From Subtercola vilae (GTDB taxonomy: Bacteria; Actinomycetota; Actinomycetes; Actinomycetales; Microbacteriaceae), in the NCBI RefSeq assembly GCF_004923255.1, contig NZ_QYRT01000021.1:1-60655 (forward strand): a DNA stretch of 60,655 nt, written 5' to 3'. The notes below the pieces were generated by a model that saw nothing but the letters and a program-made list of their open reading frames with translations, was not told the origin of the DNA and made no database searches. The translations under genes and the position numbers were made by a program. Positions 1-60,655 of the stretch are shown here, in pieces; the first letter of the stretch is position 1, and each line of letters opens with the position of its first letter.

Positions 1-305
1 GGATGGGCGGGGCTGCAGAATTCGCCGCCGGTGGCGCGAGCGCAGTGGCACCCGGGGTCGGGGCAGAAAATGTTGTGCCCGACGGCATCAACCTGTGGAT
101 GCCCGTGGCCGACGAGCGCGCGGCGATGGTGGCTCTGGCGGCGAGCGGTATTCGGGTGGCGGCGGGGTCGTCGTTTCGGGCCGGGCCGAGCGATGACGGG
201 CACTCAGAACTGGGACAGCAGTATGTGAGGATCACGGCCGGTGCCGTGCGCGGCGATGTCGAGGAGGTCGCGGCGCTGCTCGCGGCGGCCTCGCGGCAGG
301 CGTAA
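1..305 (+). CDS. PLP-dependent aminotransferase / MocR-type regulator, C-terminal fragment
   Basis: Only the last ~100 residues lie in the window; the gene enters from the left edge and ends with TAA at 303-305. An ATG at position 3 is unlikely to be the true start, because the fragment resembles the C-terminal small domain of class I/II aminotransferases of the MocR kind. The visible features are a GINLWMPV strand, an LAASGIRVAAGSSF turn and a final QQYVRITAG strand before an alpha helix. In MocR proteins this domain follows a GntR winged helix and the PLP-binding domain, neither of which is visible here. A free-standing aminotransferase is equally possible. Family assignment is from pattern recognition only. 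Confidence 0.55.
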   Translation, partial: MGGAAEFAAGGASAVAPGVGAENVVPDGINLWMPVADERAAMVALAASGIRVAAGSSFRAGPSDDGHSELGQQYVRITAGAVRGDVEEVAALLAAASRQA

Positions 306-348
306 GCGCTGGCGGAAGCAGGCCGGGCGCGATGTCGCACCCCCGACC

Positions 349-354
349 TATGCT
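349..354 (+). promoter_or_regulatory. Leaderless -10 element (TATGCT) for the LLM oxidoreductase
   Basis: TATGCT fits TAnnnT and is followed by exactly 6 nt before the ATG at 361, so transcription probably starts at or next to the start codon. No convincing Shine-Dalgarno sequence is present. Confidence 0.5.
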
Positions 355-360
355 GTGAGC

Positions 361-1284
361 ATGCGTTACGGAATCGTCATCCTCCCCCAAGACCGCTGGG
401 CCGACGGGCGCCGCAAATGGGTTGAGGCCGAGCAATTGGGCTTCGACCACGCGTTCACGTACGACCACTTGTCGTGGCGCTCGCTGGCTGGCGAGCCCTG
501 GGGTTCAACGATTGTCACGCTCACTGCCGCTGCGGTGGTGACCGAGCGCATTCGGCTTGGCACCTTTGTCTCGTCGCCGAACTTTCGGCATCCGGTGCCC
601 TTCGCGAAAGACGTGGCGTCGCTCGACGATGTGTCGGGCGGCCGGTTCACGCTCGGTTTCGGCTCGGGCGGCACCGGGTTCGACGCATTCGTGCTCGGCC
701 AGCAGGCCCTCAGTGCGCGGCAACGCCACGAGCGGTTCGCCGAATTCGTCGAGTTGCTCGATGCGCTGCTGCGCTTCGAGGCTCCGGATGCCCGGGCGGG
801 CGAAACTCGGGGCGCCGACGTCGAACCCCCGTACGGCATCAGCTTCGATGGCACCTGGTACACCGCACACGAGGCCCGCATGGTGGGGCGTGCGGCGCAG
901 CAGCCGCGGGTTCCGCTGGTGTTGGCGGCGAATGGCCCGAAGGGGCTCGGGCTGGTGGCGCAGTTCGGGCAGGGCTGGGTCACAACGGGGGCCGAGGGGG
1001 CGACGGGCGAGGAGTGGTGGCGGTCGGTCGAGTCGCTCTCCGGCCGTCTCGACGACGCCGCGGAGGCCGCCGGGCGTGACCCCGGCAGCATCGACCGGTA
1101 CCTGTCGGTCGACTCGGGCGGGCAGTACGCCCTGCAGAGTGTGGGGGCGTTCGAGGAGATCGTGGGGCGGGCCTCCGGTGCCGGGTTCACCGACGTGATC
1201 ACCCACTGGCCGCGGGCCGACGGCATCTACGCGGGATCGGAAGATGTGCTGAGCGAGGTGGCGTCGAGGTTCGTGCGCAGCTGA
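361..1284 (+). CDS. LLM class F420-dependent oxidoreductase
   Basis: A 307-residue luciferase-like monooxygenase-fold protein. It begins MRYGIVILPQDRW and has the family signatures EAEQLGFDHAFTYDHL near residue 23, RIRLGTFVSSPNFRHPVPFAKDV near 65 and GRFTLGFGSGGTGFD near 95. The fold binds F420 or FMN; F420 is favoured by the adjacent F420 biosynthesis genes (inference). The ATG at 361 was chosen over longer in-frame starts because the TIM-barrel first strand begins there and a TAnnnT box lies 6 nt upstream. The substrate is unknown. cofD follows 29 nt downstream and may be co-transcribed. Confidence 0.85.
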   Translation: MRYGIVILPQDRWADGRRKWVEAEQLGFDHAFTYDHLSWRSLAGEPWGSTIVTLTAAAVVTERIRLGTFVSSPNFRHPVPFAKDVASLDDVSGGRFTLGFGSGGTGFDAFVLGQQALSARQRHERFAEFVELLDALLRFEAPDARAGETRGADVEPPYGISFDGTWYTAHEARMVGRAAQQPRVPLVLAANGPKGLGLVAQFGQGWVTTGAEGATGEEWWRSVESLSGRLDDAAEAAGRDPGSIDRYLSVDSGGQYALQSVGAFEEIVGRASGAGFTDVITHWPRADGIYAGSEDVLSEVASRFVRS

Positions 1285-1313
1285 CACCCGCGGTGGGGTG
1301 CGAAAATTACAGT

Positions 1314-2351
1314 GTGAAGATAACTGTTCTGGCCGGTGGCGTCGGTGGCGCCAAATTCCTTCGAGGTTTGCGGGAGCATCTTCGGGCAACCCTGCCTGAC
1401 GGGCAGGGCGGCACGACAGCCGAGATCACGGCCATCGTCAACACGGGCGACGACCTGTGGCTCACGGGCCTCCGCGTCTGCCCCGACCTCGACTCGATCA
1501 TGTACACGCTCGGCGGCGCGAACGACGAAGAGCGCGGCTGGGGCCGTCACGGCGAATCGGAGCGGGTCAGCACCGAACTCACCGAATACGGGGTCGGATG
1601 GCCGTGGTTCACCCTCGGCGACCTCGACCTCGGCACCCACATCACCCGATCGCACCTGCTGCGCGAGGGCCGCACGCTGTCAGAGGCCACTGCGCATGTG
1701 GCTGCGCGGTGGAACCTCGGTATCACGCTGCTGCCGATGAGCGATCAGCCGGTGGAGACGCATGTGGTGGTGGCGGGCGAGGGTGCTGGCGACGGCGGTG
1801 CGGCCGGCGGTGCAGGCGCTGGTGCTGAGCGCAGCATGCACTTCGAGGAGTGGTGGGTGCGGTACCGCGCCGGGCTGCCGGCGGTGCGGTTCGAGCAGCG
1901 GGGGCTCGAGGAATCCGTGGCTGCGCCGGGGGTGGTCGAAGCGATACTCGGGGGCGACGTGGTGCTGGTGGCACCGTCGAATCCAGTGGTCTCGATCGGA
2001 ACGATTCTGACAGTGCCGGGCATCCGGAGCGCCCTCGAAAACACAGCGGCTCCGATTGTGGGGGTCTCGCCGATCATCTCGGGGGCGGCTGTGCGCGGCA
2101 TGGCGCATGCGTGCCTGAGCGCCATTGGGGTGGCAACGGCGGCCGACGCGGTGGGGCTACACTACGGGGCGCGGGCGAGCGGAGGGTTGCTCGATGCATG
2201 GTTGGTCGACGAGAGCGATTCGGGGCTGCTGCCGGGGCTAGCTGAGGCGGGGCTCCGGGTGGTGGCGGTTCCGTTGTGGATGAACTCGGTCGAGCACGCG
2301 GCGGCGCTTGCTGGTGCCGCTCTGGCGGAGGCGGCTCTGCTGCGCGCGTGA
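1314..2351 (+). CDS. cofD: 2-phospho-L-lactate transferase (CofD/FbiA)
   Basis: A 345-residue enzyme that transfers the activated 2-phospholactate (or phosphoenolpyruvate) moiety onto the riboflavin-derived precursor Fo, giving F420-0 or its dehydro form. The sequence shows the N-terminal VLAGGVGGAKFLRGL nucleotide-binding start, INTGDD-like VNTGDDLWLTGL, CPDLDSIMYTLGG, and near the C-terminal third VAPSNPVVSIGTIL. All are typical of CofD. The GTG at 1314 puts the family start (VKITVLAGG) at the N-terminus; an earlier GTG at 1293 adds only seven non-conserved residues. A Gly/Ala-rich insertion of about 20 residues near residue 155 is unusual. cofC and cofE lie nearby on the other strand. Confidence 0.93.
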   Translation: MKITVLAGGVGGAKFLRGLREHLRATLPDGQGGTTAEITAIVNTGDDLWLTGLRVCPDLDSIMYTLGGANDEERGWGRHGESERVSTELTEYGVGWPWFTLGDLDLGTHITRSHLLREGRTLSEATAHVAARWNLGITLLPMSDQPVETHVVVAGEGAGDGGAAGGAGAGAERSMHFEEWWVRYRAGLPAVRFEQRGLEESVAAPGVVEAILGGDVVLVAPSNPVVSIGTILTVPGIRSALENTAAPIVGVSPIISGAAVRGMAHACLSAIGVATAADAVGLHYGARASGGLLDAWLVDESDSGLLPGLAEAGLRVVAVPLWMNSVEHAAALAGAALAEAALLRA

Positions 2352-2394
2352 CGGCGGCGGGTGCGACGCCGAAGTGATGGCGGCGCTGAAGGGT

Positions 2395-3429
2395 TCAGCG
2401 CATTCCCGCTGCCTTGGTTGGGAGGGATGCTGGAGCGAAGAAGTCCTCCAGCACGGCGTCGGGGCGCTCGATATGGCCGAAGTGGCCAGCGCCTTCGACG
2501 GTGTGGGCCGTGAAGTCCGGAATCACAGCATCCAGAAGCGCGTCGTCTGAGTCGGCGACGAAGACGTCTGCGCTGCCGTGCAGGGCGAGAACGGGGCACC
2601 GGATGCCCGCCCACACCCGCGCGGCGTCATACTGCCCCGCCCGGGCGGAGGCCTCGGCGAACGACCTCGGGCGGGCCTCTTCGGCGAGTGCCTGCATCAC
2701 GGTCGCGTCGACGGAGTGCGGGTGAGCGAACAGCGGACTCATGACGAGGCGAAAGAGCCGCGTGTCGCCGGTCGCGTTCACCAGCCGAGTGCCTGAGCGG
2801 CCGAGCGCCGCCAGAGTGCGCATGACGAAGAGCATTCCGATGTACGCCGGCAGCCCTCGAAAACGGCGGATCGGATGCCGCACACTCTCGATGACCGAGA
2901 AGGTGGTCGCGGAAACCAGCAGAACCTTCTCGGTTGCCCGCGGCTCGTGCGCGGCGAGGTCGAGTGCGACGAAGCCGCCGAGCGAATGGCCGAGGAGCAC
3001 CCAACTGTCGTAGCCGAGCGCTCGAGTCACCTCGGCGACCGAACTGGAGATGGCCTCGATCGTGCGCTGGTTGGGATCTGCTGGCAGAGCGGTGTCGCCC
3101 CAGCCGGGCAGGTCGGGGATGACGAGGTCGCCGAGATCGAGCCCGGCGCGGCGGGCGGCCTGCAGCAGCGGGGTGAAGGTCGACCAGGATCCGGCGGCTC
3201 CGTGCAGCAGCACGAGGGCGGTTCGCGGCAGCGCGGCGGGCGGCAGCGAGGTGGGCGGTGCGGGAAGGCTGGGCGCGACAGATCCGGTACGAGGTACCAG
3301 AGTCGCAGGTGTCGCGGTGTGCCGCACCGTGACAGCGCCAGCACCGGTGGCGATGACGGAGGTCTTGAGGCCGAAACATCCGGGGTCGGCCACAATACCG
3401 AATGGCGCGTACCCCCTGTCGCCCGTCAT
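2395..3429 (-). CDS. Alpha/beta hydrolase fold protein
   Basis: A 344-residue hydrolase. It shows the oxyanion-hole region LLHGAAGSWSTF near residue 90, PDLPGWGDT, nucleophile elbow GHSLGG near residue 155, acid region LHGSADVFV and catalytic His in GAGHFGHIE near the C-terminus. The first ~75 residues are a Pro/Ala-rich extension that is not part of the fold. The ATG at 3429 is preceded by GAGGGAG. A far longer frame extends upstream to 4422 but lies over the opposite-strand gene at 3547-4473 and has no hydrolase similarity, so it was not used. It converges with cofD, with a 43-nt gap. Substrate unknown. Confidence 0.85.
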   Translation of the reverse strand: MTGDRGYAPFGIVADPGCFGLKTSVIATGAGAVTVRHTATPATLVPRTGSVAPSLPAPPTSLPPAALPRTALVLLHGAAGSWSTFTPLLQAARRAGLDLGDLVIPDLPGWGDTALPADPNQRTIEAISSSVAEVTRALGYDSWVLLGHSLGGFVALDLAAHEPRATEKVLLVSATTFSVIESVRHPIRRFRGLPAYIGMLFVMRTLAALGRSGTRLVNATGDTRLFRLVMSPLFAHPHSVDATVMQALAEEARPRSFAEASARAGQYDAARVWAGIRCPVLALHGSADVFVADSDDALLDAVIPDFTAHTVEGAGHFGHIERPDAVLEDFFAPASLPTKAAGMR

Positions 3430-3534
3430 CACTGTCACTCCCTCTCTTCGCAGCGGAAACCTCTTGGGTTTGCCTTTCCCGCCCCGCCTTACAGTCGCGC
3501 GCCCATCGAGGGGGCGGCTGGTGAGGTGGGTTCG

Positions 3535-3540
3535 TACGAT
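3535..3540 (+). promoter_or_regulatory. Leaderless -10 element (TACGAT) for the gene at 3547
   Basis: TACGAT is followed by GGGAGG (6 nt) and the GTG at 3547. The six-base spacer could also serve as a Shine-Dalgarno sequence, although it would abut the start codon. Confidence 0.45.
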
Positions 3541-3546
3541 GGGAGG

Positions 3547-4473
3547 GTGAGCGAAGCAGAGCGGTTCCAAGAGGCCGTGCAGTTGGAGGAACGGGCGCAG
3601 TTGGAGGAACGGGCGCAGTTCGAGCAGAGGGTGCGGCGGGCATCCGGAGACCTGACGGGCGCCGGGAGCGCGGCGGAAGCCGAGCGAGTGCTCCGGGAAC
3701 TGCTGCCCGATCTGGTGCGCGAGCTTCAGTTCGACCGCGCGGCCGGGAGTTTCGGGGCGTGGGGGCTGTCGACGGTGATCGACGAGAACCTCGGGGTGCC
3801 CGTGATCGGGCGGGCGCTGTTCGAGGCGCTGCACGCGCTGGCCGGGGTGGGTGCAGCGTGGCCGGTGGGCAACGCCGGGCTGCTGCACGTGTACGGGTAC
3901 CTGCTGTCGACGGTTCAGACTCCGTACGGGTTGAAGCGCGAGCGGTGGCTGAGCGTCGAGCTGGGGCGGGCGCTCGGGCAGCCGGGCGGGTTTCTGGGGC
4001 CTCTCACTGCATCGGCAGACACGAATACGACGCTGCCGTCGGTCGGTGCGAGTGCGGGTGCAGGTGCGGGTGCAGCTGAGAGTGCAGGTGCTGGGAAGAG
4101 TGCGACGGCGGGCGGGGTGGATGCTCCGCGGGGGCTCGTGGCCGGCATAACATCGGCCGTGCATCCGGTGCTCACGGCTCCCGGGCACCAGTCTGCAGCA
4201 CAAGCGTTCATCGACGAGCTGGCCGGCGAGGAGCGCGAGGATGTGGCGCGGGCCGTTCTCGTATCGGCGGCCGGATGCCAAGCGGTGGTCTACGGCATCA
4301 CGACGGGGTCGACGATGCGAGTGATCACGGCGTTTCCGATCGCGGCTTCGACGTCGGTCGCTGAGTGGATCGAGCGATTCACCGCAGAACCTCCGCGCCT
4401 GCGGTTCAACGCAGTGGGCCACGAGCTGCCGGCGCGCTCGGCGCTTGCCGAACGGGTCGTGACGCGCCTCTGA
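3547..4473 (+). CDS. Conserved hypothetical protein, unrecognised
   Basis: A 308-residue, probably cytoplasmic protein with no signal peptide or membrane segment. The N-terminus carries three near-identical six-residue units (QLEERA, QLEERA, QFEQRV; residues 12-29) likely to form a charged helix. The middle is well conserved in appearance (GLSTVIDENLGVPVIGRALF, WPVGNAGLLHVYGYLLSTVQTPYGLKRERW). An Ala/Gly/Ser-rich linker near residues 160-195 separates it from a C-terminal domain ending in RFNAVGHELPARSALAERVV. The GTG at 3547 begins this domain architecture. It sits between the alpha/beta hydrolase and cofC. No function can be assigned; I cannot tell whether it belongs to the F420 cluster. 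Confidence 0.75.
   Translation: MSEAERFQEAVQLEERAQLEERAQFEQRVRRASGDLTGAGSAAEAERVLRELLPDLVRELQFDRAAGSFGAWGLSTVIDENLGVPVIGRALFEALHALAGVGAAWPVGNAGLLHVYGYLLSTVQTPYGLKRERWLSVELGRALGQPGGFLGPLTASADTNTTLPSVGASAGAGAGAAESAGAGKSATAGGVDAPRGLVAGITSAVHPVLTAPGHQSAAQAFIDELAGEEREDVARAVLVSAAGCQAVVYGITTGSTMRVITAFPIAASTSVAEWIERFTAEPPRLRFNAVGHELPARSALAERVVTRL
3580..3633 (+). repeat. 18-bp coding tandem repeat, three units
   Basis: Units at 3580-3597 and 3598-3615 are identical (encoding QLEERA). The third, 3616-3633, is diverged (QFEQRV). The period of 18 nt preserves the frame. Confidence 0.85.
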
Positions 4474-4497
4474 TCAGAAACTGCAGCGGGGCGCGGG

Positions 4498-5325
4498 TCA
4501 GAGGGCCGCATCGGTCACGCGACCGAGCAGCTCGGCCGTGCGGGGCCCAAGTGCACCCGACGCCACAGCGGCCACGTCGGCCGGGGTGTCGACGTCGCGG
4601 CGGAGGCTCGACGTGAGTGGCACGTCGAGCGGCACGAGCCCAGCCGCCGAATGACGGGCCGCCGAGGCGCCACCGAACAGAGGCCGCAGTGGTTCGCCCG
4701 GGCGAGCCGCAATCGTGGTGGTTCCGGTGCCGTCGGCGTCGGCGACGAAGGAGCGCGGATGCCCGGCCGCGCGACCGAGCGCGTCGACGACGTCGGCCGT
4801 GTCGAGCGTGGGCAGGTCGGCGGTCATCACGGCGACCCCGGCCGCGGGCCAGCTCCCTCGAGCGAAACGCAGTCCGTCGGCGATGGCGGCGTTGAGACCC
4901 GAACCAGCGTCGGGAATCACCTCGACGCGCAGAGGGGACTCTTCAGCGCCCCGACCGAACGCCCCGCCGGCATCGCGCGCACCGGCGCGAAGCGGAAGAG
5001 GTATTGCGTCGATCACGGCGCCACGGCCGAGCGCCTTGGCCGAGCCGGACTCGGCGTCGCGCCCGCTGCCCTTACCACCGCCACGCACGGGCGCCGCGTC
5101 GAGCCCCGCCAGGGCCGCCGCCGAGGCGGGGTCGTTCGTGACGATGACGACGGCGAGAACATCCGGGGCCCGCAGAATGGCGTCGACAGTGTCGAGCGCA
5201 AAGGCGAGCGCCAGGTCACGGCGCTCTGCGACGCTAAGGGGAAAGCTTGCGAGGCGCGACTTCGACTCGTTCGAGCCTTTGACGGGCACGACGACGACCC
5301 AGCGGAGGGCAGCGAAGGCTGTCAC
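4498..5325 (-). CDS. cofC: 2-phospho-L-lactate (or PEP) guanylyltransferase (CofC/FbiD)
   Basis: A 275-residue nucleotidyltransferase that activates 2-phospholactate or phosphoenolpyruvate with GTP for CofD. Visible motifs are [17 protein letters not shown] at the N-terminus (G-x-x-x-x-K-S-R-L nucleotide-binding loop), [18 protein letters not shown] and MTADLPTL. An Ala/Gly-rich insertion of about 50 residues (near residues 80-130) makes it longer than the ~210 residues usual for the family. The start is GTG at 5325, overlapping the cofE stop by 4 nt (GTGA), so translation is probably coupled. It is the last gene of the fgd-like/cofE/cofC operon. Confidence 0.92.
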
Positions 5326-6116
5326 TGGCTCGCGGCCAGCCCGGCGAGGTATCCGGCCTCGTAGCCGTCGGCGAAGCCCTGCGCGAGGGCTTCGTCGGTG
5401 CCGAGCCGAAACATGTCGGTGGGCCCGGTGCGGTTCAGGGCGCGCGCCGGGGTGTCGAGCGACTCGGTGACGAAGTGCGCGAGCCCACGCACGAGCGCCA
5501 CGGGAACACCCGTCGCCTTGCCCTTGACGAGGTCTGCGGCGGCCGCGATCTCGTCGCCGACAGCCATCTGGGTCACCTGCAGCGTCTGGCCGAAAGTGTC
5601 GACGCCGCCACGCAGGTCGTCGACCACCGAGACCCCGGCCGAGCCGATGGCGGCGTCGGTCTGGCCTTCTCGCCAGGCGCGGCCCAAGGTGTCAGAGACG
5701 ACGATTCCGAGGCGCACGCCGAACCTCTGGCGAAGAGCGGTGGCGAGGCGACGGGCCGACGCGTCGGGGTCGATGGGCAGCAGCAGCACGGTTCCCGCGG
5801 GGGTGTTGCTGGCGTCGACTCCGGCCGCGGCCTGAACGATGCCCTGGCGATTCTCGACGATGCGGGTGATGCCGCCCGGATGCTCGCGGGTGGCCACCAC
5901 GCGCACGGTTTCGGCGGTGATGGCGTCTTCGCGGTCATCCGCTCGCACAGACCTGCCCTCGGCCTTGGAGACGATCTTGCTGGTCACGACAAGAATGTCG
6001 CCGTCGGCTGGAGCAACGTCGCCCGCTGCCACGGCATCGCCGATGATGACGTCGAGCGCGTCTCCCGCGCTGATCTCGTCTATGCCCTCAACGGCATATA
6101 TCGATACCGAGCCCAT
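5322..6116 (-). CDS. cofE: Coenzyme F420-0:L-glutamate ligase (CofE)
   Basis: A 264-residue GTP-dependent ligase that adds gamma-linked glutamates to F420-0. Family landmarks are [18 protein letters not shown] near residue 40, [23 protein letters not shown] near 85, [32 protein letters not shown] and [15 protein letters not shown]. It has only the CofE domain; the C-terminal nitroreductase-like domain that makes mycobacterial FbiB bifunctional is absent. The ATG at 6116 overlaps the upstream stop as TGATG. An upstream in-frame ATG (6164) would overlap that gene by 49 nt and adds an Arg-rich, non-conserved stretch. Confidence 0.94.
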
Positions 6117-7117
6117 CAACGCACCACCTTCGGCAGTACGTCGCGCCCGAAGGTCTCGATCCATTCTGCTTGGTTGCGCCCCACATTATGCAGGTAGATG
6201 CGATCGAACCCGAGGTCGGCGAATCGCTGGATGTACGCCCTGTGCTCATCGGGTTCACTCGACACCAGCAGCCGCCCCTCGAAGTCTTCGGGGCGAACCA
6301 TCTTGGCCATCTGCTCGAACTCGAACGGTGAACGGATGTCGGCCTTCGCGAACCGCATGCCGCCATTCGGCCACTCGACCAGCGCGTTCGTGAGCGCTTC
6401 TTCATAGGTGGGCGCCCACGAGAGGTGCAACTGGAGCACCTTCGGCATACCGGCGGGGTCTTTGCCCACCTCGCGAGCGCCGTCGGCGAACCGGCTGAAC
6501 AGCCCGGCGATCTTCTCGATGGGTGCGCCGACGGTGATGAGGCCGTCTGCGTGACGACCGGCTCGGCGCGCCGTCACCGGGCCCGAGGTTGCGACGAGAA
6601 TCTCGGGAGCGACGAGCGGCATGGTCCAGAGCCGGGTCGACTCGAGAGTGAAGTAGTCGCCGCGGTGTTTGACGTCGCGGCCGGCGAGCGAGGCAGTGAA
6701 CAGTTTGCTGATGATGTCGACGGCCTCGAACATCCGGTTGATGCGTTCGGGGGCCTCTGGCCAGTACTGGCCGACGATGTGCTCGTTCAGCGCTTCTCCC
6801 GAGCCGAGGCCGAGCCAGTGCCGGCCGGGGTACATCGCGCCCATCGTCGCACTCGCCTGCGCGATCATCGCCGGGTGCCAGCGAAACGTCGGAGCAGTGA
6901 CTCCGGGGCCGAAATCGCCTGACGTTCGCTCGCCGAGCGCGGTGAGAACGTTCCAGACGAATGAGCTCTGGCCCTGCTGGGGCACCCACGGTTGAAAGTG
7001 ATCGGTCGCCATGGTGCCCGAGAAACCGTGCTTCTCGGCGAGAGCGGCGAGCGCCACGGCCTCTGTCGGGTGAAACTGTTCGAGCATGGCGGCGTAGCCG
7101 ATCGACAGTTCACTCAT
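6116..7117 (-). CDS. LLM class F420-dependent oxidoreductase, glucose-6-phosphate dehydrogenase (Fgd)-like
   Basis: A 333-residue TIM-barrel protein of the F420-dependent Fgd-like subgroup. It starts [20 protein letters not shown] and shows the MATDHFQPW segment near residue 37, [37 protein letters not shown] and [14 protein letters not shown], all close to Fgd/TIGR03557-type proteins. Fgd reduces F420 with glucose-6-phosphate; whether this paralogue uses that substrate cannot be read from sequence. It is the first gene of the operon with cofE and cofC, joined by 1-nt and 4-nt overlaps, which places a cofactor user and two biosynthetic enzymes in one transcript. Confidence 0.88.
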
Positions 7118-7218
7118 ACGTCAATCCTGCCATCCCGTCGCACAGTGACGCCCCGGCAGCCCTACAGCACTGCAACCTGCCAGCCCCGCCTCGCGGCAGC
7201 ATGGAAACCGATCCGCCC

Positions 7219-7704
7219 TCAGGCGTGCGACGCCAGAAACTCAGCGACCGCAGCGGGAACGTACGGCGACACGTCTCCGCCGAGCCCCGCCACCTGCCGC
7301 ACCAACGAACTCGACACGTGCGCGTGCGCCGGGTCGGGCAGCAGAAACACGGTCTCAACCCCGGCGAGGTTACGGTTCACGATCGCCATCGGTGTCTCGT
7401 ACGCCACATCGACCTGCGAGCGAATGCCCTTGACCAGCACTGTCGCCCCCACCTCGACGCAGTAGTCGACCAGCAGCCCCATGCTCCATGACGTGACGAC
7501 GATGTTCGACGGCAACCCCCCGTCGGCGATGGCCTTCTGAATGAGCACCACCCGCTGGGCAATAGGCAGCAGCGCGGTCTTCCCGGGGTTGTGCACCACG
7601 ACCACGTGCACCTCGTCGAAGATGCCGGCTGCGCGGGCAATCACATCGAGGTGCCCGAGGGTCACCGGATCGAAGGAACCTGGGACAACCGCAATGGTGC
7701 TCAT
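7219..7704 (-). CDS. coaD: Phosphopantetheine adenylyltransferase
   Basis: A 161-residue enzyme that joins ATP and 4'-phosphopantetheine to give dephospho-CoA, the penultimate step of CoA synthesis. The N-terminal [17 protein letters not shown] contains the T/H-x-G-H nucleotidyltransferase motif, [13 protein letters not shown] binds phosphopantetheine, and [22 protein letters not shown] is the ISSTxxR region. Length and motifs are canonical. The gene lies just downstream of recG on the same strand (29-nt gap) but has its own putative -10 element. Confidence 0.97.
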
Positions 7705-7710
7705 GCCCTC

Positions 7711-7716
7711 AGGCTA
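7711..7716 (-). promoter_or_regulatory. Leaderless -10 element (TAGCCT) for coaD
   Basis: On the reverse strand TAGCCT is followed by GAGGGC (6 nt) and the coaD ATG. GAGGG could alternatively act as a ribosome binding site. Confidence 0.45.
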
Positions 7717-7733
7717 CCAACCCCGGCCGACCA

Positions 7734-9959
7734 CTAACTCTTCGCGAGAAACGCACGGTCACTCTCATCGAGGCGTCGCGCCAGTGCGGCACGCAGCTCC
7801 GGATGCCCGGCCAACCCCGTGTCGTCTGCGAGTACCTCTGCTGCCGCCTGCCTCGCCTCACCGATGAGGTCGCCGTCGCTCACCACACGAAGCAGCCGCA
7901 GCGACGACCGCCCGCCCGATTGGCTGCTGCCGAGCACATCGCCCTCGCGGCGAAGTTCGAGGTCGATCTGCGCGAGCTCGAACCCATCGAGCGTCGACGC
8001 CACGGCTTCGACCCGCTCGCGGGCGAGCGTCTCGGGTTCGGCGTAGGTCACGAGCAGGCAGAGCCCCGGAACACCGCCGCGACCGACCCGGCCCCGCAGC
8101 TGGTGCAGTTGCGAGACGCCGAAGCGGTCAGCATCCATCACCACCATCGTCGACGCATTGGGCACGTCGACACCGACCTCGATGACAGTCGTTGCCACCA
8201 GAACGTCGATCTCACCGGCGGCGAAGGCGAGCATGGTGTGCTCTTTCTCCTCGCTCGTCATGCGGCCGTGCAGTGGCTCGATGCGACGGCCGGCCAGCAT
8301 GGGGTTGGCGCGGATCTCGGTGAGCATTCCGAGCACCGTGGTCAGCGGCCGGGCGGGGCCCTCTTCGCCGTCGACCGGCTCGAGCTCGTCGGCCGGCTCG
8401 GCGACGCTCGGCTCGATGGCCGGGCACACCACGAAGGCCTGCCGGCCCTGCTCGAGCTCTTCGGCGGTTCGCTGCCAGATCCGATTCACCCAGCCGGGCT
8501 TGTCTGTGAGCGGCACGACGAAGCTCGAGATGCCCTGGCGACCGGCGGGCAGCTCGCTGATGGTACTGATGTCGAGGTCGCCGAACACCGTCATCGCCAC
8601 CGTGCGCGGGATGGGCGTGGCCGTGAGCACCAACACGTGCGGCGGCTGAGCGCCCTTCGCCCGCAGCGCCTCGCGCTGTTCGACACCGAATCGGTGCTGC
8701 TCATCGACGACGACCAGCCCGAGATCGTAGAACTGAACGTTGTCGCTCAGCAGCGCGTGTGTTCCGACGACGATCTTCGCCTGCCCCGACACCATACGAA
8801 GAAGCGCCTTGCGGCGCTGGGCCACCGGCGACTGGCCGGTGTGCAGCGTGGGAACCAGCTCGGCCGCGAGGTCGGGGCCCAGCACCTTCACGATGGAGCG
8901 GAGGTGCTGCGAGGCGAGCACCTCCGTCGGCGCGAGCAACGCCGACTGGCCGCCCGAGTCGGCTACCGCGAGCATCGCCCGCAGCGCCACGAGTGTCTTG
9001 CCCGAGCCCACCTCACCCTGCACCAGCCGGTTCATCGGCTCGGGCTTCGCGAGGTCGGCCGTGATCTCGCTGCCGACCAGCGACTGGTCGCCAGTGAGGG
9101 TGAACGCGAGAGCGCGATCGAACCGCTCGAGGTAGCCACCCTTCTTCGCGACCCGTGGCAACGCCTTCTGGGCGTGGGCGGCCTGGCGCTGCTGAAGCAG
9201 CGCCGTCTGCAGAACGAACGCCTCCTGAAACTTCAGGGCGTCTCTCGCACGCCGCCAATCGCTGTCTTTCTCCGGCCGATGGATGCCCTCCAGCGCGGCC
9301 TCGAACGACTCGAGCCCGCGCTCTGCCCTGACTGCTGCGGGCACCGGATCTCCGATGTCGCCGAGCGCATCGAGCACCAGCGCCATCGACTTCTGGATCT
9401 GCCAGCTCGCCATCGACCCGCTCGCCGGGTAGATGGGAATGGGCATCTCCGCGAACTTCTTGGCCTCTGCAGTGCCAGTGTCGAGCGACAAGTCGTTGAA
9501 GAGCTCGTAGTCGGGGTGAGCCAGCTGCAGGGCGCCGCGGTACTCCCCCACCTTGCCGGTGAAGATGCCCCGCACGCCCGGCCGGAGCTCGTTCGAGCGC
9601 CACGCCTGGTTGAAGAAGGTGAGCGTGAGAATGCCGTGGCCGTCGGAGATCGACACCTCGAGAATCGACCCACGCCGCGCCTTCATGGGCCTCTCCCGCA
9701 CGGTGCGCACCTCGGCCACGATGGTGACCGATTCGTTCAGGGGCAGTTCGCCGAGCGCGGTGAGCTCGCCCCGGCGGGCGTACCGGCGCGGGTAGTGCGC
9801 GAGCATGTCGGCGACGGTGACGATGCCGAAGGCCTTCTGCAGAGCACCCGCCGTGCGGCCGCCGAGCACGCCCGCGACTTTGGCGTCGAGCGGTGAACCC
9901 GCGCCGGTGCCGATGATGACGACCGGGCGGCTCGTCGAAGGCACGGGAGACGCGTTCAT
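7734..9959 (-). CDS. recG: ATP-dependent DNA helicase RecG
   Basis: A 741-residue fork-remodelling helicase used in replication restart and recombination. The N-terminal wedge/OB region includes HYPRRYARRGELT. Walker A is GEVGSGKT near residue 325, the DExH box appears as the RecG-typical DEQHRFGVEQR near 430, and motif VI is QLHQLRGRVGRGG near 625. Length fits the family. The ATG at 9959 was preferred over an upstream in-frame codon at 10052 because a TACAAT box sits 7 nt before it. It is divergent from rsmD. Confidence 0.97.
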   Translation of the reverse strand: MNASPVPSTSRPVVIIGTGAGSPLDAKVAGVLGGRTAGALQKAFGIVTVADMLAHYPRRYARRGELTALGELPLNESVTIVAEVRTVRERPMKARRGSILEVSISDGHGILTLTFFNQAWRSNELRPGVRGIFTGKVGEYRGALQLAHPDYELFNDLSLDTGTAEAKKFAEMPIPIYPASGSMASWQIQKSMALVLDALGDIGDPVPAAVRAERGLESFEAALEGIHRPEKDSDWRRARDALKFQEAFVLQTALLQQRQAAHAQKALPRVAKKGGYLERFDRALAFTLTGDQSLVGSEITADLAKPEPMNRLVQGEVGSGKTLVALRAMLAVADSGGQSALLAPTEVLASQHLRSIVKVLGPDLAAELVPTLHTGQSPVAQRRKALLRMVSGQAKIVVGTHALLSDNVQFYDLGLVVVDEQHRFGVEQREALRAKGAQPPHVLVLTATPIPRTVAMTVFGDLDISTISELPAGRQGISSFVVPLTDKPGWVNRIWQRTAEELEQGRQAFVVCPAIEPSVAEPADELEPVDGEEGPARPLTTVLGMLTEIRANPMLAGRRIEPLHGRMTSEEKEHTMLAFAAGEIDVLVATTVIEVGVDVPNASTMVVMDADRFGVSQLHQLRGRVGRGGVPGLCLLVTYAEPETLARERVEAVASTLDGFELAQIDLELRREGDVLGSSQSGGRSSLRLLRVVSDGDLIGEARQAAAEVLADDTGLAGHPELRAALARRLDESDRAFLAKS

Positions 9960-9966
9960 ATGCCCG

Positions 9967-9972
9967 ATTGTA
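9967..9972 (-). promoter_or_regulatory. Leaderless -10 element (TACAAT) for recG
   Basis: On the reverse strand TACAAT is followed by 7 nt and the ATG at 9959. This is the closest match to the consensus -10 among the leaderless starts in the window. Confidence 0.6.
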
Positions 9973-10030
9973 GGCGCGGGCACTGACACCGCGCAGGCGG
10001 TGGCCGAGCATCCATCGCCTGACAGCACGC

Positions 10031-10036
10031 TAGGGT
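10031..10036 (+). promoter_or_regulatory. Leaderless -10 element (TAGGGT) for the rsmD leader ORF
   Basis: TAGGGT is followed by 6 nt and an ATG at 10043 that opens a 15-codon reading frame overlapping the rsmD start. Confidence 0.5.
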
Positions 10037-10042
10037 GCTGGA

Positions 10043-10090
10043 ATGCGCACAACGACCACTCCCCTTCTCGCCGCCGGGGTCACCCGATGA
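10043..10090 (+). CDS. Short leader peptide upstream of rsmD (15 codons)
   Basis: The frame encodes MRTTTTPLLAAGVTR and stops with TGA at 10088-10090, overlapping the rsmD ATG (10087) as ATGA. The ATG sits 6 nt after a TAGGGT box, so it would be the first codon of a leaderless mRNA. Ribosomes finishing this peptide would be positioned to start rsmD, which has no clear Shine-Dalgarno of its own. The four consecutive threonines are notable. Expression is inferred, not shown. Confidence 0.45.
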   Translation: MRTTTTPLLAAGVTR

Positions 10091-10716
10091 CCCGCATCAT
10101 CGCCGGGTTCGCCGGCTCGCAGCGGCTGGCCGTGCCGCCCGCCGGCACGCGCCCCACCAGCGATCGTGTGCGGGAGGCCGTCTTCTCGGCGCTCGACTCC
10201 CGCGGCATTCTCGGGGGCTCGTCGGTGCTCGACCTGTACGCCGGCTCTGGCGCGCTCGCGCTCGAAGCCGTGAGCCGGGGCGCCGCCGAAGCATCGATCG
10301 TCGAGCGAGCGCCCGCGGCTGTTCGCGTGATCAAGGCGAACGTGGCGCTGGTTCAGAAGGCCGCGATGGCCACGCGGCCCACTCCGCGCGGCGGCCCGAA
10401 CGCGCCGGCCAAGCGCGGCGTCGGCAGGCCGCCGAGCGCGAGCCCGCGCATCCATGTGGCAACCCAGTCGGTGGTGGCCTTTCTCGGCCAGACCGTCTCG
10501 ACGTTCGACGTGGTCTTCATCGACCCGCCCTACGACCTCAGCGAGGCGGAGATCACCGAGGCGCTCACGCTGCTCGCTCCGCACCTGACACCCGGTGCCG
10601 ATGTGGTGCTCGAGCGCAGCTCCCGCTCGCCCGAGCCGGCGCTGCCGGCGAGCCTGATTCTCGACCGCCGCAAAGACTACGGGGAGACGGTGCTGTACTG
10701 GATCACGCCCAGCTGA
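10087..10716 (+). CDS. rsmD: 16S rRNA (guanine(966)-N2)-methyltransferase
   Basis: A 209-residue SAM-dependent methyltransferase that modifies G966 of 16S rRNA. It begins with the characteristic MTRIIAGFAGSQRL and PTSDRVREAVFSAL. The SAM-binding motif is LDLYAGSGALALEAVSRGA near residue 50 and the catalytic motif is FIDPPYDL near 140. A basic insertion of about 30 residues (near 92-122) separates the two halves. The start overlaps a 15-codon upstream frame as ATGA. Confidence 0.93.
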   Translation: MTRIIAGFAGSQRLAVPPAGTRPTSDRVREAVFSALDSRGILGGSSVLDLYAGSGALALEAVSRGAAEASIVERAPAAVRVIKANVALVQKAAMATRPTPRGGPNAPAKRGVGRPPSASPRIHVATQSVVAFLGQTVSTFDVVFIDPPYDLSEAEITEALTLLAPHLTPGADVVLERSSRSPEPALPASLILDRRKDYGETVLYWITPS

Positions 10717-10770
10717 GTCGAACAGCCGGGAATGGTGGGCGTGCCGGGCCTGCAATCGCGCCGAGTTTTC

Positions 10771-10860
10771 GGTGAAATTGCAGGCTAAGCAAAATTACAT
10801 TGTCGCAAATTTGCAGTACAGCAACATTGCAGTTGCGAAACTTTGCACATTGCGCAACAA
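10771..10860 (+). promoter_or_regulatory. Palindrome-rich TetR operator/promoter region
   Basis: This AT-rich stretch before the TetR gene contains a perfect GCAAATTTGC (10805-10814), GCAAC-6 nt-GTTGC (10821-10836), a perfect TTGCGCAA (10850-10857) and repeated ATTGCAG/TTTGCA half-sites. It is the likely autoregulatory operator of the TetR/MFS operon. Confidence 0.55.
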
Positions 10861-10867
10861 TTGACCC

Positions 10868-11515
10868 ATGACAGTATCTCCCCCGTTGGGCCTTCGCGAC
10901 AAGAAGCGCGCAGAGACACGGGCCAACCTCGAGCGGGCCGCCGTCGAGCTCGTCGCACGCGACGGCCTCGCTGCCGCAACGGTCGACGCCATCAGCGAAG
11001 CGGCCGACGTGTCGTCGCGCACCTTCTTCAACTACTTCGACAGCAAAGAAGACGCCATTCTCGGCCTTCGCGATGCTGTGCTGACCGAAGAAGTCGTCGC
11101 TCTGCACATCGCCCGCTACGACGGGGCCGACCTCGTCGAGTCGATCATGAAGCTGGTGTTCGGGGTCATCGGCCCCACGATTGCCAACTCCGACCTGCAC
11201 GCCATGCGAATGGAGATCGTTCAGGCGCACCCCGAACTCCTCGGCCGTCACATCGCGCAGTTCACCCGCATGGCCGGTCAGATGACGGCGGCCATCCAGA
11301 CACTCGTGAGGGCCGACAAGACATTCGCTTCCGACGTCGAATCGGCCGCCGATGCCGATCTCGCCGCCTCAGCCGAGCTGCTGCTCGCGCTCTGCAGCGG
11401 GGCGGCCCGCGTCGTGATCAAAGAGTGGGTGGCTGCCGGCAGCACGGCAGACCCAGAACAGATTGAAACACGAGCGATCTCGCTCGTCAGAGAGGTAACG
11501 AAGAAAATCCAATGA
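10868..11515 (+). CDS. TetR/AcrR family transcriptional regulator
   Basis: A 215-residue repressor. The N-terminal helix-turn-helix spans about residues 15-60 (RANLERAAVELVARDGLAAATV, then ISEAADVSSRTFFNYFDSKEDA, the classic TetR recognition helix). The C-terminal ligand domain is unassigned. It overlaps the following efflux transporter gene by 4 nt (ATGA), so the two are co-translated. This is the usual arrangement of a drug-responsive repressor with its pump. Multiple inverted repeats upstream suggest autoregulation. Confidence 0.93.
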   Translation: MTVSPPLGLRDKKRAETRANLERAAVELVARDGLAAATVDAISEAADVSSRTFFNYFDSKEDAILGLRDAVLTEEVVALHIARYDGADLVESIMKLVFGVIGPTIANSDLHAMRMEIVQAHPELLGRHIAQFTRMAGQMTAAIQTLVRADKTFASDVESAADADLAASAELLLALCSGAARVVIKEWVAAGSTADPEQIETRAISLVREVTKKIQ

Positions 11516-13107
11516 CCACCACAATTTCGCCCAAAGCCGTGGCAACTCCTGCGGCCGACCCGGCAGCCAAACGCAACATCCTGCTGGTTTTCGCCGGCCT
11601 GATGGTGACGATGCTTCTGGCATCGCTGGATCAGACCATCTTCAGCACCGCGCTGCCGACGATCGTCGGCGAGCTCAACGGGGTTCAGTACATGCTGTGG
11701 GTCACCACCGCGTACATCCTCGCGTCGACGATCATGTTGCCGGTGTACGGCAAGCTCGGCGACCTCATCGGCCGCAAGGGCCTGTTCATCGCCGCGATCA
11801 GCCTCTTCATCGTCGGCTCTGTCGTGGGCGGCCTGGCACCCGACATGGGCCAGCTCATCGTTGGTCGCGCCATTCAGGGCCTGGGCGGCGGTGGCCTCAT
11901 GATTCTGTCGCAGGCCATCATCGCTGACGTCGTACCGGCCCGCGAGCGCGGCAAGTACATGGGCATCATGGGCGGCGTGTTCGCACTCTCATCGGTTGCC
12001 GGCCCCCTTCTCGGTGGATGGTTCACCGAAGGGCCCGGGTGGCGTTGGGGCTTCTTGATGAACATTCCCCTGGGCATCCTCGCTATCCTCTCGGCAGTCA
12101 TGTTTCTGCACCTGCCGAAAGGTGGGCAGCAGAAACCGCGCATCGACTTCCCCGGAATGGTGCTGCTCGCACTCGCGTCGACCGGCCTCGTGCTGACCAC
12201 GACCTGGGGCGGAAACACCTACGCCTGGGATTCGCCCACCATCATCGGCCTCATCGCCGGCACTGTGGTGGCCGCGATCGCCTTCATCATGGTCGAGCGC
12301 CGGGCCGTAGAACCGATCATGCCGCCGCACCTGTTCAAAGACCGTAACTTCAACCTCACCACGATCGCCGGTCTCATCATCGGTATCGCGATGTTCGGTG
12401 CCCTCGCCTACCTGCCGACCTACATGCAGATGGTCACCGGCGCCACGGCCACCCAGGCCGGGCTGCTGCTCATCCCGCTGATGGCGGGACTGTTGATCAC
12501 CTCGATCGGCTCGGGCCAGCTGGTGAGCCGCACCGGTCACTACAAGTTCCTGCCCATCGTCGGAACGATCATCACCGCGGTGGCCCTCGGGTTGCTGTCG
12601 ACCATGACCGCTGGAATGCCGGTCTGGATCATCTGCGCCTACCTTGCCATCATGGGCATCGGGCTCGGTATGTGCATGCAGATTCTGATTCTCATCGTTC
12701 AGAACTCGTTCCCGCAGCGTGAAGTGGGTACGGCGACCGCGTCGAACAACTATTTTCGACAGATCGGGGCCTCGCTCGGTTCGGCCGTTGTCGGTTCGCT
12801 GTTCGTCGCCAAGTTGACGTCGCTGCTGAGCGAGCGGATGCCCGCCGGAGCCGGCAACGCAGGTGGCAGCAACTCGTTCACGCCTGACCTCGTTCGAGGC
12901 CTGCCGTCGGCTGTGCGGGACATCATCGTGGGTTCCTACAACGATGCTCTGACGCCGGTGTTCCTCTACATGGTTCCGCTGGTGCTGGTGGCGACCGTGC
13001 TGCTGGTGTTCGTGAAAGAGAAGCCGCTGGCCACGACCATCGAGCGCGACCCGGTGCCACTGGCACAGTCGCTCGAGTTCGACGGCGTCGGTTCAGCAGA
13101 GCGGTAA
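11512..13107 (+). CDS. MFS transporter, DHA2 (14-TM) drug:H+ antiporter family
   Basis: A 531-residue inner-membrane efflux pump of the EmrB/QacA type. Motif LDQTIFSTALPTIVGEL in TM1, GRAIQGLGGGGLMILSQAIIADVVPARERGKYMG (motif B and loop; read at 11857-11961) and the GPLLGGWFTEGPGWRW motif C region identify DHA2. About 14 hydrophobic segments are visible. It is translated from an ATGA overlap with the TetR regulator. The substrate cannot be predicted; quaternary cations, dyes or antibiotics are typical of the family. Confidence 0.94.
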   Translation: MTTTISPKAVATPAADPAAKRNILLVFAGLMVTMLLASLDQTIFSTALPTIVGELNGVQYMLWVTTAYILASTIMLPVYGKLGDLIGRKGLFIAAISLFIVGSVVGGLAPDMGQLIVGRAIQGLGGGGLMILSQAIIADVVPARERGKYMGIMGGVFALSSVAGPLLGGWFTEGPGWRWGFLMNIPLGILAILSAVMFLHLPKGGQQKPRIDFPGMVLLALASTGLVLTTTWGGNTYAWDSPTIIGLIAGTVVAAIAFIMVERRAVEPIMPPHLFKDRNFNLTTIAGLIIGIAMFGALAYLPTYMQMVTGATATQAGLLLIPLMAGLLITSIGSGQLVSRTGHYKFLPIVGTIITAVALGLLSTMTAGMPVWIICAYLAIMGIGLGMCMQILILIVQNSFPQREVGTATASNNYFRQIGASLGSAVVGSLFVAKLTSLLSERMPAGAGNAGGSNSFTPDLVRGLPSAVRDIIVGSYNDALTPVFLYMVPLVLVATVLLVFVKEKPLATTIERDPVPLAQSLEFDGVGSAER

Positions 13108-13120
13108 CGCAGTACCTCGT

Positions 13121-13158
13121 GTGGGGGCGGCAGGCTTTCGGGCCGGCTGCCCCCTCAC
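13121..13158 (+). terminator. Hairpin after the TetR/MFS operon
   Basis: GTGGGGGC and GCCCCCTCAC-type arms face each other around a 14-nt loop, 13 nt after the MFS stop. The stem is GC-rich and imperfect, without a long T run. Confidence 0.4.
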
Positions 13159-13206
13159 GCGCGTTGGCCGCACTGGAAGAGGTGCGTGCTGGGGTCTCGC
13201 TCGGAG

Positions 13207-13515
13207 TCAGTGCTGGGGGTCTGGCTCGGGCAGCAGTTGCAGGCCGACCGTCGTGCTGGCGCCGAGCATGAGCGCCTCTATCCATGCACGGTTCAGCGAG
13301 GGCTCTTTGCTGCCGTAGAACCTGAACTGCAGCGGAATCGAAGGATGCATCCACAGCGAGCCGTGCCCGGCACCCGAATCGAGGCCGGAGGCGTACTGCA
13401 TGGTGAACGATTCGCCGCGCCGGAGTTTCGTCACGATGACAACACGGAGGTGAGCGAGAACTCGGTCGTCGAAGTCGATGTCGGTTCCGGGGCTCCCGTA
13501 GATCAGCTTGCCCAT
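13207..13515 (-). CDS. DUF7882-like small protein (Microbacteriaceae-type)
   Basis: A 102-residue cytoplasmic protein starting MGKLIYGSPGTDIDFDDR, followed by LAHLRVVIVTKLRRGESF, LWMHPSIPLQFRFYGSKEP and SLNRAWIEALML. I recognise this pattern as a small family abundant in Microbacteriaceae; its function is unknown and it is often mislabelled as a DNA ligase fragment. The ATG at 13515 matches the family start; a GGAG lies about 11 nt upstream. An upstream GTG (13536) adds seven residues. It stands alone between the efflux operon and thiL. Confidence 0.75.
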   Translation of the reverse strand: MGKLIYGSPGTDIDFDDRVLAHLRVVIVTKLRRGESFTMQYASGLDSGAGHGSLWMHPSIPLQFRFYGSKEPSLNRAWIEALMLGASTTVGLQLLPEPDPQH

Positions 13516-13686
13516 CGTGCGTGTGGCTCCGTTCACCTGCGTCGATGCTGCGACGGTCTTGCGCTTCGTTCGCGCGGCATCCAGAAATTGTAGCGGGCAC
13601 GCTGGCTGGTTGTCGCGCTGTGGTGGGGGTAGCCTCAGGCGCTCCGGAGCATGGGCAGCGGCGCTCAGGCCCGTAGGCGGTGGCGC

Positions 13687-14814
13687 TCAGCCGGTGGCGC
13701 CGTTCCAGTCGCTGAACGGATCCCACCCGCCGGGCCGCACATACGCCTCGCCGCCAACAGTGACAAGTGGATGCCCAGGTGCGCGCTCGGTGACCACACC
13801 GATCATCCGGAAGCCTTCTGGCAGGGCCGCGCCGGATGAGAACGTCGCGAGCATGGCGTGGTCTTCTCCTCCACAGAGCACAAAGTCACGCGCTTGTGCA
13901 CCGACCACGGGGTCGAGCGCACGAAGTGACTCTGCTTCGGCTTCGATGGCGTCATGCAGAAACTCAATCGACACCCCACTGGCCAGCGCGATGCGCCCCG
14001 CGTCGAGAATCAGGCCGTCAGACACATCGAGCATCGCGGTCGCCCCGGCGGTTCCCGCGCGGCGCCCGGCGTCGAGGGGCGAGGTGGGCGCGAGCTGGGC
14101 CTCCACCAGTTCGGGGTGCTGCTCGCGCAGCTTCCGTCCGAGTTCGGCATCTGGCTGACCCTCGGGTTCGGGCAATTGCTCAGATGCTGGCGCGGCCGTT
14201 TTGTCGGGGCGCGTGGGGAGCACGCTCGTGCCCTCGGCGAACAGCAACCAGATGCCCGCGCCGGCACGGCCGAGTTCGCCGGCGACCGCCACCGTATCCC
14301 CCACGGCGGCTCCCGATCGCACAACAGGCTTACGGCCCTCAAGCGAACCGAAGGCGGTGACGGCCAGCGTCAGCGTGTTCGACACCGAGAGATCACCACC
14401 CACCACGCCGGTGCCCGGCGCGTGCGCCGCGCAGGCATCTCGGAGGCCGTCAGCGATACCTTCGAGCGTGGCGACAGGGGTGTCGAGCGGGGCCGCGATC
14501 GCAACGACGAGGGCAGAGGGAACGGCTCCCATCGCCGCAACATCGGCGAGATTGGTGATCGCCGCCTTCCAGCCCAGGTCGTGCGGGGTCGACCACGCGA
14601 GGCGAAAGTCGGGCCCGTGAATCATCATGTCAGTGGTGACGACGAACCGGGCATCCGGTGCCGCCACGACCGCGGCATCGTCACCCGGGCCGAGCAGAGC
14701 GCCCGAAGACGCGGGCAACCGCGGGAAGATGCGCTTCAAGGCCTCAACCTCGCCGACCGACGAGAGAGTATCGGTCGGCGGTGAAAGCTGAAGGTCTGCC
14801 CCGTGAGTACTCAT
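13687..14814 (-). CDS. thiL: Thiamine-phosphate kinase
   Basis: A 375-residue kinase of the PurM-like ATP-grasp-independent family that converts thiamine phosphate to thiamine diphosphate. Visible motifs: GPGDDAAVV near residue 42, VVTTDMMIHGPDF, AAITNLADVAAMGA, VVGGDLSVS, DVSDGLILDAGRI and the C-terminal LCGGEDHAML. An insertion of about 50 residues rich in Pro and Glu (near 195-250) makes it longer than the usual ~330. It is divergent from the DUF3515 gene with overlapping -10 elements. Confidence 0.95.
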   Translation of the reverse strand: MSTHGADLQLSPPTDTLSSVGEVEALKRIFPRLPASSGALLGPGDDAAVVAAPDARFVVTTDMMIHGPDFRLAWSTPHDLGWKAAITNLADVAAMGAVPSALVVAIAAPLDTPVATLEGIADGLRDACAAHAPGTGVVGGDLSVSNTLTLAVTAFGSLEGRKPVVRSGAAVGDTVAVAGELGRAGAGIWLLFAEGTSVLPTRPDKTAAPASEQLPEPEGQPDAELGRKLREQHPELVEAQLAPTSPLDAGRRAGTAGATAMLDVSDGLILDAGRIALASGVSIEFLHDAIEAEAESLRALDPVVGAQARDFVLCGGEDHAMLATFSSGAALPEGFRMIGVVTERAPGHPLVTVGGEAYVRPGGWDPFSDWNGATG

Positions 14815-14820
14815 TTCTAA

Positions 14821-14830
14821 ACGGTAGCCT
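14821..14830. promoter_or_regulatory. Bidirectional leaderless promoter with overlapping -10 elements (thiL / DUF3515)
   Basis: ACGGTAGCCT reads TAGCCT (14825-14830) forward, 7 nt before the DUF3515 ATG at 14838. It reads TACCGT (14826-14821) in reverse, 6 nt before the thiL ATG at 14814. The two hexamers share the TA at 14825-14826. Confidence 0.6.
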
Positions 14831-14837
14831 GTCGGTG

Positions 14838-15503
14838 ATGTTCACCCGCAAACGCCTCCTGGTTCCCGGCGCCCTTCTGGCCGGTCTTCTCGCCGTCGTG
14901 GTCACCGGCTGCACACCCACCGTCGCGCTCGACCCGGCGGCCAATGCCACCGATCCGGGCTGCGCCGAAGTGATGGTGCGCCTGCCCGACTCGGTCGCGA
15001 GCGAGAGCCTCCGCCAGACGAACGCGCAGGCGACAGCCGCGTGGGGCTCGCCCGCCTCGATACTCCTGCGCTGCGGGGTGCAACCGTATGGCCCCACAAC
15101 GCTGCCCTGCGACACCATCTCGGGCATCGACTGGATCGAAGACGACTCGCAGGCCCCGTCGTACACCTTCACCACGTTCGGTCGCACACCCGCGACGCAG
15201 GTCATCGTCGACTCCAACGCCGTCTCGGCTGTGACGGCCCTCGTCGATCTGCAGAGCGCCTTCGCGGCCACCCCCCAGACCAATAAGTGCGTCGACGCCA
15301 ACGACGTGCTCGGCGCCGGCGGCACCCCCATCGGCTCCTCCACCGGCACTGCGGCGCCCACCCCGGCTCCGACCGCCGGCAGCACAGGCACTGGCACTGG
15401 CACTGGCACTGGCACTGGCACCACAACAGTGCCCACCCCGGCGCCCACCGACACGACAGCGCCCTTCATCATCGAGACCACGCCCCCGGCCGCTGCGGGC
15501 TGA
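14838..15503 (+). CDS. DUF3515 family lipoprotein-like protein
   Basis: A 221-residue exported protein. The N-terminus (FTRKRLLVPGALLAGLLAVVVTGC) is a signal peptide with a lipobox-like VTGC, so it is probably a membrane-anchored lipoprotein. The DUF3515 body includes DPGCAEVMVRLPDSV, a trimmed QATAAWG-PASILLRCGV region and SGIDWIEDD. The tail is a low-complexity Thr/Gly/Pro stretch partly encoded by GGCACT repeats. DUF3515 next to thiL is a recurring arrangement in this family (knowledge); the function is unknown. Confidence 0.85.
   Translation: MFTRKRLLVPGALLAGLLAVVVTGCTPTVALDPAANATDPGCAEVMVRLPDSVASESLRQTNAQATAAWGSPASILLRCGVQPYGPTTLPCDTISGIDWIEDDSQAPSYTFTTFGRTPATQVIVDSNAVSAVTALVDLQSAFAATPQTNKCVDANDVLGAGGTPIGSSTGTAAPTPAPTAGSTGTGTGTGTGTGTTTVPTPAPTDTTAPFIIETTPPAAAG
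15387..15422 (+). repeat. Hexanucleotide tandem repeat (GGCACT), five exact copies plus one variant
   Basis: GGCACT repeats at 15387-15416 followed by GGCACC. They encode alternating Thr-Gly in the C-terminal tail of the DUF3515 protein; copy changes would keep the frame. Confidence 0.9.
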
Positions 15504-15532
15504 TCCTGCACACTCGACCGCCGAGGCGGAGG

Positions 15533-16057
15533 ATGCGTCGCACCGCGCTTGCCATTGCCGCCGCGGCCACTGTCGCCGCGGGACTCATCATGCATTACAA
15601 CGCCGCGGAATGGCTCGCATCGGGGTCGCTCGGTTCGGGGTCGCTCGGTTCGGGCTGGTTCGGTTCGGGCTGGTTCGGTTCGGGCTGGTTCGGCAGCGGC
15701 TGGATCGGCGGTAGATCGAGCACGTGGGCGTGGATCCTCGACGCCAGCGGTGATGCACTTTACGCAGCGCTCATCTACTTGCTCCTCGCGCTGATCCTGA
15801 CCGTCAGACAGAGCCCGAGGCTTCTCGCCGCAGGTCTCGCCCTGGCATTCTGCTGGATCATCGAGTTTCTGCAGCTCACCGACCTACCGGCGCGAATCGA
15901 CGCCGCCTTCCCGCCCGCCGCACTCGTGCTCGGCAGCACCTTCGCGCCGACCGACCTCGCCGCCTACGCCGTCGGCGTCACCCTCGCCCTGCTCGCCGAT
16001 GTCGCCGTCTCAACCCTGGCCGGGCATCCTCTCCTCCACGCACGCCGCCCCCACTGA
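15533..16057 (+). CDS. DUF2809-like membrane protein with pentapeptide repeat insertion
   Basis: A 174-residue membrane protein. TM1 is residues ~3-20; residues 30-59 are six tandem pentapeptides (SGSLG x2, SGWFG x3, SGWIG). The DUF2809-like part then follows with DASGDALYAALIYLLLAL, ALAFCWIIEFLQL, LVLGSTFAPTDLAAYAVGV and a last hydrophobic segment, about 4-5 TM in total. The ATG at 15533 follows GAGGCGGAGG directly. It starts 29 nt after the DUF3515 gene and may share its transcript. Function unknown. Confidence 0.75.
   Translation: MRRTALAIAAAATVAAGLIMHYNAAEWLASGSLGSGSLGSGWFGSGWFGSGWFGSGWIGGRSSTWAWILDASGDALYAALIYLLLALILTVRQSPRLLAAGLALAFCWIIEFLQLTDLPARIDAAFPPAALVLGSTFAPTDLAAYAVGVTLALLADVAVSTLAGHPLLHARRPH
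15620..15709 (+). repeat. 15-bp coding tandem repeat, six units
   Basis: Six in-frame 15-nt units encode SGSLG, SGSLG, SGWFG, SGWFG, SGWFG, SGWIG. The three SGWFG units are nearly identical at DNA level, which points to recent expansion by slippage. Confidence 0.9.
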
Positions 16058-16062
16058 CACCG

Positions 16063-16140
16063 CCTCACCGCCCCGCCGCATCCATCGGCGATCGGCCATC
16101 GAGAGGGCAGGGCGGCGAGCGGCGGGCGGGAGAGGTGAGG
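16063..16140. terminator. Long inverted repeat between convergent genes
   Basis: CCTCACC (16063-16069) and GGTGAGG (16134-16140) bracket further GC-rich complementary runs between the DUF2809 gene and the M3 peptidase gene. It may terminate both. Confidence 0.35.
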
Positions 16141-16143
16141 ACG

Positions 16144-18183
16144 TCAGGGGGTCAGGCCTCGACGGGCGAGGAGGGGCGCGATGTCGGCGTCGCGTCCGCG
16201 GAAGTCGCGGTAGGCCTCAAGCGGGTCGCGGGAGCCGCCGACGCCGAGCAGGCGCTGACGGAAGCGGTCACCGTTGGCGCGCGTGAGGCCGCCGTTCTCG
16301 GTGAACCACTCCACAGTGTCGGCGTCGAGCACCTCGCTCCAGATGTAGGAATAGTAGCCGGCGTCGTATCCGCCTGAGAACGTGTGCGCGAAGTATGTGC
16401 TCGAGTACCGCGGCGGAACAGCCGGGTTGCCGAGCCCGAAACCGGCAAGCGCCGCAGCCTCGAAGGCCGCCACATCCTCGACCGCATCGCCCGCCCCGAG
16501 CCGGTGCCACGCCTGGTCGAGCAGCGCCGCAGCGAGGTACTCAGAGGTGGCGAACCCCTCATTGAACCCCGCCGACGCCTGCACCTTCGCCACGAGTTCG
16601 GCCGGCATGGGCTCGCCGGTGAGGTGGTGCACCGCGTAGTTCGCCAGAACCTCGGGCCAGAGCATCCACATCTCATTGACCTGGCTCGGAAACTCGACGA
16701 AATCGCGAAACACGCTTGTTCCCGAGAACTTCGGGTAGGTCACGCGTGCGAACAACCCGTGCAGAGCGTGCCCGAACTCGTGGAAGAACGTGTTCACCTC
16801 GTCGAACGTGAGCAGCGTGGGTGTGCCCTCGGCGGGCTTGGGAACATTGAGGTTGTTGGTGACGATCACCGGATGCCCGAGCAGGGCACTCTGCGACACC
16901 AACGAGTTCATCCAGGCCCCGCCGCGCTTCGAGTCGCGCGTGTAGAGGTCGAGCACGTAGAGCCCCACCGCCGAACCGCCTTCGTCGTGCACCTCGAACA
17001 CGCGCGCCTCGGGGTGGTACGCCCGCAGGTCGGCGCGTTCGGTGAAGGTCACTCCGTAGAGCCTGTTCGCCGCGAAGAAGACCCCGTCGCGGAGCACCCG
17101 CTCGGCCTCGAAGTAGGGCCGCATCTCGGCGGTGTCGACGTCGAACCGCGCCTTGCGCACCTTCTCGGTGAGGTACGCCCAATCCCACGCCTCGACAACG
17201 TATTCGCCACCGAATAGGCGCTGTAGCGCGGCCTGCTCGACACGGGTATTGCGGGCCGCCGGCGGTGCGAGCCGGCGCAGCAGGGCATCCACAGCCGCAG
17301 GCGTTGCGGCCGTCTCATCTGACGTAACGAAGGCCGCGTGCGATTCGAAACCGAGCAGGCCCGCCCGCAGAGCGCGCAGCCGGGTGATTTCGAGCACCAG
17401 GTCGCGGTTGTCGAACTCACCCCCGCGGTTACCCCGCGACCGTGACGCGGTGAAGAGTCGTTCGCGCACACGTCTGTCGGTGAGTGACGCGAGGTACGGA
17501 TGCCCGGTCGGCAGCACGAGCGTCACCACCCACTTGCCCGGCAGCCCCCGCTCTGCCGCAGCCTCCGCAGCAGCGGAGATCTCGCCCGCACCGAGCCCCT
17601 CGAGCTCGGTCACGTCGTCGATGACCAGGGCCAGCGCGTTGGTCTCGGCCAGCAGGTTCTTCTCGAACTTCGTCGTGAGCTCAGAGAGCCGCCGGTTGTA
17701 CTCCCGCAGCTGCTGTTTCTGGGCGTCGCCCAACCCGGCGCCGGCTTGCGTGAACTCAGCGAGGTAACGCTCGACGAGGTACCGCGACTCTGCGTCGAGG
17801 CCGCCGGCACCACCGAACTCCGCTGACGCCCGCACCGCCTTGATGCGCGCGAACAGCCGCGAGTCGAGTCGCAGCGCGTCTGCGTGGGCGGCGAGCTTCG
17901 GCGCCAACTCTTCTTCGAGTGCGTTCGTCGTGTCGTTGCTGTCGGCCGACGCCTTATTGAAGAACACGGTCGCGACGCGTGACAGCATCTGGCCGCTCCG
18001 CTCGAGCGGAATCAGCGTATTGGCGAAGGTGGGGGCATCCGGTGCCGTCACTATCGCCTCGACCTCGGCGAGATGCTCGGCCATGCCCCGCTCGAACGCA
18101 GGCCGGTAGTGTTCATCGGTGATCGCCCCGAAATCGGGCAGTTGGTAGAGCAGAGTGCTCGGCTCGAAGAACGGGTTCGTCAT
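16144..18183 (-). CDS. dcp: M3 family metallopeptidase (peptidyl-dipeptidase Dcp type)
   Basis: A 679-residue cytoplasmic zinc peptidase. The catalytic HEFGHALHG (HExxH) lies near residue 467, with the second ligand region in the following helix and the C-terminal FAHTFSGGYDAGYYSYIWSE substrate-binding stretch typical of Dcp/oligopeptidase A. The N-terminus NPFFEPSTLLYQLPDFGAI is also typical. Dcp removes C-terminal dipeptides; oligopeptidase A is the alternative. A TAGGCT box lies 6 nt before the ATG. Confidence 0.93.
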   Translation of the reverse strand: MTNPFFEPSTLLYQLPDFGAITDEHYRPAFERGMAEHLAEVEAIVTAPDAPTFANTLIPLERSGQMLSRVATVFFNKASADSNDTTNALEEELAPKLAAHADALRLDSRLFARIKAVRASAEFGGAGGLDAESRYLVERYLAEFTQAGAGLGDAQKQQLREYNRRLSELTTKFEKNLLAETNALALVIDDVTELEGLGAGEISAAAEAAAERGLPGKWVVTLVLPTGHPYLASLTDRRVRERLFTASRSRGNRGGEFDNRDLVLEITRLRALRAGLLGFESHAAFVTSDETAATPAAVDALLRRLAPPAARNTRVEQAALQRLFGGEYVVEAWDWAYLTEKVRKARFDVDTAEMRPYFEAERVLRDGVFFAANRLYGVTFTERADLRAYHPEARVFEVHDEGGSAVGLYVLDLYTRDSKRGGAWMNSLVSQSALLGHPVIVTNNLNVPKPAEGTPTLLTFDEVNTFFHEFGHALHGLFARVTYPKFSGTSVFRDFVEFPSQVNEMWMLWPEVLANYAVHHLTGEPMPAELVAKVQASAGFNEGFATSEYLAAALLDQAWHRLGAGDAVEDVAAFEAAALAGFGLGNPAVPPRYSSTYFAHTFSGGYDAGYYSYIWSEVLDADTVEWFTENGGLTRANGDRFRQRLLGVGGSRDPLEAYRDFRGRDADIAPLLARRGLTP

Positions 18184-18189
18184 GGGCCC

Positions 18190-18195
18190 AGCCTA
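18190..18195 (-). promoter_or_regulatory. Leaderless -10 element (TAGGCT) for the M3 peptidase
   Basis: On the reverse strand TAGGCT is followed by GGGCCC (6 nt) and the ATG at 18183; no Shine-Dalgarno is present. Confidence 0.55.
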
Positions 18196-18313
18196 TGGCC
18201 GAGCACAGCAGAGGATATGGCTGCCGGGTTGCACAGCCCTGGCTGCGAGTTCCCCGCCTCGGGCCGAATTCGCAAGCCCCGCGCCGCAGTTCGTGTCGAC
18301 GGCCGACAGGGAA

Positions 18314-18319
18314 TAGCGT
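18314..18319 (+). promoter_or_regulatory. Leaderless -10 element (TAGCGT) for the aldo/keto reductase
   Basis: TAGCGT is followed by 6 nt and the ATG at 18326. Confidence 0.55.
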
Positions 18320-18325
18320 TGACGT

Positions 18326-19159
18326 ATGACAGTTCCCAACGTGACCCTCAACAACGGCGTGCAGATTCCCCAGCTCGGGTTCGGCGTCTTTCAGATCAAA
18401 CCCGACGAGACGAAGGCTGCGACCCTGGCGGCGCTCGAAGTTGGCTACCGCCACATCGACACCGCCGAGATGTACGGCAACGAGAAAGAGGTCGGCGAGG
18501 CCGTTGCGGCCTCCGGCATTGCGCGCGAAGACATCTTCGTCACGAGCAAGCTCAACAACGGCTTCCACGAGCGCGACGCTGCGCTGAAAGCGTTCGACGG
18601 CACCCTCGAGGCGCTCGGTTTCGACTACCTCGACCTGTTCCTCATCCACTGGCCGCTACCCGCCGTGGGTGACTACGTCGAAACGTGGAAGGCCATGCAG
18701 GAGATGCTCGCCAGCGGCCGCGTCAAGTCAGTCGGTGTCTCGAACTTTCAGCAGCACCATCTCGAGCGCCTCTTCGCCGAGACCGACATCGTTCCTGTTG
18801 TGAACCAGATCGAAGTGCACCCGTACCTGACACAGGATGCCCTGCGCGAGTTCGGCGTTGCAAACGGTATCGCCACCGAAGCCTGGTCGCCCATCGCCCA
18901 GGGCAAGGTGCTCGACGACCCCGCCATCGTGGCCATCGCCGACCGCATCGGCAAGTCGACCGCCCAGGTCACCCTGCGCTGGCACATCCAGCGCGGCGAC
19001 ATCGTCTTTCCGAAGTCGGTGACTCGTTCACGCGTCGAAGAGAACTTCGCCCTGTTCGACTTCGAGCTCACCGAAGCCGACATCTCCGCCATCACCGCTC
19101 TGAACCGCGACGAGCGCACGGGCCCCAACCCCGACGAGTTCAACTACATCCCCAGCTGA
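18326..19159 (+). CDS. Aldo/keto reductase
   Basis: A 277-residue NADPH-dependent oxidoreductase with the (alpha/beta)8 fold. The tetrad is visible as Asp and Tyr in DTAEMYGNEKEVGEA (near residue 46-52), Lys in VTSKLNN and His in LFLIHWPLP. The cofactor region is VFPKSVTRSRVEENF near residue 233. It resembles 2,5-diketo-gluconate reductase-type enzymes but the substrate cannot be set. It stands alone, with a leaderless promoter and a terminator-like hairpin after it. Confidence 0.93.
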   Translation: MTVPNVTLNNGVQIPQLGFGVFQIKPDETKAATLAALEVGYRHIDTAEMYGNEKEVGEAVAASGIAREDIFVTSKLNNGFHERDAALKAFDGTLEALGFDYLDLFLIHWPLPAVGDYVETWKAMQEMLASGRVKSVGVSNFQQHHLERLFAETDIVPVVNQIEVHPYLTQDALREFGVANGIATEAWSPIAQGKVLDDPAIVAIADRIGKSTAQVTLRWHIQRGDIVFPKSVTRSRVEENFALFDFELTEADISAITALNRDERTGPNPDEFNYIPS

Positions 19160-19179
19160 CCTCGCCGTACGCTCCCCCT

Positions 19180-19242
19180 GCCCGCCCCTCGCTCCCCTTC
19201 CACCTCATCGTGGCCGGGGGCAGGAGGGGCAGCGGGGCGGGC
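19180..19242. terminator. Bidirectional terminator-like hairpin
   Basis: GCCCGCCCC (19180-19188) pairs with GGGGCGGGC (19234-19242), with further imperfect pairing inside (TCGCTCCCC against GGGGCAGCG), between the convergent aldo/keto reductase and ddl genes. Confidence 0.5.
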
Positions 19243-20327
19243 TACTCGAGGGCCAGTGCGATGAGCTCGTCGATGATCTCGGGGTAGGTGACGCCCGAGG
19301 CGATCCAGCACGCGGGAAACATCGAGATCGGGGTGAACCCCGGCATCGTGTTGATCTCGTTCACCACGAACCCGGTGGGCGTCAGAAAGAAGTCGACCCG
19401 CGCGAGCCCCGCGCCGCCGATCGCGTCGAACGCCCGCACGGCCAGTGACTGCATCTCGCCGAGCTCCTCTGCCGTGAGGTCGGCCGGGCACACCAATTCG
19501 ATGCCCGCTGCTCCCAGGTATTTCGCGTCGAAGTCGTAGAACTCGCGGCCCGTCATGACCACCTCGCCGGCAACGGATGCCCGGGCAGGCCCCCCGGCGC
19601 GGCCCCCCAGTACCCCGCACTCGACTTCACGCCCGACGATGCCCTCTTCGATCAGCACGCGGTCGTCTTCGGTCAGCGCCCCCGCCATGGCAGCCGAGAG
19701 CTCTGACCAGTCTTTGACCTTGCTCACACCGACCGACGACCCCGCGCGGGCCGGTTTCACGAACACGGGCAGGGTGAGCTCGCTCACGAGCTCGGAGACA
19801 GCAGCGGGCGCCGAAGCCCACTGCCTGGCCGTCACCGTGTGCCACGGAGCAACGGCAATACCGGCCTGGGCGAGAACCGTCTTGGTGAAGTGTTTGTCCA
19901 TGCCGAGCGCCGACGCGAGCACTCCGTCGCCCACATACGGCAGCCCCACGAGTTCGAGCAGCCCCTGAATGGTTCCGTCTTCTCCGTACGGGCCGTGCAG
20001 GATGGGGAACACCACGTCGACCTGGCCGAGCGAGCGCGACTGGCCCCGGGCATCCAGAACCGTGAGCTCACGCGACGAAGCACTCTCGGGCCACCGCACG
20101 CGCGAACCGTTGTCGAGCACCACGGGCAGCTTCTGCGGGTCGAGTGCGAACTTCGCCGCGTTGTCGTCTTCGAGCACGAACGCGCCGTCGGCCGTGATGC
20201 CGATGGGAATCACGTCGTACCGCGACCGGTCAATCGCTTGGAGAACCCCGCCGGCCGTTGCGCAGCTGATCGAATGCTCGCTGGAACGGCCGCCGAAGAG
20301 CAGAGCCACCACGGTTTTGTCTGCCAT
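19242..20327 (-). CDS. ddl: D-alanine--D-alanine ligase
   Basis: A 361-residue ATP-grasp ligase making D-Ala-D-Ala for peptidoglycan. Motifs: LLFGGRSSEHSISC at the N-terminus, LHGPYGEDGTIQGLLEL near residue 107, VKPARAGSSVGVSKV near 185, EFYDFDAKYL (the Tyr of the omega loop favours D-Ala over D-lactate) and FVVNEINTMPGFT near 325. The ATG at 20327 has GAAAGG 10 nt upstream. Its first 98 nt overlap the end of gpsA in another frame. It is the last gene of the leuC-to-ddl operon. Confidence 0.96.
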   Translation of the reverse strand: MADKTVVALLFGGRSSEHSISCATAGGVLQAIDRSRYDVIPIGITADGAFVLEDDNAAKFALDPQKLPVVLDNGSRVRWPESASSRELTVLDARGQSRSLGQVDVVFPILHGPYGEDGTIQGLLELVGLPYVGDGVLASALGMDKHFTKTVLAQAGIAVAPWHTVTARQWASAPAAVSELVSELTLPVFVKPARAGSSVGVSKVKDWSELSAAMAGALTEDDRVLIEEGIVGREVECGVLGGRAGGPARASVAGEVVMTGREFYDFDAKYLGAAGIELVCPADLTAEELGEMQSLAVRAFDAIGGAGLARVDFFLTPTGFVVNEINTMPGFTPISMFPACWIASGVTYPEIIDELIALALE

Positions 20328-21399
20328 CGTTCGGCCTTTCGCCCTGGGGTTCGAGTGAGTCTGTTGTGAGATGAGGTGCAATATCTCGCGGGTTCAGCGT
20401 ACCGGCAAGCACTTGGCTGACCTGTTGCACGATGGGCATGTCGACCCCGCGCGCTGCCGCGAGGGTGAGAATCGGCGCGACAGACGACAGGCCCTCCGCG
20501 GTCTGGTGCATGCGCTCGACCACGTCGCTGAAGCTGTAGCCCTGGCCGAGCAGCCGCCCGGCGGTGTTGTTGCGTGACAGCGGCGAGCTCGCGGTCGCGA
20601 TGAGGTCGCCGAGCCCGGCCAGCCCCGACATCGTCTCGGGCCGCCCGCCGTACGCTACAGCGAAATCGGTCATCTCGGCGAGGCCGCGCGTGATGATCGA
20701 GGCCTTTGTGTTCTCGCCATAGCCCACGCCGTCGACGATTCCGATGGCCACCGCGATGAGGTTCTTCAGCACTCCCCCGAACTCGGTGCCGATGACGTCG
20801 GTGTTGACGAACGAACGAAAGTAGCGATTGCTCGCGACCATGGCGACCGACTCGGCCGTGCCGAGACTCGCCGACGACACTACGGCGGCCGTGGGCTGTT
20901 CCCGGGCGATCTCGAGTGCGAGGTTGGGGCCGGATGCCACGGCGAGCCGGTCGCGATCGATACCGAGGCCCAGCTCGAGCACCTCACTCATGCGGAGGCC
21001 TGTGCCCTTCTCTACGCCCTTCATCAGGCTCACCACCACGGTGTTCGGCCCGATCAGCGGCGCCAGAGCAGCGAGGTTCGAGCGCAGCGTCTGGCTCGGA
21101 ATCGACACGAACACCATCGACGACTGCCCCACCGCATCGGCGAGGTCGGCGGTCGCCCGGATGCTCTGCGGCAGGTTCACGCCCGGCAGGTAGTCGCTGT
21201 TGCGCTTGCCCTCGGTTATCTCGCGGGCGAGTTCGGGGCGGCGTGCCCACAGTGTGACGTCGCTGCCCCCGTCGGCCAGGATCTTGGCGAACGTCGTACC
21301 CCAACTCCCCGCCCCCAGAACGGTGACGGCGCGCGTCGGAACAGCGACGAGCCCCCGCTTGCCCCGCGCCACGCGGGCAACTCGTTCCGTGCGTGCCAT
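20230..21399 (-). CDS. gpsA: Glycerol-3-phosphate dehydrogenase [NAD(P)+]
   Basis: A 389-residue enzyme reducing dihydroxyacetone phosphate to sn-glycerol-3-phosphate for phospholipids. Rossmann motif VLGAGSWGTTFAKILADGG near residue 26, FVSIPSQ, LMKGVEKGTG, SGPNLALEIA, the catalytic Lys in FGGVLKNLIAVAIG and SRNNTAGRLLGQG are present. The start overlaps the plsC stop as TAATG. The protein runs about 35 residues past the usual end as a basic tail that overlaps ddl by 98 nt; this tail has no family similarity. Confidence 0.94.
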   Translation of the reverse strand: MARTERVARVARGKRGLVAVPTRAVTVLGAGSWGTTFAKILADGGSDVTLWARRPELAREITEGKRNSDYLPGVNLPQSIRATADLADAVGQSSMVFVSIPSQTLRSNLAALAPLIGPNTVVVSLMKGVEKGTGLRMSEVLELGLGIDRDRLAVASGPNLALEIAREQPTAAVVSSASLGTAESVAMVASNRYFRSFVNTDVIGTEFGGVLKNLIAVAIGIVDGVGYGENTKASIITRGLAEMTDFAVAYGGRPETMSGLAGLGDLIATASSPLSRNNTAGRLLGQGYSFSDVVERMHQTAEGLSSVAPILTLAAARGVDMPIVQQVSQVLAGTLNPRDIAPHLTTDSLEPQGERPNDGRQNRGGSALRRPFQRAFDQLRNGRRGSPSD

Positions 21400-22127
21400 T
21401 ACAGTGCCCCGTACTCGGTCTGCGAATGCTCTGCCGGGTTCCACCGCTCGGCCGGCGCGGTTTCGCCGCGCAGGTCTTCGAGTAGCTTCGTGATGGCATC
21501 CATCACGAGCCCGGTCGCTTCGAGCAGCGCGGCCTGGCTGAGCGCACCACCGCGAAATCGGTCGAGGTCGACGGCGGGGCCGTACTTGATGTGAATCGTC
21601 TTGCGCGGAAACAGGCTGATCTTCTTGCTCCATCGCGGCAGCACCGCCTGCGTGCCCCAGTGGGCGACAGGGATGATCGGCAACTCGTTCTCGAGCGCAA
21701 TACGCACCGCGCCGCTCTTGCCGCGCATGGGCCAGAGCCCGGGGTCGCGCGTCAGAGTGCCCTCGGGGTACACGATGACGCCCTCACCCATCGCCGTGAG
21801 GTCGTGGGCCGCCGTCAGCGGGTTGTTACCGTGCGTGCGCCCGGAACGCTCGACCGGGATCTGTCGAATCTGCCGCAGGGCCCAGCCGAGCACGGGCACG
21901 CTGAACAGCGATGCCTTCGCGAGAAACCGGGGCACCCGCCCCAGCCGCCACACCGACCAGCCGATGACGACCGGGTCGATGTCGCTGTAATGGTTGGGGG
22001 TCAGCACAAACGACCCGGTGCGGGGCAGGTGGTGGGCATCCTGAACCTCAAGCCGACAGAGCGCCGCGATCACCGGAATCACCGGTGCGGCGAGCAGCCG
22101 AAACGACAGTGTCTTTTCTGAAGGCAC
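21399..22127 (-). CDS. plsC: 1-acyl-sn-glycerol-3-phosphate acyltransferase (PlsC family)
   Basis: A 242-residue membrane-associated acyltransferase. The catalytic H-x4-D motif is NHYSDID near residue 45, and the glycerol-phosphate binding motif is YPEGTLTRD near 120. It acylates lysophosphatidic acid to phosphatidic acid, using the product line that begins with gpsA next to it. The GTG at 22127 lies 10 nt after the murA stop; no strong ribosome binding site is seen, so translation may depend on murA. Confidence 0.9.
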   Translation of the reverse strand: MPSEKTLSFRLLAAPVIPVIAALCRLEVQDAHHLPRTGSFVLTPNHYSDIDPVVIGWSVWRLGRVPRFLAKASLFSVPVLGWALRQIRQIPVERSGRTHGNNPLTAAHDLTAMGEGVIVYPEGTLTRDPGLWPMRGKSGAVRIALENELPIIPVAHWGTQAVLPRWSKKISLFPRKTIHIKYGPAVDLDRFRGGALSQAALLEATGLVMDAITKLLEDLRGETAPAERWNPAEHSQTEYGAL

Positions 22128-22137
22128 CGTGTGGCCG

Positions 22138-23538
22138 TTACGCCGCGAAGGAGAAGTCGGCTCCCAGCTTCTGCAGTTTGCCGGCGAAGTCGCCGTAGCC
22201 ACGGCTGATGAGGCCCACGTTGCTGACCCGCGACTGACCTTGGGCGGTGAGTGCCGCGATGAGGTGGCTGAAGCCACCGCGCAGGTCGGGAACCTCGATG
22301 TCGGCACCGTGCAGCTTGGTGGGGCCCGTGATGACCGCCGCCTGCTCGAGCGCGCGGCGAGGTACCCGGCGGTAGCCGCCTTCGAGGCCGTTCTTGTGCA
22401 CCTCGATGTCGGCGCCCATCTCAACGAGCGCCTCGGTGAAGCCGAAGCGGTCTTCGTAGACCGTCTCGTGCACGATGGAGGTGCCCACGGCCTGCGTGAG
22501 CGCGACGATAAGCGGCTGCTGCCAGTCGGTCATGAAGCCCGGGTGAACGTCGGTCTCGATGACGACGGGCTTGAGGTCGCCGCCCGGGTGGTAGAAGCGA
22601 ATGCCGTCTTCTTCGATGTCGAACGCCCCGCCGATCTTGCGGAACACGTTCAGAAACGTCATCATCTCCTGCTGCTTGGCACCCACGCAGAAAATGTCGC
22701 CCTTGGTCGCGAGGGCAGCGGATGCCCAGCTCGCGGCCTCGTTACGGTCGAACAGCGCCCGGTGGTCGTAGCCCTTCAGGCTGTCGACACCTTCGATGAG
22801 AATGACACGGTTGGGCTCGATTGAGATGATCGCACCCATCTTCTGCAGAACAGCGATGAGATCCATGATCTCGGGCTCGATGGCCGCGTTCTTCAGCTCG
22901 GTGATGCCTTTTGCGCGAACCCCGGTGAGCAGAACCTGCTCGGTGGCTCCGACGCTCGGGTAGGGCAGCTCGATGTTGGCACCGGTCAGGCCGTTGGGAG
23001 CGGTGATGTTGATGCCGCTCGGCAGCTTGTCGACCACGGCACCGAAGGCGCGAAGCGCGTCGAGGTGAAAGTCGATGGGGCGGTCGCCGATGCGGCAACC
23101 GCCGAGGTCGGGAATGAACGCGTGGCCGAGGCGGTGCAGCAGCGGCCCGCAGAACAGGATGGGGATGCGGCTCGAACCCGACAGCGCGTCGATCTCGGCG
23201 CTCTGGGCGATGGCCACATTGGCGGGGTCGAACACGAGGATGCCCGATTCGGGGCTGCCCGTGATCTCGACGCCGTGAATCTCGAGCAGTCGCGACACCA
23301 CGTGCACGTCGCTGATGTCGGGCACGTCGCGGAGCACGCTTTTCGTATCGCCGAGCAACGACGCGACCATGGCTTTGGTGACCAGGTTCTTCGCTCCGCG
23401 CACGTCGATACGGCCGCGGAGCGGCCGGCCACCGTTCACGATGATCGTGTCGGAGAGGAGGCCGACGTGAGCCGCTGCCTTCTGGGCATCGAGCTTCTGG
23501 GCTTCGTGCTTCTGAGTATCTTGGAGGATGGTGTTCAT
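22138..23538 (-). CDS. murA: UDP-N-acetylglucosamine 1-carboxyvinyltransferase
   Basis: A 466-residue enolpyruvyl transferase for the first committed step of peptidoglycan synthesis. GAKNLVTKAMVASLL near residue 47 carries the conserved Lys-Asn. The catalytic loop GGCRIGDRPIDFHLDALRAFGA retains the Cys that fosfomycin alkylates. GTDWQQP-like MTDWQQPLIVALTQA is near 335. An N-terminal extension of about 27 residues rich in Gln, Lys and Ala precedes the fold. The ATG at 23538 is 12 nt after leuD. Confidence 0.96.
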   Translation of the reverse strand: MNTILQDTQKHEAQKLDAQKAAAHVGLLSDTIIVNGGRPLRGRIDVRGAKNLVTKAMVASLLGDTKSVLRDVPDISDVHVVSRLLEIHGVEITGSPESGILVFDPANVAIAQSAEIDALSGSSRIPILFCGPLLHRLGHAFIPDLGGCRIGDRPIDFHLDALRAFGAVVDKLPSGINITAPNGLTGANIELPYPSVGATEQVLLTGVRAKGITELKNAAIEPEIMDLIAVLQKMGAIISIEPNRVILIEGVDSLKGYDHRALFDRNEAASWASAALATKGDIFCVGAKQQEMMTFLNVFRKIGGAFDIEEDGIRFYHPGGDLKPVVIETDVHPGFMTDWQQPLIVALTQAVGTSIVHETVYEDRFGFTEALVEMGADIEVHKNGLEGGYRRVPRRALEQAAVITGPTKLHGADIEVPDLRGGFSHLIAALTAQGQSRVSNVGLISRGYGDFAGKLQKLGADFSFAA

Positions 23539-23549
23539 AGAGGTGCTGC

Positions 23550-24146
23550 CTACTTCACTGGGAGGGTCTTCGGCCGCCAACTGTGCCTGCGGCTTTCGAA
23601 TTCTGTGATCTGCGCTTCACTTCGCAGTGTGAGCCCGATGTCGTCGAGACCTTCGAGCAGCCTCCACCGAGTGTAATCGTCGATCTCGAAAGGCAGCGTG
23701 AGGTCGCCGATCGAAACGGTCTTGGTCGTCAGGTCGACACTGATGTCACGGCCCGGCTCGGCGTCGATGACCGCCCAGACCTTCTCGATGTCGGCCTCGG
23801 TGAGTTCGGCCGCGAGCAGGCCCTGCTTGCCTGAGTTGCCGCGAAAGATGTCGCCGAACCGAGAGCTCAGAACCGCCTGGAACCCGTAGTCGCGAAGCGC
23901 CCACACGGCGTGTTCGCGCGACGAGCCGGTACCGAAGTCGGGGCCTGCCACCAACACTTTCGCGCCGACGAATTCGGGCGCGTTGAGCACGAAATCGGGG
24001 TCTTGGCGCCATCCGTAGAACAGGGCGTCTTCGAAGCCCGTCTTGGTGACACGCTTCAGGAAGACGGCCGGGATGATCTGGTCGGTGTCGACGTTCGACC
24101 GCGCGAGCGGCATGGCGACCCCGGTGATGATCGATACTGCGTGCAT
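23550..24146 (-). CDS. leuD: 3-isopropylmalate dehydratase small subunit
   Basis: A 198-residue swivelling subunit that, with LeuC, isomerises 2- to 3-isopropylmalate in leucine biosynthesis. Family motifs are [19 protein letters not shown] near residue 15 and [17 protein letters not shown] near 67. Length is canonical. It follows leuC with a 3-nt gap and is directly followed by murA. Confidence 0.97.
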
Positions 24147-24149
24147 GAT

Positions 24150-25655
24150 TCAGACCGCCTTTGAAGTGGTTGCAGAACCGGCTGCGGCGAGTTCGCCGGC
24201 TGAAAGTTCGCCGGCCGCGAGTTCGCCGCCGGGTTCACCCTGCTCGAGATCCCACGGGCTCGACAGCGTGCCGCGAATTGCCGTGGCCGCAGCGACCAGC
24301 GGCGACACCAGGTGGGTGCGCCCGCCCTTGCCCTGGCGGCCCTCGAAGTTGCGGTTCGATGTGGATGCACACCTCTCGCCCGGCGCGAGCTGGTCGGGGT
24401 TCATTCCGAGGCACATCGAGCACCCGGCGAAGCGCCACTCGGCCCCGAACGCTTCGACGATCTTGTCGATGCCCTCGGCTTCGGCCTCGATGCGTACCCG
24501 CGCGGAGCCCGGAACCACCATGACCCGCACATTCTCGGCCTTCTTCTGGCCCTTGATGACCGAGGCGAACGCGCGCAGGTCTTCGATGCGACTGTTGGTG
24601 CACGAGCCCATGAACACCGCGTCGACCGCGATCTCTTTCATGGGCGTATTGGCCGTGAGCGCCATGTACTCGAGCGCGCGCTCGGCAGTGGCGCGGTCAT
24701 TGGCATCGACGATCAGCGACGGGTCGGGCACGTTCTCGCTGAGCGAGACACCCTGGCCCGGGTTGGTGCCCCAGGTCACGAACGGCTCGAGCTCGTCGGC
24801 GTTCAAGAAGACCTCGGCGTCGAACACCGCGGTGTCGTCGGTCTCGAGCGTCTTCCAGTACTCGAGCGCCTCGACCCAGTCGTCGCCGGCAGGCGCGTGC
24901 GGCCGACCCTCGAGGTAGTCGAACGTGATCTGGTCGGGCGCCACCATTCCCGCACGGGCACCGGCCTCGATCGACATGTTGCAGATGGTCATACGCCCCT
25001 CCATGGAGAGAGCCCGGATGGCCGACCCACGGTACTCGAGCACGTAGCCCTGCCCGCCACCGGTGCCGATCTTCGCGATCACCGCGAGAATGATGTCTTT
25101 GGCCGTGACGCCCGGGCGAAGCGTGCCCTCGACGGTGATGGCCATGGTCTTGAACGGCTTCAACGGCAGAGTCTGCGTGGCGAGAACGTGCTCAACCTCG
25201 CTGGTGCCGATGCCGAATGCCATGGCACCGAAAGCGCCGTGGGTGGAGGTGTGTGAGTCGCCGCAGACCACGGTGATACCGGGCATGGTGAGACCGAGCT
25301 GAGGGCCCACCACGTGAACGATGCCCTGCTCCACGTCGCCCAGGGAATGCAGCCGAATTCCGAACTCTTTCGCGTTCGTACGCAGCGTGTCGATCTGTGT
25401 ACGGCTCGTCAGGTCGGCGATCGGCCTGTTGATGGCAAGAGTGGGGGTGTTGTGATCTTCGGTGGCGATGGTGAGGTCGGGGCGGCGAACCGGGCGCCCG
25501 GCCACCCTCAAGCCGTCGAAGGCCTGGGGGCTGGTGACCTCGTGCACGAGGTGGAGGTCGATGTAGAGAAGGTCAGGGGTGCCGTCTTCGCCTTTGACGA
25601 CCAGATGGTCGTCCCACACCTTCTCGGCAAGGGTTCGGCCCCTGGGTTCTGACAT
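24150..25655 (-). CDS. leuC: 3-isopropylmalate dehydratase large subunit
   Basis: A 501-residue [4Fe-4S] aconitase-family subunit. Cluster ligands are Cys in [17 protein letters not shown] near residue 350 and the CxxC in [19 protein letters not shown] near 410. The N-terminus [13 protein letters not shown] is canonical. The C-terminus has an added low-complexity tail ([17 protein letters not shown]) from short DNA repeats at about 24180-24235. AAAGGTGG precedes the ATG. It is the first gene of a six-gene operon ending with ddl. Confidence 0.96.
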
Positions 25656-25775
25656 GTTTCCACCTTTGAAATGCTCGGGTAACTATCCGCTCATTCTAAC
25701 CGCGTGGCTTCGAATTGATTCCCGTGCACACACAGACGCACCTTTTCACACGACTGCGCTCGAGACGGGGCGGGC

Positions 25776-26474
25776 TCAGCCGCCCAGGTTCGAGCGCAGT
25801 GTGGCGCGGGCGTGCCGCAGGTCTTCGGTGAAGGCGCGCACGGCCTCGGCGGAGACGGAACCGGTGGCCGCGTGGGTGCGCAGGTCGGTGCGCACCGCGG
25901 AACGGAATGCAGTGAGCGCGACTTCTGCCTCTCGCACCGCGTCACCGCTGGCGCTGCGCCGCTGCTCGGCAGTGGGTGCTGCTGCGGGGGTGCCGGTCGC
26001 CGCCGGCGCAGCCTCTTCGCCTGAGCTTGTATCGGTCTGACCCTCGGTCGACTCCGTGTTGCCCGTGGTGTGGCCACTCCGGGGGTCTGCGGAGTCGCGC
26101 GCAGCCGACGCAAGGTCGGCCCGCAGGCTCTTCATGGCCGCCGTGACGCCGGCACGAACGCCGTCGGCGAGCAGGCGCACCGAATCGGTGACGCTGTCTT
26201 CGATCGAATCGAGTTCGGCCCGGCGAGCAGCGAGCTCGGCGCGCCCTGCATCAGTGATGACGTACGTGGTCTTGCGGCCGTCAGACGACTTGGTGACCAA
26301 GCCTTCTTCTTCGAGCTTCGACAGCCGCGGGTAGATGGTGCCGGCGCTCGGGCTGTAGGTGCCGCCGAAGCGTTCGCTCAGCGACTGCATCAGTTCGTAG
26401 CCGTGAAACGGATGCTCGCTCAGCAGATTCAGGATGTACAGCCGAAGGTGTCCGTGGCCGAAGACGGGGTTCAC
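25776..26474 (-). CDS. PadR family transcriptional regulator
   Basis: A 232-residue regulator. Residues 8-85 form the winged helix-turn-helix (LRLYILNLLSEHPFHGYELMQSL, SAGTIYPRLSKLEEEGLV, RKTTYVITDAGRAEL). The C-terminal part is a long, Ala/Thr/Glu-rich helical dimerisation region. Start is GTG at 26474, overlapping the DUF4097 stop by 4 nt (GTGA). It probably controls its own operon through the palindromes upstream of DUF4097. Confidence 0.9.
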   Translation of the reverse strand: MNPVFGHGHLRLYILNLLSEHPFHGYELMQSLSERFGGTYSPSAGTIYPRLSKLEEEGLVTKSSDGRKTTYVITDAGRAELAARRAELDSIEDSVTDSVRLLADGVRAGVTAAMKSLRADLASAARDSADPRSGHTTGNTESTEGQTDTSSGEEAAPAATGTPAAAPTAEQRRSASGDAVREAEVALTAFRSAVRTDLRTHAATGSVSAEAVRAFTEDLRHARATLRSNLGG

Positions 26475-27370
26475 GCGGAGGCCTCCGATTCGGCAGGCGC
26501 GGTGCTTTCGGCAGGCGCGGCGTTCTCGGCGGGAACGTCAGACGCTGCGGCGCCGCCAGAGTCGGCCTGGGCATCCGCACGCCTGATGGTGGTGATGTCA
26601 CCCGACACCGAATTGGCGCGCACCTCGACGAATCGGCCGTCGAGCGAGCCGGTCGTGAAGTTGTTGCCGCGGCCGCGGGTGGAACGAAATGTCGAGCCGT
26701 CGAGGTTCAGTACGCCCGAAACCGTGTTGACGTTGAAGCGAGCGCCGAAGCCGGGGTCGAGCCGCACCGTGAAGTCACCCGACACGGTGTTGTTGGTCAG
26801 CACATCTACCTCACCGTCGAGGTCGAGAAAGACCGCGGCCGAAACACCATCGGCCGAGAACGTGGGAACCGTTCCGCTCACCGTGATGTCGCCGGTCACT
26901 GTGCGCGCCGCCACTGAACCCCTGTGCCCGCTCACCGACAGCTCGCCGTTCACCGAGTTGAGTTCGAGCGAACCCGTCATCGAGTCGACCACGACATCGC
27001 CCGACACCGTGCTGATGCGGGCGTCGGTGGTGAGACCCGAGACCAGTGCTGAGGCAGACACGACACCCATCTTCACCGCAACGTCACGCGGAACGAGGAG
27101 GCTGATGTCAGCCTGGGCCGAGCCGCGGAAGGAGGCGAAGACGTCGATGAAGTTGTCCCATCGCAACTGCGGATGATCGATTTCGAGCTGATCACCCGTG
27201 ATCGACACCTTGAGGTCTTTGCCTGAAACGCCGTGTACCTCCACACGCGCACCCGGCTCATCGTGGCCGATGATGTCGATCTTGCCCGCGATGAGGCTGA
27301 TCTTCACCGAGCGCACGAGTTCGAGATCGATGATTTTGGGCCCGTTCACGAGCCATTTCTCCAGCGCCAT
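26471..27370 (-). CDS. DUF4097 family beta-strand repeat protein
   Basis: A 299-residue protein built of repeated short beta strands with the recurring TVSGD/VNGE pattern (for example ISTVSGDVVVDSMTG, ELNSVNGELSVSGH, NNTVSGDFTV, ANSVSGDIT) from residue 110 to 270, typical of DUF4097 (a putative adhesin-like beta-solenoid). It has no signal peptide. GAGAGG precedes the ATG at 27370. DUF4097 next to a PadR regulator is a recurring pair in actinobacteria (knowledge), and the gene overlap here shows coupling. Function unknown; response to envelope stress is a guess. Confidence 0.88.
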   Translation of the reverse strand: MALEKWLVNGPKIIDLELVRSVKISLIAGKIDIIGHDEPGARVEVHGVSGKDLKVSITGDQLEIDHPQLRWDNFIDVFASFRGSAQADISLLVPRDVAVKMGVVSASALVSGLTTDARISTVSGDVVVDSMTGSLELNSVNGELSVSGHRGSVAARTVTGDITVSGTVPTFSADGVSAAVFLDLDGEVDVLTNNTVSGDFTVRLDPGFGARFNVNTVSGVLNLDGSTFRSTRGRGNNFTTGSLDGRFVEVRANSVSGDITTIRRADAQADSGGAAASDVPAENAAPAESTAPAESEASA

Positions 27371-27422
27371 GCCGATTCCTCTCGATGCCCGCGCCGCCTG
27401 TTGCATGTCGCACGGTGCCGTT

Positions 27423-27490
27423 CGCGATATATCGCGTCTGACACTGATGACGTTACGCTCGCGCGATGCTCTCTGTCAAGCTATATCGCG
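27423..27490 (-). promoter_or_regulatory. Twin operator, probably for PadR
   Basis: A perfect 14-bp palindrome CGCGATATATCGCG (27423-27436) and a second copy sharing TATATCGCG (27482-27490), 54 bp apart, about five helical turns. They lie just upstream of the DUF4097-PadR operon. Confidence 0.6.
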
Positions 27491-27588
27491 TTTGAGTAGG
27501 GCCACAAGCTGCTCACAAGCCAGACAGTGGTGCAACATCGGGCGCAGCATAGCGCATACCGACAGAAGCTTGGCTGCAGAAAAAACAC

Positions 27589-27618
27589 GTGACATGTGAA
27601 TACGCTGTGCGCTACATT
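27589..27618 (+). promoter_or_regulatory. Sigma-70-like promoter for the LANTG surface protein
   Basis: A -35 element GTGACA (27589-27594) is separated by 18 nt from a -10 element TACATT (27613-27618), giving a leader of about 57 nt that includes AGGAG before the ATG at 27682. Confidence 0.45.
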
Positions 27619-27681
27619 CATCTCGATGCCGCCGTCGCAGGGGGCGCTTCTTCCTTTGTCGCTTACAAACCAGGAGCCCCC

Positions 27682-29022
27682 ATGCGAGGTAATTCCCTAC
27701 CCCAGCGCGCCACAACACGCGCCAGAGCACGAACGGTCGGCCAGCGATTGGCGATCTTCGGCACGGCAGCAGCCGTCGTCGTCGCTCCCGCGCTCGCACT
27801 GGCACCGGCCGCTTTTGCGGCAGACCCGTTCGTCGTCACGTCGCCGACCAACGGCCAGATCAACGTCGCCATCAGTGGCTCGACCGTCACCTTCACTGGC
27901 ACCGGCCTTGCCGACGGCGACACCGTGCAGGTGTTGTACGCCGCCGCCGGCAGCGCGACCCTCGACACCCCGGCGGTCAACTCGGGCACCATGGCCGGCG
28001 ACAACCCCGGCGACTGGAGTGCGAACGCAAACTTCGAGAAGTACGCGCCCAACGTCAGCACAATCAATGTGATCGTCGAAGAGGTCACTGACAACGACGC
28101 GGCAACGGTGGTCGCATCCGTGCCACTGACCTTCACCACCAAGACCGCGCCGGTCACCGTCGTGCCAGCCTTCACGGTCACCTCCCCCACGGTTGGCGAG
28201 ACCGTCACCACCTCCACCCCCACCTTCAAGGGCACCGGCACACCGGGCAGCCTCGTCGAGATCGACTACAACGGCCGCGGCGGTAAAGACGCGGTTGCCG
28301 GAACCGGCACCATCGATGCGCTGGGCACGTTCTCGATCGTCACCGATTTCAGCCAGCTGGAGCCCGGTGCAGGAACCGCCACCTCTGACGGCGTCAACAC
28401 CGGAGTTCGGGTGCTCGTGTTCAACACCGACGCCCAGGGCAAGCCGATTCCCGGTGCTGGTCGCCAGGCCGTGGTGTTCTTCTTCGCGACCGCACCGGTA
28501 CCGCTGATTCCGTTGAGCATCGTGCTCAATCCGAGCACTGAGACGGTCAGCCAGAGCGCTGCTGCCGGTGTGAGCGTTGCCGCAACCGGTTTCAACACGT
28601 CAGAAGAAGTGACCGTCGCGGTCACCGACCCGTCGGGTGCCCCCGTCGTGCTCGGCGGAACCCGTGCCGACCACCTCTTCGCCAGTGACACCGACGGCAG
28701 CTACACCGACACCCTGGTACTGGCCGCGAATGCCCCCACCGGCGTCTACTCGGTCGTTCTGACGGGTGCGCTCACCGGCCGTACGATCACGGGCACCTTC
28801 ACTGCGACGGCTGACCCGGTGGCAACTCCCACCCCCACCGCCACGGCTCCTGCTGTGTCGACCGGTTCGAACAGCAGCTCGACCGGCACCGGCACATCGA
28901 CTGGCACCGGCACCCTCGCCAACACCGGTCTTGACGGTATTGGTATCGGCTCGCTCGCCGGCGTGCTCCTCCTTGTGGGTGGCGGCCTTGTGTTGGCTCG
29001 TCGTCGCAAAGCAACCATCTAG
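27682..29022 (+). CDS. Secreted cell-wall-anchored protein with LANTG sorting signal
   Basis: A 446-residue exported protein. A long signal peptide (basic start, hydrophobic GTAAAVVVAPALALAPAAFA, cleavage after AFA) leads to a Thr/Ser/Val-rich body with at least two Ig-like repeats (FVVTSPTNGQ..., FTVTSPTVGE...). A TGTSTGTG linker follows, then LANTG near residue 412, a hydrophobic helix and an RRRK tail. The tail is a class E sortase signal (LAxTG), so the protein is expected to be linked to peptidoglycan. AGGAG precedes the ATG. No enzymatic domain is recognised. The ferritin-like protein follows 45 nt downstream. Confidence 0.85.
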   Translation: MRGNSLPQRATTRARARTVGQRLAIFGTAAAVVVAPALALAPAAFAADPFVVTSPTNGQINVAISGSTVTFTGTGLADGDTVQVLYAAAGSATLDTPAVNSGTMAGDNPGDWSANANFEKYAPNVSTINVIVEEVTDNDAATVVASVPLTFTTKTAPVTVVPAFTVTSPTVGETVTTSTPTFKGTGTPGSLVEIDYNGRGGKDAVAGTGTIDALGTFSIVTDFSQLEPGAGTATSDGVNTGVRVLVFNTDAQGKPIPGAGRQAVVFFFATAPVPLIPLSIVLNPSTETVSQSAAAGVSVAATGFNTSEEVTVAVTDPSGAPVVLGGTRADHLFASDTDGSYTDTLVLAANAPTGVYSVVLTGALTGRTITGTFTATADPVATPTPTATAPAVSTGSNSSSTGTGTSTGTGTLANTGLDGIGIGSLAGVLLLVGGGLVLARRRKATI

Positions 29023-29067
29023 TCACCTCGCACGTTCACCTGCAACGAAAATACTCTGGAGCTGAAA

Positions 29068-29997
29068 ATGTTCGACGAATCATTCATCAAAAACGCCATC
29101 GCCCGAAGCGCTGAGACCAAACTCGACCGGCGCAAGCTGCTGGCGGCTGCCGGTATCGGCGGACTCGGACTCGGGGCCTCGCTTCTGGCCCCCACGGCGG
29201 CCAACGCGGCTGCGTCAACCGGCATCAGCGACGGCACCATCTTGAACTTCGCGCTGAACCTCGAATACCTCGAGGCCGAGTTCTACCTGCGCGCCGTGAC
29301 CGGTTCGGGCCTGCCGAACAGCCTCACCGGCGGCAAGGGCACTCTCGGCGGCGTCAGCGGCGGCCGCGCCGTCGACTTCAAGATTCCGGCCGTGGCCGCC
29401 TACGCCAAGGAGATCGCTGCCGATGAGAAGGCTCACGTCGCCTTTCTTCGCGGTGCGCTCGGCTCAGCTGCTGTCGCCCGCCCCGCGATCGACATCAACG
29501 CTGCATTCACGGCTGCGGCAACCGCTGCCGGCGTGATCACCGCAGGCCAGACGTTCGACCCGTACGCAAGCGACATCAACTTTCTGATCGGCGCATTCGT
29601 CTTCGAAGACGTCGGAGTCACGGCATACAAGGGTGCGGCACCGCTCATCACCAACGCGACGTACCTCGAAGCCGCGGCCGGCATCCTCTCGGTCGAGGCC
29701 TACCACGCCGGCATCATCCGCACCTCGCTCTACAACCAGGGCGTCGACGTTCAGGGCATCGTGAACAAGATCTCGGCCGCTCGCGACAGCCTCGATGGCC
29801 CCACGAGCGACGACCAGGGCATCACTGTGAACGGTGTTGCGAACCTGGTGCCGACCGACAAGAACGGCATCACGTACAGCCGCACGCCCGGCCAGGTTCT
29901 CAACATCGTCTACCTGAACTCGGCATCGGTCAACAAGGGCGGGTTCTTCCCGGCCGGGCTGAACGGCGACCTCACCACGAGTGCGGCGTCGAACTAG
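29068..29997 (+). CDS. Tat-exported ferritin-like domain protein
   Basis: A 309-residue protein with a twin-arginine signal ([12 protein letters not shown], residues 18-29, then a hydrophobic stretch ending near ANAA, residue 52). The mature part is a ferritin-like four-helix bundle of the Ferritin_2/desiccation-related type. Putative metal ligands lie in [37 protein letters not shown] and [12 protein letters not shown] (E, E-x2-H, E, E-x2-H). The role may be peroxide or metal handling at the cell surface; this is inferred from the fold only. It ends just before a strong terminator. Confidence 0.85.
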
Positions 29998-30017
29998 GGC
30001 TCACAACCAACTGATCG

Positions 30018-30047
30018 AAAGGCCCTCGCCTCACGGCGGGGGCCTTT
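30018..30047 (+). terminator. Intrinsic terminator after the ferritin-like gene
   Basis: AAAGGCCCTCGCC (30018-30030), a TCAC loop, then GGCGGGGGCCTTT (30035-30047): a 13-bp stem with one G-T wobble, ending in CCTTT. Confidence 0.8.
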
Positions 30048-30102
30048 CCTCTGCCTGGTCACACCCCTGTTGCGCCGCGTTCTGCTGCGGCATGATCGAT
30101 GC

Positions 30103-31155
30103 ATGATGCCCTCCGCTGCCGACCCCATCGCCCCCATGCTCGCCAAAGCCGTCGACGCCGTGCCCGAGCAGGGCGGCAAGCTGGGCGCCCTCAACTACGA
30201 ACCGAAGTGGGACGGGTTCAGGGCCATCGTCTACTTCGACGGCGAGACGGTCGAGATCGGCAGTCGCGGGTCGAAGATGCTCACCCGGTACTTTCCCGAA
30301 CTCGTCGAGGCCTTCACCCGGCTGCTGCCGGGGCCGTGCGTGCTCGACGGCGAGATCGTGGTGCGCTCGGGCGAACAGGGGCACGAGAAGCTCGACTGGG
30401 AGGCGTTGTCGCAGCGCATCCATCCTGCTGCGAGCCGGGTCGCGACGCTCTCGGTGGCGACTCCGGCGATGTTCGTGGCGTTCGACCTGCTCGGCGCGGG
30501 TGACGAGAGCTACCTCGAGCGACCGTTCGGCGAGCGCCGGGCCGCACTCGACGAGCTGGTGGGTGGGCTCGGGCATCCGGTGCACCTCAGCCAGACCACC
30601 ACCGACCCGGCACTCGCTGCCCGCTGGCTGGTCGAATTCGAGGGCGCGGGCCTTGACGGCGTGGTGGCGAAGCCGCTCGCCGCAGCGTACGCGCCCAACA
30701 AGCGGGTGATGCTCAAAGTGAAGCACCACCGAACCGCCGACGTGGTGGTGCTGGGCTACCGGATGCACACCAGCGGTACTGGCGTCGGCTCACTGCTGCT
30801 CGGGCTGTACACCGCCGACGGCGCCCTGGCGAACGTGGGCGGAATCTCGGCATTCACCGACGTGCGCCGCCGCGAGCTCATCGACGAGCTCGCGCCACTC
30901 GTCACGCGCGATGCGAAGGGCGACCCGGTGCGCGGCGCGACCGAGCGCAGCCGCTTCTCCGGCAGCAAAGACGTGTCGTTCGTGCGACTCGACCCGACGC
31001 TCGTGGTGGAGGTGCGCTACGACCAGTTGGAAGGGCAGCGATTTCGGCACACGGCCCAGTTCGACCGCTGGCGGCCCGACCGCGACGCCCGCTCGTGCAC
31101 CTTCGAGCAGCTCGAGCGCCCGGTGAGCTACGACCTCAACGAGGTGCTGGCCTGA
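30103..31155 (+). CDS. ligC: ATP-dependent DNA ligase (LigC type)
   Basis: A 350-residue two-domain ligase. The adenylation motif is EPKWDGFRA (Lys nucleophile near residue 34), followed by IGSRGSKMLTRYFPE, LDGEIVV, the glutamate-containing GLDGVVAKPL and the KVKHHRTADVVVLG motif V. The OB domain ends in RFRHTAQFDRWRPDR. Size and pairing with a stand-alone LigD-type polymerase match the mycobacterial LigC/PolD arrangement. The second ATG (30106) is equally possible. A CATGAT box lies 6 nt before the first. Likely roles are repair of nicks or ribonucleotide-containing ends. Confidence 0.9.
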   Translation: MMPSAADPIAPMLAKAVDAVPEQGGKLGALNYEPKWDGFRAIVYFDGETVEIGSRGSKMLTRYFPELVEAFTRLLPGPCVLDGEIVVRSGEQGHEKLDWEALSQRIHPAASRVATLSVATPAMFVAFDLLGAGDESYLERPFGERRAALDELVGGLGHPVHLSQTTTDPALAARWLVEFEGAGLDGVVAKPLAAAYAPNKRVMLKVKHHRTADVVVLGYRMHTSGTGVGSLLLGLYTADGALANVGGISAFTDVRRRELIDELAPLVTRDAKGDPVRGATERSRFSGSKDVSFVRLDPTLVVEVRYDQLEGQRFRHTAQFDRWRPDRDARSCTFEQLERPVSYDLNEVLA

Positions 31156-31192
31156 GCGCGAGTTCCTTTCTCTGACAGTTGCTCACTGACGA

Positions 31193-31198
31193 TAAGAT
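31193..31198 (+). promoter_or_regulatory. Leaderless -10 element (TAAGAT) for the acyltransferase
   Basis: TAAGAT is followed by CGGCGC (6 nt) and the ATG at 31205. Confidence 0.55.
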
Positions 31199-31204
31199 CG
31201 GCGC

Positions 31205-32476
31205 ATGAGTTCTGCCACAACGACGACGTCGTCGATCGACCTCTCGAAGCGCGACCTGACGCTCGACATCGCGCGGGTGTTCTGCGTTCTGTTGGTGGTC
31301 GTCATCCATCTGCTCATGGTGGGTGTGGGCTTCGGCCCGGGTGGCGACCTGATCGTGTCGCGCCCCCTCGAAGACCAGGCGTGGTTCGCGCCGGTCACGT
31401 GGGCCGGCCAGATCATGCCGCTCTTCTTCGTGGTGGGCGGGTTCGCGAGCCTCACGGCGTGGCGCAGCTTGCAGCGGCGCGGCGGCACTGCCGCCGACTA
31501 CGTGCGCACCCGGGTGCTGCGGCTGGCCCAGCCGGCGTTGCCGCTGTTCCTCTTCTATGTGGTGGTGATCGCCGGCGCCCGCGCCATCGGCATCGACCCG
31601 CAGCTGCTCGACGTGGTCGTTGTCGGCGCCGGCCTGCCGCTCTGGTTTCTCGCCGCCTACACGCTCTGCCAGGCACTCGTACCCACGATGGCGGGCCTGC
31701 ACGCCCGCGCACCGGGGCGCACACTCGTGGTACTGCTCGCCGGCGCCGTGCTGGTGGATGCCCTGCGGTACACCCTGCACGCCGACGGAGTCGGCCTGGT
31801 CAACCTCGTGTTCGTCTGGCTGCTGGTTCAGCAGCTGGGCTTCTGGTACGCCGACGGGTGGTTCAGGGCGCGCCGCGCCTGGCAGTTGATCGCTATTGCA
31901 GCGCTCAGCTACGCGGCACTCGTTCCGCTCACGCAGCTCGGCCCGTACAGCACCGACATGCTCACGAACCTGAACCCGCCCACGCTGCCACTGGTTCTGC
32001 TCGCGCTGGGGCAGGCGTGCATCCTGTGCCTGATTCGCCCGGCACTCGCGGCGCTCATGAACACGCACGCTGCCCGCGCCTTCGTGTTCGTGATCGGGTC
32101 GCGGTTGATGACCATCTACCTGTGGCACCTGCCGCTGATCATCGCACTGTCGGGGGTGACGCTGCTCATCCCGGGTGCCAGCCCGCCGCCAGGCAGCACG
32201 GCGTGGTGGTGGTCGCGGCCCGTGTTCTTCGTCATCGTGATGCTGGCGCTCATCGGGCTGTCGTTCATCGTGGGGCGGTGGGAGGTACCACGCGAGGTGG
32301 GGGCACGGCCGCCCGGCACCGTGGTGGCGCTGGCCGCCGCGCTGACGTTCGTGCCGGCGTTCGGCGTCATGCAGTGGTCACTCGACCTGCCGTTCGCGGT
32401 ACTCGGGGCCGTGTTCTTCGGGGCGGCAGTGCTGATGCTCGGCCGCTGGCCGGGCCGGGTGAGGGCGGCGTTGTAA
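31205..32476 (+). CDS. Acyltransferase 3 family membrane protein
   Basis: A 423-residue integral membrane protein with about ten hydrophobic segments. The N-terminal LDIARVFCVLLVVVIHLLMVG carries the family's conserved Arg and His. PLFFVVGGFASLTAWRS is the second family block, and the C-terminal half includes LMTIYLWHLPLIIAL. Such proteins acylate surface polysaccharides or lipids using a membrane-bound donor. It lies between the ligase and polymerase genes but has its own leaderless promoter, so a DNA repair role is unlikely. Confidence 0.85.
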   Translation: MSSATTTTSSIDLSKRDLTLDIARVFCVLLVVVIHLLMVGVGFGPGGDLIVSRPLEDQAWFAPVTWAGQIMPLFFVVGGFASLTAWRSLQRRGGTAADYVRTRVLRLAQPALPLFLFYVVVIAGARAIGIDPQLLDVVVVGAGLPLWFLAAYTLCQALVPTMAGLHARAPGRTLVVLLAGAVLVDALRYTLHADGVGLVNLVFVWLLVQQLGFWYADGWFRARRAWQLIAIAALSYAALVPLTQLGPYSTDMLTNLNPPTLPLVLLALGQACILCLIRPALAALMNTHAARAFVFVIGSRLMTIYLWHLPLIIALSGVTLLIPGASPPPGSTAWWWSRPVFFVIVMLALIGLSFIVGRWEVPREVGARPPGTVVALAAALTFVPAFGVMQWSLDLPFAVLGAVFFGAAVLMLGRWPGRVRAAL

Positions 32477-32492
32477 GCCCCAGAGGGGCGGG

Positions 32493-33524
32493 TCAGGCGG
32501 GCGACGCGGGCTTCTTCGCGCGGCTCGGCTGCACGCGGGGCGGCTCGCCGGGCATCTTCGGGAAGTCGGGCGGGAAGGGCAGCTCGCCGAGACCGGCGTC
32601 GAGGTCGCGCTGCCACCAGCCGAGCAACACGTCGAGGGTGCCGGGGTGCGCGTGCATGTCGGCCCAGGGGTCGCCGAGCATCCGGAGCCGTTCGGGAACA
32701 GTTCGAATGGTGAACGCGGTGGGGTCGGCGCTCTCGAGTTCGGTCCAGTCGAGCGGCGTCGACACGGCAGCATTCGGCAGGGCGCGCGGGCTGTACGCGC
32801 CGGCCATGGTGCGGTCGCGGTTGGCTTGGTTGAAGTCGACGAAGATGCGGGTGCCGCGCTCCTCTTTCCACCACGCCGTGGTCACCCGGTCGGGCATGCG
32901 CCGCTCGAGTTCGCGGGCCGCCGCGATGACCGCGTGCCGCACCTCGAGAAACTCGTGCGTGGGCGCGATGGGCGCGAACACGTGCAGCCCGCGGTTTCCG
33001 GATGTCTTCACGAACGCCTCGAGACCGGCCTCGGCGAGCACCTTCCGCAGTTCGATCGCGGGCCCGACGGCATCGCCGAAGTCGGTTCCCGGCTGGGGGT
33101 CGAGGTCGATGCGCAACTGGTCGGGAAAGTCGCTGGTCTCGGCCCGCGACGCCCACGGATGAAACACCACAGTGTTCATCTGCACCGCCCACACCGCGGC
33201 GGCGGGCTCGTCGATGACGAGCTGCGGATGCGTGCGCGCACTCGGGTAGACAACCATCACCGAGCGCACAAAATCTGGCGCCCCCTTGGGCGGGTTCTTC
33301 GAGAAGAACTGTTCGCCGTCGATGCCCTCGGGGAAGCGTTGCAGCGAAACCGGACGATCGCCGTTCGCCCGAACAAAGGCCTCCCCCACGTCGATGATGT
33401 ATCGCGCGAGGTCGAGCTTGGTGAGGCCGAGGTCGGACCAGAGCACGCGGCTCGGGCTCGAGAGCCGTACCGAACGCTCGCCGTCGGGGCCGTCGACGGT
33501 GAGAACGGTTGCTTCGCTTGCCAC
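32493..33524 (-). CDS. Stand-alone LigD-type polymerase/primase domain protein
   Basis: A 343-residue archaeo-eukaryotic primase-like polymerase. Metal-binding Asp residues are in LRIDLDPQPG (near residue 138) and RIFVDFNQANRDRT. KTSGNRGLHVF and PVSLQRFPEGIDGEQFFSKNPPKG (split here by a few non-diagnostic residues; read at 33283-33351 on the reverse strand) are family blocks. The ligase and nuclease domains of full LigD are absent. The start is GTG at 33524. A possible -10 (TAGGAT, 33594-33599) is upstream. It likely fills gaps with ribonucleotides in repair, alongside the LigC-like ligase. Confidence 0.9.
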   Translation of the reverse strand: MASEATVLTVDGPDGERSVRLSSPSRVLWSDLGLTKLDLARYIIDVGEAFVRANGDRPVSLQRFPEGIDGEQFFSKNPPKGAPDFVRSVMVVYPSARTHPQLVIDEPAAAVWAVQMNTVVFHPWASRAETSDFPDQLRIDLDPQPGTDFGDAVGPAIELRKVLAEAGLEAFVKTSGNRGLHVFAPIAPTHEFLEVRHAVIAAARELERRMPDRVTTAWWKEERGTRIFVDFNQANRDRTMAGAYSPRALPNAAVSTPLDWTELESADPTAFTIRTVPERLRMLGDPWADMHAHPGTLDVLLGWWQRDLDAGLGELPFPPDFPKMPGEPPRVQPSRAKKPASPA

Positions 33525-33638
33525 GGCGGCTGCCTCATCTCAGGTTGGTCTTCGATCGGAACGTTTGGGGTCTGCATTGGCGTCTGACGACCCATCCTAG
33601 GCAGAGCCCCTTCGTGCGTCTACGGCTTGCCGAGACGC

Positions 33639-33677
33639 GCGAAGCGCCGACCCCCGAGAAGGAGGCCGGCGCTTCGC
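33639..33677 (-). terminator. Strong hairpin downstream of the nuclease/nucleotidase gene
   Basis: GCGAAGCGCCG (33639-33649) and CGGCGCTTCGC (33667-33677) form a perfect 11-bp stem around a 17-nt loop, 43 nt past the stop of the reverse-strand gene. There is no T run on the reverse strand. Confidence 0.5.
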
Positions 33678-33719
33678 TGGTGCCGCAAGCGGCGGGGTGC
33701 TACCGGAGGCGGTCAGCCC

Positions 33720-36700
33720 CTACTCGGAGTCGACGCTCTCGGTAGCGCTCCGCCGACGGCGAGCGAGAACCAGGCCCGCGCCCGCGAGCAACAGCAGCGC
33801 GCTCAGCAGCAGGGCCGGAAGCGCCGCGTTACCCGTGTTCGCCAGATCGGAACCCGAACCAGACCCGGGGGTGCCCGCGCCGGGAAGTGCCGCACCCGGC
33901 TGCCCGGGCGCCGGCGTCTCGGGCGTGGTCGGCGTGGTCGGGTCGGGCGTCACCACGGCACCGACCGTGATCGGCACCCGCACGGTGGTTCCCGACTCGG
34001 CCGCGACGATCACGAGGGTCGCATCGGCCGGCACGTCGCTCGGCACGGCGAAGGCTACCGTCGAGACGCCGCCGGAGACCGGCGAGACCACCGGCGCGGC
34101 AGCACTCCCCTCGAACGACGCGCTCACAGAGGTGTTCAGCGGGCTGCCGAGCGAGGTCAGGTCGAGCTTCGAGAGGGTGAGCGCTGCGGTCGTTCCCGCG
34201 GCCAGGGCCGAGGTGGGAACGTCGGTCACTGACACACCGCGGCGGTCGAACGCCGGTGAGACCGGGCTCTGGGTGGTGAGGTAGTTGATCCACGCATCAC
34301 GGTCGATGAGGCCCGAGTCACGGGTGTTCGCACCGGCGGTGAACTCTCGAAAGTTGTCGCCGCCCTGCAGCAGGAAGCTGAACGAACCGATGCGATACCC
34401 CTTCGCGGGGTCGATCGGCACGCCGCCGACGGTGATTCCCGTGATGTGGTCTCCCTGGGCCCGCGCGGCGTCGTAGGTGTAGTCGACGTTGTTGCTGAGA
34501 CCCAGCGCCAGGTACGGCCGCGAAGGTACCGCACCCGCCGCGTCGGTCTGCCACTGCTGCTCGAGAATCGTCTTGAACTGGGCGCCTGTGAGCGTCGTCG
34601 TCCAGAGGTTGTTCACGAACGGCAGCACCGCATTGGCCTCGGCGTAGGTGACCACGCCGTTGCCCTCGCCCACCGGAGATGAGGCGTAGAGCAGGTCGCT
34701 GCGGAGCCCGCCCGGGTTGACCACGCCGATCTCGGCGCCGCCGAAGGTGGGGTCGCTGAGGCTCGACACGAGTGAATCGGCCACGAGGTTGCCGAGCGTC
34801 GATTCGGAGCCCCGGTCATCCCGAGTCGTACCGTTCGTGTACGCGGTGGTGATGTCAGCCGTGATGGTGCCGATGGGCTGGTTGCCGATGACCGCGGCCT
34901 TCGTCAGCGCCGCATCGACGATGCTCTTCACCTCGGCGACCCGCGGGTAGGCAGCGACGAGATCGGCATCGGCCGTGGTCACTCGCGGCACGTTCTTCGC
35001 CGTGTACGTCACCACCGCGTCACTGGTCTTGTCGACACTCAGGATGATCTGGCCGATGTTCTCGCCGTAGCTGCCGGTCTGCAGCACGGGGCGGGTCGCG
35101 GCGGCCGAACCGGGCACCGCCGCATCCCATGCGTACTGCTTGTGGGTGTGGCCCGTGAAGATGGCGGCCACGTCGGGAGTCGTCTGGGTGACGATCTTTG
35201 CAAAAGCGGTGTCGGTAAGCGCCAGCTCTTGTGCCAGCGTCGCTCCGTCGGGCGTACCCGCAGAAGCACCCTCGTGGTACTCGGCGATGAAGACGTCGGC
35301 CGCGTCAGCTGCTTTCAGCTGGGTGACGACACGGTTCACCGCGTCGACGGGGTCACCGAAGTCGAGCGTCGAGATGCCGCCAGGCGACACCAGGGTGGGG
35401 GTCTCTTCGGTGACGGCACCGATGACGGCAACACGCACGCCGTTCACGGTGAACACCTTGTACTGCTGCAGTGCGGGGGTCGTGGTTCCTTTCAGGTACA
35501 CGTTCGCACCGAGGTAGTCCCAGTCGGCCGCGTCGGTGACGCGCCCGGTCAGGTCGGCGAAGCCCTGGTCGAATTCGTGGTTGCCCACGGCCGAGGCCGT
35601 GAGCCCCAGGGTGTTCAGCACGTCGATGGTCGGCTGGTCTTTCTGCGACGACGAGGCGAACAGCGAGGCACCGATGTTGTCGCCGTCAGAGAGGAACAGC
35701 GTACTGGCGTCGCCCTGCTCTGCCTTCAGCTTCTCTATCGTGCCCGCGAACTTCACCGTATTGCTGTCGATGCGCCCGTGAAAGTCGTTGATGTTCAGCA
35801 GGTTGATGTCGACCACGTTCGAACCCGTGAGGTTCAGGCCCACCAGAAGCGGGTCGTGGTCGCTCGAGCGGTACGCGTTCGGCTGGTAGAAGTCGGTTGC
35901 GTTGTAGTTGAAACGGCTGTACTCGAGGGCGATCGATTCGACAGAGTTGATGTTCCACACGTCGACGCCGGTCACCGCGGCGGTGGCGGCGCTTGACGCG
36001 AAGATGTGGTCGAGTGAGCCCGTGGCCCCATCGAACGCATACGTCTGCTTGCCGGTGGTGCTGCCGAGGTCGGTGTAGCCGGCCTCGGTCAGAACCGCGA
36101 TCGGGTCTTCTTTCAGGTAGGCATTGAAATCACCGTCGAGAAGTACACGGTCGATTCCGGTTGAGGCCTTCAGGGTGTCGGCAAAGCCGACGAGCGCCGT
36201 CGCCTGCTTCACGCGTGAGGCGTTGGATGCCCCCTGCCCATCACCCGTATCGGCATCGGCCCCCGTGCCAGAGCCCTTCGACTTGAAGTGGTTCACGACG
36301 GCGAGAAAACGTGACTCGTCTGCGCCGGAGACGAGCGTGAACGCCTGCGCGAGCGGCTGGCGCGCGTTGGCGAACGCCGGGTCGTCGAGGATCACCGACG
36401 ACCCGACGGTCGACACGACCGCGGGCTTGTAGATGAACGCTGTGCGAATGACGTCTTCGCTCGCGGGCACGGCGGCCGGCGAAGCGACGAACGCCCAGGT
36501 GCCCGCACCGGCGGCGCTGTTCAGCGCTGCGGTGAGCGTCGACAGAGCGGCGTCACGGTTCTCACCGAAACGAGCCGAGTTCTCGATCTCCTCGAGCGAG
36601 ACGACATCGGCACCCAGAGCGTTGATCGCCGAGACGATCTTGGCCTGCTGGCGAGCGAGGTCGTCGGCGTTCGCGGCGCCTCGCGCGTCGCATCCACTGT

Positions 36701-38324
36701 TCACCGTGGTGGGGTTGCCATCACGGTCGGTGTAATAGGTGCAGCCTGTCAGCGAATCGCCCGTAGTAGTGAAGTAGTTCAGCACGTTGAACGACGCCAT
36801 GGTCACGTCTCCGCCTACGTCGGCGGGCGAAGCGGTGCGGGTGTTCGTGAAGGTCGCGGGCTGAACCGTGGCCTGATTCGCGGCGGTGAGTTGCTCAGTG
36901 GGCTGAAGGTTCCAGGTGCCGAACCGGTAGTCGAGCACAACCGGTGCCGTGAAGTTCACCCCGGCGCCGATGCGAACCGGGTTCGTCACCGACAGGTACG
37001 GCAGGGAAAGCGACTTGTTGGCGGCCGAGTTGAAGTTGAGGCTTGCTCCGTCGTCGAGCGTGATACTGCGGGCGAGGTTCGAGGCGACGAGAGCGGTGTA
37101 CTCGGCACTGCCGGGAGCCACGACCGCGGTGGGCGTCTCGAGCGGCGACGTGCCGCCGACGAGCACAACCGAACCGTAGTAGTTCGTGTCGTAGTTGTCG
37201 GTGATCGTGTAGTCGCCTGCCGGTGCGATGAGCATGCCCTCGAGCGACTCACGCTGGGCGGCGTCTGTCGGTACGGCGACGGCCGCGGGGGTGGGAGCCG
37301 TGACGGTGTCGCTCAGAACGCTGAGTCCGCCCGCAGCGACGTTCAGCTCGGTGAGGCCGGAGAACTCGGCGACAGTGCCGGTCACCTCGACGAACGAGCC
37401 CACGGCGGCGGCAGCCACGGTCGCTGAGGAGAACACGAAGAGCCCGTCAGAACGGGTGTGCGTCGACAGGTCGACGGCTCCCCCGGTGCCCGGAGTCTGA
37501 ATGTAGTAGCCGTTGAACCCGCCGGTGGGGTAGCTGGCCGTCACGACGCCGCGCGCGGTGACCGTCTGGCCGACGAGCGGGCTGGTGTCGGTGCTGCCCT
37601 GAATGTCGGCGATCGCGACGGGCACGCCCGGTACCACCGGGGGCACAGGGTCGGGGTCTGGAACGCCAGTCGTGCCGCCGTCGGAGGCCGCGTTCTGCGG
37701 GGTGGGCGCGCCGTCCGTGAAGTCGGCTCTGTTGTTGTCGGTGTCGACACCGTTCGTGCGGGCGATCGAGGTGGTCACGGATGCCGCAACCGATGCCTGG
37801 CCCTCGAAGGTGTTCGACGTACCGTAGCCGAGCACGTCGACCACAGCCGCGTCTGCCGCGACGGCGCCGGTGGCCGGTGTCGGCAACGCGGTGGTCTGGG
37901 CTGCGAGAAAGAGGGTTCCGCCACCGCCGGCGAACGACACTCCGAACGTGGCATCGGGCGCGGGAAGCGCCTGGCCGTTGGCCGCATTCGCTGTGCCACC
38001 GATGAGGTAGTGCCCCTTCGCCGCGATGCTGCCCGTCAGCGGGAGAACACCGGTGGGGTTCGCAGTGCCCGTCGCCGAACGATATTGCAGCGACATCGTC
38101 GAGAGATCGACAGCCGCGCCGGTGGGGTTGTAGAGCTCGACGAACTTGTTGAGGTAGCTCGCTCCTGAACTGCCGCCATTGAGGTACGCCTCACTGATGA
38201 CAACGCGTGTTGCAGAGGTGTTCGCTGTGGCCGGGGCCACAACGAACGGTGCCACCACGACAGTGGAGGCCGCAAGAAGCGAAACGAACGCGAGTCGGGC
38301 TCGTTTTCGGAGGGTCTGGTGCAT
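33720..38324 (-). CDS. Wall-anchored ExeM/NucH-type nuclease fused to a 5'-nucleotidase
   Basis: A 1534-residue exported protein. Order of parts (approximate residues): signal peptide 1-35; lamin-tail-like domain 36-180 (VVISEAYLNGG, FVELYNPTG); OB-like domain 235-360 (IADIQGS, GYYIQTPG); EEP-type nuclease 505-830 (MASFNVLNYF, EEIENS, LLDGDFNAYL, RSSDHDPLLVG). It continues with a metallophosphatase domain 845-1130 (NINDFHGRID, SDGDNIG, VGNHEFDQG, FTGHTHKQY), a 5'-nucleotidase C-terminal domain 1150-1370 (STLGNLVADSL, VNPGGLRSDL), a Pro/Gly/Thr linker, and LANTG near 1493 with TM helix and RRRR tail. It should degrade external DNA to nucleosides and phosphate at the wall. The ATG at 38324 starts the signal peptide; an upstream ATG (38435) is not needed. 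Confidence 0.9.
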   Translation of the reverse strand: MHQTLRKRARLAFVSLLAASTVVVAPFVVAPATANTSATRVVISEAYLNGGSSGASYLNKFVELYNPTGAAVDLSTMSLQYRSATGTANPTGVLPLTGSIAAKGHYLIGGTANAANGQALPAPDATFGVSFAGGGGTLFLAAQTTALPTPATGAVAADAAVVDVLGYGTSNTFEGQASVAASVTTSIARTNGVDTDNNRADFTDGAPTPQNAASDGGTTGVPDPDPVPPVVPGVPVAIADIQGSTDTSPLVGQTVTARGVVTASYPTGGFNGYYIQTPGTGGAVDLSTHTRSDGLFVFSSATVAAAAVGSFVEVTGTVAEFSGLTELNVAAGGLSVLSDTVTAPTPAAVAVPTDAAQRESLEGMLIAPAGDYTITDNYDTNYYGSVVLVGGTSPLETPTAVVAPGSAEYTALVASNLARSITLDDGASLNFNSAANKSLSLPYLSVTNPVRIGAGVNFTAPVVLDYRFGTWNLQPTEQLTAANQATVQPATFTNTRTASPADVGGDVTMASFNVLNYFTTTGDSLTGCTYYTDRDGNPTTVNSGCDARGAANADDLARQQAKIVSAINALGADVVSLEEIENSARFGENRDAALSTLTAALNSAAGAGTWAFVASPAAVPASEDVIRTAFIYKPAVVSTVGSSVILDDPAFANARQPLAQAFTLVSGADESRFLAVVNHFKSKGSGTGADADTGDGQGASNASRVKQATALVGFADTLKASTGIDRVLLDGDFNAYLKEDPIAVLTEAGYTDLGSTTGKQTYAFDGATGSLDHIFASSAATAAVTGVDVWNINSVESIALEYSRFNYNATDFYQPNAYRSSDHDPLLVGLNLTGSNVVDINLLNINDFHGRIDSNTVKFAGTIEKLKAEQGDASTLFLSDGDNIGASLFASSSQKDQPTIDVLNTLGLTASAVGNHEFDQGFADLTGRVTDAADWDYLGANVYLKGTTTPALQQYKVFTVNGVRVAVIGAVTEETPTLVSPGGISTLDFGDPVDAVNRVVTQLKAADAADVFIAEYHEGASAGTPDGATLAQELALTDTAFAKIVTQTTPDVAAIFTGHTHKQYAWDAAVPGSAAATRPVLQTGSYGENIGQIILSVDKTSDAVVTYTAKNVPRVTTADADLVAAYPRVAEVKSIVDAALTKAAVIGNQPIGTITADITTAYTNGTTRDDRGSESTLGNLVADSLVSSLSDPTFGGAEIGVVNPGGLRSDLLYASSPVGEGNGVVTYAEANAVLPFVNNLWTTTLTGAQFKTILEQQWQTDAAGAVPSRPYLALGLSNNVDYTYDAARAQGDHITGITVGGVPIDPAKGYRIGSFSFLLQGGDNFREFTAGANTRDSGLIDRDAWINYLTTQSPVSPAFDRRGVSVTDVPTSALAAGTTAALTLSKLDLTSLGSPLNTSVSASFEGSAAAPVVSPVSGGVSTVAFAVPSDVPADATLVIVAAESGTTVRVPITVGAVVTPDPTTPTTPETPAPGQPGAALPGAGTPGSGSGSDLANTGNAALPALLLSALLLLAGAGLVLARRRRSATESVDSE

Positions 38325-38717
38325 GAAAGAGATCTCCTCGAGTGCGATGGGTCGACGCGCCACCTGCGCACCAACGACACCAAGCCTGCAAAAGTTATGT
38401 GAAGCGCAGGTTACGAAATGAGATTTCTCGAACATTTTGCTCCCGAACGGGGGGTAATGAACTTTATGTACGCAAACTAAAAGCCCAGATCAAACCTGAT
38501 TCTGGAGCAATTTTGCCCGCCTTGATAACGATTTGGTCTCAATGAGAACTTTCACAGACTACGAGGCGCGGCGGACTCAGTGTTTCGTCGGTATAACGAA
38601 TGCGTTTCTCCCCCGAACGAGTCGTTCGAGAACGCACAAGGGTGCGTTATATTGGCGACATACTCGGTTGCCCCGGACCTCGGCCACCTCCGCTTTCATC
38701 GCACAGACGGAACCGAC
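38325..38717. other. 393-nt divergent, relatively AT-rich intergenic region
   Basis: The base composition drops visibly compared with the flanks (about 38400-38660). It must hold the promoters of the nuclease/nucleotidase gene and of the AraC gene. A 15-bp palindrome lies at 38614-38628 and a TTATAT -10-like box at 38647-38652. No supported gene was found in it. Confidence 0.55.
38614..38628. promoter_or_regulatory. 15-bp palindrome upstream of the AraC gene
   Basis: CGAACGA-G-TCGTTCG is perfectly symmetrical around one base, about 90 nt before the AraC start and 290 nt before the nuclease start. It is a candidate operator. Confidence 0.4.
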
Positions 38718-39659
38718 ATGGCTGCTGCAACCCGTTCCACGTGGGCCCTCTCGGGCACCGCGGCGCTCGACGGCACTGAGAGCGCTCTCACTGCCGACAG
38801 ACCGAGTGAGTTTCGCTCGCGTGGGCTCAAGCAGGTGTACGGCGATGTGATCGTCTGCCATTCGCTGCTCACACCCTTCACCATGGCAGCGCGGGCCGAC
38901 GACTCGGTCGGCGACCAGCACTACGTGAGCGTCGTTTTCGTGCATGCCGGGCACTACGTTCTGCGCGGCCCCGACACTGAGTTGCACTTCGAAGCCGGTT
39001 CGGCCGGGTACATGTCGGGCTGGACACGAGTGGCGGCCGACAACCTTGCCACATCGCGGGTCACGCGCGTCTCGGTGCGCCGCGAACAGCTGAGCGCTGC
39101 TGGCATCACCGTTGCGGGCGAATTCGGGGCGTTCGAGCAGCCGCTGTCGATGCAGGCCCCCACACTATCGTTCGTCATGGCCCTGCTCCGCTCCCCCGCG
39201 GTCGATGACGACGACTCTGCCACGCCGATCGAAACCGTTCTCACCCAGCTCATCATCGGCATGTTCTCTGAGAGCCAGCGCATCTCCCTGAACTCCGAAC
39301 AATTTCAACTGAGCCTTCGCACCCGGGCCATTTCGCTCATCTACAACCAGTCGTCTGACCCATCGCTGACTCCTGCCGGAGTCGCCGCCCAACTCAATGT
39401 GTCGCTGAGGCACCTGCAACGCTGTTTCACCGGCACGAACCAGACCATCTCAGAGACCATCCGGGCGAGGAGACTGCAGGTCGCGCTGGCAGAGCTCGCC
39501 GCCAACCCACTTCGCAGCATCTCGATGAGTGAGATCGCACGCCAGGCGGGCTTCTCGAGCATGAAGGAGTTTCGCTACGCCGTGAAGACCCGCTCGGGGG
39601 TCACACCCCGCGAGCTGAGGGCGGCAGGGTCGACTCCGGCCCGGATGCAGCAGGGTTGA
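38718..39659 (+). CDS. AraC family transcriptional regulator
   Basis: A 313-residue regulator. The C-terminal ~100 residues hold two helix-turn-helix units: LTPAGVAAQLNVSLRHLQRCF and ISMSEIARQAGFSSMKEFRYAVK, ending in GVTPRELR, the standard AraC signature. The N-terminal part (ALTADRPSEFRSRGL..., HYVSVVFVHAGHYVL) looks like an AraC-binding-like sensor domain. Start chosen at the ATG at 38718 with GGA upstream; in-frame starts as early as 38580 exist. It is divergent from the nuclease/nucleotidase gene and could regulate it (inference). Confidence 0.85.
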   Translation: MAAATRSTWALSGTAALDGTESALTADRPSEFRSRGLKQVYGDVIVCHSLLTPFTMAARADDSVGDQHYVSVVFVHAGHYVLRGPDTELHFEAGSAGYMSGWTRVAADNLATSRVTRVSVRREQLSAAGITVAGEFGAFEQPLSMQAPTLSFVMALLRSPAVDDDDSATPIETVLTQLIIGMFSESQRISLNSEQFQLSLRTRAISLIYNQSSDPSLTPAGVAAQLNVSLRHLQRCFTGTNQTISETIRARRLQVALAELAANPLRSISMSEIARQAGFSSMKEFRYAVKTRSGVTPRELRAAGSTPARMQQG

Positions 39660-40014
39660 GTACAACCGAGAGTTCGGAGCCCGCCACACCACTGTCTACG
39701 ATGGCGACGTCGGCCAGCAGAATTCGCCCCCGAAGCGCTTCGCGCCACACCTGCAGGCGTATCGAGCGTGCACTACCCGCGGGCAGCGAGCCCGCGTTCA
39801 CCACAACTTCGTCGTACACCAGCACCACATAAGGGATAACCCTGTTGTCGAATCTCCGCAGCATCAGCCGGGCCTCGATCTCACCGCCCCAGACGCTCTT
39901 CTCAGTGAGGATGAGCCGCAGAAGGTCTTGGTGAATCACTGGTCCGAGAACGATCGGGCCACCAACGAGGCGATTCGAAGGTCGAACGCCTCCGTTGCCG
40001 CGTGACCGCCTCAT
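39601..40014 (-). CDS. Hypothetical protein
   Basis: A 137-residue basic protein with no recognised domain. A plausible start is the ATG at 40014 preceded by GAGGG; longer versions could start at 40101 or 40170 but lack a ribosome binding site. The middle (VGGPIVLGPVIHQDLLRLIL, VWGGEIEARLMLRRFDN, VIPYVVLVYDEVVVNAG) looks like a folded beta-rich domain. The 3' end overlaps the AraC gene by 59 nt tail to tail, which weakens the case. It may be real, or a decayed remnant. Confidence 0.45.
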   Translation of the reverse strand: MRRSRGNGGVRPSNRLVGGPIVLGPVIHQDLLRLILTEKSVWGGEIEARLMLRRFDNRVIPYVVLVYDEVVVNAGSLPAGSARSIRLQVWREALRGRILLADVAIVDSGVAGSELSVVLNPAASGPESTLPPSARGV

Positions 40015-40330
40015 TGCGCCCTCGTCCTGACCGCCTCTCGGCATTGGTGTGGGCTGACCACGTCGACGAGCCCCCTGAGTCTGGACCGAAGTTGTGAGCA
40101 TTTTAGCGGATGACACGCACCAGCCCCGAATAACTTCGCGAATGTGCCCAGATGAACGGATATCTGTCACCGAGCGTCTCTTTCGTTAGGTGTTGCAGGC
40201 TGATTCTAAGCCTAGGCGATCAGCTGCACGTCACCCAATTGGGGGGTCTGGGATTAACCGTAAATGGTTTTATCCGACGCTCTGCGGCGTCTCGCGACAG
40301 CTCAGGTCACGGTGCGTCAGACTTGTCACC
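40015..40330. other. 316-nt region upstream of the HAD gene
   Basis: It contains a perfect CCCAATTGGG palindrome (40234-40243) and a short AACC-6 nt-GGTT hairpin near 40256-40270 in a locally AT-rich stretch. These may belong to the promoter of the HAD gene. No supported gene. Confidence 0.4.
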
Positions 40331-41083
40331 GTGGCTCACTTCTCGCAGATTCTCGTACTCGACTTCGACGGCACCGTATGCCTCGGCGACGGCCCGGTAT
40401 TCGTTTACGCCCGGCTGATCGACGAAGCTCTGGCCAGCAGCTCCGGCGGGCATCCGGTCGGCCTGGTCGGAGACGTCGTAGCCCGGTTTCTGGGGGCTGG
40501 CGAGGAGGCAGACCATGAACCGAACGAAATGGTGTCGGCCGCGCTCGAGCTCGTGGGCACCAGCGCCGACGGCTATTCCGCAGCAGAAAAGTTCGCCCGT
40601 TCACTCGGTATCACCGATGCCCAGCTCTCGGCCGCCTACACGGGCAGCCGCCGGGATCTCGCCGCTGGGCTCGTTGAAACGCACGCACCGGCCGGCCTCG
40701 GCGCGCTTCTCGGCTCGCTGCCCGCCCGAGTACAGATCGTGCTGGTCACCAACGCACCCGATGCCGGCGTTCACCAGCAGCTCACCACGCTCGAACTGGC
40801 CGAGTACTTCGACGACGTGATCACCTCGGCTGGCAAACCCGCCGGCATGCCTGCCGTGCTCGCCGCCCTTCTCGAAGCGCACCAGCTCACTGACCACCCC
40901 GAGCGACTTCTGAGCGTCGGCGACATCTGGCAGAACGACCTCGAGCCGGCCGCACGACTGGGCGCCGAGACGGCGCTCATCGAGCGTCTCGCAGCGCCCG
41001 GCGCTCGGCCAACGTATCGGGCCGAGACCATCGAAGAGCTCTACCCTGCCATCACGGCCTGGGCGAGCGCGTCTTCGGCGTGA
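40331..41083 (+). CDS. HAD superfamily hydrolase
   Basis: A 250-residue phosphatase-type protein. Motif I is LVLDFDGTV near residue 10 (nucleophile Asp), motif II is VLVTNAPDAG near 140, the Lys is in SAGKPAGMPAVL and motif IV is LLSVGDIWQNDLEPAARLGA near 200. The GTG at 40331 begins the motif I strand; no clear ribosome binding site is seen. Its 3' end overlaps the convergent dppF-like gene by 43 nt. Substrate unknown. Confidence 0.82.
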   Translation: MAHFSQILVLDFDGTVCLGDGPVFVYARLIDEALASSSGGHPVGLVGDVVARFLGAGEEADHEPNEMVSAALELVGTSADGYSAAEKFARSLGITDAQLSAAYTGSRRDLAAGLVETHAPAGLGALLGSLPARVQIVLVTNAPDAGVHQQLTTLELAEYFDDVITSAGKPAGMPAVLAALLEAHQLTDHPERLLSVGDIWQNDLEPAARLGAETALIERLAAPGARPTYRAETIEELYPAITAWASASSA

Positions 41084-42075
41084 TGGCATGACACGTCTCG
41101 CGCGCCCAGCGTGCGAAGCAGCGGCTCGAGCGTTCGACACTCGTCGGTCGCCATCCAACACCGGGGGTTGAACCGGCAGCCCGCCGGTGGGTTGACCGGT
41201 GACGGCGGCTCGCCGCCCAGAATGCGCCGGCGGGCGAGCTTGCCGCGGTCTGATCGACTGTGCGAGGGCGTGGCCGAAAGCAATGCCTGGGTGTACGGAT
41301 GCGCGGGGCTGGAGTAGACCGTGTCGGTGTCGCCGATCTCGGCGATGCGCCCCAGGTACATCACCGCCACCCGGTCGGCGAGATGACGCACCACCGAGAG
41401 ATCGTGCGCGATGAACAGGATGGCGACGCCCAGCCGCGCCTGCAGGTCTGCAAGCAGGTTGATCACCTGCGCCTGAACCGAGACATCGAGCGCCGAGACA
41501 GCCTCGTCGCACACCAGCACGTCGGGGTCGAGCGCGAGCGCCCGGGCGATGCCGATGCGCTGCCGCTGGCCACCCGAGAACTGGTGGGGGTACCGATTCA
41601 CCATGTCGGGTGCGAGCCCCACCAGGCCGAGCAGCTCGGCCACCCGCGCACGCCGGTCGGCGGCATTCGCCGATCTGGTCGCCGCCATCGGCTCGGCGAT
41701 GATGTCGCCCACCGTCATGCGTGGGTCAAGCGACGTGTACGGGTCTTGAAAGATCATCTGAACGCCTCGACGCAACAGCCGTCGGTCGCTCATACGACCG
41801 CGCGTCACATCGGTGCCGTGGTAGGCGAGGCTCCCTCCGTCGGGCTTTTCGAGCCCGACGAGCATGCGGGCGAGCGTCGACTTGCCGCAGCCCGACTCAC
41901 CCACGATTCCCAGCACCTCCCCCGCGTGCAGCTGCAGGCTCACCCCGTCGACCGCCGAAACCCGGGTGGGGTGCAGCCTCGAACCTGAGGTGAAGGTGCG
42001 GCGCAGGTCGGTTGCTTCGAGCACGAGCCGGCGGGCCTGGCCCGGCACGGCAGCAGTATCAGCTGACGAGTTCAT
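41041..42075 (-). CDS. dppF: Oligo/dipeptide ABC transporter ATP-binding protein (DppF type)
   Basis: A 344-residue ATPase. Walker [10 protein letters not shown] near residue 62, Q-loop [17 protein letters not shown], signature [15 protein letters not shown], Walker [14 protein letters not shown]-loop FIAHDLSVV. The C-terminal peptide-transporter extension includes [11 protein letters not shown] and [14 protein letters not shown], whose Cys residues bind an FeS cluster in some homologues. The ATG at 42075 has AGAGGAG upstream and overlaps the partner gene by 17 nt. It pairs with DppD and probably energises the divergent DppBC permeases. Confidence 0.93.
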
Positions 42076-43066
42076 GGAGCATCTCCTCTGAGCGGTGGCA
42101 GGCGGAGGCCCGGCCGAGAGCCACCTCGACGAGCGGCGGGCGGGCAGTGCTGCAGATGTCGATGGCCATGTGGCAGCGGGGATTGAACGAGCATCCACTC
42201 GGCGTAGTGGCCGGGTTCGGCGGCGAACCGGGAATGGTCAGCAGGCGCTCGCCTTTCACCGCCGCCTCGGGCACGGAGCGCAGCAGCGCCTGGGTGTACG
42301 GGTGGGCCGGCAGGTCGAGCACAGTGTCGGCATCGCCCTGTTCGACGATGCGCCCGGCGTACATGACGGCCAGTCGGTCGGCGACCTCCATCACGACGCC
42401 GAGGTCGTGGGTGATCAGCAGAATGCCCATGCCGAGCTGGTCGCGAAGTCCCCCGAGCAGATCGAGAATCTGGGCCTGCACCGTGACGTCGAGCGCGGTG
42501 GTGGGTTCGTCAGCGATCAGCATCTCGGGCTCGAGGGCGATGGCCATTGCGATGAGAATACGCTGGCGCATACCGCCCGAGAACTGGTGCGGGTAGTCGT
42601 CGACCCGGGAGCCCGGCGCCGGAATGCCCACCAGCGCGAGCAATTCGATGGCGCTCGCGCGGGCCTGCTTGCGGGTGGCCTTGCGGTGAACGATGAACAG
42701 CTCACCGATCTGCCGGCCGATGGTCATCACCGGGTTCAGGGCCGAGAGCGCGTCTTGCAGCACGAGGCTCATGCGTTCGCCCCGCATCAGCCGCCGCTGT
42801 TCTTCGCTGAGGCTCAGGATGTTCGTGCCGCTCACGCTCAGAACGCTGGCGTCGACCCGGGTGTACTCATCGGTCAGCCCCATGATCGCCCGGGCCGTCA
42901 CCGACTTGCCCGAACCGGACTCGCCCAGCAGGGCGACGAACTCACCGCGGGCCACGTCTAAGTCGATGTTTCGCACCGCCGTCACCTCTCGCCCACCGCC
43001 GGTGAAGGTGACAGAGAGGTCGCGCACGGTGAGCGCTGCTGCGAGGGGGTTCACAAGTTTTTCCAC
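42059..43066 (-). CDS. dppD: Oligo/dipeptide ABC transporter ATP-binding protein (DppD type)
   Basis: A 335-residue ATPase. Walker [10 protein letters not shown] near residue 50, Q-loop [16 protein letters not shown], signature [19 protein letters not shown], Walker [14 protein letters not shown]-loop LITHDLGVV, then [11 protein letters not shown] and [15 protein letters not shown]. The start is GTG at 43066. First gene of the reverse arm of the peptide locus; the divergent arm carries the binding protein and permeases. Confidence 0.93.
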
Positions 43067-43100
43067 GCTTCCATCTTCATCGACGTCGGTTACCGAATTG

Positions 43101-43128
43101 TTTCAGGCGAAATAAATCTACGCCGAAA
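43101..43128. promoter_or_regulatory. Inverted repeat in the divergent dpp intergenic region
   Basis: TTTCaGGCG and CGCCGAAA arms separated by 11 AT-rich nt, between dppD (start 43066) and the dipeptidase gene (start 43216). It is a candidate site for the Lrp-type regulator encoded at the end of the forward operon. Confidence 0.4.
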
Positions 43129-43215
43129 CACGTCACGTGCATTGACTTTTGTGCCGATATTAAACAGATTGTGATGCAGAACGCCGAACTACCACCACCT
43201 ATAAGGAGATTTCGC

Positions 43216-44424
43216 GTGCTAGAACCAGCCCCGGGCTACACCGGTTACACCGCGTACGACTACCTCGAGAAGGGCGTCGACTACCACGCTTTCGAGTACG
43301 CCGAGCAGATCGGCCGGGTGCCGGCCTACGCCGGCCTCGACCTGAACGAAGAAGAGAAGCTGCGCACCACCACGCTTCTCGCAAACGAGACGGTCATCTC
43401 GCTGCACGATCACGTGCAGGTGTTCCCGAAGAACATGGGCGAGGTGAAAGACAGCATCCGTTTCGGCCGCGAACCCACGGGCTACGCGGGTCTGTCGCGC
43501 TCGGGGCTCACCGCCGTGTTCGACAACGGCATGGATGGCACCTGCTGCATCTCGAGCGAAGCCGGCTGGAAGTACCAAGACGTACTGTTCGACCTCGGTG
43601 TGCGCATGGCCGACCTCGCTCACCAGGACTACGTGATCAAGGGCGAGACCCTGAAAGACATCCAGTACGCGAAAGACAACGGCAAGATCGCCCACGTCTT
43701 CGCTCTCGAGGCCTCGACGATGATCGAGAACGAGGTCGACCGCCTCGACGTGCTGTACGGCTTCGGCGTTCGCCAGATGGGCATCGCCTACTCCGAGGCG
43801 AACATGCTGGGTTCGGGGCTGAAAGAGCGCGGCGACGGCGGTCTCACCTTCTTCGGCGAGCGCGCGGTGACTCGCATGAACAAGCTCGGCATCGCCATCG
43901 ACATTTCGCACAGTGGTGACCGCACCTGCGTCGATACCATCAAGGCATCAACCAAGCCGGTGTTCATCACGCATGCCGGTGCCCGGGGCCTCTGGCCCAC
44001 GAACCGCATGAAGACCGATGAGACCATCATCGAGTGCGCGAAGCGCGGCGGCGTCATCGGCATCGAAGCGGCACCGCACACCACTCTGTCGCCCGATCAC
44101 CCCCTGCACTCGCTCGACTCGGTCATGGACCACTTCGAATACTGCGTGAACCTGGTGGGCCTCGAGCACGTCAGCTTCGGCCCCGACACCCTGTTCGGCG
44201 ACCACGTGGGCCTGCACAACGCGTTCTCGAGCAACCTGTCGCTCGGCCAGGCCCACGGCGGGGTCACCTTCGAGCAGGTCGAGTACGTCGACGGCCTCGA
44301 GAACCCGGCAGAAGAGTTCTACAACATCATTGGCTGGCTCGTGAAGCACGGCTACTCAGACGACGAGATCCGCGCCGTCGTCGGGGGCAACACCATGCGG
44401 GTCCTAGAGGAGGTATGGGTTTAA
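43216..44424 (+). CDS. M19 (membrane dipeptidase) family hydrolase
   Basis: A 402-residue amidohydrolase-fold enzyme. Metal-ligand candidates are the H-x-H of SLHDHV (residues 64 and 66), Glu in FALEAST near 160, and His in IDISHSGDRT and VFITHAGARGL, followed by RGGVIGIEA, the standard M19 order. Family members cleave dipeptides, including D-amino acid or dehydro forms. There is no signal peptide, so the substrate is probably imported by the neighbouring transporter. The GTG at 43216 follows AAGGAGA by 6 nt. The stop overlaps the next start (TAATG). Confidence 0.82.
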   Translation: MLEPAPGYTGYTAYDYLEKGVDYHAFEYAEQIGRVPAYAGLDLNEEEKLRTTTLLANETVISLHDHVQVFPKNMGEVKDSIRFGREPTGYAGLSRSGLTAVFDNGMDGTCCISSEAGWKYQDVLFDLGVRMADLAHQDYVIKGETLKDIQYAKDNGKIAHVFALEASTMIENEVDRLDVLYGFGVRQMGIAYSEANMLGSGLKERGDGGLTFFGERAVTRMNKLGIAIDISHSGDRTCVDTIKASTKPVFITHAGARGLWPTNRMKTDETIIECAKRGGVIGIEAAPHTTLSPDHPLHSLDSVMDHFEYCVNLVGLEHVSFGPDTLFGDHVGLHNAFSSNLSLGQAHGGVTFEQVEYVDGLENPAEEFYNIIGWLVKHGYSDDEIRAVVGGNTMRVLEEVWV

Positions 44425-46040
44425 TGCGTAAACGAAATCTGTCGATCGCGGTGGCTGCAGCGGCTGCCCTGATCGCGCTGAGCGCCTGTGCGCCCTCGGC
44501 TCCGCCCGCGTCGACGAGCACCGCCGCCACGGCCGGCAGCGACACGCTCACCATCGCCACGACCACCGACGTGGTCAACTACAACCCCCTGATCGGCAAC
44601 AGCCGCAGCGACTACTGGGTCACGAACCTGATGTACCCGCACCTGCTGAGCATCGCCGACGACGGAAAAAAGGAGCCGCAGGTCGCCACCAAGTGGGGCT
44701 ACGTCAACGACACCACGGGGTTCTACGACCTGCGCAGCGACATGAAGTGGAGCGACGGCACCCCGCTGACCGCTGCCGACGTGGCGTGGACCATGAACGC
44801 CGTGAAGAAAGACGCGCCCTCCGGCACGTTCTACGGGCAGATGGCCAACTTCGTCTCGGCCACCGCCGTCTCTGACACCCGAGTGGAGATCGCGCTCTCG
44901 AAGCCAGACTCCTCGATCGTCGAGGAGATCGGGTTCTGGGGCAACGTGGTACCGAAGCACGTGTTCGAGAAAGCGGCCTCTGTGGCCAAATTCGCGAACG
45001 ACGGCACCGACGGCGGCTGGGTCAGCGCAGGCCCCTACACCCTGAAGACGGTTCAGGTGGGCCAGAGCTACTCGATGGACAGGGTCGACTCGTACCCGCT
45101 CGTCGAGGGCGGCGTGCCCATCGCGGCCAAGGTCGTCTACCGCGTCTTCCCCGACATCAACACCGAGATTCTCGCCCTGCAGAGCGGTGAGGTCGACGCC
45201 ATCGCGAACGCGCTGCCGCCGGCGCAGGTGGCGCAGCTGAAGAGCTCGTCGGGCATCACGGTCGAAGAGGTCGGCGGCCTCGGCTACGCCCACATGACGT
45301 ACAACATGAAGAACGCCGACCTGGCGAAGCTGCAGGTGCGCCAGGCACTCGCAGCCTCGGTCGACTACGACGCCATCCGAAAGGTGGTGTTGCAGGACCA
45401 GGCCGTGTCGACGGGCTCCAGCCCGCTCATGCCCGTGCTCAGCGACTACTACGACAAATCGCTCACCGAGTACACGTTCGACACCGACAAGGCACGGCAG
45501 CTGATGCAACAGGCCGGCTACACCGCCGACTCGAGCGGCAACTTCCCTGTGGCGTTCAAGTTCATCTACTCGCTGCAAGACAGCGTGACCAGCCAGTGGG
45601 CGCAGTTGGTGAAAGACGGTGCCGCGAAAGCGGGGATCACGATCAACCTCGTGGGAACCGAGCGCAACACCTACCTCGCCGCCACGGCGAAGGGCGACTA
45701 CGACATCTACGCGGGCAACTTTGCCATCATGGATGACCCGGTCACCAACTTCACGCTGGCCTACCTGCCCGGTGGCGCGATCAACTACAGCTTGGTCGAC
45801 GACCCAGCGCTGAACGATCTCATCGCCCAGGGAACCGTGGCGACCGATACCGCGAGCAAGGTGGCCATCATGCAGAAAGCCGCGAAGATCGTGCACGACC
45901 AGGTCTACGACAACGTGATGTACACGCAGAACCTGTTCTTCGCGCACAGCTCGAAGTGGGAGGGCTTCGTAACGAAGCCCAGCGAACTGCTGTCGATCGT
46001 GAACCCCCTCTCGGTCGCGAGCGCCCACAAGGTCGGCTGA
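44424..46040 (+). CDS. ABC transporter substrate-binding lipoprotein, family 5 (peptide/opine/nickel)
   Basis: A 538-residue lipoprotein. Signal peptide with lipobox LSAC (near residue 21). SBP_5 signatures include DLRSDMKWSDGTPLTAADVAWTM (read at 44728-44797), GPYTLK, LQSGEVDAIANALPP and VRQALAASVDYDAI. It captures the locus substrate outside the membrane. The ATG at 44424 lies 10 nt after GAGGAGG and overlaps the preceding stop; another ATG at 44415 is too close to that site. Confidence 0.93.
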   Translation: MRKRNLSIAVAAAAALIALSACAPSAPPASTSTAATAGSDTLTIATTTDVVNYNPLIGNSRSDYWVTNLMYPHLLSIADDGKKEPQVATKWGYVNDTTGFYDLRSDMKWSDGTPLTAADVAWTMNAVKKDAPSGTFYGQMANFVSATAVSDTRVEIALSKPDSSIVEEIGFWGNVVPKHVFEKAASVAKFANDGTDGGWVSAGPYTLKTVQVGQSYSMDRVDSYPLVEGGVPIAAKVVYRVFPDINTEILALQSGEVDAIANALPPAQVAQLKSSSGITVEEVGGLGYAHMTYNMKNADLAKLQVRQALAASVDYDAIRKVVLQDQAVSTGSSPLMPVLSDYYDKSLTEYTFDTDKARQLMQQAGYTADSSGNFPVAFKFIYSLQDSVTSQWAQLVKDGAAKAGITINLVGTERNTYLAATAKGDYDIYAGNFAIMDDPVTNFTLAYLPGGAINYSLVDDPALNDLIAQGTVATDTASKVAIMQKAAKIVHDQVYDNVMYTQNLFFAHSSKWEGFVTKPSELLSIVNPLSVASAHKVG

Positions 46041-46081
46041 CCCTCTCCACCGTTTCACTCACGTACGAAAGGGTCGCCCGC

Positions 46082-47044
46082 GTGTCTCGACTTTCATTCA
46101 TCCTCCGGCGCCTCGGCAGAAGTGTCTTCACGATCTGGTTCGCCGTGACCGTGACATTCCTTCTGTTGCGGCTGCTCCCCGGAGACCCGGCGCTGGCCAT
46201 CGCCAGCCCGAATATGACAGACGACGCGCGGGCGGCCCTGCTCACCCAGTACGGTCTCGACAAACCGCTGATCGCGCAGTACGGCATCTACCTGTTCGAA
46301 CTCGTGCGGGGCAACTTCGGCACCTCGTTCACCCAGTCCATTCCCGTGATGAACGTGCTGCTCCAGCGACTGCCGTGGACCCTGCTGCTGACCTTCACCG
46401 CCCTGCTGCTCACGGTGCTGGTCGGTATTCCCCTCGGCGTGCTCGCGGCCTCGAAGAAGGGCCGCTTCATCGACAAGTTCGTGCAGATCGTGGGGGTGAC
46501 GGGTCAGTCGATCTTCGTTCCGAGCATCGGCGTGCTGCTGCTGTTCGTCTTCGGGCTGAACCTGCGCTGGCTGCCCATCGGCGGCGCGTACGACACCAAT
46601 GCGTACGGGATGGCGTGGTACGGCAGCGTGATCAGTCATCTCATTCTGCCGGCCGTCTCACTCATGCTCATCCAGCTCGGATCGTACGTGCTCACCATGC
46701 GCTCGACCCTCATCGAGGCGCTCGGCGAAGACTACGTCACGCTCGCCAGGGCGAACGGGCTGCCCTACCGGCGTATTCTCTGGAAGCACGCGCTCAGGAA
46801 CGCTCTGCTGCCCACCACCACCCTCATCGGGCTGCAGCTCGGCTTTCTGGTGGGCGGCGCCGTGCTCACCGAGACCGTCTTCGCGTACCCCGGCATCGGC
46901 CGCGGAATCTACGAGGCGGTCACCCAGCTCGACTTCCCCGTTCTGCAGGGCGCCTTTCTGCTGCTCGCCGTCACCGTCGTGGTGGCGAACATGCTCACCG
47001 ACATCGTCTACGGCTTTCTCGACCCCCGGGTGAAAACATCATGA
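46082..47044 (+). CDS. dppB: ABC transporter permease (DppB type)
   Basis: A 320-residue permease with six membrane segments. N-terminal FILRRLGRSVFTIWFAVTVTFLLLRLLPGDP is the DppB/OppB block (positions 46100-46189). EALGEDYVTLARANGLPYRRILWKHALRNALLP holds the EAA loop that contacts the ATPase (near residue 235). The start is GTG at 46082 after GAAAGGG. Confidence 0.94.
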   Translation: MSRLSFILRRLGRSVFTIWFAVTVTFLLLRLLPGDPALAIASPNMTDDARAALLTQYGLDKPLIAQYGIYLFELVRGNFGTSFTQSIPVMNVLLQRLPWTLLLTFTALLLTVLVGIPLGVLAASKKGRFIDKFVQIVGVTGQSIFVPSIGVLLLFVFGLNLRWLPIGGAYDTNAYGMAWYGSVISHLILPAVSLMLIQLGSYVLTMRSTLIEALGEDYVTLARANGLPYRRILWKHALRNALLPTTTLIGLQLGFLVGGAVLTETVFAYPGIGRGIYEAVTQLDFPVLQGAFLLLAVTVVVANMLTDIVYGFLDPRVKTS

Positions 47045-47955
47045 CCTCTCTTGATCCTCTGCTGGCCGGCGCCACAACGGGCACGGCCGTACTCGCTGAA
47101 CCGATCGCCGACAGCAACGGCCGGGCCAGCCGGGCGACCTGGCGGGTGTTCCGGCGGGATCCGCTCGGGATGGGCTCGATGGTCATCCTCGCCCTGCTGG
47201 TACTCGTGGCTCTCGCCGCGCCCCTCATCGCCACGTACCCGGCGAGCTACGGCACCGACGTACTGAAAGCACCGAGCCTCACCAACCTGTTCGGTACCGA
47301 CTCCCTCGGCCGCGACGTGTTCGGCGAGGTGATCTGGGGCACTCAGCAGAGCCTTCTGGTCGCCGTCTCCGCCTCGTTCATCGCCATCGTGGTGGGCACC
47401 CTCGTGGCCGTTCTCGGCGCCTACTTTCGCCGACTCGACGGCTTCATCAGCATCATCGTCGACCTCACGCTCTCGCTGCCGGTGCTGCCACTGATGATTC
47501 TCATCGCGGCTCTCATCGGCCCCAGTACCACCACCATCATCGGTGTCGTCGCCGCGTTCTCCTGGCCAGAGGTCACCCGGCTCGTGCGGTCGCAGGCGCT
47601 CACTGTCGTGAATCTGCCCTATGTCGACGCGGCCCGGCTGATGACCACCTCGCCGTTCTGGATCATCTCCCGCCACATCGTTCCCGCGGTCGCCCCGGTG
47701 ATCGTGGTGTCGGTGGTGGTCACCGCTTCGCGCGCTGTGCTGTCGGCGGCCGGCCTCGCCTTTCTCGGGCTCGGCGACCCGACGGTGTGGTCGTGGGGGC
47801 GCATCCTCTACGAGGCACAGCAGTCGGGTGCCATGTCGAGCGCCTGGTGGCTCACCCTGATTCCCTCCATCGCCATTCTGCTGCTGGTGCTCTCGGCCAC
47901 GCTGCTCTCGATCGCGTACAACGACGCCCGCAACCCGCGCAACCGCGCCCGGTAG
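47041..47955 (+). CDS. dppC: ABC transporter permease (DppC type)
   Basis: A 304-residue permease. FRRDPLGMGSMVILALLVLVALAAPLIATYP is the typical DppC N-terminus, NLFGTDSLGRDVFGEVIWG is the conserved extracytoplasmic block and PYVDAARLMTTSPFWIISRHIVP is the EAA loop. It overlaps dppB by 4 nt (ATGA). With DppB it forms the channel for the family 5 binding protein. Confidence 0.94.
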   Translation: MTSLDPLLAGATTGTAVLAEPIADSNGRASRATWRVFRRDPLGMGSMVILALLVLVALAAPLIATYPASYGTDVLKAPSLTNLFGTDSLGRDVFGEVIWGTQQSLLVAVSASFIAIVVGTLVAVLGAYFRRLDGFISIIVDLTLSLPVLPLMILIAALIGPSTTTIIGVVAAFSWPEVTRLVRSQALTVVNLPYVDAARLMTTSPFWIISRHIVPAVAPVIVVSVVVTASRAVLSAAGLAFLGLGDPTVWSWGRILYEAQQSGAMSSAWWLTLIPSIAILLLVLSATLLSIAYNDARNPRNRAR

Positions 47956-47984
47956 AACCGCACGCGAGCAAGAAACGGATGCCC

Positions 47985-49196
47985 ATGACCCTCACCAACG
48001 CCTCCCCCAGCCGCACCCCCTTCGCTGCGCGCCTCGCCCCCGAGTTCTTCGACCGGGTGCAGGCGCGCCTGCTGCCGTCTCTCGAGGCCGAATCTCTCGA
48101 CGCCGTGCTCACCGACGACCCCGAAGACGTGGCGTATCTCACCGGTTTCTTCCACCACCCGTGCGAACGACCGGTGGCCGTGTGGCTGGCCGCCGACGGC
48201 GAGAGCATTCTCATGACACCGATGCTCGAACGGGAGAACGCAGAACGCCAGCAGGCACGGGCCGACCAGCTCGTCTCGTATGCCGAGTTTCCCGGCGTCG
48301 AGGCTCCGTTCACGTCGCTCGCCCGGGCCGTCGTCGGCGCTCCCCGCCGGGTCGGATTCAGTACCCACATGACCCACGAGCGCCTCACCGCGGCCATGCT
48401 GGCGCTGCCCGGCTGCGAGTTCGTGCCCACGACGCTCATCACCGTGGCGCGGTACGTGAAGTTCGACGAAGAGATCGCCCTGCACCGCGAGGCCGCCCGC
48501 ATCACCGACGTGATGCTCGAGGCCGGTGTCGAGCATCTGACGGAGGCGATCAGTCGCCGGGGCACCCTGCCGAGCGAGGCCGAACTCGCCGCCCACGTCA
48601 CCTCGACCGGAGTGAAGACGATGTACCGCGAACACGATGACGTGGTCGTCGTCTCTCCCCTCGCGGGCGGCCTCGTCTATGCCGGTGCGAACTCGGCGTT
48701 CCCGCACGGACTGCCTTCCGGCTACCGGCTGCGGCCCGGCGACACCTTCATGCTGTCGCTCGGCTGCGCGGTGGGCGGCCGCTTCGTCGAGGGTGAGCGC
48801 ACCTTCGTACTCGGAGAGCCGACGGATGACCAGAGGCGCTACCACGACACCGTTCGCCGGGCGCAGAAGATCGGCGGCGAGGCCATCAGGCCGGGGGCAC
48901 AGTGTCGCGCGGCCAACACGACCTGCCTGGCTGTCATCGAAGACGCGGGCCTCGGCCGATACCTGCGGCACCGCCAGGGGCACGGAATCGGCCTCGGCAT
49001 GCACGAGCCGCCGTGGCTCGAGGCCGGTGACGCGACCCTGCTCGAACCCGGCATGGTGGTGTCGAACGAACCCGGCATCTACATTCCGGGTCACGCCGGC
49101 TACCGCATCAGCGACAGCATGCTTGTCACCGAACACGGATCAGAGCCCCTCACCTCGTTCGGGCGCGACCTGGAGCACTGCACCATCGCCCTGTGA
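47985..49196 (+). CDS. M24 (pita-bread fold) hydrolase lacking most metal ligands, creatinase/ectoine hydrolase-like
   Basis: A 403-residue two-domain protein with a creatinase-like N-terminal domain (VLTDDPEDVAYLTGFFHHP) and a pita-bread domain. By eye alignment with aminopeptidase P, the first metal Asp is Ser (FMLSLGC), the second is Glu (FVEGERTF) and the last Glu is Ser (YRISDSMLVTE), while GHGIGLGMHE near residue 334 and SNEPGIYIP keep His and Glu. Loss of the dinuclear site is known for creatinase-like, metal-independent members, so a C-N hydrolase rather than an Xaa-Pro peptidase is likely. ATG choice: 47985; 47979 also possible. Confidence 0.8.
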   Translation: MTLTNASPSRTPFAARLAPEFFDRVQARLLPSLEAESLDAVLTDDPEDVAYLTGFFHHPCERPVAVWLAADGESILMTPMLERENAERQQARADQLVSYAEFPGVEAPFTSLARAVVGAPRRVGFSTHMTHERLTAAMLALPGCEFVPTTLITVARYVKFDEEIALHREAARITDVMLEAGVEHLTEAISRRGTLPSEAELAAHVTSTGVKTMYREHDDVVVVSPLAGGLVYAGANSAFPHGLPSGYRLRPGDTFMLSLGCAVGGRFVEGERTFVLGEPTDDQRRYHDTVRRAQKIGGEAIRPGAQCRAANTTCLAVIEDAGLGRYLRHRQGHGIGLGMHEPPWLEAGDATLLEPGMVVSNEPGIYIPGHAGYRISDSMLVTEHGSEPLTSFGRDLEHCTIAL

Positions 49197-49246
49197 CCAC
49201 CCGACCCACACGCTTCGCCTGCACCAAACGTAAGGAAAGAGCATCC

Positions 49247-50164
49247 ATGACCGACCAGAACGTCTCGCCCGAATTCGCGAAGGCGACCACCACTGCCCAG
49301 CGGGTTCTCATCAACGGCAACGAACTCGCCGTCGAGGTTCTCGGCCCTGAGGGCGCGCCCGTCATCATCACCCATCACGGAGCTCCCGGGCTCGGGTCGC
49401 GCGCAGAGCCCCGCGCCAGCTTCGGCCGGCTCGCCGACGAGTACCGGGTCGTGGTGTTCGATGCACGCGGGTCGGGCGAGAGCGAGGGCAGTGGCGAGTT
49501 CAGCCATGAACAGTGGGCGGCCGACATCGACGCGCTGCGGCAGTGGGTGGGCGCCGAGAAGATCGTGATGGCCGGCGGTTCGTACGGCGGTTTCATGTCG
49601 ATGGAGTACGCCGTGCGCTACCCCGAGCACGTTACAGCGGTGGTGCTGCGCGATACCTCGCCCGACAATGGCAACGCCCATCTGGCCCGCGAGAATGCCC
49701 TCGCCAGCGACCGGGTGAGCGTCGACATGGAGAAGTTCGACCGCATCGACGAGGGCCGCGTGCGAGACAACGACGACCTGTACGACTGCTGGCTCGAGAT
49801 TCTGCCGCTCTACGATTTCGCCTACGATCCGGCCGCCGCCGCTCGCAAAGCCGCTGCCACGCCATACCGCTACCGGGCCCACAACTATTCGTTCTCACAG
49901 AATCTGCCGAACTATGACCTCAAGCCGCAGTTGGCCGAACTCGACGTACCGCTGCTCATTACAGTAGGGAGACACGACTGGATCACTCCGGTGTCGTGCA
50001 GCGAGACCATCGCCGGGTTGGTGGCCGGTTCAGAATTGGTGGTGTTCGAGAAATCGGGGCATTCACCGCAGATCGAAGAGGTCGACGAGTGGACGCAGAC
50101 GGTTCGCGCATTCCTTCACCGAGTGGCGCCTCCGTCGGCGCTGAGAGCGCTGGCCGGAGAATAA
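49247..50164 (+). CDS. Alpha/beta hydrolase, proline iminopeptidase-like
   Basis: A 305-residue hydrolase. Oxyanion region THHGAPGLGSRAEPR, FDARGSGESEG near residue 68, nucleophile elbow GGSYGGFMSMEYA near 108, Asp in TVGRHDWITPVS and His in EKSGHSPQIEE near 283. The cap and GxSxGG sequence resemble proline iminopeptidases and related amidases/esterases. AAGGAAAGAG precedes the ATG. It is the last enzyme in the peptide-type operon, so it may finish hydrolysis of the imported compound (inference). Confidence 0.85.
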   Translation: MTDQNVSPEFAKATTTAQRVLINGNELAVEVLGPEGAPVIITHHGAPGLGSRAEPRASFGRLADEYRVVVFDARGSGESEGSGEFSHEQWAADIDALRQWVGAEKIVMAGGSYGGFMSMEYAVRYPEHVTAVVLRDTSPDNGNAHLARENALASDRVSVDMEKFDRIDEGRVRDNDDLYDCWLEILPLYDFAYDPAAAARKAAATPYRYRAHNYSFSQNLPNYDLKPQLAELDVPLLITVGRHDWITPVSCSETIAGLVAGSELVVFEKSGHSPQIEEVDEWTQTVRAFLHRVAPPSALRALAGE

Positions 50165-50166
50165 GC

Positions 50167-51240
50167 GTGCTCGACACGCTCGACGACCTCGATCGCCGCA
50201 TCGTGGTCGCCATGCAGAACGACGGCCGGGCCAGCTGGCGGGCCATTGCCGAAGTCGTCGATTCGTCGACCGCCACGGTGGCCCGGCGCGGCCAGCACCT
50301 CATCTCGGCGGGCGTCATCAAAGTGGCGGTAGTACCCTCGCTCGGTGCTACGGGCGATGTCTCGACCTTTCTCATTCGCATCACCTGCCAGCCCGGCATG
50401 CAGATTCTGGTGGCGGCCGAACTCGTGACCCATGCCGATGTGCGATTCGTCACGATTGTCACTGGCGGCTACGACATCTTCGCCGAGCTCGCGGTCTCAG
50501 GCGGGGCAACCCACTACCCGCAACTCGTCGAAGAACTCCAGTCGATCACCGGCATCGAACGCTGGCGCAGCGACCTCATCATGCACATCTACAAGGTGTC
50601 GTTCGACTGGGGGCGGCAGCTGTTCGCCGACACACTGCGGTTACCTGCCGTCGAGCATCCGGCAGACACCCGCACCGCAGGCACCCCAGGCACCCCCAGC
50701 ACCACCGACCTGCAGATCGTCGAGCCCACGCCCTGCAGCCCCACTCACTTCGACAGCGCCGACTGGAAGATTCTCGACCTGCTGCGCGACGACGGCCGGG
50801 TCACCTTTCAGGCCATCGCTGACAGCCTCGGCATGAACGAGTCGAGCGTTCGCCGCCGGTTCGAACGACTGAAGGCGGCCGAGTGCATCGACATTCTCAC
50901 GCTGGTACCGGCCCCGGCCCTGGGCATGGGCGCCGAGACGCTCATGACCGTGAAGGTCTCACCCGCGCGAATGGATGCCGTGGCCCGAGAACTCGCGCAG
51001 CACCCCGCCGTGCGCTACCTGGCTGCGACGCTCGACGAGAATGCCCTGTTCTGCGAAATCATCATGCCGTCGACCAACGACCTGTACACCTTCATCACCT
51101 CGACGCTCTCACAGCTCGACGGCGTGGAAGGGTGGACTGCCTCGATGGAACTGCTTTTTCTGAAGCGTGGGTTCATCGAGACGCCCTGGTGGCGCGGGCA
51201 GGTCTCGTACCCCGAGCTGGGCGCTGCAGCCAGCGCGTAG
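50167..51240 (+). CDS. Tandem-duplicated Lrp/AsnC family regulator
   Basis: A 357-residue protein made of two Lrp units. Unit 1 has its helix-turn-helix at residues ~5-50 (LDDLDRRIVVAMQNDGRASWRAIAEVV) and an effector (RAM) domain to ~155. A Thr/Pro linker (about 160-190) follows. Unit 2 has its helix-turn-helix at ~195-240 (SADWKILDLLRDDGRVTFQAIAD, ESSVRRRFERL) and a second effector domain ending near 345. Typical Lrp proteins have one unit of ~150 residues. The GTG at 50167 is 2 nt after the hydrolase gene, so it is in the operon it probably regulates. Confidence 0.88.
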   Translation: MLDTLDDLDRRIVVAMQNDGRASWRAIAEVVDSSTATVARRGQHLISAGVIKVAVVPSLGATGDVSTFLIRITCQPGMQILVAAELVTHADVRFVTIVTGGYDIFAELAVSGGATHYPQLVEELQSITGIERWRSDLIMHIYKVSFDWGRQLFADTLRLPAVEHPADTRTAGTPGTPSTTDLQIVEPTPCSPTHFDSADWKILDLLRDDGRVTFQAIADSLGMNESSVRRRFERLKAAECIDILTLVPAPALGMGAETLMTVKVSPARMDAVARELAQHPAVRYLAATLDENALFCEIIMPSTNDLYTFITSTLSQLDGVEGWTASMELLFLKRGFIETPWWRGQVSYPELGAAASA

Positions 51241-51258
51241 CGGGCGAACCTACGACCC

Positions 51259-52266
51259 CTACGCCCCCTGCGCCGCGCTCCACGCCGCGATCTCGCCGCG
51301 CAACTCGGCCTTGCGTTCGTCGCTCGCGAATGACGCCGTGACCGAGTTACCGGCGAGCATCACCATGGTGGACAGGTCGAAGTCGAAGGCCTGCTGCACC
51401 GCCACATAGTTGTCGCCGATGTACCCACCGAAGTACGACGGGTCGTCGCTGTTCACGGTGACGAGGAGCCCCGCGTCGAGCATGCGGGGCAGCGGATGCT
51501 CGACCATCGTGTCGACTCCCCGCAGCCGCACAGTCGAGAGCGGGCACACTGTCAGCGGAATCTGGCGTTCCCGCAGCGCCTCGACGAGCGCCGGGTCTTC
51601 GAGGCTCCGAATGCCGTGGTCGAGCCGCTCGATGCCGAGCACCTCGAGGGCCGGCCACACGTACTCGGGGCCGCCTTCTTCGCCGGCGTGCGCCACCGCG
51701 TGAAGGCCCAGCTCGCGCGCCCGGCGGTACACCCGTTCGAACAGCTCGGGCGGGTAGCCGACCTCGGTGGAGTCGAGCCCCACCCCGACGAGGTCACCCG
51801 CGCGGTGGGCCACCGACTCGAGAGTCTCGAGGGCCTTCTCGACGGGAAGATCGCGCAAGAAGCAGAGAATCAGCCCGCCCGTGATGCCCCACTCGAGATT
51901 CGCCTCGGCGAGCGCGTCACGCAGCCCGTCGATGACGGTGTCGACCGCCACCCCGCGGCTCGTGTGCGCCTGCGGGTCGAAGAACATCTCGACGTGCCGC
52001 ACCCCCTGCGCGTGGGCTCTGGCGAGGTAGGCCCGTGCGAGGTCGGCGAAGTCGGCCCTCGTTCGCAGCACGATGCTGCACGCGAAGTACAGGTCGAGAA
52101 ACGACTGCAGATCGGTGAACTCGAGCCGCTCACGAAGCTCGTCGACACTGTCGAACGGAAGCGAGATGCCGTTGCGCTCGGCGAGCGCGAACACCATCTC
52201 GGGTTCGAGGGTGCCTTCGATGTGCAGGTGCAGCTCGGTTTTGGGCAGGGCGAGAAGGTCGGGCAT
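51259..52266 (-). CDS. Adenosine deaminase superfamily protein, adenine deaminase-like
   Basis: A 335-residue zinc aminohydrolase. Zinc and catalytic residues: H-x-H in PKTELHLHIEG near residue 12, His and Glu in VAHAGEEGGPEYVWPA near 190, His in RLDHGIRSLED and Asp-Asp in VNSDDPSYFGGYIGDN near 275. The HLHIEGTLEPE start, EVGYPPELF and PEYVWPALEVL blocks resemble the Pseudomonas PA0148/yeast Aah1 group, which deaminates adenine rather than adenosine (knowledge). N6-substituted adenine deaminases are a close alternative. An in-frame GTG at 52272 is an alternative start. Last gene of the TetR-led operon. Confidence 0.85.
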   Translation of the reverse strand: MPDLLALPKTELHLHIEGTLEPEMVFALAERNGISLPFDSVDELRERLEFTDLQSFLDLYFACSIVLRTRADFADLARAYLARAHAQGVRHVEMFFDPQAHTSRGVAVDTVIDGLRDALAEANLEWGITGGLILCFLRDLPVEKALETLESVAHRAGDLVGVGLDSTEVGYPPELFERVYRRARELGLHAVAHAGEEGGPEYVWPALEVLGIERLDHGIRSLEDPALVEALRERQIPLTVCPLSTVRLRGVDTMVEHPLPRMLDAGLLVTVNSDDPSYFGGYIGDNYVAVQQAFDFDLSTMVMLAGNSVTASFASDERKAELRGEIAAWSAAQGA

Positions 52267-52276
52267 GGTCACAGCT

Positions 52277-53701
52277 TCAGTCTTTCATGCTGGTCGGGGC
52301 AGGGGCTGGTGCTGCGGCTTGTGCAGCGAACACGCCGCCGGGTTCATCCACGCCGGCCAGGTACGCCGACCGTCGTTCGAACAGCCCCGGCACCACGGCC
52401 CGGGCTCGGTCGATGACGTCTCGCAGGTCTGCCGAGAGTAGCTCGCCTCCCTCGACGACCACCCGGCCGTCGACCATCGTGAGGTCGACATCGCTGCCGC
52501 GAACGGCGTGCACCAGGTTGTGGTGCAGGTTCGCATAGATGCCGTCACCGATCAGCGGAGTCATGCGCGGGGTATCGGTGCGCACCGCGATGAGGTCTGC
52601 CTTCTTGCCCGGTTCGAGCGATCCGATCTCGTGCGAGAGGCCGAGGGCGCGGGCACCACCGGTGGTGGCCATCTGCAGCACGGCCCAGCTGTCCATCGCC
52701 GCAGCATCCATCTTTCGCAGCTTGCCGAGCAGCGACGCCACCTTCATCTCCTCGAACATGTCGAGGTTGTTGTTCTCCTTCTCGCCGTCGGTACCGATGC
52801 CCACGGCGACACCGGCCGCCAGGTACTCCGCCACCGGCGCCATGCCGCTCGCCAGCTTCATGTTGCTCACCGGGTTGTGCGACACACCGACACCGCGGCG
52901 CGCGATCAGCTCGATCTCACTGTCGTCGAGCCACACCGCGTGCGCCAGCATGGTCTTCGGCACATCGAAGAAGCCGAGCTTCTCGAGGGCGAACATGGGC
53001 CTCGACCCATACCGACTGTCGAACTCAGCGAGTTCGATCTCCGACTCACTGCAGTGCGTGTAGAACCCGGTGTTGTATTTCTTCGCCAGAGCGATGGCCC
53101 GCTGCTGCCCGGCCTCGTCGGCGTAGAACAGGTGCTCGAGCCCGACCCACGGGTAGATGCGGCCGCCGGCGCCTCCCGACCACTCGTCGAGCATCGCCTC
53201 GTTGTCGTCGAGCGTGTCGAAGTAGTCGTGTTGCGGATGCTCGCCCACATAGTTCACCGTCACCAACCGGTTTCCGAGCACCTCGGCCGCCCGCGCGCTG
53301 CCCTGCATGTAGCGCCACATGTCGACCACGGTGGTGGTGCCAGAGAGCAGCCCTTCGGCGTAGCAGAGCCACGATGCAGCCTCGGCTTCGGCCGGTTGCA
53401 GCACGCGGTGCATCGGGTCGATGTGCAGGCGCAGCCACTCCCACACGGGCAGGTGCTCTGCGGTACCCCGCAGAACCCCGGAGTGGTGGTGCGAGTTCAC
53501 CAGGCCGGGCATGATGAGCCGGTCATCCAGCCTCGTCACCTCGGCGCCGGGGTACTGGGCCATCAGATCGGATGCCGGGCCCACCGCCTCGATGACCGAA
53601 CCACGTACGAGCACCGCGCCCTCGGCGATGATCTCGTTTGAGGCGTTCATCGTCACCACGAAGTCGGCGACCAGCAGGCGGTCGCCGGGCTGGCTGATCA
53701 C
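52277..53701 (-). CDS. Amidohydrolase of the TrzN/AtzA/MtaD (COG0402-like) family
   Basis: A 474-residue metal-dependent deaminase or chlorohydrolase-type enzyme. Ligands: H-x-H in LVNSHHHSGVLRG near residue 71, His in YTHCSESEIEL near 220, His in LAHAVWLDD near 250 and Asp in GIGTDGEKENNNLDMFEEM near 300. The last block is very close to methylthioadenosine/S-adenosylhomocysteine deaminases, but guanine, 8-oxoguanine and triazine enzymes share the frame, so substrate is open. The GTG start overlaps the monooxygenase stop (GTGA). Confidence 0.87.
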   Translation of the reverse strand: MISQPGDRLLVADFVVTMNASNEIIAEGAVLVRGSVIEAVGPASDLMAQYPGAEVTRLDDRLIMPGLVNSHHHSGVLRGTAEHLPVWEWLRLHIDPMHRVLQPAEAEAASWLCYAEGLLSGTTTVVDMWRYMQGSARAAEVLGNRLVTVNYVGEHPQHDYFDTLDDNEAMLDEWSGGAGGRIYPWVGLEHLFYADEAGQQRAIALAKKYNTGFYTHCSESEIELAEFDSRYGSRPMFALEKLGFFDVPKTMLAHAVWLDDSEIELIARRGVGVSHNPVSNMKLASGMAPVAEYLAAGVAVGIGTDGEKENNNLDMFEEMKVASLLGKLRKMDAAAMDSWAVLQMATTGGARALGLSHEIGSLEPGKKADLIAVRTDTPRMTPLIGDGIYANLHHNLVHAVRGSDVDLTMVDGRVVVEGGELLSADLRDVIDRARAVVPGLFERRSAYLAGVDEPGGVFAAQAAAPAPAPTSMKD

Positions 53702-55095
53702 TCGGCGCTCGTCACGCTGAACTTCGTACCGGGGTGGTCGGCCGACAGGTGCGCGCCCGGCCGACCCAGAACCTGTTCGCGCAGCGTTCCCGTAGCGGCC
53801 GCTGCCGGCATGCGACCGCGCCGACGGAGTTCGGGCACGACGAGCCGCGCGAAGTCTTCGAGGTCGGCGGGCGCGAAGATGGGTTCGAGCAGAAACCCGT
53901 CGAGCCCGGTCTCGTCGACGAGGCGCTCGAGTTCGTCGGCCACCTCGATGGGGTCGCCCACGAGCTGCAGGCCACGCGTGCCGCGCCCGCGCAGCTGGTC
54001 GAGAATCTCACGCACGGTGAGAGCGGGTTCGCCGTTCTTGCCCATGAAGCGGTCGATGTTGCTCTGGCCCATCTGCCCGATGGGCCCGCCGTCGTCGTGC
54101 AGCTGGGTGAGGTCACGGTCGGGGTCGAGCGCGAGCAGGTCGATTCCGGTGTTGCCGGCATAGAGCACGGCCACGACCTCATCGGTCTGCAGATCGTCGA
54201 ACTCTTTGCGCTGGGCGGCGGCGAGTTCGCTGGTCTCGGCAACCGTCACGGTGAGGCCCACCATGATCTTCACCGACTCGGGGTCGCGCCCAAGGGCGGC
54301 CGCCTGGGCACGAATGTCGGCGACGTTCGCCTTCGTGGCCGCGACCGTCGTGCCCTGCACGAACACGCACTCGGCGTTGCGGGCAGCGTACGCCCGGCCC
54401 CTGGCCGAGGTGCCGGCCTGAAACAGAACGGGGGTGCGCTGGGGCGACGGGTCGACCGTGAAGTACCCCGTCGAACGAAAGTGCTGGCCCTCGAACGTGA
54501 TGCGGTGCAGCTTCGAGCGATCGACCAGCACCTGGCTCTCTTTGTCGCCGATGAAGGCGTCGTCTTCCCACGAGCCCTCCCAGAGCGTCATGGCAAGGTC
54601 GACGTACTCGTCAGCCTGGTCGTAACGGTCGTCGTGCGCCTTCATCGTGCTGTGGCCGAAGAGCTCGGCCACCGTGTTCGCCGAGGCACCCGTGACAATG
54701 TTCCAGCCAATGCGGCCGCCGGTGAGGTGGTCGAGGGTGGCGAAGCGCCGGGCGGTCTGCACCGGATGATCGAGGCCGGTCGACGACGTCACCACGAAGC
54801 CGAGGCGTTCGGTCGCCTGCGCCAGCACGGGAATCAGTAGCGCCGGGTCGATGCCGGGAAAGTTGATGCCGCCGCGGGCGGCAAGCTCCGGCAGGTCACC
54901 GTCGATCGACGGAAAACCGAAGCCGTCGGCGAAGAACAGAAAGTCGAAACCCGCCTGATCGAGCAGCTGGGCCATGTGGATCCAGAAATCGAGTTCGTGG
55001 TACCGCAGCGAATCACTTCGCGGGTGCGGCCAGCTGAGGGTGCCGCCGACCTGAGGGCCAGCGACTTCGAAAACACCTAAGTGGATCTGTTTCAT
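53698..55095 (-). CDS. FMN-dependent LLM monooxygenase, NtaA/SnaA/DmoA type
   Basis: A 465-residue flavin monooxygenase with the long NtaA-type insertions. RIGWNIVTGASANTVAELFGH near residue 127, AHDDRYDQADEYVDL, SPQRTPVLFQAGTSARGRAYAARNAECVF (54360-54446, reverse) and the DETGLDGFLLEP block near residue 390 are typical. These enzymes use FMNH2 from a separate reductase and O2 to attack C-N or C-S bonds. No flavin reductase gene lies in the window. GGGAG precedes the ATG. It lies between the TetR gene and the amidohydrolase gene in one operon. Confidence 0.9.
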   Translation of the reverse strand: MKQIHLGVFEVAGPQVGGTLSWPHPRSDSLRYHELDFWIHMAQLLDQAGFDFLFFADGFGFPSIDGDLPELAARGGINFPGIDPALLIPVLAQATERLGFVVTSSTGLDHPVQTARRFATLDHLTGGRIGWNIVTGASANTVAELFGHSTMKAHDDRYDQADEYVDLAMTLWEGSWEDDAFIGDKESQVLVDRSKLHRITFEGQHFRSTGYFTVDPSPQRTPVLFQAGTSARGRAYAARNAECVFVQGTTVAATKANVADIRAQAAALGRDPESVKIMVGLTVTVAETSELAAAQRKEFDDLQTDEVVAVLYAGNTGIDLLALDPDRDLTQLHDDGGPIGQMGQSNIDRFMGKNGEPALTVREILDQLRGRGTRGLQLVGDPIEVADELERLVDETGLDGFLLEPIFAPADLEDFARLVVPELRRRGRMPAAAATGTLREQVLGRPGAHLSADHPGTKFSVTSAE

Positions 55096-55177
55096 GCTCC
55101 CAGTGAACCAAATGGTTCACGGAGCCGCAGGCGACGAAACGAAACTTTTACATGCACGGGCGCGCCGAAACAGATTC

Positions 55178-55780
55178 TTAATATGCCGCCGGCCTCAGGC
55201 GCCCGACCAGGGCCGCGGTCGACTCCCGTGCCGCCCGGTCGACAAGCGCGGCGTCGCCCACGCTGAGCAAGGTGGCCTGCAGCCCCCGCCAGAGCGCAAC
55301 GATCTCGTGCGCGAAGACGAGCGAGCGCTCGGGGTCGACCCCTTCGTGCTCGAACGCCTTCGCCACGTGGGTGACCCACTCGGTACCGATGTCGCCCAGA
55401 AGCTCGGTGAACTGCTGGCGACGAAAGCCGGCCTGGCCGAAGATCTCGAAGAACAGTCGATGAAACGGCAGATTCGCAGGGTCAGAAATCGTGCACCACG
55501 CATCGGTCAGACGCTGCTCGAGGGCAATACTGGTGTCGTCGATGGCCGGAATGATGGCACGCATCGTGGGAAAGCGCCGTTCAGCGCCCTCGAGCGCTGC
55601 GACGATCACATTCTCGCGAGTGCCGAAGTAGTACAGCAGCATGCGGTTGTTCGAGCCCGCAGCCGCGGCGAGCTCGCGCAAGGTGAGTTGGCTGATCCCA
55701 TTCTCGAGAACGTGGTCGACCACCCTCACGAGCAGGGCCTCCCGACGGGCCGCATGGCTCGGCTGCGATGGGTCAGTCAT
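55178..55780 (-). CDS. TetR/AcrR family transcriptional regulator
   Basis: A 200-residue regulator. Helix-turn-helix at residues ~12-55: LLVRVVDHVLENGISQLTLRELAAAAGSNNRMLLYYFGTRENVI (55620-55751, reverse), with the YYFGTRENV recognition helix end. The C-terminal ligand domain is unassigned. The ATG at 55780 was preferred over one two codons earlier (55786) because TAACGT lies 7 nt before it. It heads the reverse operon and is divergent from the importer operon, so it probably controls both. Confidence 0.9.
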   Translation of the reverse strand: MTDPSQPSHAARREALLVRVVDHVLENGISQLTLRELAAAAGSNNRMLLYYFGTRENVIVAALEGAERRFPTMRAIIPAIDDTSIALEQRLTDAWCTISDPANLPFHRLFFEIFGQAGFRRQQFTELLGDIGTEWVTHVAKAFEHEGVDPERSLVFAHEIVALWRGLQATLLSVGDAALVDRAARESTAALVGRLRPAAY

Positions 55781-55787
55781 ACCCATG

Positions 55788-55793
55788 ACGTTA
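55788..55793 (-). promoter_or_regulatory. Leaderless -10 element (TAACGT) for the TetR gene
   Basis: On the reverse strand TAACGT is followed by 7 nt and the ATG at 55780. Confidence 0.5.
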
Positions 55794-55823
55794 CTGATTC
55801 GTGCGCCCGGCGACCGAAGGCAA

Positions 55824-55888
55824 CGCCGCCGAAATGCGGCGGTAACATTCGCGAAGTAGCGTTTCGCTTCAGTAGTGAAGTCGACTTC
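55824..55888. promoter_or_regulatory. Candidate TetR operators in the divergent region
   Basis: CGCCGC-6 nt-GCGGCG (55824-55841) and a perfect 12-bp palindrome GAAGTCGACTTC (55877-55888) preceded by related GAAGTAGCG/GCTTC half-sites (55853-55870). They lie between the TetR gene and the importer operon. Confidence 0.5.
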
Positions 55889-55947
55889 TCACAGCGTTTG
55901 GGGTCGACACACTGACATTGCACGCCACCGCAGACTTGGGAGTTCAC

Positions 55948-57090
55948 ATGAATGCCTTCACCACCCCGCCCATCCTGAACAAACCGTTCGACAGACGCGG
56001 CTTTCTGCGCATCGGCGGCCTGAGTGCGCTGGCCATCGGCGGCACGGCCGTTCTGGCTGCCTGCAGCACCGGTTCTTCGACCTCAGGTTCGACCACCGCT
56101 GCCAGCGCCGGCGCCACCGCCGCAGCCGGAAGTCTCGGCACCATCGCTCTGCAGCTCTCGTGGATCAAGAACATCGAGTTCGGCGGCGAGTACTATGCCA
56201 CCGAGAAGGGCTACTACACCGGTGCAGGATTCGCCGGCGTGACCCTGCTCGCGGGCGGCGGCCAGACCGGCGCAGAAGAGACCCTGCTCTCTGGCCAGTC
56301 GCTCGTCGGCCTCTCTGGCCCCTCGATCACCGGCCCCTCGGTTCTGCAGGGCGCACCGCTGAAGATCATCGGCTCGACGTACCAGAAGAACCCGTTCTGC
56401 CTGATGTCTCTGGCCGAGAAGACCCCCATCCGCACCATCGCCGACCTCAAGGGCAAGAAGATCGGCGTTCAGTCGGGCGGCAACCAGATCACGTTCGAGG
56501 GCTTCTTGAAGGCCAACGGCATGACCACGGCCGACGTGACGCTCGTCACCACGCAGTACGACATCGCTCCGCTCGAGACCGGCGCCTACGACGCCCACAT
56601 GTCGTACATCACGAATGAGCCCATTCTGGCGAAGAAAGACGGCTTCACGCCCGTCATTCTGGGCTTCGCCGACAACGGCCTGCCGTTCGTCGCCGAGACG
56701 TTCACTGTGACGCAAGATTCCATCGACACAAAGCGCGACCTTCTCAAGGCATTCCTCGTCGCCGAGATCAAGGGCTGGAGCGACGCAGTGAAAGACCCCG
56801 CCGGTAACGCTGCGTACGCTGTGAACACGTACGGAAAAGACCAGAAGCTCGACCTCGACGAGCAGACTCAAGAGGCCACCGCCCAGAACGGACTGATTCT
56901 GACGGCCGATGTCAACAAGAACGGTCTGTTCACCATGACCGACGAGCTGATCGCTGAGAACATCACGTCGCTCGCCGCCATGGGCACGGTCATCACCGCA
57001 GACCAGCTCTTCGACATGAGCCTGATCAAAGAGGTCTACGCCGAGCACCCCGAGCTCATCCAGTCCTTCACCATCCCCACCGCGTCTTAG
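55948..57090 (+). CDS. ABC transporter substrate-binding Tat lipoprotein, NMT1/ThiY-SsuA type
   Basis: A 380-residue binding protein. The signal has a twin-arginine motif (DRRGFLRIGG, residues 15-24) and a lipobox (VLAAC near residue 41), so it is folded before export and lipidated. The body is NMT1-like: IALQLSWIKNIEFGGEYYATEKGYY, ADLKGKKIGVQSGGNQ, and AHMSYITNEP. Relatives bind pyrimidine precursors, riboflavin, nitrate, sulfonates or purine-like molecules. TTGGGAG precedes the ATG. First gene of the importer operon. Confidence 0.9.
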   Translation: MNAFTTPPILNKPFDRRGFLRIGGLSALAIGGTAVLAACSTGSSTSGSTTAASAGATAAAGSLGTIALQLSWIKNIEFGGEYYATEKGYYTGAGFAGVTLLAGGGQTGAEETLLSGQSLVGLSGPSITGPSVLQGAPLKIIGSTYQKNPFCLMSLAEKTPIRTIADLKGKKIGVQSGGNQITFEGFLKANGMTTADVTLVTTQYDIAPLETGAYDAHMSYITNEPILAKKDGFTPVILGFADNGLPFVAETFTVTQDSIDTKRDLLKAFLVAEIKGWSDAVKDPAGNAAYAVNTYGKDQKLDLDEQTQEATAQNGLILTADVNKNGLFTMTDELIAENITSLAAMGTVITADQLFDMSLIKEVYAEHPELIQSFTIPTAS

Positions 57091-57135
57091 TCGCCGCGCC
57101 TTCTGTCGGTCTTCGATAAGAGAAACTAGAACACC

Positions 57136-57978
57136 ATGGTCACTTCCCCTTCGAGCCTGCTCACGGCTGCCACCAGCGACCCGGCCGGAAGGCCGGATCT
57201 CGCCACGGGCATCAACATCCAAGGCCTGACCAAGACGTTCCAGCTGGGCCGCAAATCGGTTCAGGCCCTGTCGGAGATCAACCTGGGCACGAAGAAAGAC
57301 TCGTTCCTCACGCTTCTCGGCCCGTCAGGGTGCGGAAAATCAACGATTCTCCGCATCCTGGCCGGGCTCGAGAAGCCGAGTTCGGGCGTTGTCGTGGTGA
57401 ACGGTAAGTCGGCAGCCGAGATTCAGCGCGGCCACGAGACCGGCATCGCGTTTCAAGACTCAGCTCTTCTGCCGTGGCGCTCGGTCGCCAAGAACATTCG
57501 CCTGCCGCTCGAAGTGGCCGGCATCACCCCCGCACCCGGTCTCATCGACGACCTGATCAAGCTCGTCGGGCTGACCGGCTTCGAGAACGCCAAGCCCGCC
57601 CAGCTCTCCGGCGGCATGCGCCAGCGTGTCTCGATCGCCCGCTGCCTCGCAGTGCAACCCACCATCATGCTGCTCGACGAACCGTTCGGAGCCCTCGACG
57701 ATATGACGCGCCAGCGCATGAACGTCGAGCTGCTGCGCATCTGGGGCGAGAAGCCTGCCACGACACTCATGGTCACCCACGGCATCAGCGAGGCTGTCTT
57801 TCTCTCTGACGTGGTCGCCGTGATGAGTTCGCGGCCCGGCCGTATCGCCCAGGTCGTCGAGATCGACCTGCCGCGCCCGCGCCTGCCCGAGCTCACCCGC
57901 ACCCCCGAATTCCACGCCTACGTCGACCAGATCTCAGAGATTCTGTTCGGTGCCCACGGAACGGTCGTCGATGACTGA
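57136..57978 (+). CDS. ABC transporter ATP-binding protein (SsuB/TauB/ThiZ type)
   Basis: A 280-residue ATPase. Walker [10 protein letters not shown] near residue 63, Q-loop [16 protein letters not shown] near 105, signature [16 protein letters not shown], Walker [18 protein letters not shown]-loop [14 protein letters not shown]. These match the nitrate/sulfonate/taurine importer ATPases. It overlaps the first permease by 8 nt. Confidence 0.93.
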
Positions 57979-58870
57979 CGTACAGCACGACATCGAGATC
58001 GAACTCGGTGAGAGCATCGCGATCGACGCAGAAACCGCGCGCGGCCCCGCACGGCGGTCGTTCCTCGGATCGATGCAGTCGGTTCGGTCGATGCCGCCGT
58101 GGGTGGGCGCCGTCGTCGGCGTGATCGTCATCCTGTTGGCCTGGCAGTTCATCTCGGTGACCTTCTTCTCGCTCACCCAGTCGGTTCCGCAGCCGTTCAA
58201 CGTGTTCGTGCAACTCTTCACCGACCTGACCGACGGCGTGTACTGGAACGCCATCGCCCAGACCGGCATGTCGGCGCTCTGGGGCTTTCTCTGGGGCAAC
58301 CTGATCGCCTTCTTCCTGGCGTTCATCGTGCTGCTGATTCCGTGGCTCGAGGGCCTCTCGACGCAGCTGGCTGTCGTCTGCTCGTGCATCCCGCTCACCG
58401 CCATCGCGCCGATCGTCACGCTGCTCTCCCCCGCGGGCGGGCGCTCGACCTCGATCTTCCTCGCGGCACTCAGCGTGATCTTCACCGCCGTGATCGGCAC
58501 GATCCTGGGGCTGAACGCGGCAAGCGAGACACAGCTCGATGTCATCAAGGCATACGGCGGCTCTCGCCTCACCCAGCTCTTCAAGGTGCGCCTCATCGCT
58601 GCCGTGCCGAGCATTCTGGCGGCTCTCAAGCTGGCCGCACCGGCCGCGTTTCTCGGTGCCGTGCTCGGGGAGTACTTTCTCGTCGGAGTCGATTCGGGTA
58701 TCGGTATCCTCCTGCTGGCCGCCCAGGCCACGGCCGCCTCGGTCAAACTCTGGGCAATCGCACTGATCTGCGGCGGCGTCGCTGGTCTGGCCTACTTCGT
58801 CATCGGCCGCATCGGCCGCCTGGCGACACCATGGTCGGCCGGAGACGCACGCGCAGGGGAAGGCTTCTGA
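57971..58870 (+). CDS. ABC transporter permease 1 (SsuC type)
   Basis: A 299-residue permease with about six membrane segments after a 40-residue acidic N-terminus. The EAA loop [31 protein letters not shown] (near residue 180) contacts the ATPase. It resembles SsuC/TauC/ThiX proteins. The ATG at 57971 lies inside the end of the ATPase gene; the stop overlaps the second permease as TGATG. Confidence 0.92.
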
Positions 58871-59763
58871 TGGCCACCGCAGCACCCACCCACGCCCCCA
58901 CGCTCTCGCGCGCCGTGATCAGCCCCCAGACGGCCTCGACGCTGCGCTATGTGGGGCGGCGGCTCGGTACCACCGTGCTGACGATTGTGATCAGCGCGGT
59001 GATCCTCGGCCTGCTCTGGAACCTCGCTATCGTTCTTCTGCACGCCAACCCGTTCATCGCCAAGACCCCGGCGGATGTCTTCAACTACCTCTTCGTCGAC
59101 TCGGCCAAGAGCAAGACCACGGCGGCCGAGAATCGTGATGTGCTCGCCGGCCTGCTCGGCGTGACACTCGGCCACGCCGCCATCGGCTTTGTGTTCGGGG
59201 TGGGCGCGTCAGTCGTCATCTCGGTGCTGTTCACGCTGATTCGGCCGATCGAGTTCATGTTCATGCCGCTTGCGATGCTGCTCCGCACGGTTCCGCTGCT
59301 CGCGATGGCGCCCGTCATCTTTCTGGTCTTCGGCAACGGCCTCGTCACGGCAGCGTTCATCGGCGGTGTCGTGGTGTTCTTCCCGCTGCTCGTGAACCTG
59401 ACGCTGGGCTTTCGATCGGTGAGCTCGCAGTCGGTCGACCTCATCAAGGTCTATGGCGGCAGCCGCTGGACCATCATGCGCAAGGTCGCCATTCCCACCG
59501 CCCTGCCCTACTTCTTCGCCTCGATGCGCATCGCCGTTCCCGGCGCCATCACCGGGGCCATGCTCTACGAGTGGCTGTTCACCTACGAAGGCCTCGGCGC
59601 TGCCATCACCACCGCGAAGTCGCAGTCGCAGTACGGGCAGATCTGGGCCATCGTGGTGCTCATCACACTCGTCTCGATTCTGCTGTACACGGTAGCCACA
59701 TTCGTCGAGACGGCCGTGCTGGCCAAGTGGGGCCCCAACGCGGGCAAGTCGACCGGCAAGTAG
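58870..59763 (+). CDS. ABC transporter permease 2 (SsuC type)
   Basis: A 297-residue permease, homologous to but clearly different from permease 1. EAA loop VDLIKVYGGSRWTIMRKVAIPTALPYFFASMRI (near residue 195), with TVPLLAMAPVIFLVFGNG and LYEWLFTYEGLGAAI blocks. The presence of two distinct permeases suggests a heterodimeric channel, as in some hydroxymethylpyrimidine/riboflavin-type importers (knowledge). Confidence 0.92.
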   Translation: MATAAPTHAPTLSRAVISPQTASTLRYVGRRLGTTVLTIVISAVILGLLWNLAIVLLHANPFIAKTPADVFNYLFVDSAKSKTTAAENRDVLAGLLGVTLGHAAIGFVFGVGASVVISVLFTLIRPIEFMFMPLAMLLRTVPLLAMAPVIFLVFGNGLVTAAFIGGVVVFFPLLVNLTLGFRSVSSQSVDLIKVYGGSRWTIMRKVAIPTALPYFFASMRIAVPGAITGAMLYEWLFTYEGLGAAITTAKSQSQYGQIWAIVVLITLVSILLYTVATFVETAVLAKWGPNAGKSTGK

Positions 59764-59804
59764 AGACCGCCGCATGGCATCCGTTCGACCACCGAAAGAG
59801 CACC

Positions 59805-60590
59805 ATGACCACCATCATTGACAAGTCTCAGGCGGGCGTGAACGCGCGCCAGTACCACATCGGTATCGCTCCCGGCGAGGTGGGCACCATTGCCCTGCTC
59901 CCCGGCGATCCGTTTCGGGTGCCGCTGATCGCCGAGTTTCTGACCGACGTCACCGAGGTCGCCCACAACCGTGAGCACCGAACGATGACCGGCTGGTACA
60001 AGGGCAAGTTCATCACTGCTACCTCGACGGGCATGGGATGCCCGTCGACGGCCATTGCGGTCGAAGAACTCGCCCGGGTGGGCGTCACCTCCTTCATTCG
60101 CGTGGGCAGTTCGGCCGCCCTGCAGCCCGGCATCAACCCGGGCGACCTGCTGGTGAGCGAGGGCACACTCCGCAACGACGGAACAACCGCGGCCTACGCG
60201 CACCCCGGTTTTCCGGCCGTGCCCGACCTCGAACTGACCATCGCGCTCAAGAACGCCGCCGATGCCCTGGCTGGCGCGGGCTCGAACGGGTCGGCCGCCG
60301 ACTTCGCCGTGCTCTCGGGCATCAATTGCTCAGACGACGCCTTCTACGCCGAGACGCCCGAATGGATCAGCCAGCTCAACTCGCTCGGCATTCTGAACGT
60401 CGAGATGGAGAGCTCGGCCCTGTTCGTGGTGGCGCGACTTCGAAAGCTGCGAGCCGGCATGATCTGCGCGTGCTCGTCGAACCTCGTCGACGGAACCAGC
60501 CTGTACGACCACGACGCCGGCAAGCTGATGACCGGTTGGCAGAAGAGCATCGAGGCCGCCCTCGACGCCGCGGTGGCGCTCGACCTCTGA
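59805..60590 (+). CDS. Nucleoside phosphorylase-I family protein (uridine/purine phosphorylase-like)
   Basis: A 261-residue hexameric-type phosphorylase that splits nucleosides with phosphate into base and pentose-1-phosphate. GDPFRVPLIAEFL near residue 32 is the phosphate-binding start. STGMGCPSTAIAVEELARVGV, RVGSSAALQPG and ILNVEMESSALFVVA (ribose-binding Glu-Met-Glu near 200) follow. By eye it lacks the Ser-Asp-His purine signature (ACSSNLVDG instead) and the uracil-specific Gln-x-Arg, so base specificity is open. Its position in the importer operon points to catabolism of an imported nucleoside. GAAAGAG precedes the ATG. Confidence 0.88.
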   Translation: MTTIIDKSQAGVNARQYHIGIAPGEVGTIALLPGDPFRVPLIAEFLTDVTEVAHNREHRTMTGWYKGKFITATSTGMGCPSTAIAVEELARVGVTSFIRVGSSAALQPGINPGDLLVSEGTLRNDGTTAAYAHPGFPAVPDLELTIALKNAADALAGAGSNGSAADFAVLSGINCSDDAFYAETPEWISQLNSLGILNVEMESSALFVVARLRKLRAGMICACSSNLVDGTSLYDHDAGKLMTGWQKSIEAALDAAVALDL

Positions 60591-60655
60591 GTCGGTTCGT
60601 TTCTCCACTCGCACCGCACCGCCCCTCCCCGCCTTCCCTCGCCCCGCCTTCCCCT

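Follow-up and report, generated by a model that had tools for sequence, protein, structure and literature searches.

The nine genes that close the window (i.e. the whole 60,655-nucleotide stretch analysed, contig C18, which ends 65 bases past the phosphorylase gene UPP) probably form an inducible pair of operons for the uptake and degradation of a substituted adenine-type nucleoside or base, whose substituent would be removed oxidatively. Our first guess for this substituent, given about half the weight of the main reading, is an N6-alkyl or N6-methyl group. The host is a soil or plant-associated actinobacterium. Gene families were assigned with Pfam and NCBIfam models at their curated cut-offs (Table 1). 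All nine open reading frames were recovered at the positions and with the families that an earlier note had given them, the Pfam series being A_deaminase, Amidohydro_1, Bac_luciferase, TetR_N, NMT1, ABC_tran, BPD_transp_1 (twice), and PNP_UDP_1. The gene overlaps described in that note were seen as well: LLM1 and AHY share 4 nt (GTGA, 53698-53701) and the two permeases share 1 nt (TGATG, 58868-58872), while the 8-nt overlap of the ATPase with permease 1 stands if the latter starts at 57971. AHY and ADD are separated by 4 nt, with no overlap. In the predicted Tat lipoprotein, both the motif RRGFLRI and the lipobox LAAC are visible.

Table 1. Features of the locus at the end of the window.
Feature	Position	Strand	Assignment and remarks
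ADD	51259..52272	-	adenosine-deaminase family, likely adenine deaminase; PF00962, NF006850, TIGR01430
AHY	52277..53701	-	amidohydrolase, MTA/5'-deoxyadenosine/8-oxoguanine deaminase superfamily, distinct conserved subfamily; PF01979
LLM1	53698..55095	-	luciferase-like monooxygenase, NtaA/DmoA FMN-dependent family; TIGR03860
Palindrome TGAACCAAATGGTTCA	55104..55119		candidate TetR operator, 8 bp before LLM1 start codon
TetR-family regulator	55178..55786	-	PF00440, 24.9 bits vs cut-off 24; 64-69% in five relatives
Hairpin CCGCCG-aaatg-CGGCGG	55826..55842		between TetR and importer arm, partly conserved
SBP	55948..57090	+	NMT1/THI5-like binding protein, Tat lipoprotein; PF09084
ABC ATPase	57136..57978	+	PF00005
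Permease 1	57971..58870	+	PF00528; ORF open from 57950, start 57971 fits relative L010
Permease 2	58870..59763	+	PF00528
UPP	59805..60590	+	nucleoside phosphorylase, purine-type by motif; PF01048
Contig end	60591..60655		cuts operon; continuation on contig C38

On contig C38 the operon goes on with at least two further genes: a nucleoside hydrolase (G000:C38:37-999; 77% to its counterpart in L009, which carries PF01156) and a second adenosine-deaminase-like gene, ADD2 (73% to ADD2 of L010), in the same order as in five relatives. AHY is present in six of the 12 Subtercola genomes searched, our own included; it was not found in the other six at the threshold used, which counts against the main reading. 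The twelve-gene order is kept in the other five AHY-bearing genomes, with a Cupin_5 gene added, and because the gene order recurs in this way the nine-gene arrangement is more than chance. The expectation of conservation beyond close relatives held only in part: the exact set was found in Subtercola alone, while LLM1, a second deaminase, and an ABC importer recur with AHY in Microbacterium indicum (L016) and, partly, in Nesterenkonia (L027). In two further loci (L071 and L079) a binding protein and an ATPase come after AHY, with a nucleoside-hydrolase-like gene further on (34-36% identity to the Pfam-confirmed hydrolase of L009). Our literature search found no description of this gene set.

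The palindrome TGAACCAAATGGTTCA precedes LLM1, as the word or its reverse complement, in all six Subtercola loci compared, and is a single site in the 4.04-Mb genome with up to 2 mismatches allowed. In the window it matches both strands, and no shuffle out of 100 reached this number of matches (up to 3 mismatches). A TetR regulator is present, as the divergent TetR-controlled locus of the earlier note had it, but the sole palindrome found to be fully conserved sits in the gap from TetR to LLM1 and not between the divergent arms; the whole-genome scan (up to 2 mismatches) gave no copy in front of the importer arm, which again speaks against the main reading. The hairpin on that side is exact in the window, L009, and L176 and altered in L175 and L178 (five loci compared).

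The purine-nucleoside route is supported because the C38 nucleoside hydrolase and ADD2 extend the operon, UPP carries purine-type stretches, ADD lies near 3rys and 3ou8, and purine-enzyme families occur in related loci; the earlier proposal of such a route is strengthened accordingly in its general form, but N6-alkylated (cytokinin-type) substrates, like any other named compound, stay candidates. The purine genes of the related loci belong to the adenine-deaminase, 8-oxoguanine-deaminase, and xanthine-dehydrogenase families, the first two scoring under curated cut-offs; by the thresholds of our analysis, an adenine/adenosine-deaminase-family gene occurs in 48 of 80 AHY loci. ADD exceeds the adenosine-deaminase cut-offs (NF006850, 474.1 vs 419; TIGR01430, 361 vs 216.55), is presumably of the cog1816 type, and has as its nearest solved chains 3rys (404 bits) and 3ou8 (344 bits), which we take to be adenine deaminases; it is likely an adenine deaminase itself. 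UPP appears by motif to be a purine-type phosphorylase. It has SDDAFYAETPE-type and SSN/VSN stretches, presumably binding a purine-type base, in common with the Thermus thermophilus PNP 1odi, and scores below cut-off with the DeoD models (124.8 vs 230; 109.1 vs 232.25). An assignment as uridine phosphorylase was rejected, the TIGR01718 score being below cut-off (195.2 vs 280.3) and the GQERYDTF stretch of those enzymes, of which we assume the GQER part to be uracil-binding, missing from the alignment.

Many importers of the NMT1 family carry sulfonate or nitrate, and membership of SBP in this family points to no particular substrate, a weakness of the main reading. An aliphatic sulfonate importer (SsuABC) was nevertheless discarded: SBP reaches 45.6 bits with the SsuA model TIGR01728 (cut-off 163.5), and the NrtB model also stays far below its cut-off. 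The best NCBIfam model for SBP likewise falls under its cut-off. Only two solved relatives of SBP were found at E values up to 0.001, 4nmy and 3ix1, the latter a formylaminopyrimidine binder; this nearness to a pyrimidine binder rather than to sulfonate binders favours the main reading.

The best NCBIfam model for AHY is 5'-deoxyadenosine deaminase (NF005557, 325 bits, below the cut-off of 522) and its best solved chain an MTA/SAH deaminase. The residues that we take to be metal-binding or catalytic are kept in all or nearly all of the 81 aligned sequences (H73, H216, E219, H254, and D305 in 81, H71 in 80); P-M-H98-R99 and E189-H190 are invariant. The pocket signature (PMHR / EH / GEKENNN) differs from that of the MTA deaminase 4f0r, in which the position of His98 (81/81) is held by a glutamate, presumably ribose-binding. 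AHY was accordingly rejected as an MTA/SAH deaminase (NF012037, 190.8 vs 779 bits), and the methylthioadenosine candidate of the earlier note is weakened because of this low score and the histidine in place of the 4f0r glutamate. AHY was rejected also as an 8-oxoguanine deaminase (NF006055, 222.8 vs 532), a model passed by another gene of the same genome (contig C60, 610.2). Other amidohydrolases act on alkylated bases: the cytokinin deaminase Patl2390, the N6-methyladenine deaminase Bh0637, and the N2,N2-dimethylguanine hydrolase NdmH are described in PMC13054789 and PMC13296781. They belong to the superfamily of AHY and act on substituted purines; the comparison was made at superfamily level, and the pocket signature was set against that of 4f0r. 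PMC13054789 further groups pa8-OxoGuaD with NdmH; AH21, a neighbour of AHY, scores 528.3 with the 8-oxoguanine deaminase model (cut-off 532).

LLM1 passes the model for NtaA/DmoA FMN-dependent monooxygenases (TIGR03860, 450.8 bits vs 279.7) and is kept in the operon in 6/6 Subtercola genomes. Its nearest solved chain is the riboflavin lyase RcaE (5w48, 369 bits, 42% over 442 aa), closely followed by DmoA (40%), which acts on dimethyl sulfide, and the alkane hydroxylase LadA (39%). Enzymes of this family catalyse many reactions, and the similar scores of the three relatives against LLM1 in one comparison (riboflavin lyase 344, LadA 311, DmoA 318 bits) argue against the main reading. In the tree, LLM1 and the genome's LLM2 fall into distinct clades (8 rows, support 98/99, and 9 rows, support 100/99), both excluding RcaE, which is the next branch out (a 19-row group, 89/85, below the starred level, with RcaE flagged as a long row). 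LLM1 was therefore not taken for a riboflavin lyase, the more so as neither the nine genes of the locus (Pfam) nor the three further syntenic genes include a riboflavin kinase, flavin reductase, or ribokinase, which we take to be the rca neighbours of that enzyme. The likeness to the rca cluster of Microbacterium maritypicum G10 lies in the family of LLM1 and its nearest solved relative, and the difference in its neighbours, which are purine enzymes. According to PMC12746152, RcaE of this strain catalyses the FMN-dependent cleavage of a ring-bound N-alkyl group.

Under the main reading we infer the following reactions, their order, and the role of the repressor. The Tat-exported lipoprotein SBP and the ABC importer would take the substrate in; UPP and the C38 nucleoside hydrolase would remove the sugar; and AHY with the two adenosine-deaminase-family proteins would take off the 6-amino or substituted amino group. 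With reduced FMN and oxygen, LLM1 would strip the additional group; the simplest way would be oxidation of a carbon beside a nitrogen, upon which an aldehyde would leave, as with riboflavin lyase. ADD would convert freed adenine to hypoxanthine, to be oxidised by a xanthine-dehydrogenase-type enzyme coded elsewhere in the genome; contig C93 carries XDH-type, XdhC, and allantoinase genes. TetR would repress the LLM1-AHY-ADD arm at the palindrome until the substrate arrives. The step order is less certain because several deaminases stand side by side. It also tells against the main reading that no enzyme matched a characterised close orthologue and that AHY and UPP miss every curated cut-off listed.

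Related AHY loci suggest a wider module. A two-subunit ThDP enzyme lies near AHY in 58 of the 80 loci, and each of these 58 has exactly one oxygenase type, LLM in 7 and Rieske components in 51, never both; to our knowledge the two families are not homologous. Alongside the ThDP pair, GMC was counted in 56 loci, an XDH-type gene in 51, ALDH in 46, and an LLM or Rieske component in 58. On contig C11 of our own genome, LLM2 stands in a single run with both ThDP subunits, GMC, and ALDH. From this it could be proposed, on the unlikely side, that the AHY proteins are an undescribed and probably isofunctional enzyme group acting on one modified purine, and that the loci found in Actinobacteria and Rhizobiales specify a new route of purine C-demethylation (LLM or NdmCDE-like Rieske oxygenase, GMC, aldehyde dehydrogenase, and a ThDP enzyme that decarboxylates a purine carboxylate), possibly for RNA-derived 2-methyladenine, with the window locus as nucleoside-uptake and deamination arm and a specialised LLM1. 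As an explanation of the window locus itself, such C-methyl or C-alkyl demethylation is improbable. In this pathway, into which AHY would feed, a ring methyl group (e.g. of 2-methyladenine) would become CH2OH through LLM2 or the Rieske enzyme and COOH through GMC and aldehyde dehydrogenase, the ThDP enzyme would decarboxylate it, and XDH would act on the bare ring. The gene associations above favour it, and PMC12746152 gives chemical precedents in the ring-carboxylate decarboxylation by LumK/L and the CH2OH to CHO to COOH steps of LumT/LumN. However, the window locus seems independent of the ThDP module because no ThDP match was seen in three of the six locus-bearing Subtercola genomes (one just 88% complete); LLM1 and LLM2 are of different clades, and no palindrome was found at the C11 locus. 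The ThDP pair, moreover, resembles that of the lum-type locus L169 (alpha 35-38% over 95-111 residues, beta 41-43% over 47-73 residues) less than those of L166 (40-44%, nearly full length), L167, and L168.

Catabolism of a pterin, folate, or flavin-type heterocycle, with AHY as pterin-type or LumM-type deaminase and the LLM as side-chain-cleaving oxygenase, is likewise improbable. Riboflavin lyase is the nearest relative of both LLM1 and LLM2; a 6-substituted pterin would be a fitting substrate for XDH, GMC, ALDH, and a ring decarboxylase; and known amidohydrolases include pterin deaminases (PMC9513972). The nucleoside phosphorylase, nucleoside hydrolase, and adenine/adenosine deaminases would, however, have no obvious role. 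The lum cluster of Nocardioides simplex shares several gene kinds with the wider module (two-subunit ThDP, xanthine-oxidase-type, CH2OH/CHO oxidases, amidohydrolase, importer); the window locus differs in having no ThDP, GMC, ALDH, or XDH genes. The comparison was made with L169, a lum cluster by gene content, whose LumH-like ORF, at 497 aa, falls short of the 80 kDa stated in PMC12746152. AHY and the LumM-like protein of L169 share only 27% identity, and AH21, the neighbour of AHY, matches that protein about as well (109 bits for AHY, 112 for AH21); LumH-like and LumI-like proteins occur in only 3 (L027, L035, L071) and 1 (L028) of the 80 loci, at 28-34% identity. With the closer ThDP pairs of L166-L168, these findings led us to reject the lum pathway for the AHY module.

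Ordinary mixed scavenging of adenine, adenosine, and inosine, in which LLM1 would serve an unrelated substrate (a sulfonate, for example), is quite improbable. ADD, ADD2, the phosphorylase, and the hydrolase need no special substrate, and the NMT1 importer would suit it; against this stand the overlap and constant linkage of LLM1 with the operon, the invariant AHY pocket unlike 4f0r, and the low SsuA and NrtB scores. Most doubtful is salvage of 5'-deoxyadenosine, methylthioadenosine, or S-adenosylhomocysteine, the LLM cutting a C-S bond of the sugar part: the best model and chain of AHY and the nearness of DmoA to LLM1 favour it, but AHY is widely under both cut-offs and has His in place of the 4f0r glutamate.

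The Rhizobiales AHY loci resemble the caffeine N-demethylases NdmABCDE in carrying a Rieske protein, a GST, and a VanA-type oxygenase with no Rieske domain, as do NdmC/D/E (PMC4408171), whereas the window locus has an LLM instead. The solved chains nearest these oxygenases (one example per type) are SxtT, SxtDIOX, and NdmA/NdmB; the 17 features annotated in L106 include no NdmD-type reductase. PMC4408171 mentions ndmCDE homologues of unknown function, mainly in Sinorhizobium and Mesorhizobium, and PMC13296781 calls modified nucleic acid degradation and modified-base demethylation in Escherichia coli not established. Bacterial recycling of the modified purines that stem from RNA turnover and plant hormones has been little explored, and the present locus, with few genes and one candidate operator, lends itself to testing. 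In the wider module two oxygenase families fill the same place in one conserved neighbourhood; it may bear on the Sinorhizobium and Mesorhizobium homologues, and a new C-demethylation pathway, if true, could assign a role to these rhizobial ndmCDE-like genes.

The nine genes that the earlier note had assigned to this divergent locus were all confirmed at their positions. The gene overlaps it described were found as well, except between the amidohydrolase gene (AHY) and the adenosine-deaminase-family gene (ADD), which are separated by a gap of 4 nt instead. The window spans all of contig C18 and ends 65 bases past the phosphorylase gene. When the Subtercola vilae genome was searched with a query from a relative, a nucleoside hydrolase orthologue (77% identity) was found at bases 37-999 of contig C38, i.e. 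at the extreme start of that contig, directly followed by a second adenosine-deaminase-like gene (ADD2; 73% identity). The window operon is cut by the contig end and resumes on C38, and the gene total amounts to at least 11 in this strain and 12 in relatives. Upstream in the window (41041-51240) lies a separate set of dipeptide ABC genes, M19/M24 peptidases, an alpha/beta hydrolase, and a double Lrp/AsnC regulator.

Gene sets of the locus and of two other loci (LLM2: second luciferase-like monooxygenase; ThDP pair: alpha and beta subunits of a ThDP enzyme)
Feature	Position	Genes or description
Minus arm of the window		TetR; LLM monooxygenase (TIGR03860); Amidohydro_1 enzyme AHY; adenosine-deaminase-family ADD
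Plus arm of the window		NMT1-type binding protein (Tat signal and lipobox); ATPase; two permeases; PNP_UDP_1 phosphorylase
Nucleoside hydrolase and ADD2	L183:1-2024 (G000:C38)	Continuation of the window operon
Second locus of the same genome	G000:C11, about 16.35-22.6 kb (L103/L104)	LLM2; ThDP pair; GMC oxidoreductase; aldehyde dehydrogenase
Lumichrome-type cluster	L169:2690-11416	Dihydropyrimidinase-like; isochorismatase-like; XDH-type; ThDP pair; amidohydrolase; then permeases

At E <= 1e-100, AHY is present in six of the 12 Subtercola genomes searched, that of S. vilae included. The reverse arm in five other Subtercola genomes reads ADD, AHY, Cupin_5, LLM, TetR, and the divergent arm of the same five reads binding protein, ATPase, permease, permease, phosphorylase, nucleoside hydrolase, ADD2, according to gene calls that were based on ORF length and codon-position GC and are error-prone. 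The Cupin_5 (PF06172) gene of the five relatives (e.g. L009:9444-9968) separates the luciferase-like monooxygenase (LLM1) from AHY; the window has no such gene, and LLM1 directly overlaps AHY at 53698-53701. Two relatives (L009/L177 and L010/L179, each pair being one contig) carry an opposite-strand ORF of 406-408 aa between AHY and ADD, so that their reverse arm is interrupted.

The palindrome TGAACCAAATGGTTCA, or its reverse complement, lies between the TetR gene and LLM1 in all six loci compared, at a distance from the LLM1 start of 8 bp in four of them and of 59-61 bp in two. Across the 4.04-Mb genome it is a single site when 2 mismatches are allowed (the reversed control gave 0), and its match count within the window was equalled by none of 100 shuffles. 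This makes it the obvious candidate for the operator of the LLM1-AHY-ADD arm. Before the importer arm the palindrome was not found, and there is only a partly conserved GC-rich hairpin, compared across loci over a partial stretch in the case of L010. Of the divergent locus that the earlier note called TetR-controlled, only the LLM1 arm therefore has a candidate site for such control.

The metal and catalytic residues of AHY are complete (H71 in 80 of 81 aligned sequences), and its pocket signature, Pro-Met-His-Arg plus Glu-His, occurs in 81 of 81, against Pro-Thr-Glu and His-Ala in the MTA deaminase 4f0r. Since DGEKENN was one of the two peptide patterns by which the AHY relatives were found, its invariance is partly built in, with PMHR and EH unaffected. 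The AlphaFold model of AHY has a mean pLDDT of 80.4, but loops 77-98, 279-286, and 306-311 fall below 50, and because these should form the pocket, no substrate was read from it. That AHY is a pterin deaminase of the Arad3529 type was given less weight, by the description of that type rather than by sequence comparison, because PMC9513972 groups a 399-aa Arad3529-type relative with cytosine-deaminase-like kin. The reading of AHY as LumM was likewise lowered: AHY shows 27% identity to the LumM-like protein of L169, to which AHY and AH21, another amidohydrolase encoded next to AHY in related loci, are equally near (109 and 112 bits).

ADD exceeds two adenosine deaminase cut-offs, and its nearest solved chains are 3rys and 3ou8, adenine deaminases that reportedly also accept N6-methyladenine (Goble 2011). 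The phosphorylase scores under the cut-offs of the uridine phosphorylase and DeoD models. When aligned, it has no counterpart of the uridine phosphorylase stretch GQERYDTF, but it agrees with the purine phosphorylase of Thermus thermophilus in the SDDAFYAETPE and SSN stretches, the Asn of the latter presumably suggesting 6-oxopurines. Closest to LLM1 among solved chains is the riboflavin lyase RcaE (369 bits, 42% over 442 aa), with DmoA and LadA scoring little behind, and LLM1 clusters in a clade of its own with sequences from Microbacterium indicum and Nesterenkonia.

A scan of bacterial genomes with an AHY alignment yielded 328 relatives; the loci analysed are those of the 80 best. Counted at chosen thresholds, and with 10-kb flanks and contig ends hiding genes in some loci, the ThDP pair lies near AHY in 58 of these 80 (10 of the 27 counted as actinobacterial and 48 of the 53 others). 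The enzyme is of the sulfopyruvate-decarboxylase type, and the curated models stay under their cut-off. The 58 loci, drawn from the best 80 of the 328, contain a GMC oxidoreductase in 56 cases, a xanthine-dehydrogenase (XDH)-type gene in 51, an aldehyde dehydrogenase in 46, and an adenine/adenosine-deaminase-family gene in 39; an oxygenase is present in every one of them, as an LLM in 7, as Rieske components in 51, and as both in none. On contig C11 of S. vilae, LLM2, ThDP alpha, ThDP beta, GMC, and aldehyde dehydrogenase follow each other in one direction, and contig C93 carries XDH-type genes with XdhC and allantoinase. With ThDP beta as query, 12 matches were obtained among 394 genomes of the class; two are close, at 80% and 90%, the S. 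vilae genome included. Only three of the 12 Subtercola genomes have a ThDP gene, all three among the six AHY carriers, and this low number counts against a tight link of the ThDP module with AHY.

The loci L028-L088, mostly from Rhizobiales (e.g. L106:750-18606), share a highly conserved gene run around AHY with LysR, the ThDP pair, GMC, XDH-type genes, aldehyde dehydrogenase, and often an adenine-deaminase-like gene; the Rhizobiales run also has a BMP-type importer, a Rieske protein, a GST, and a VanA-type oxygenase without Rieske domain. No description of its function was found in the literature examined. Its layout is similar to that of NdmC/D/E caffeine degradation, and the genes may be the same; PMC4408171 mentions homologues of ndmCDE, most of them from Sinorhizobium and Mesorhizobium, to which no function is assigned. 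A locus of Kaistia dalseonensis (L071:7587-16948) has a P450 and a ferredoxin upstream of AHY, possibly a third oxygenase type for AHY loci, and a BMP importer and a nucleoside-hydrolase-like gene downstream. At L108:9198-11931, ThDP beta, ThDP alpha, and GMC (29-34% to those of S. vilae) are adjacent in another gene setting; the trio thus recurs outside purine-like loci.

For the lumichrome pathway, PMC12746152 describes an enzyme of the xanthine-oxidase type, two oxidases that together convert CH2OH to COOH, and a two-subunit ThDP enzyme that decarboxylates a ring carboxylate. The gene order of L169, whose genome belongs to the same family as G570, agrees with LumH-LumM as given there, with one mismatch (a LumH-like ORF of 497 aa against the published 80 kDa). 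Few of the AHY loci (best 80 of 328 relatives) hold LumH/LumI-like sequences; none of the five neighbourhoods of weak ThDP beta matches (L107-L111) looked like a lum cluster, and seven neighbourhoods of amidohydrolase matches (L150-L156) were little informative. The nearest ThDP pair seen outside AHY loci (L166:3207-4303; 40-44%) stands beside XDH-type genes. The likeness of the AHY-locus pair to the lum-type pair of L169 (identity 37-38%) is, when the aligned parts are compared, weaker than that to the pairs of L166-L168. On these grounds the demethylation of a C-methyl purine, which we hold to be very improbable, and the reading as a new pathway lost a little weight, and a flavin/pterin-type substrate and plain purine scavenging gained slightly. 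Because the ThDP and AHY similarities to L169 are low, PMC12746152 provides a chemical precedent for ring-carboxylate decarboxylation and not evidence of orthology.

Our reading is that the locus takes up and degrades a substituted adenine nucleoside; we infer all reactions and their order, and the direct basis lies in gene content, gene order, conservation, the operator-like site, and family placement. The nucleoside would be imported and its sugar removed, LLM1 would remove the substituent oxidatively, and deamination would lead to hypoxanthine, which would then pass to XDH. A first guess for the substituent is N6-alkyl or N6-methyl, on two grounds: adenine is the substrate of ADD-type enzymes, and the closest solved relative of LLM1 cleaves off an N-linked chain. 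Either a cytokinin or an RNA-derived base would fit. Methylthioadenosine-like nucleosides, also among the candidates of the earlier note, C-methyl purines, and pterins (a flavin/pterin-type substrate) carry lower weight. Methylthioadenosine/SAH salvage and sulfonate uptake were considered too, and their weight was lowered.

No description of this gene set was found in the literature searched, which mostly excluded subscription papers. Each gene family is known, and the combination is rated as a variant of nucleoside-catabolism loci. That the locus would be part of a new modified-purine pathway is unlikely, and this is the less likely yet the stronger of these two readings.
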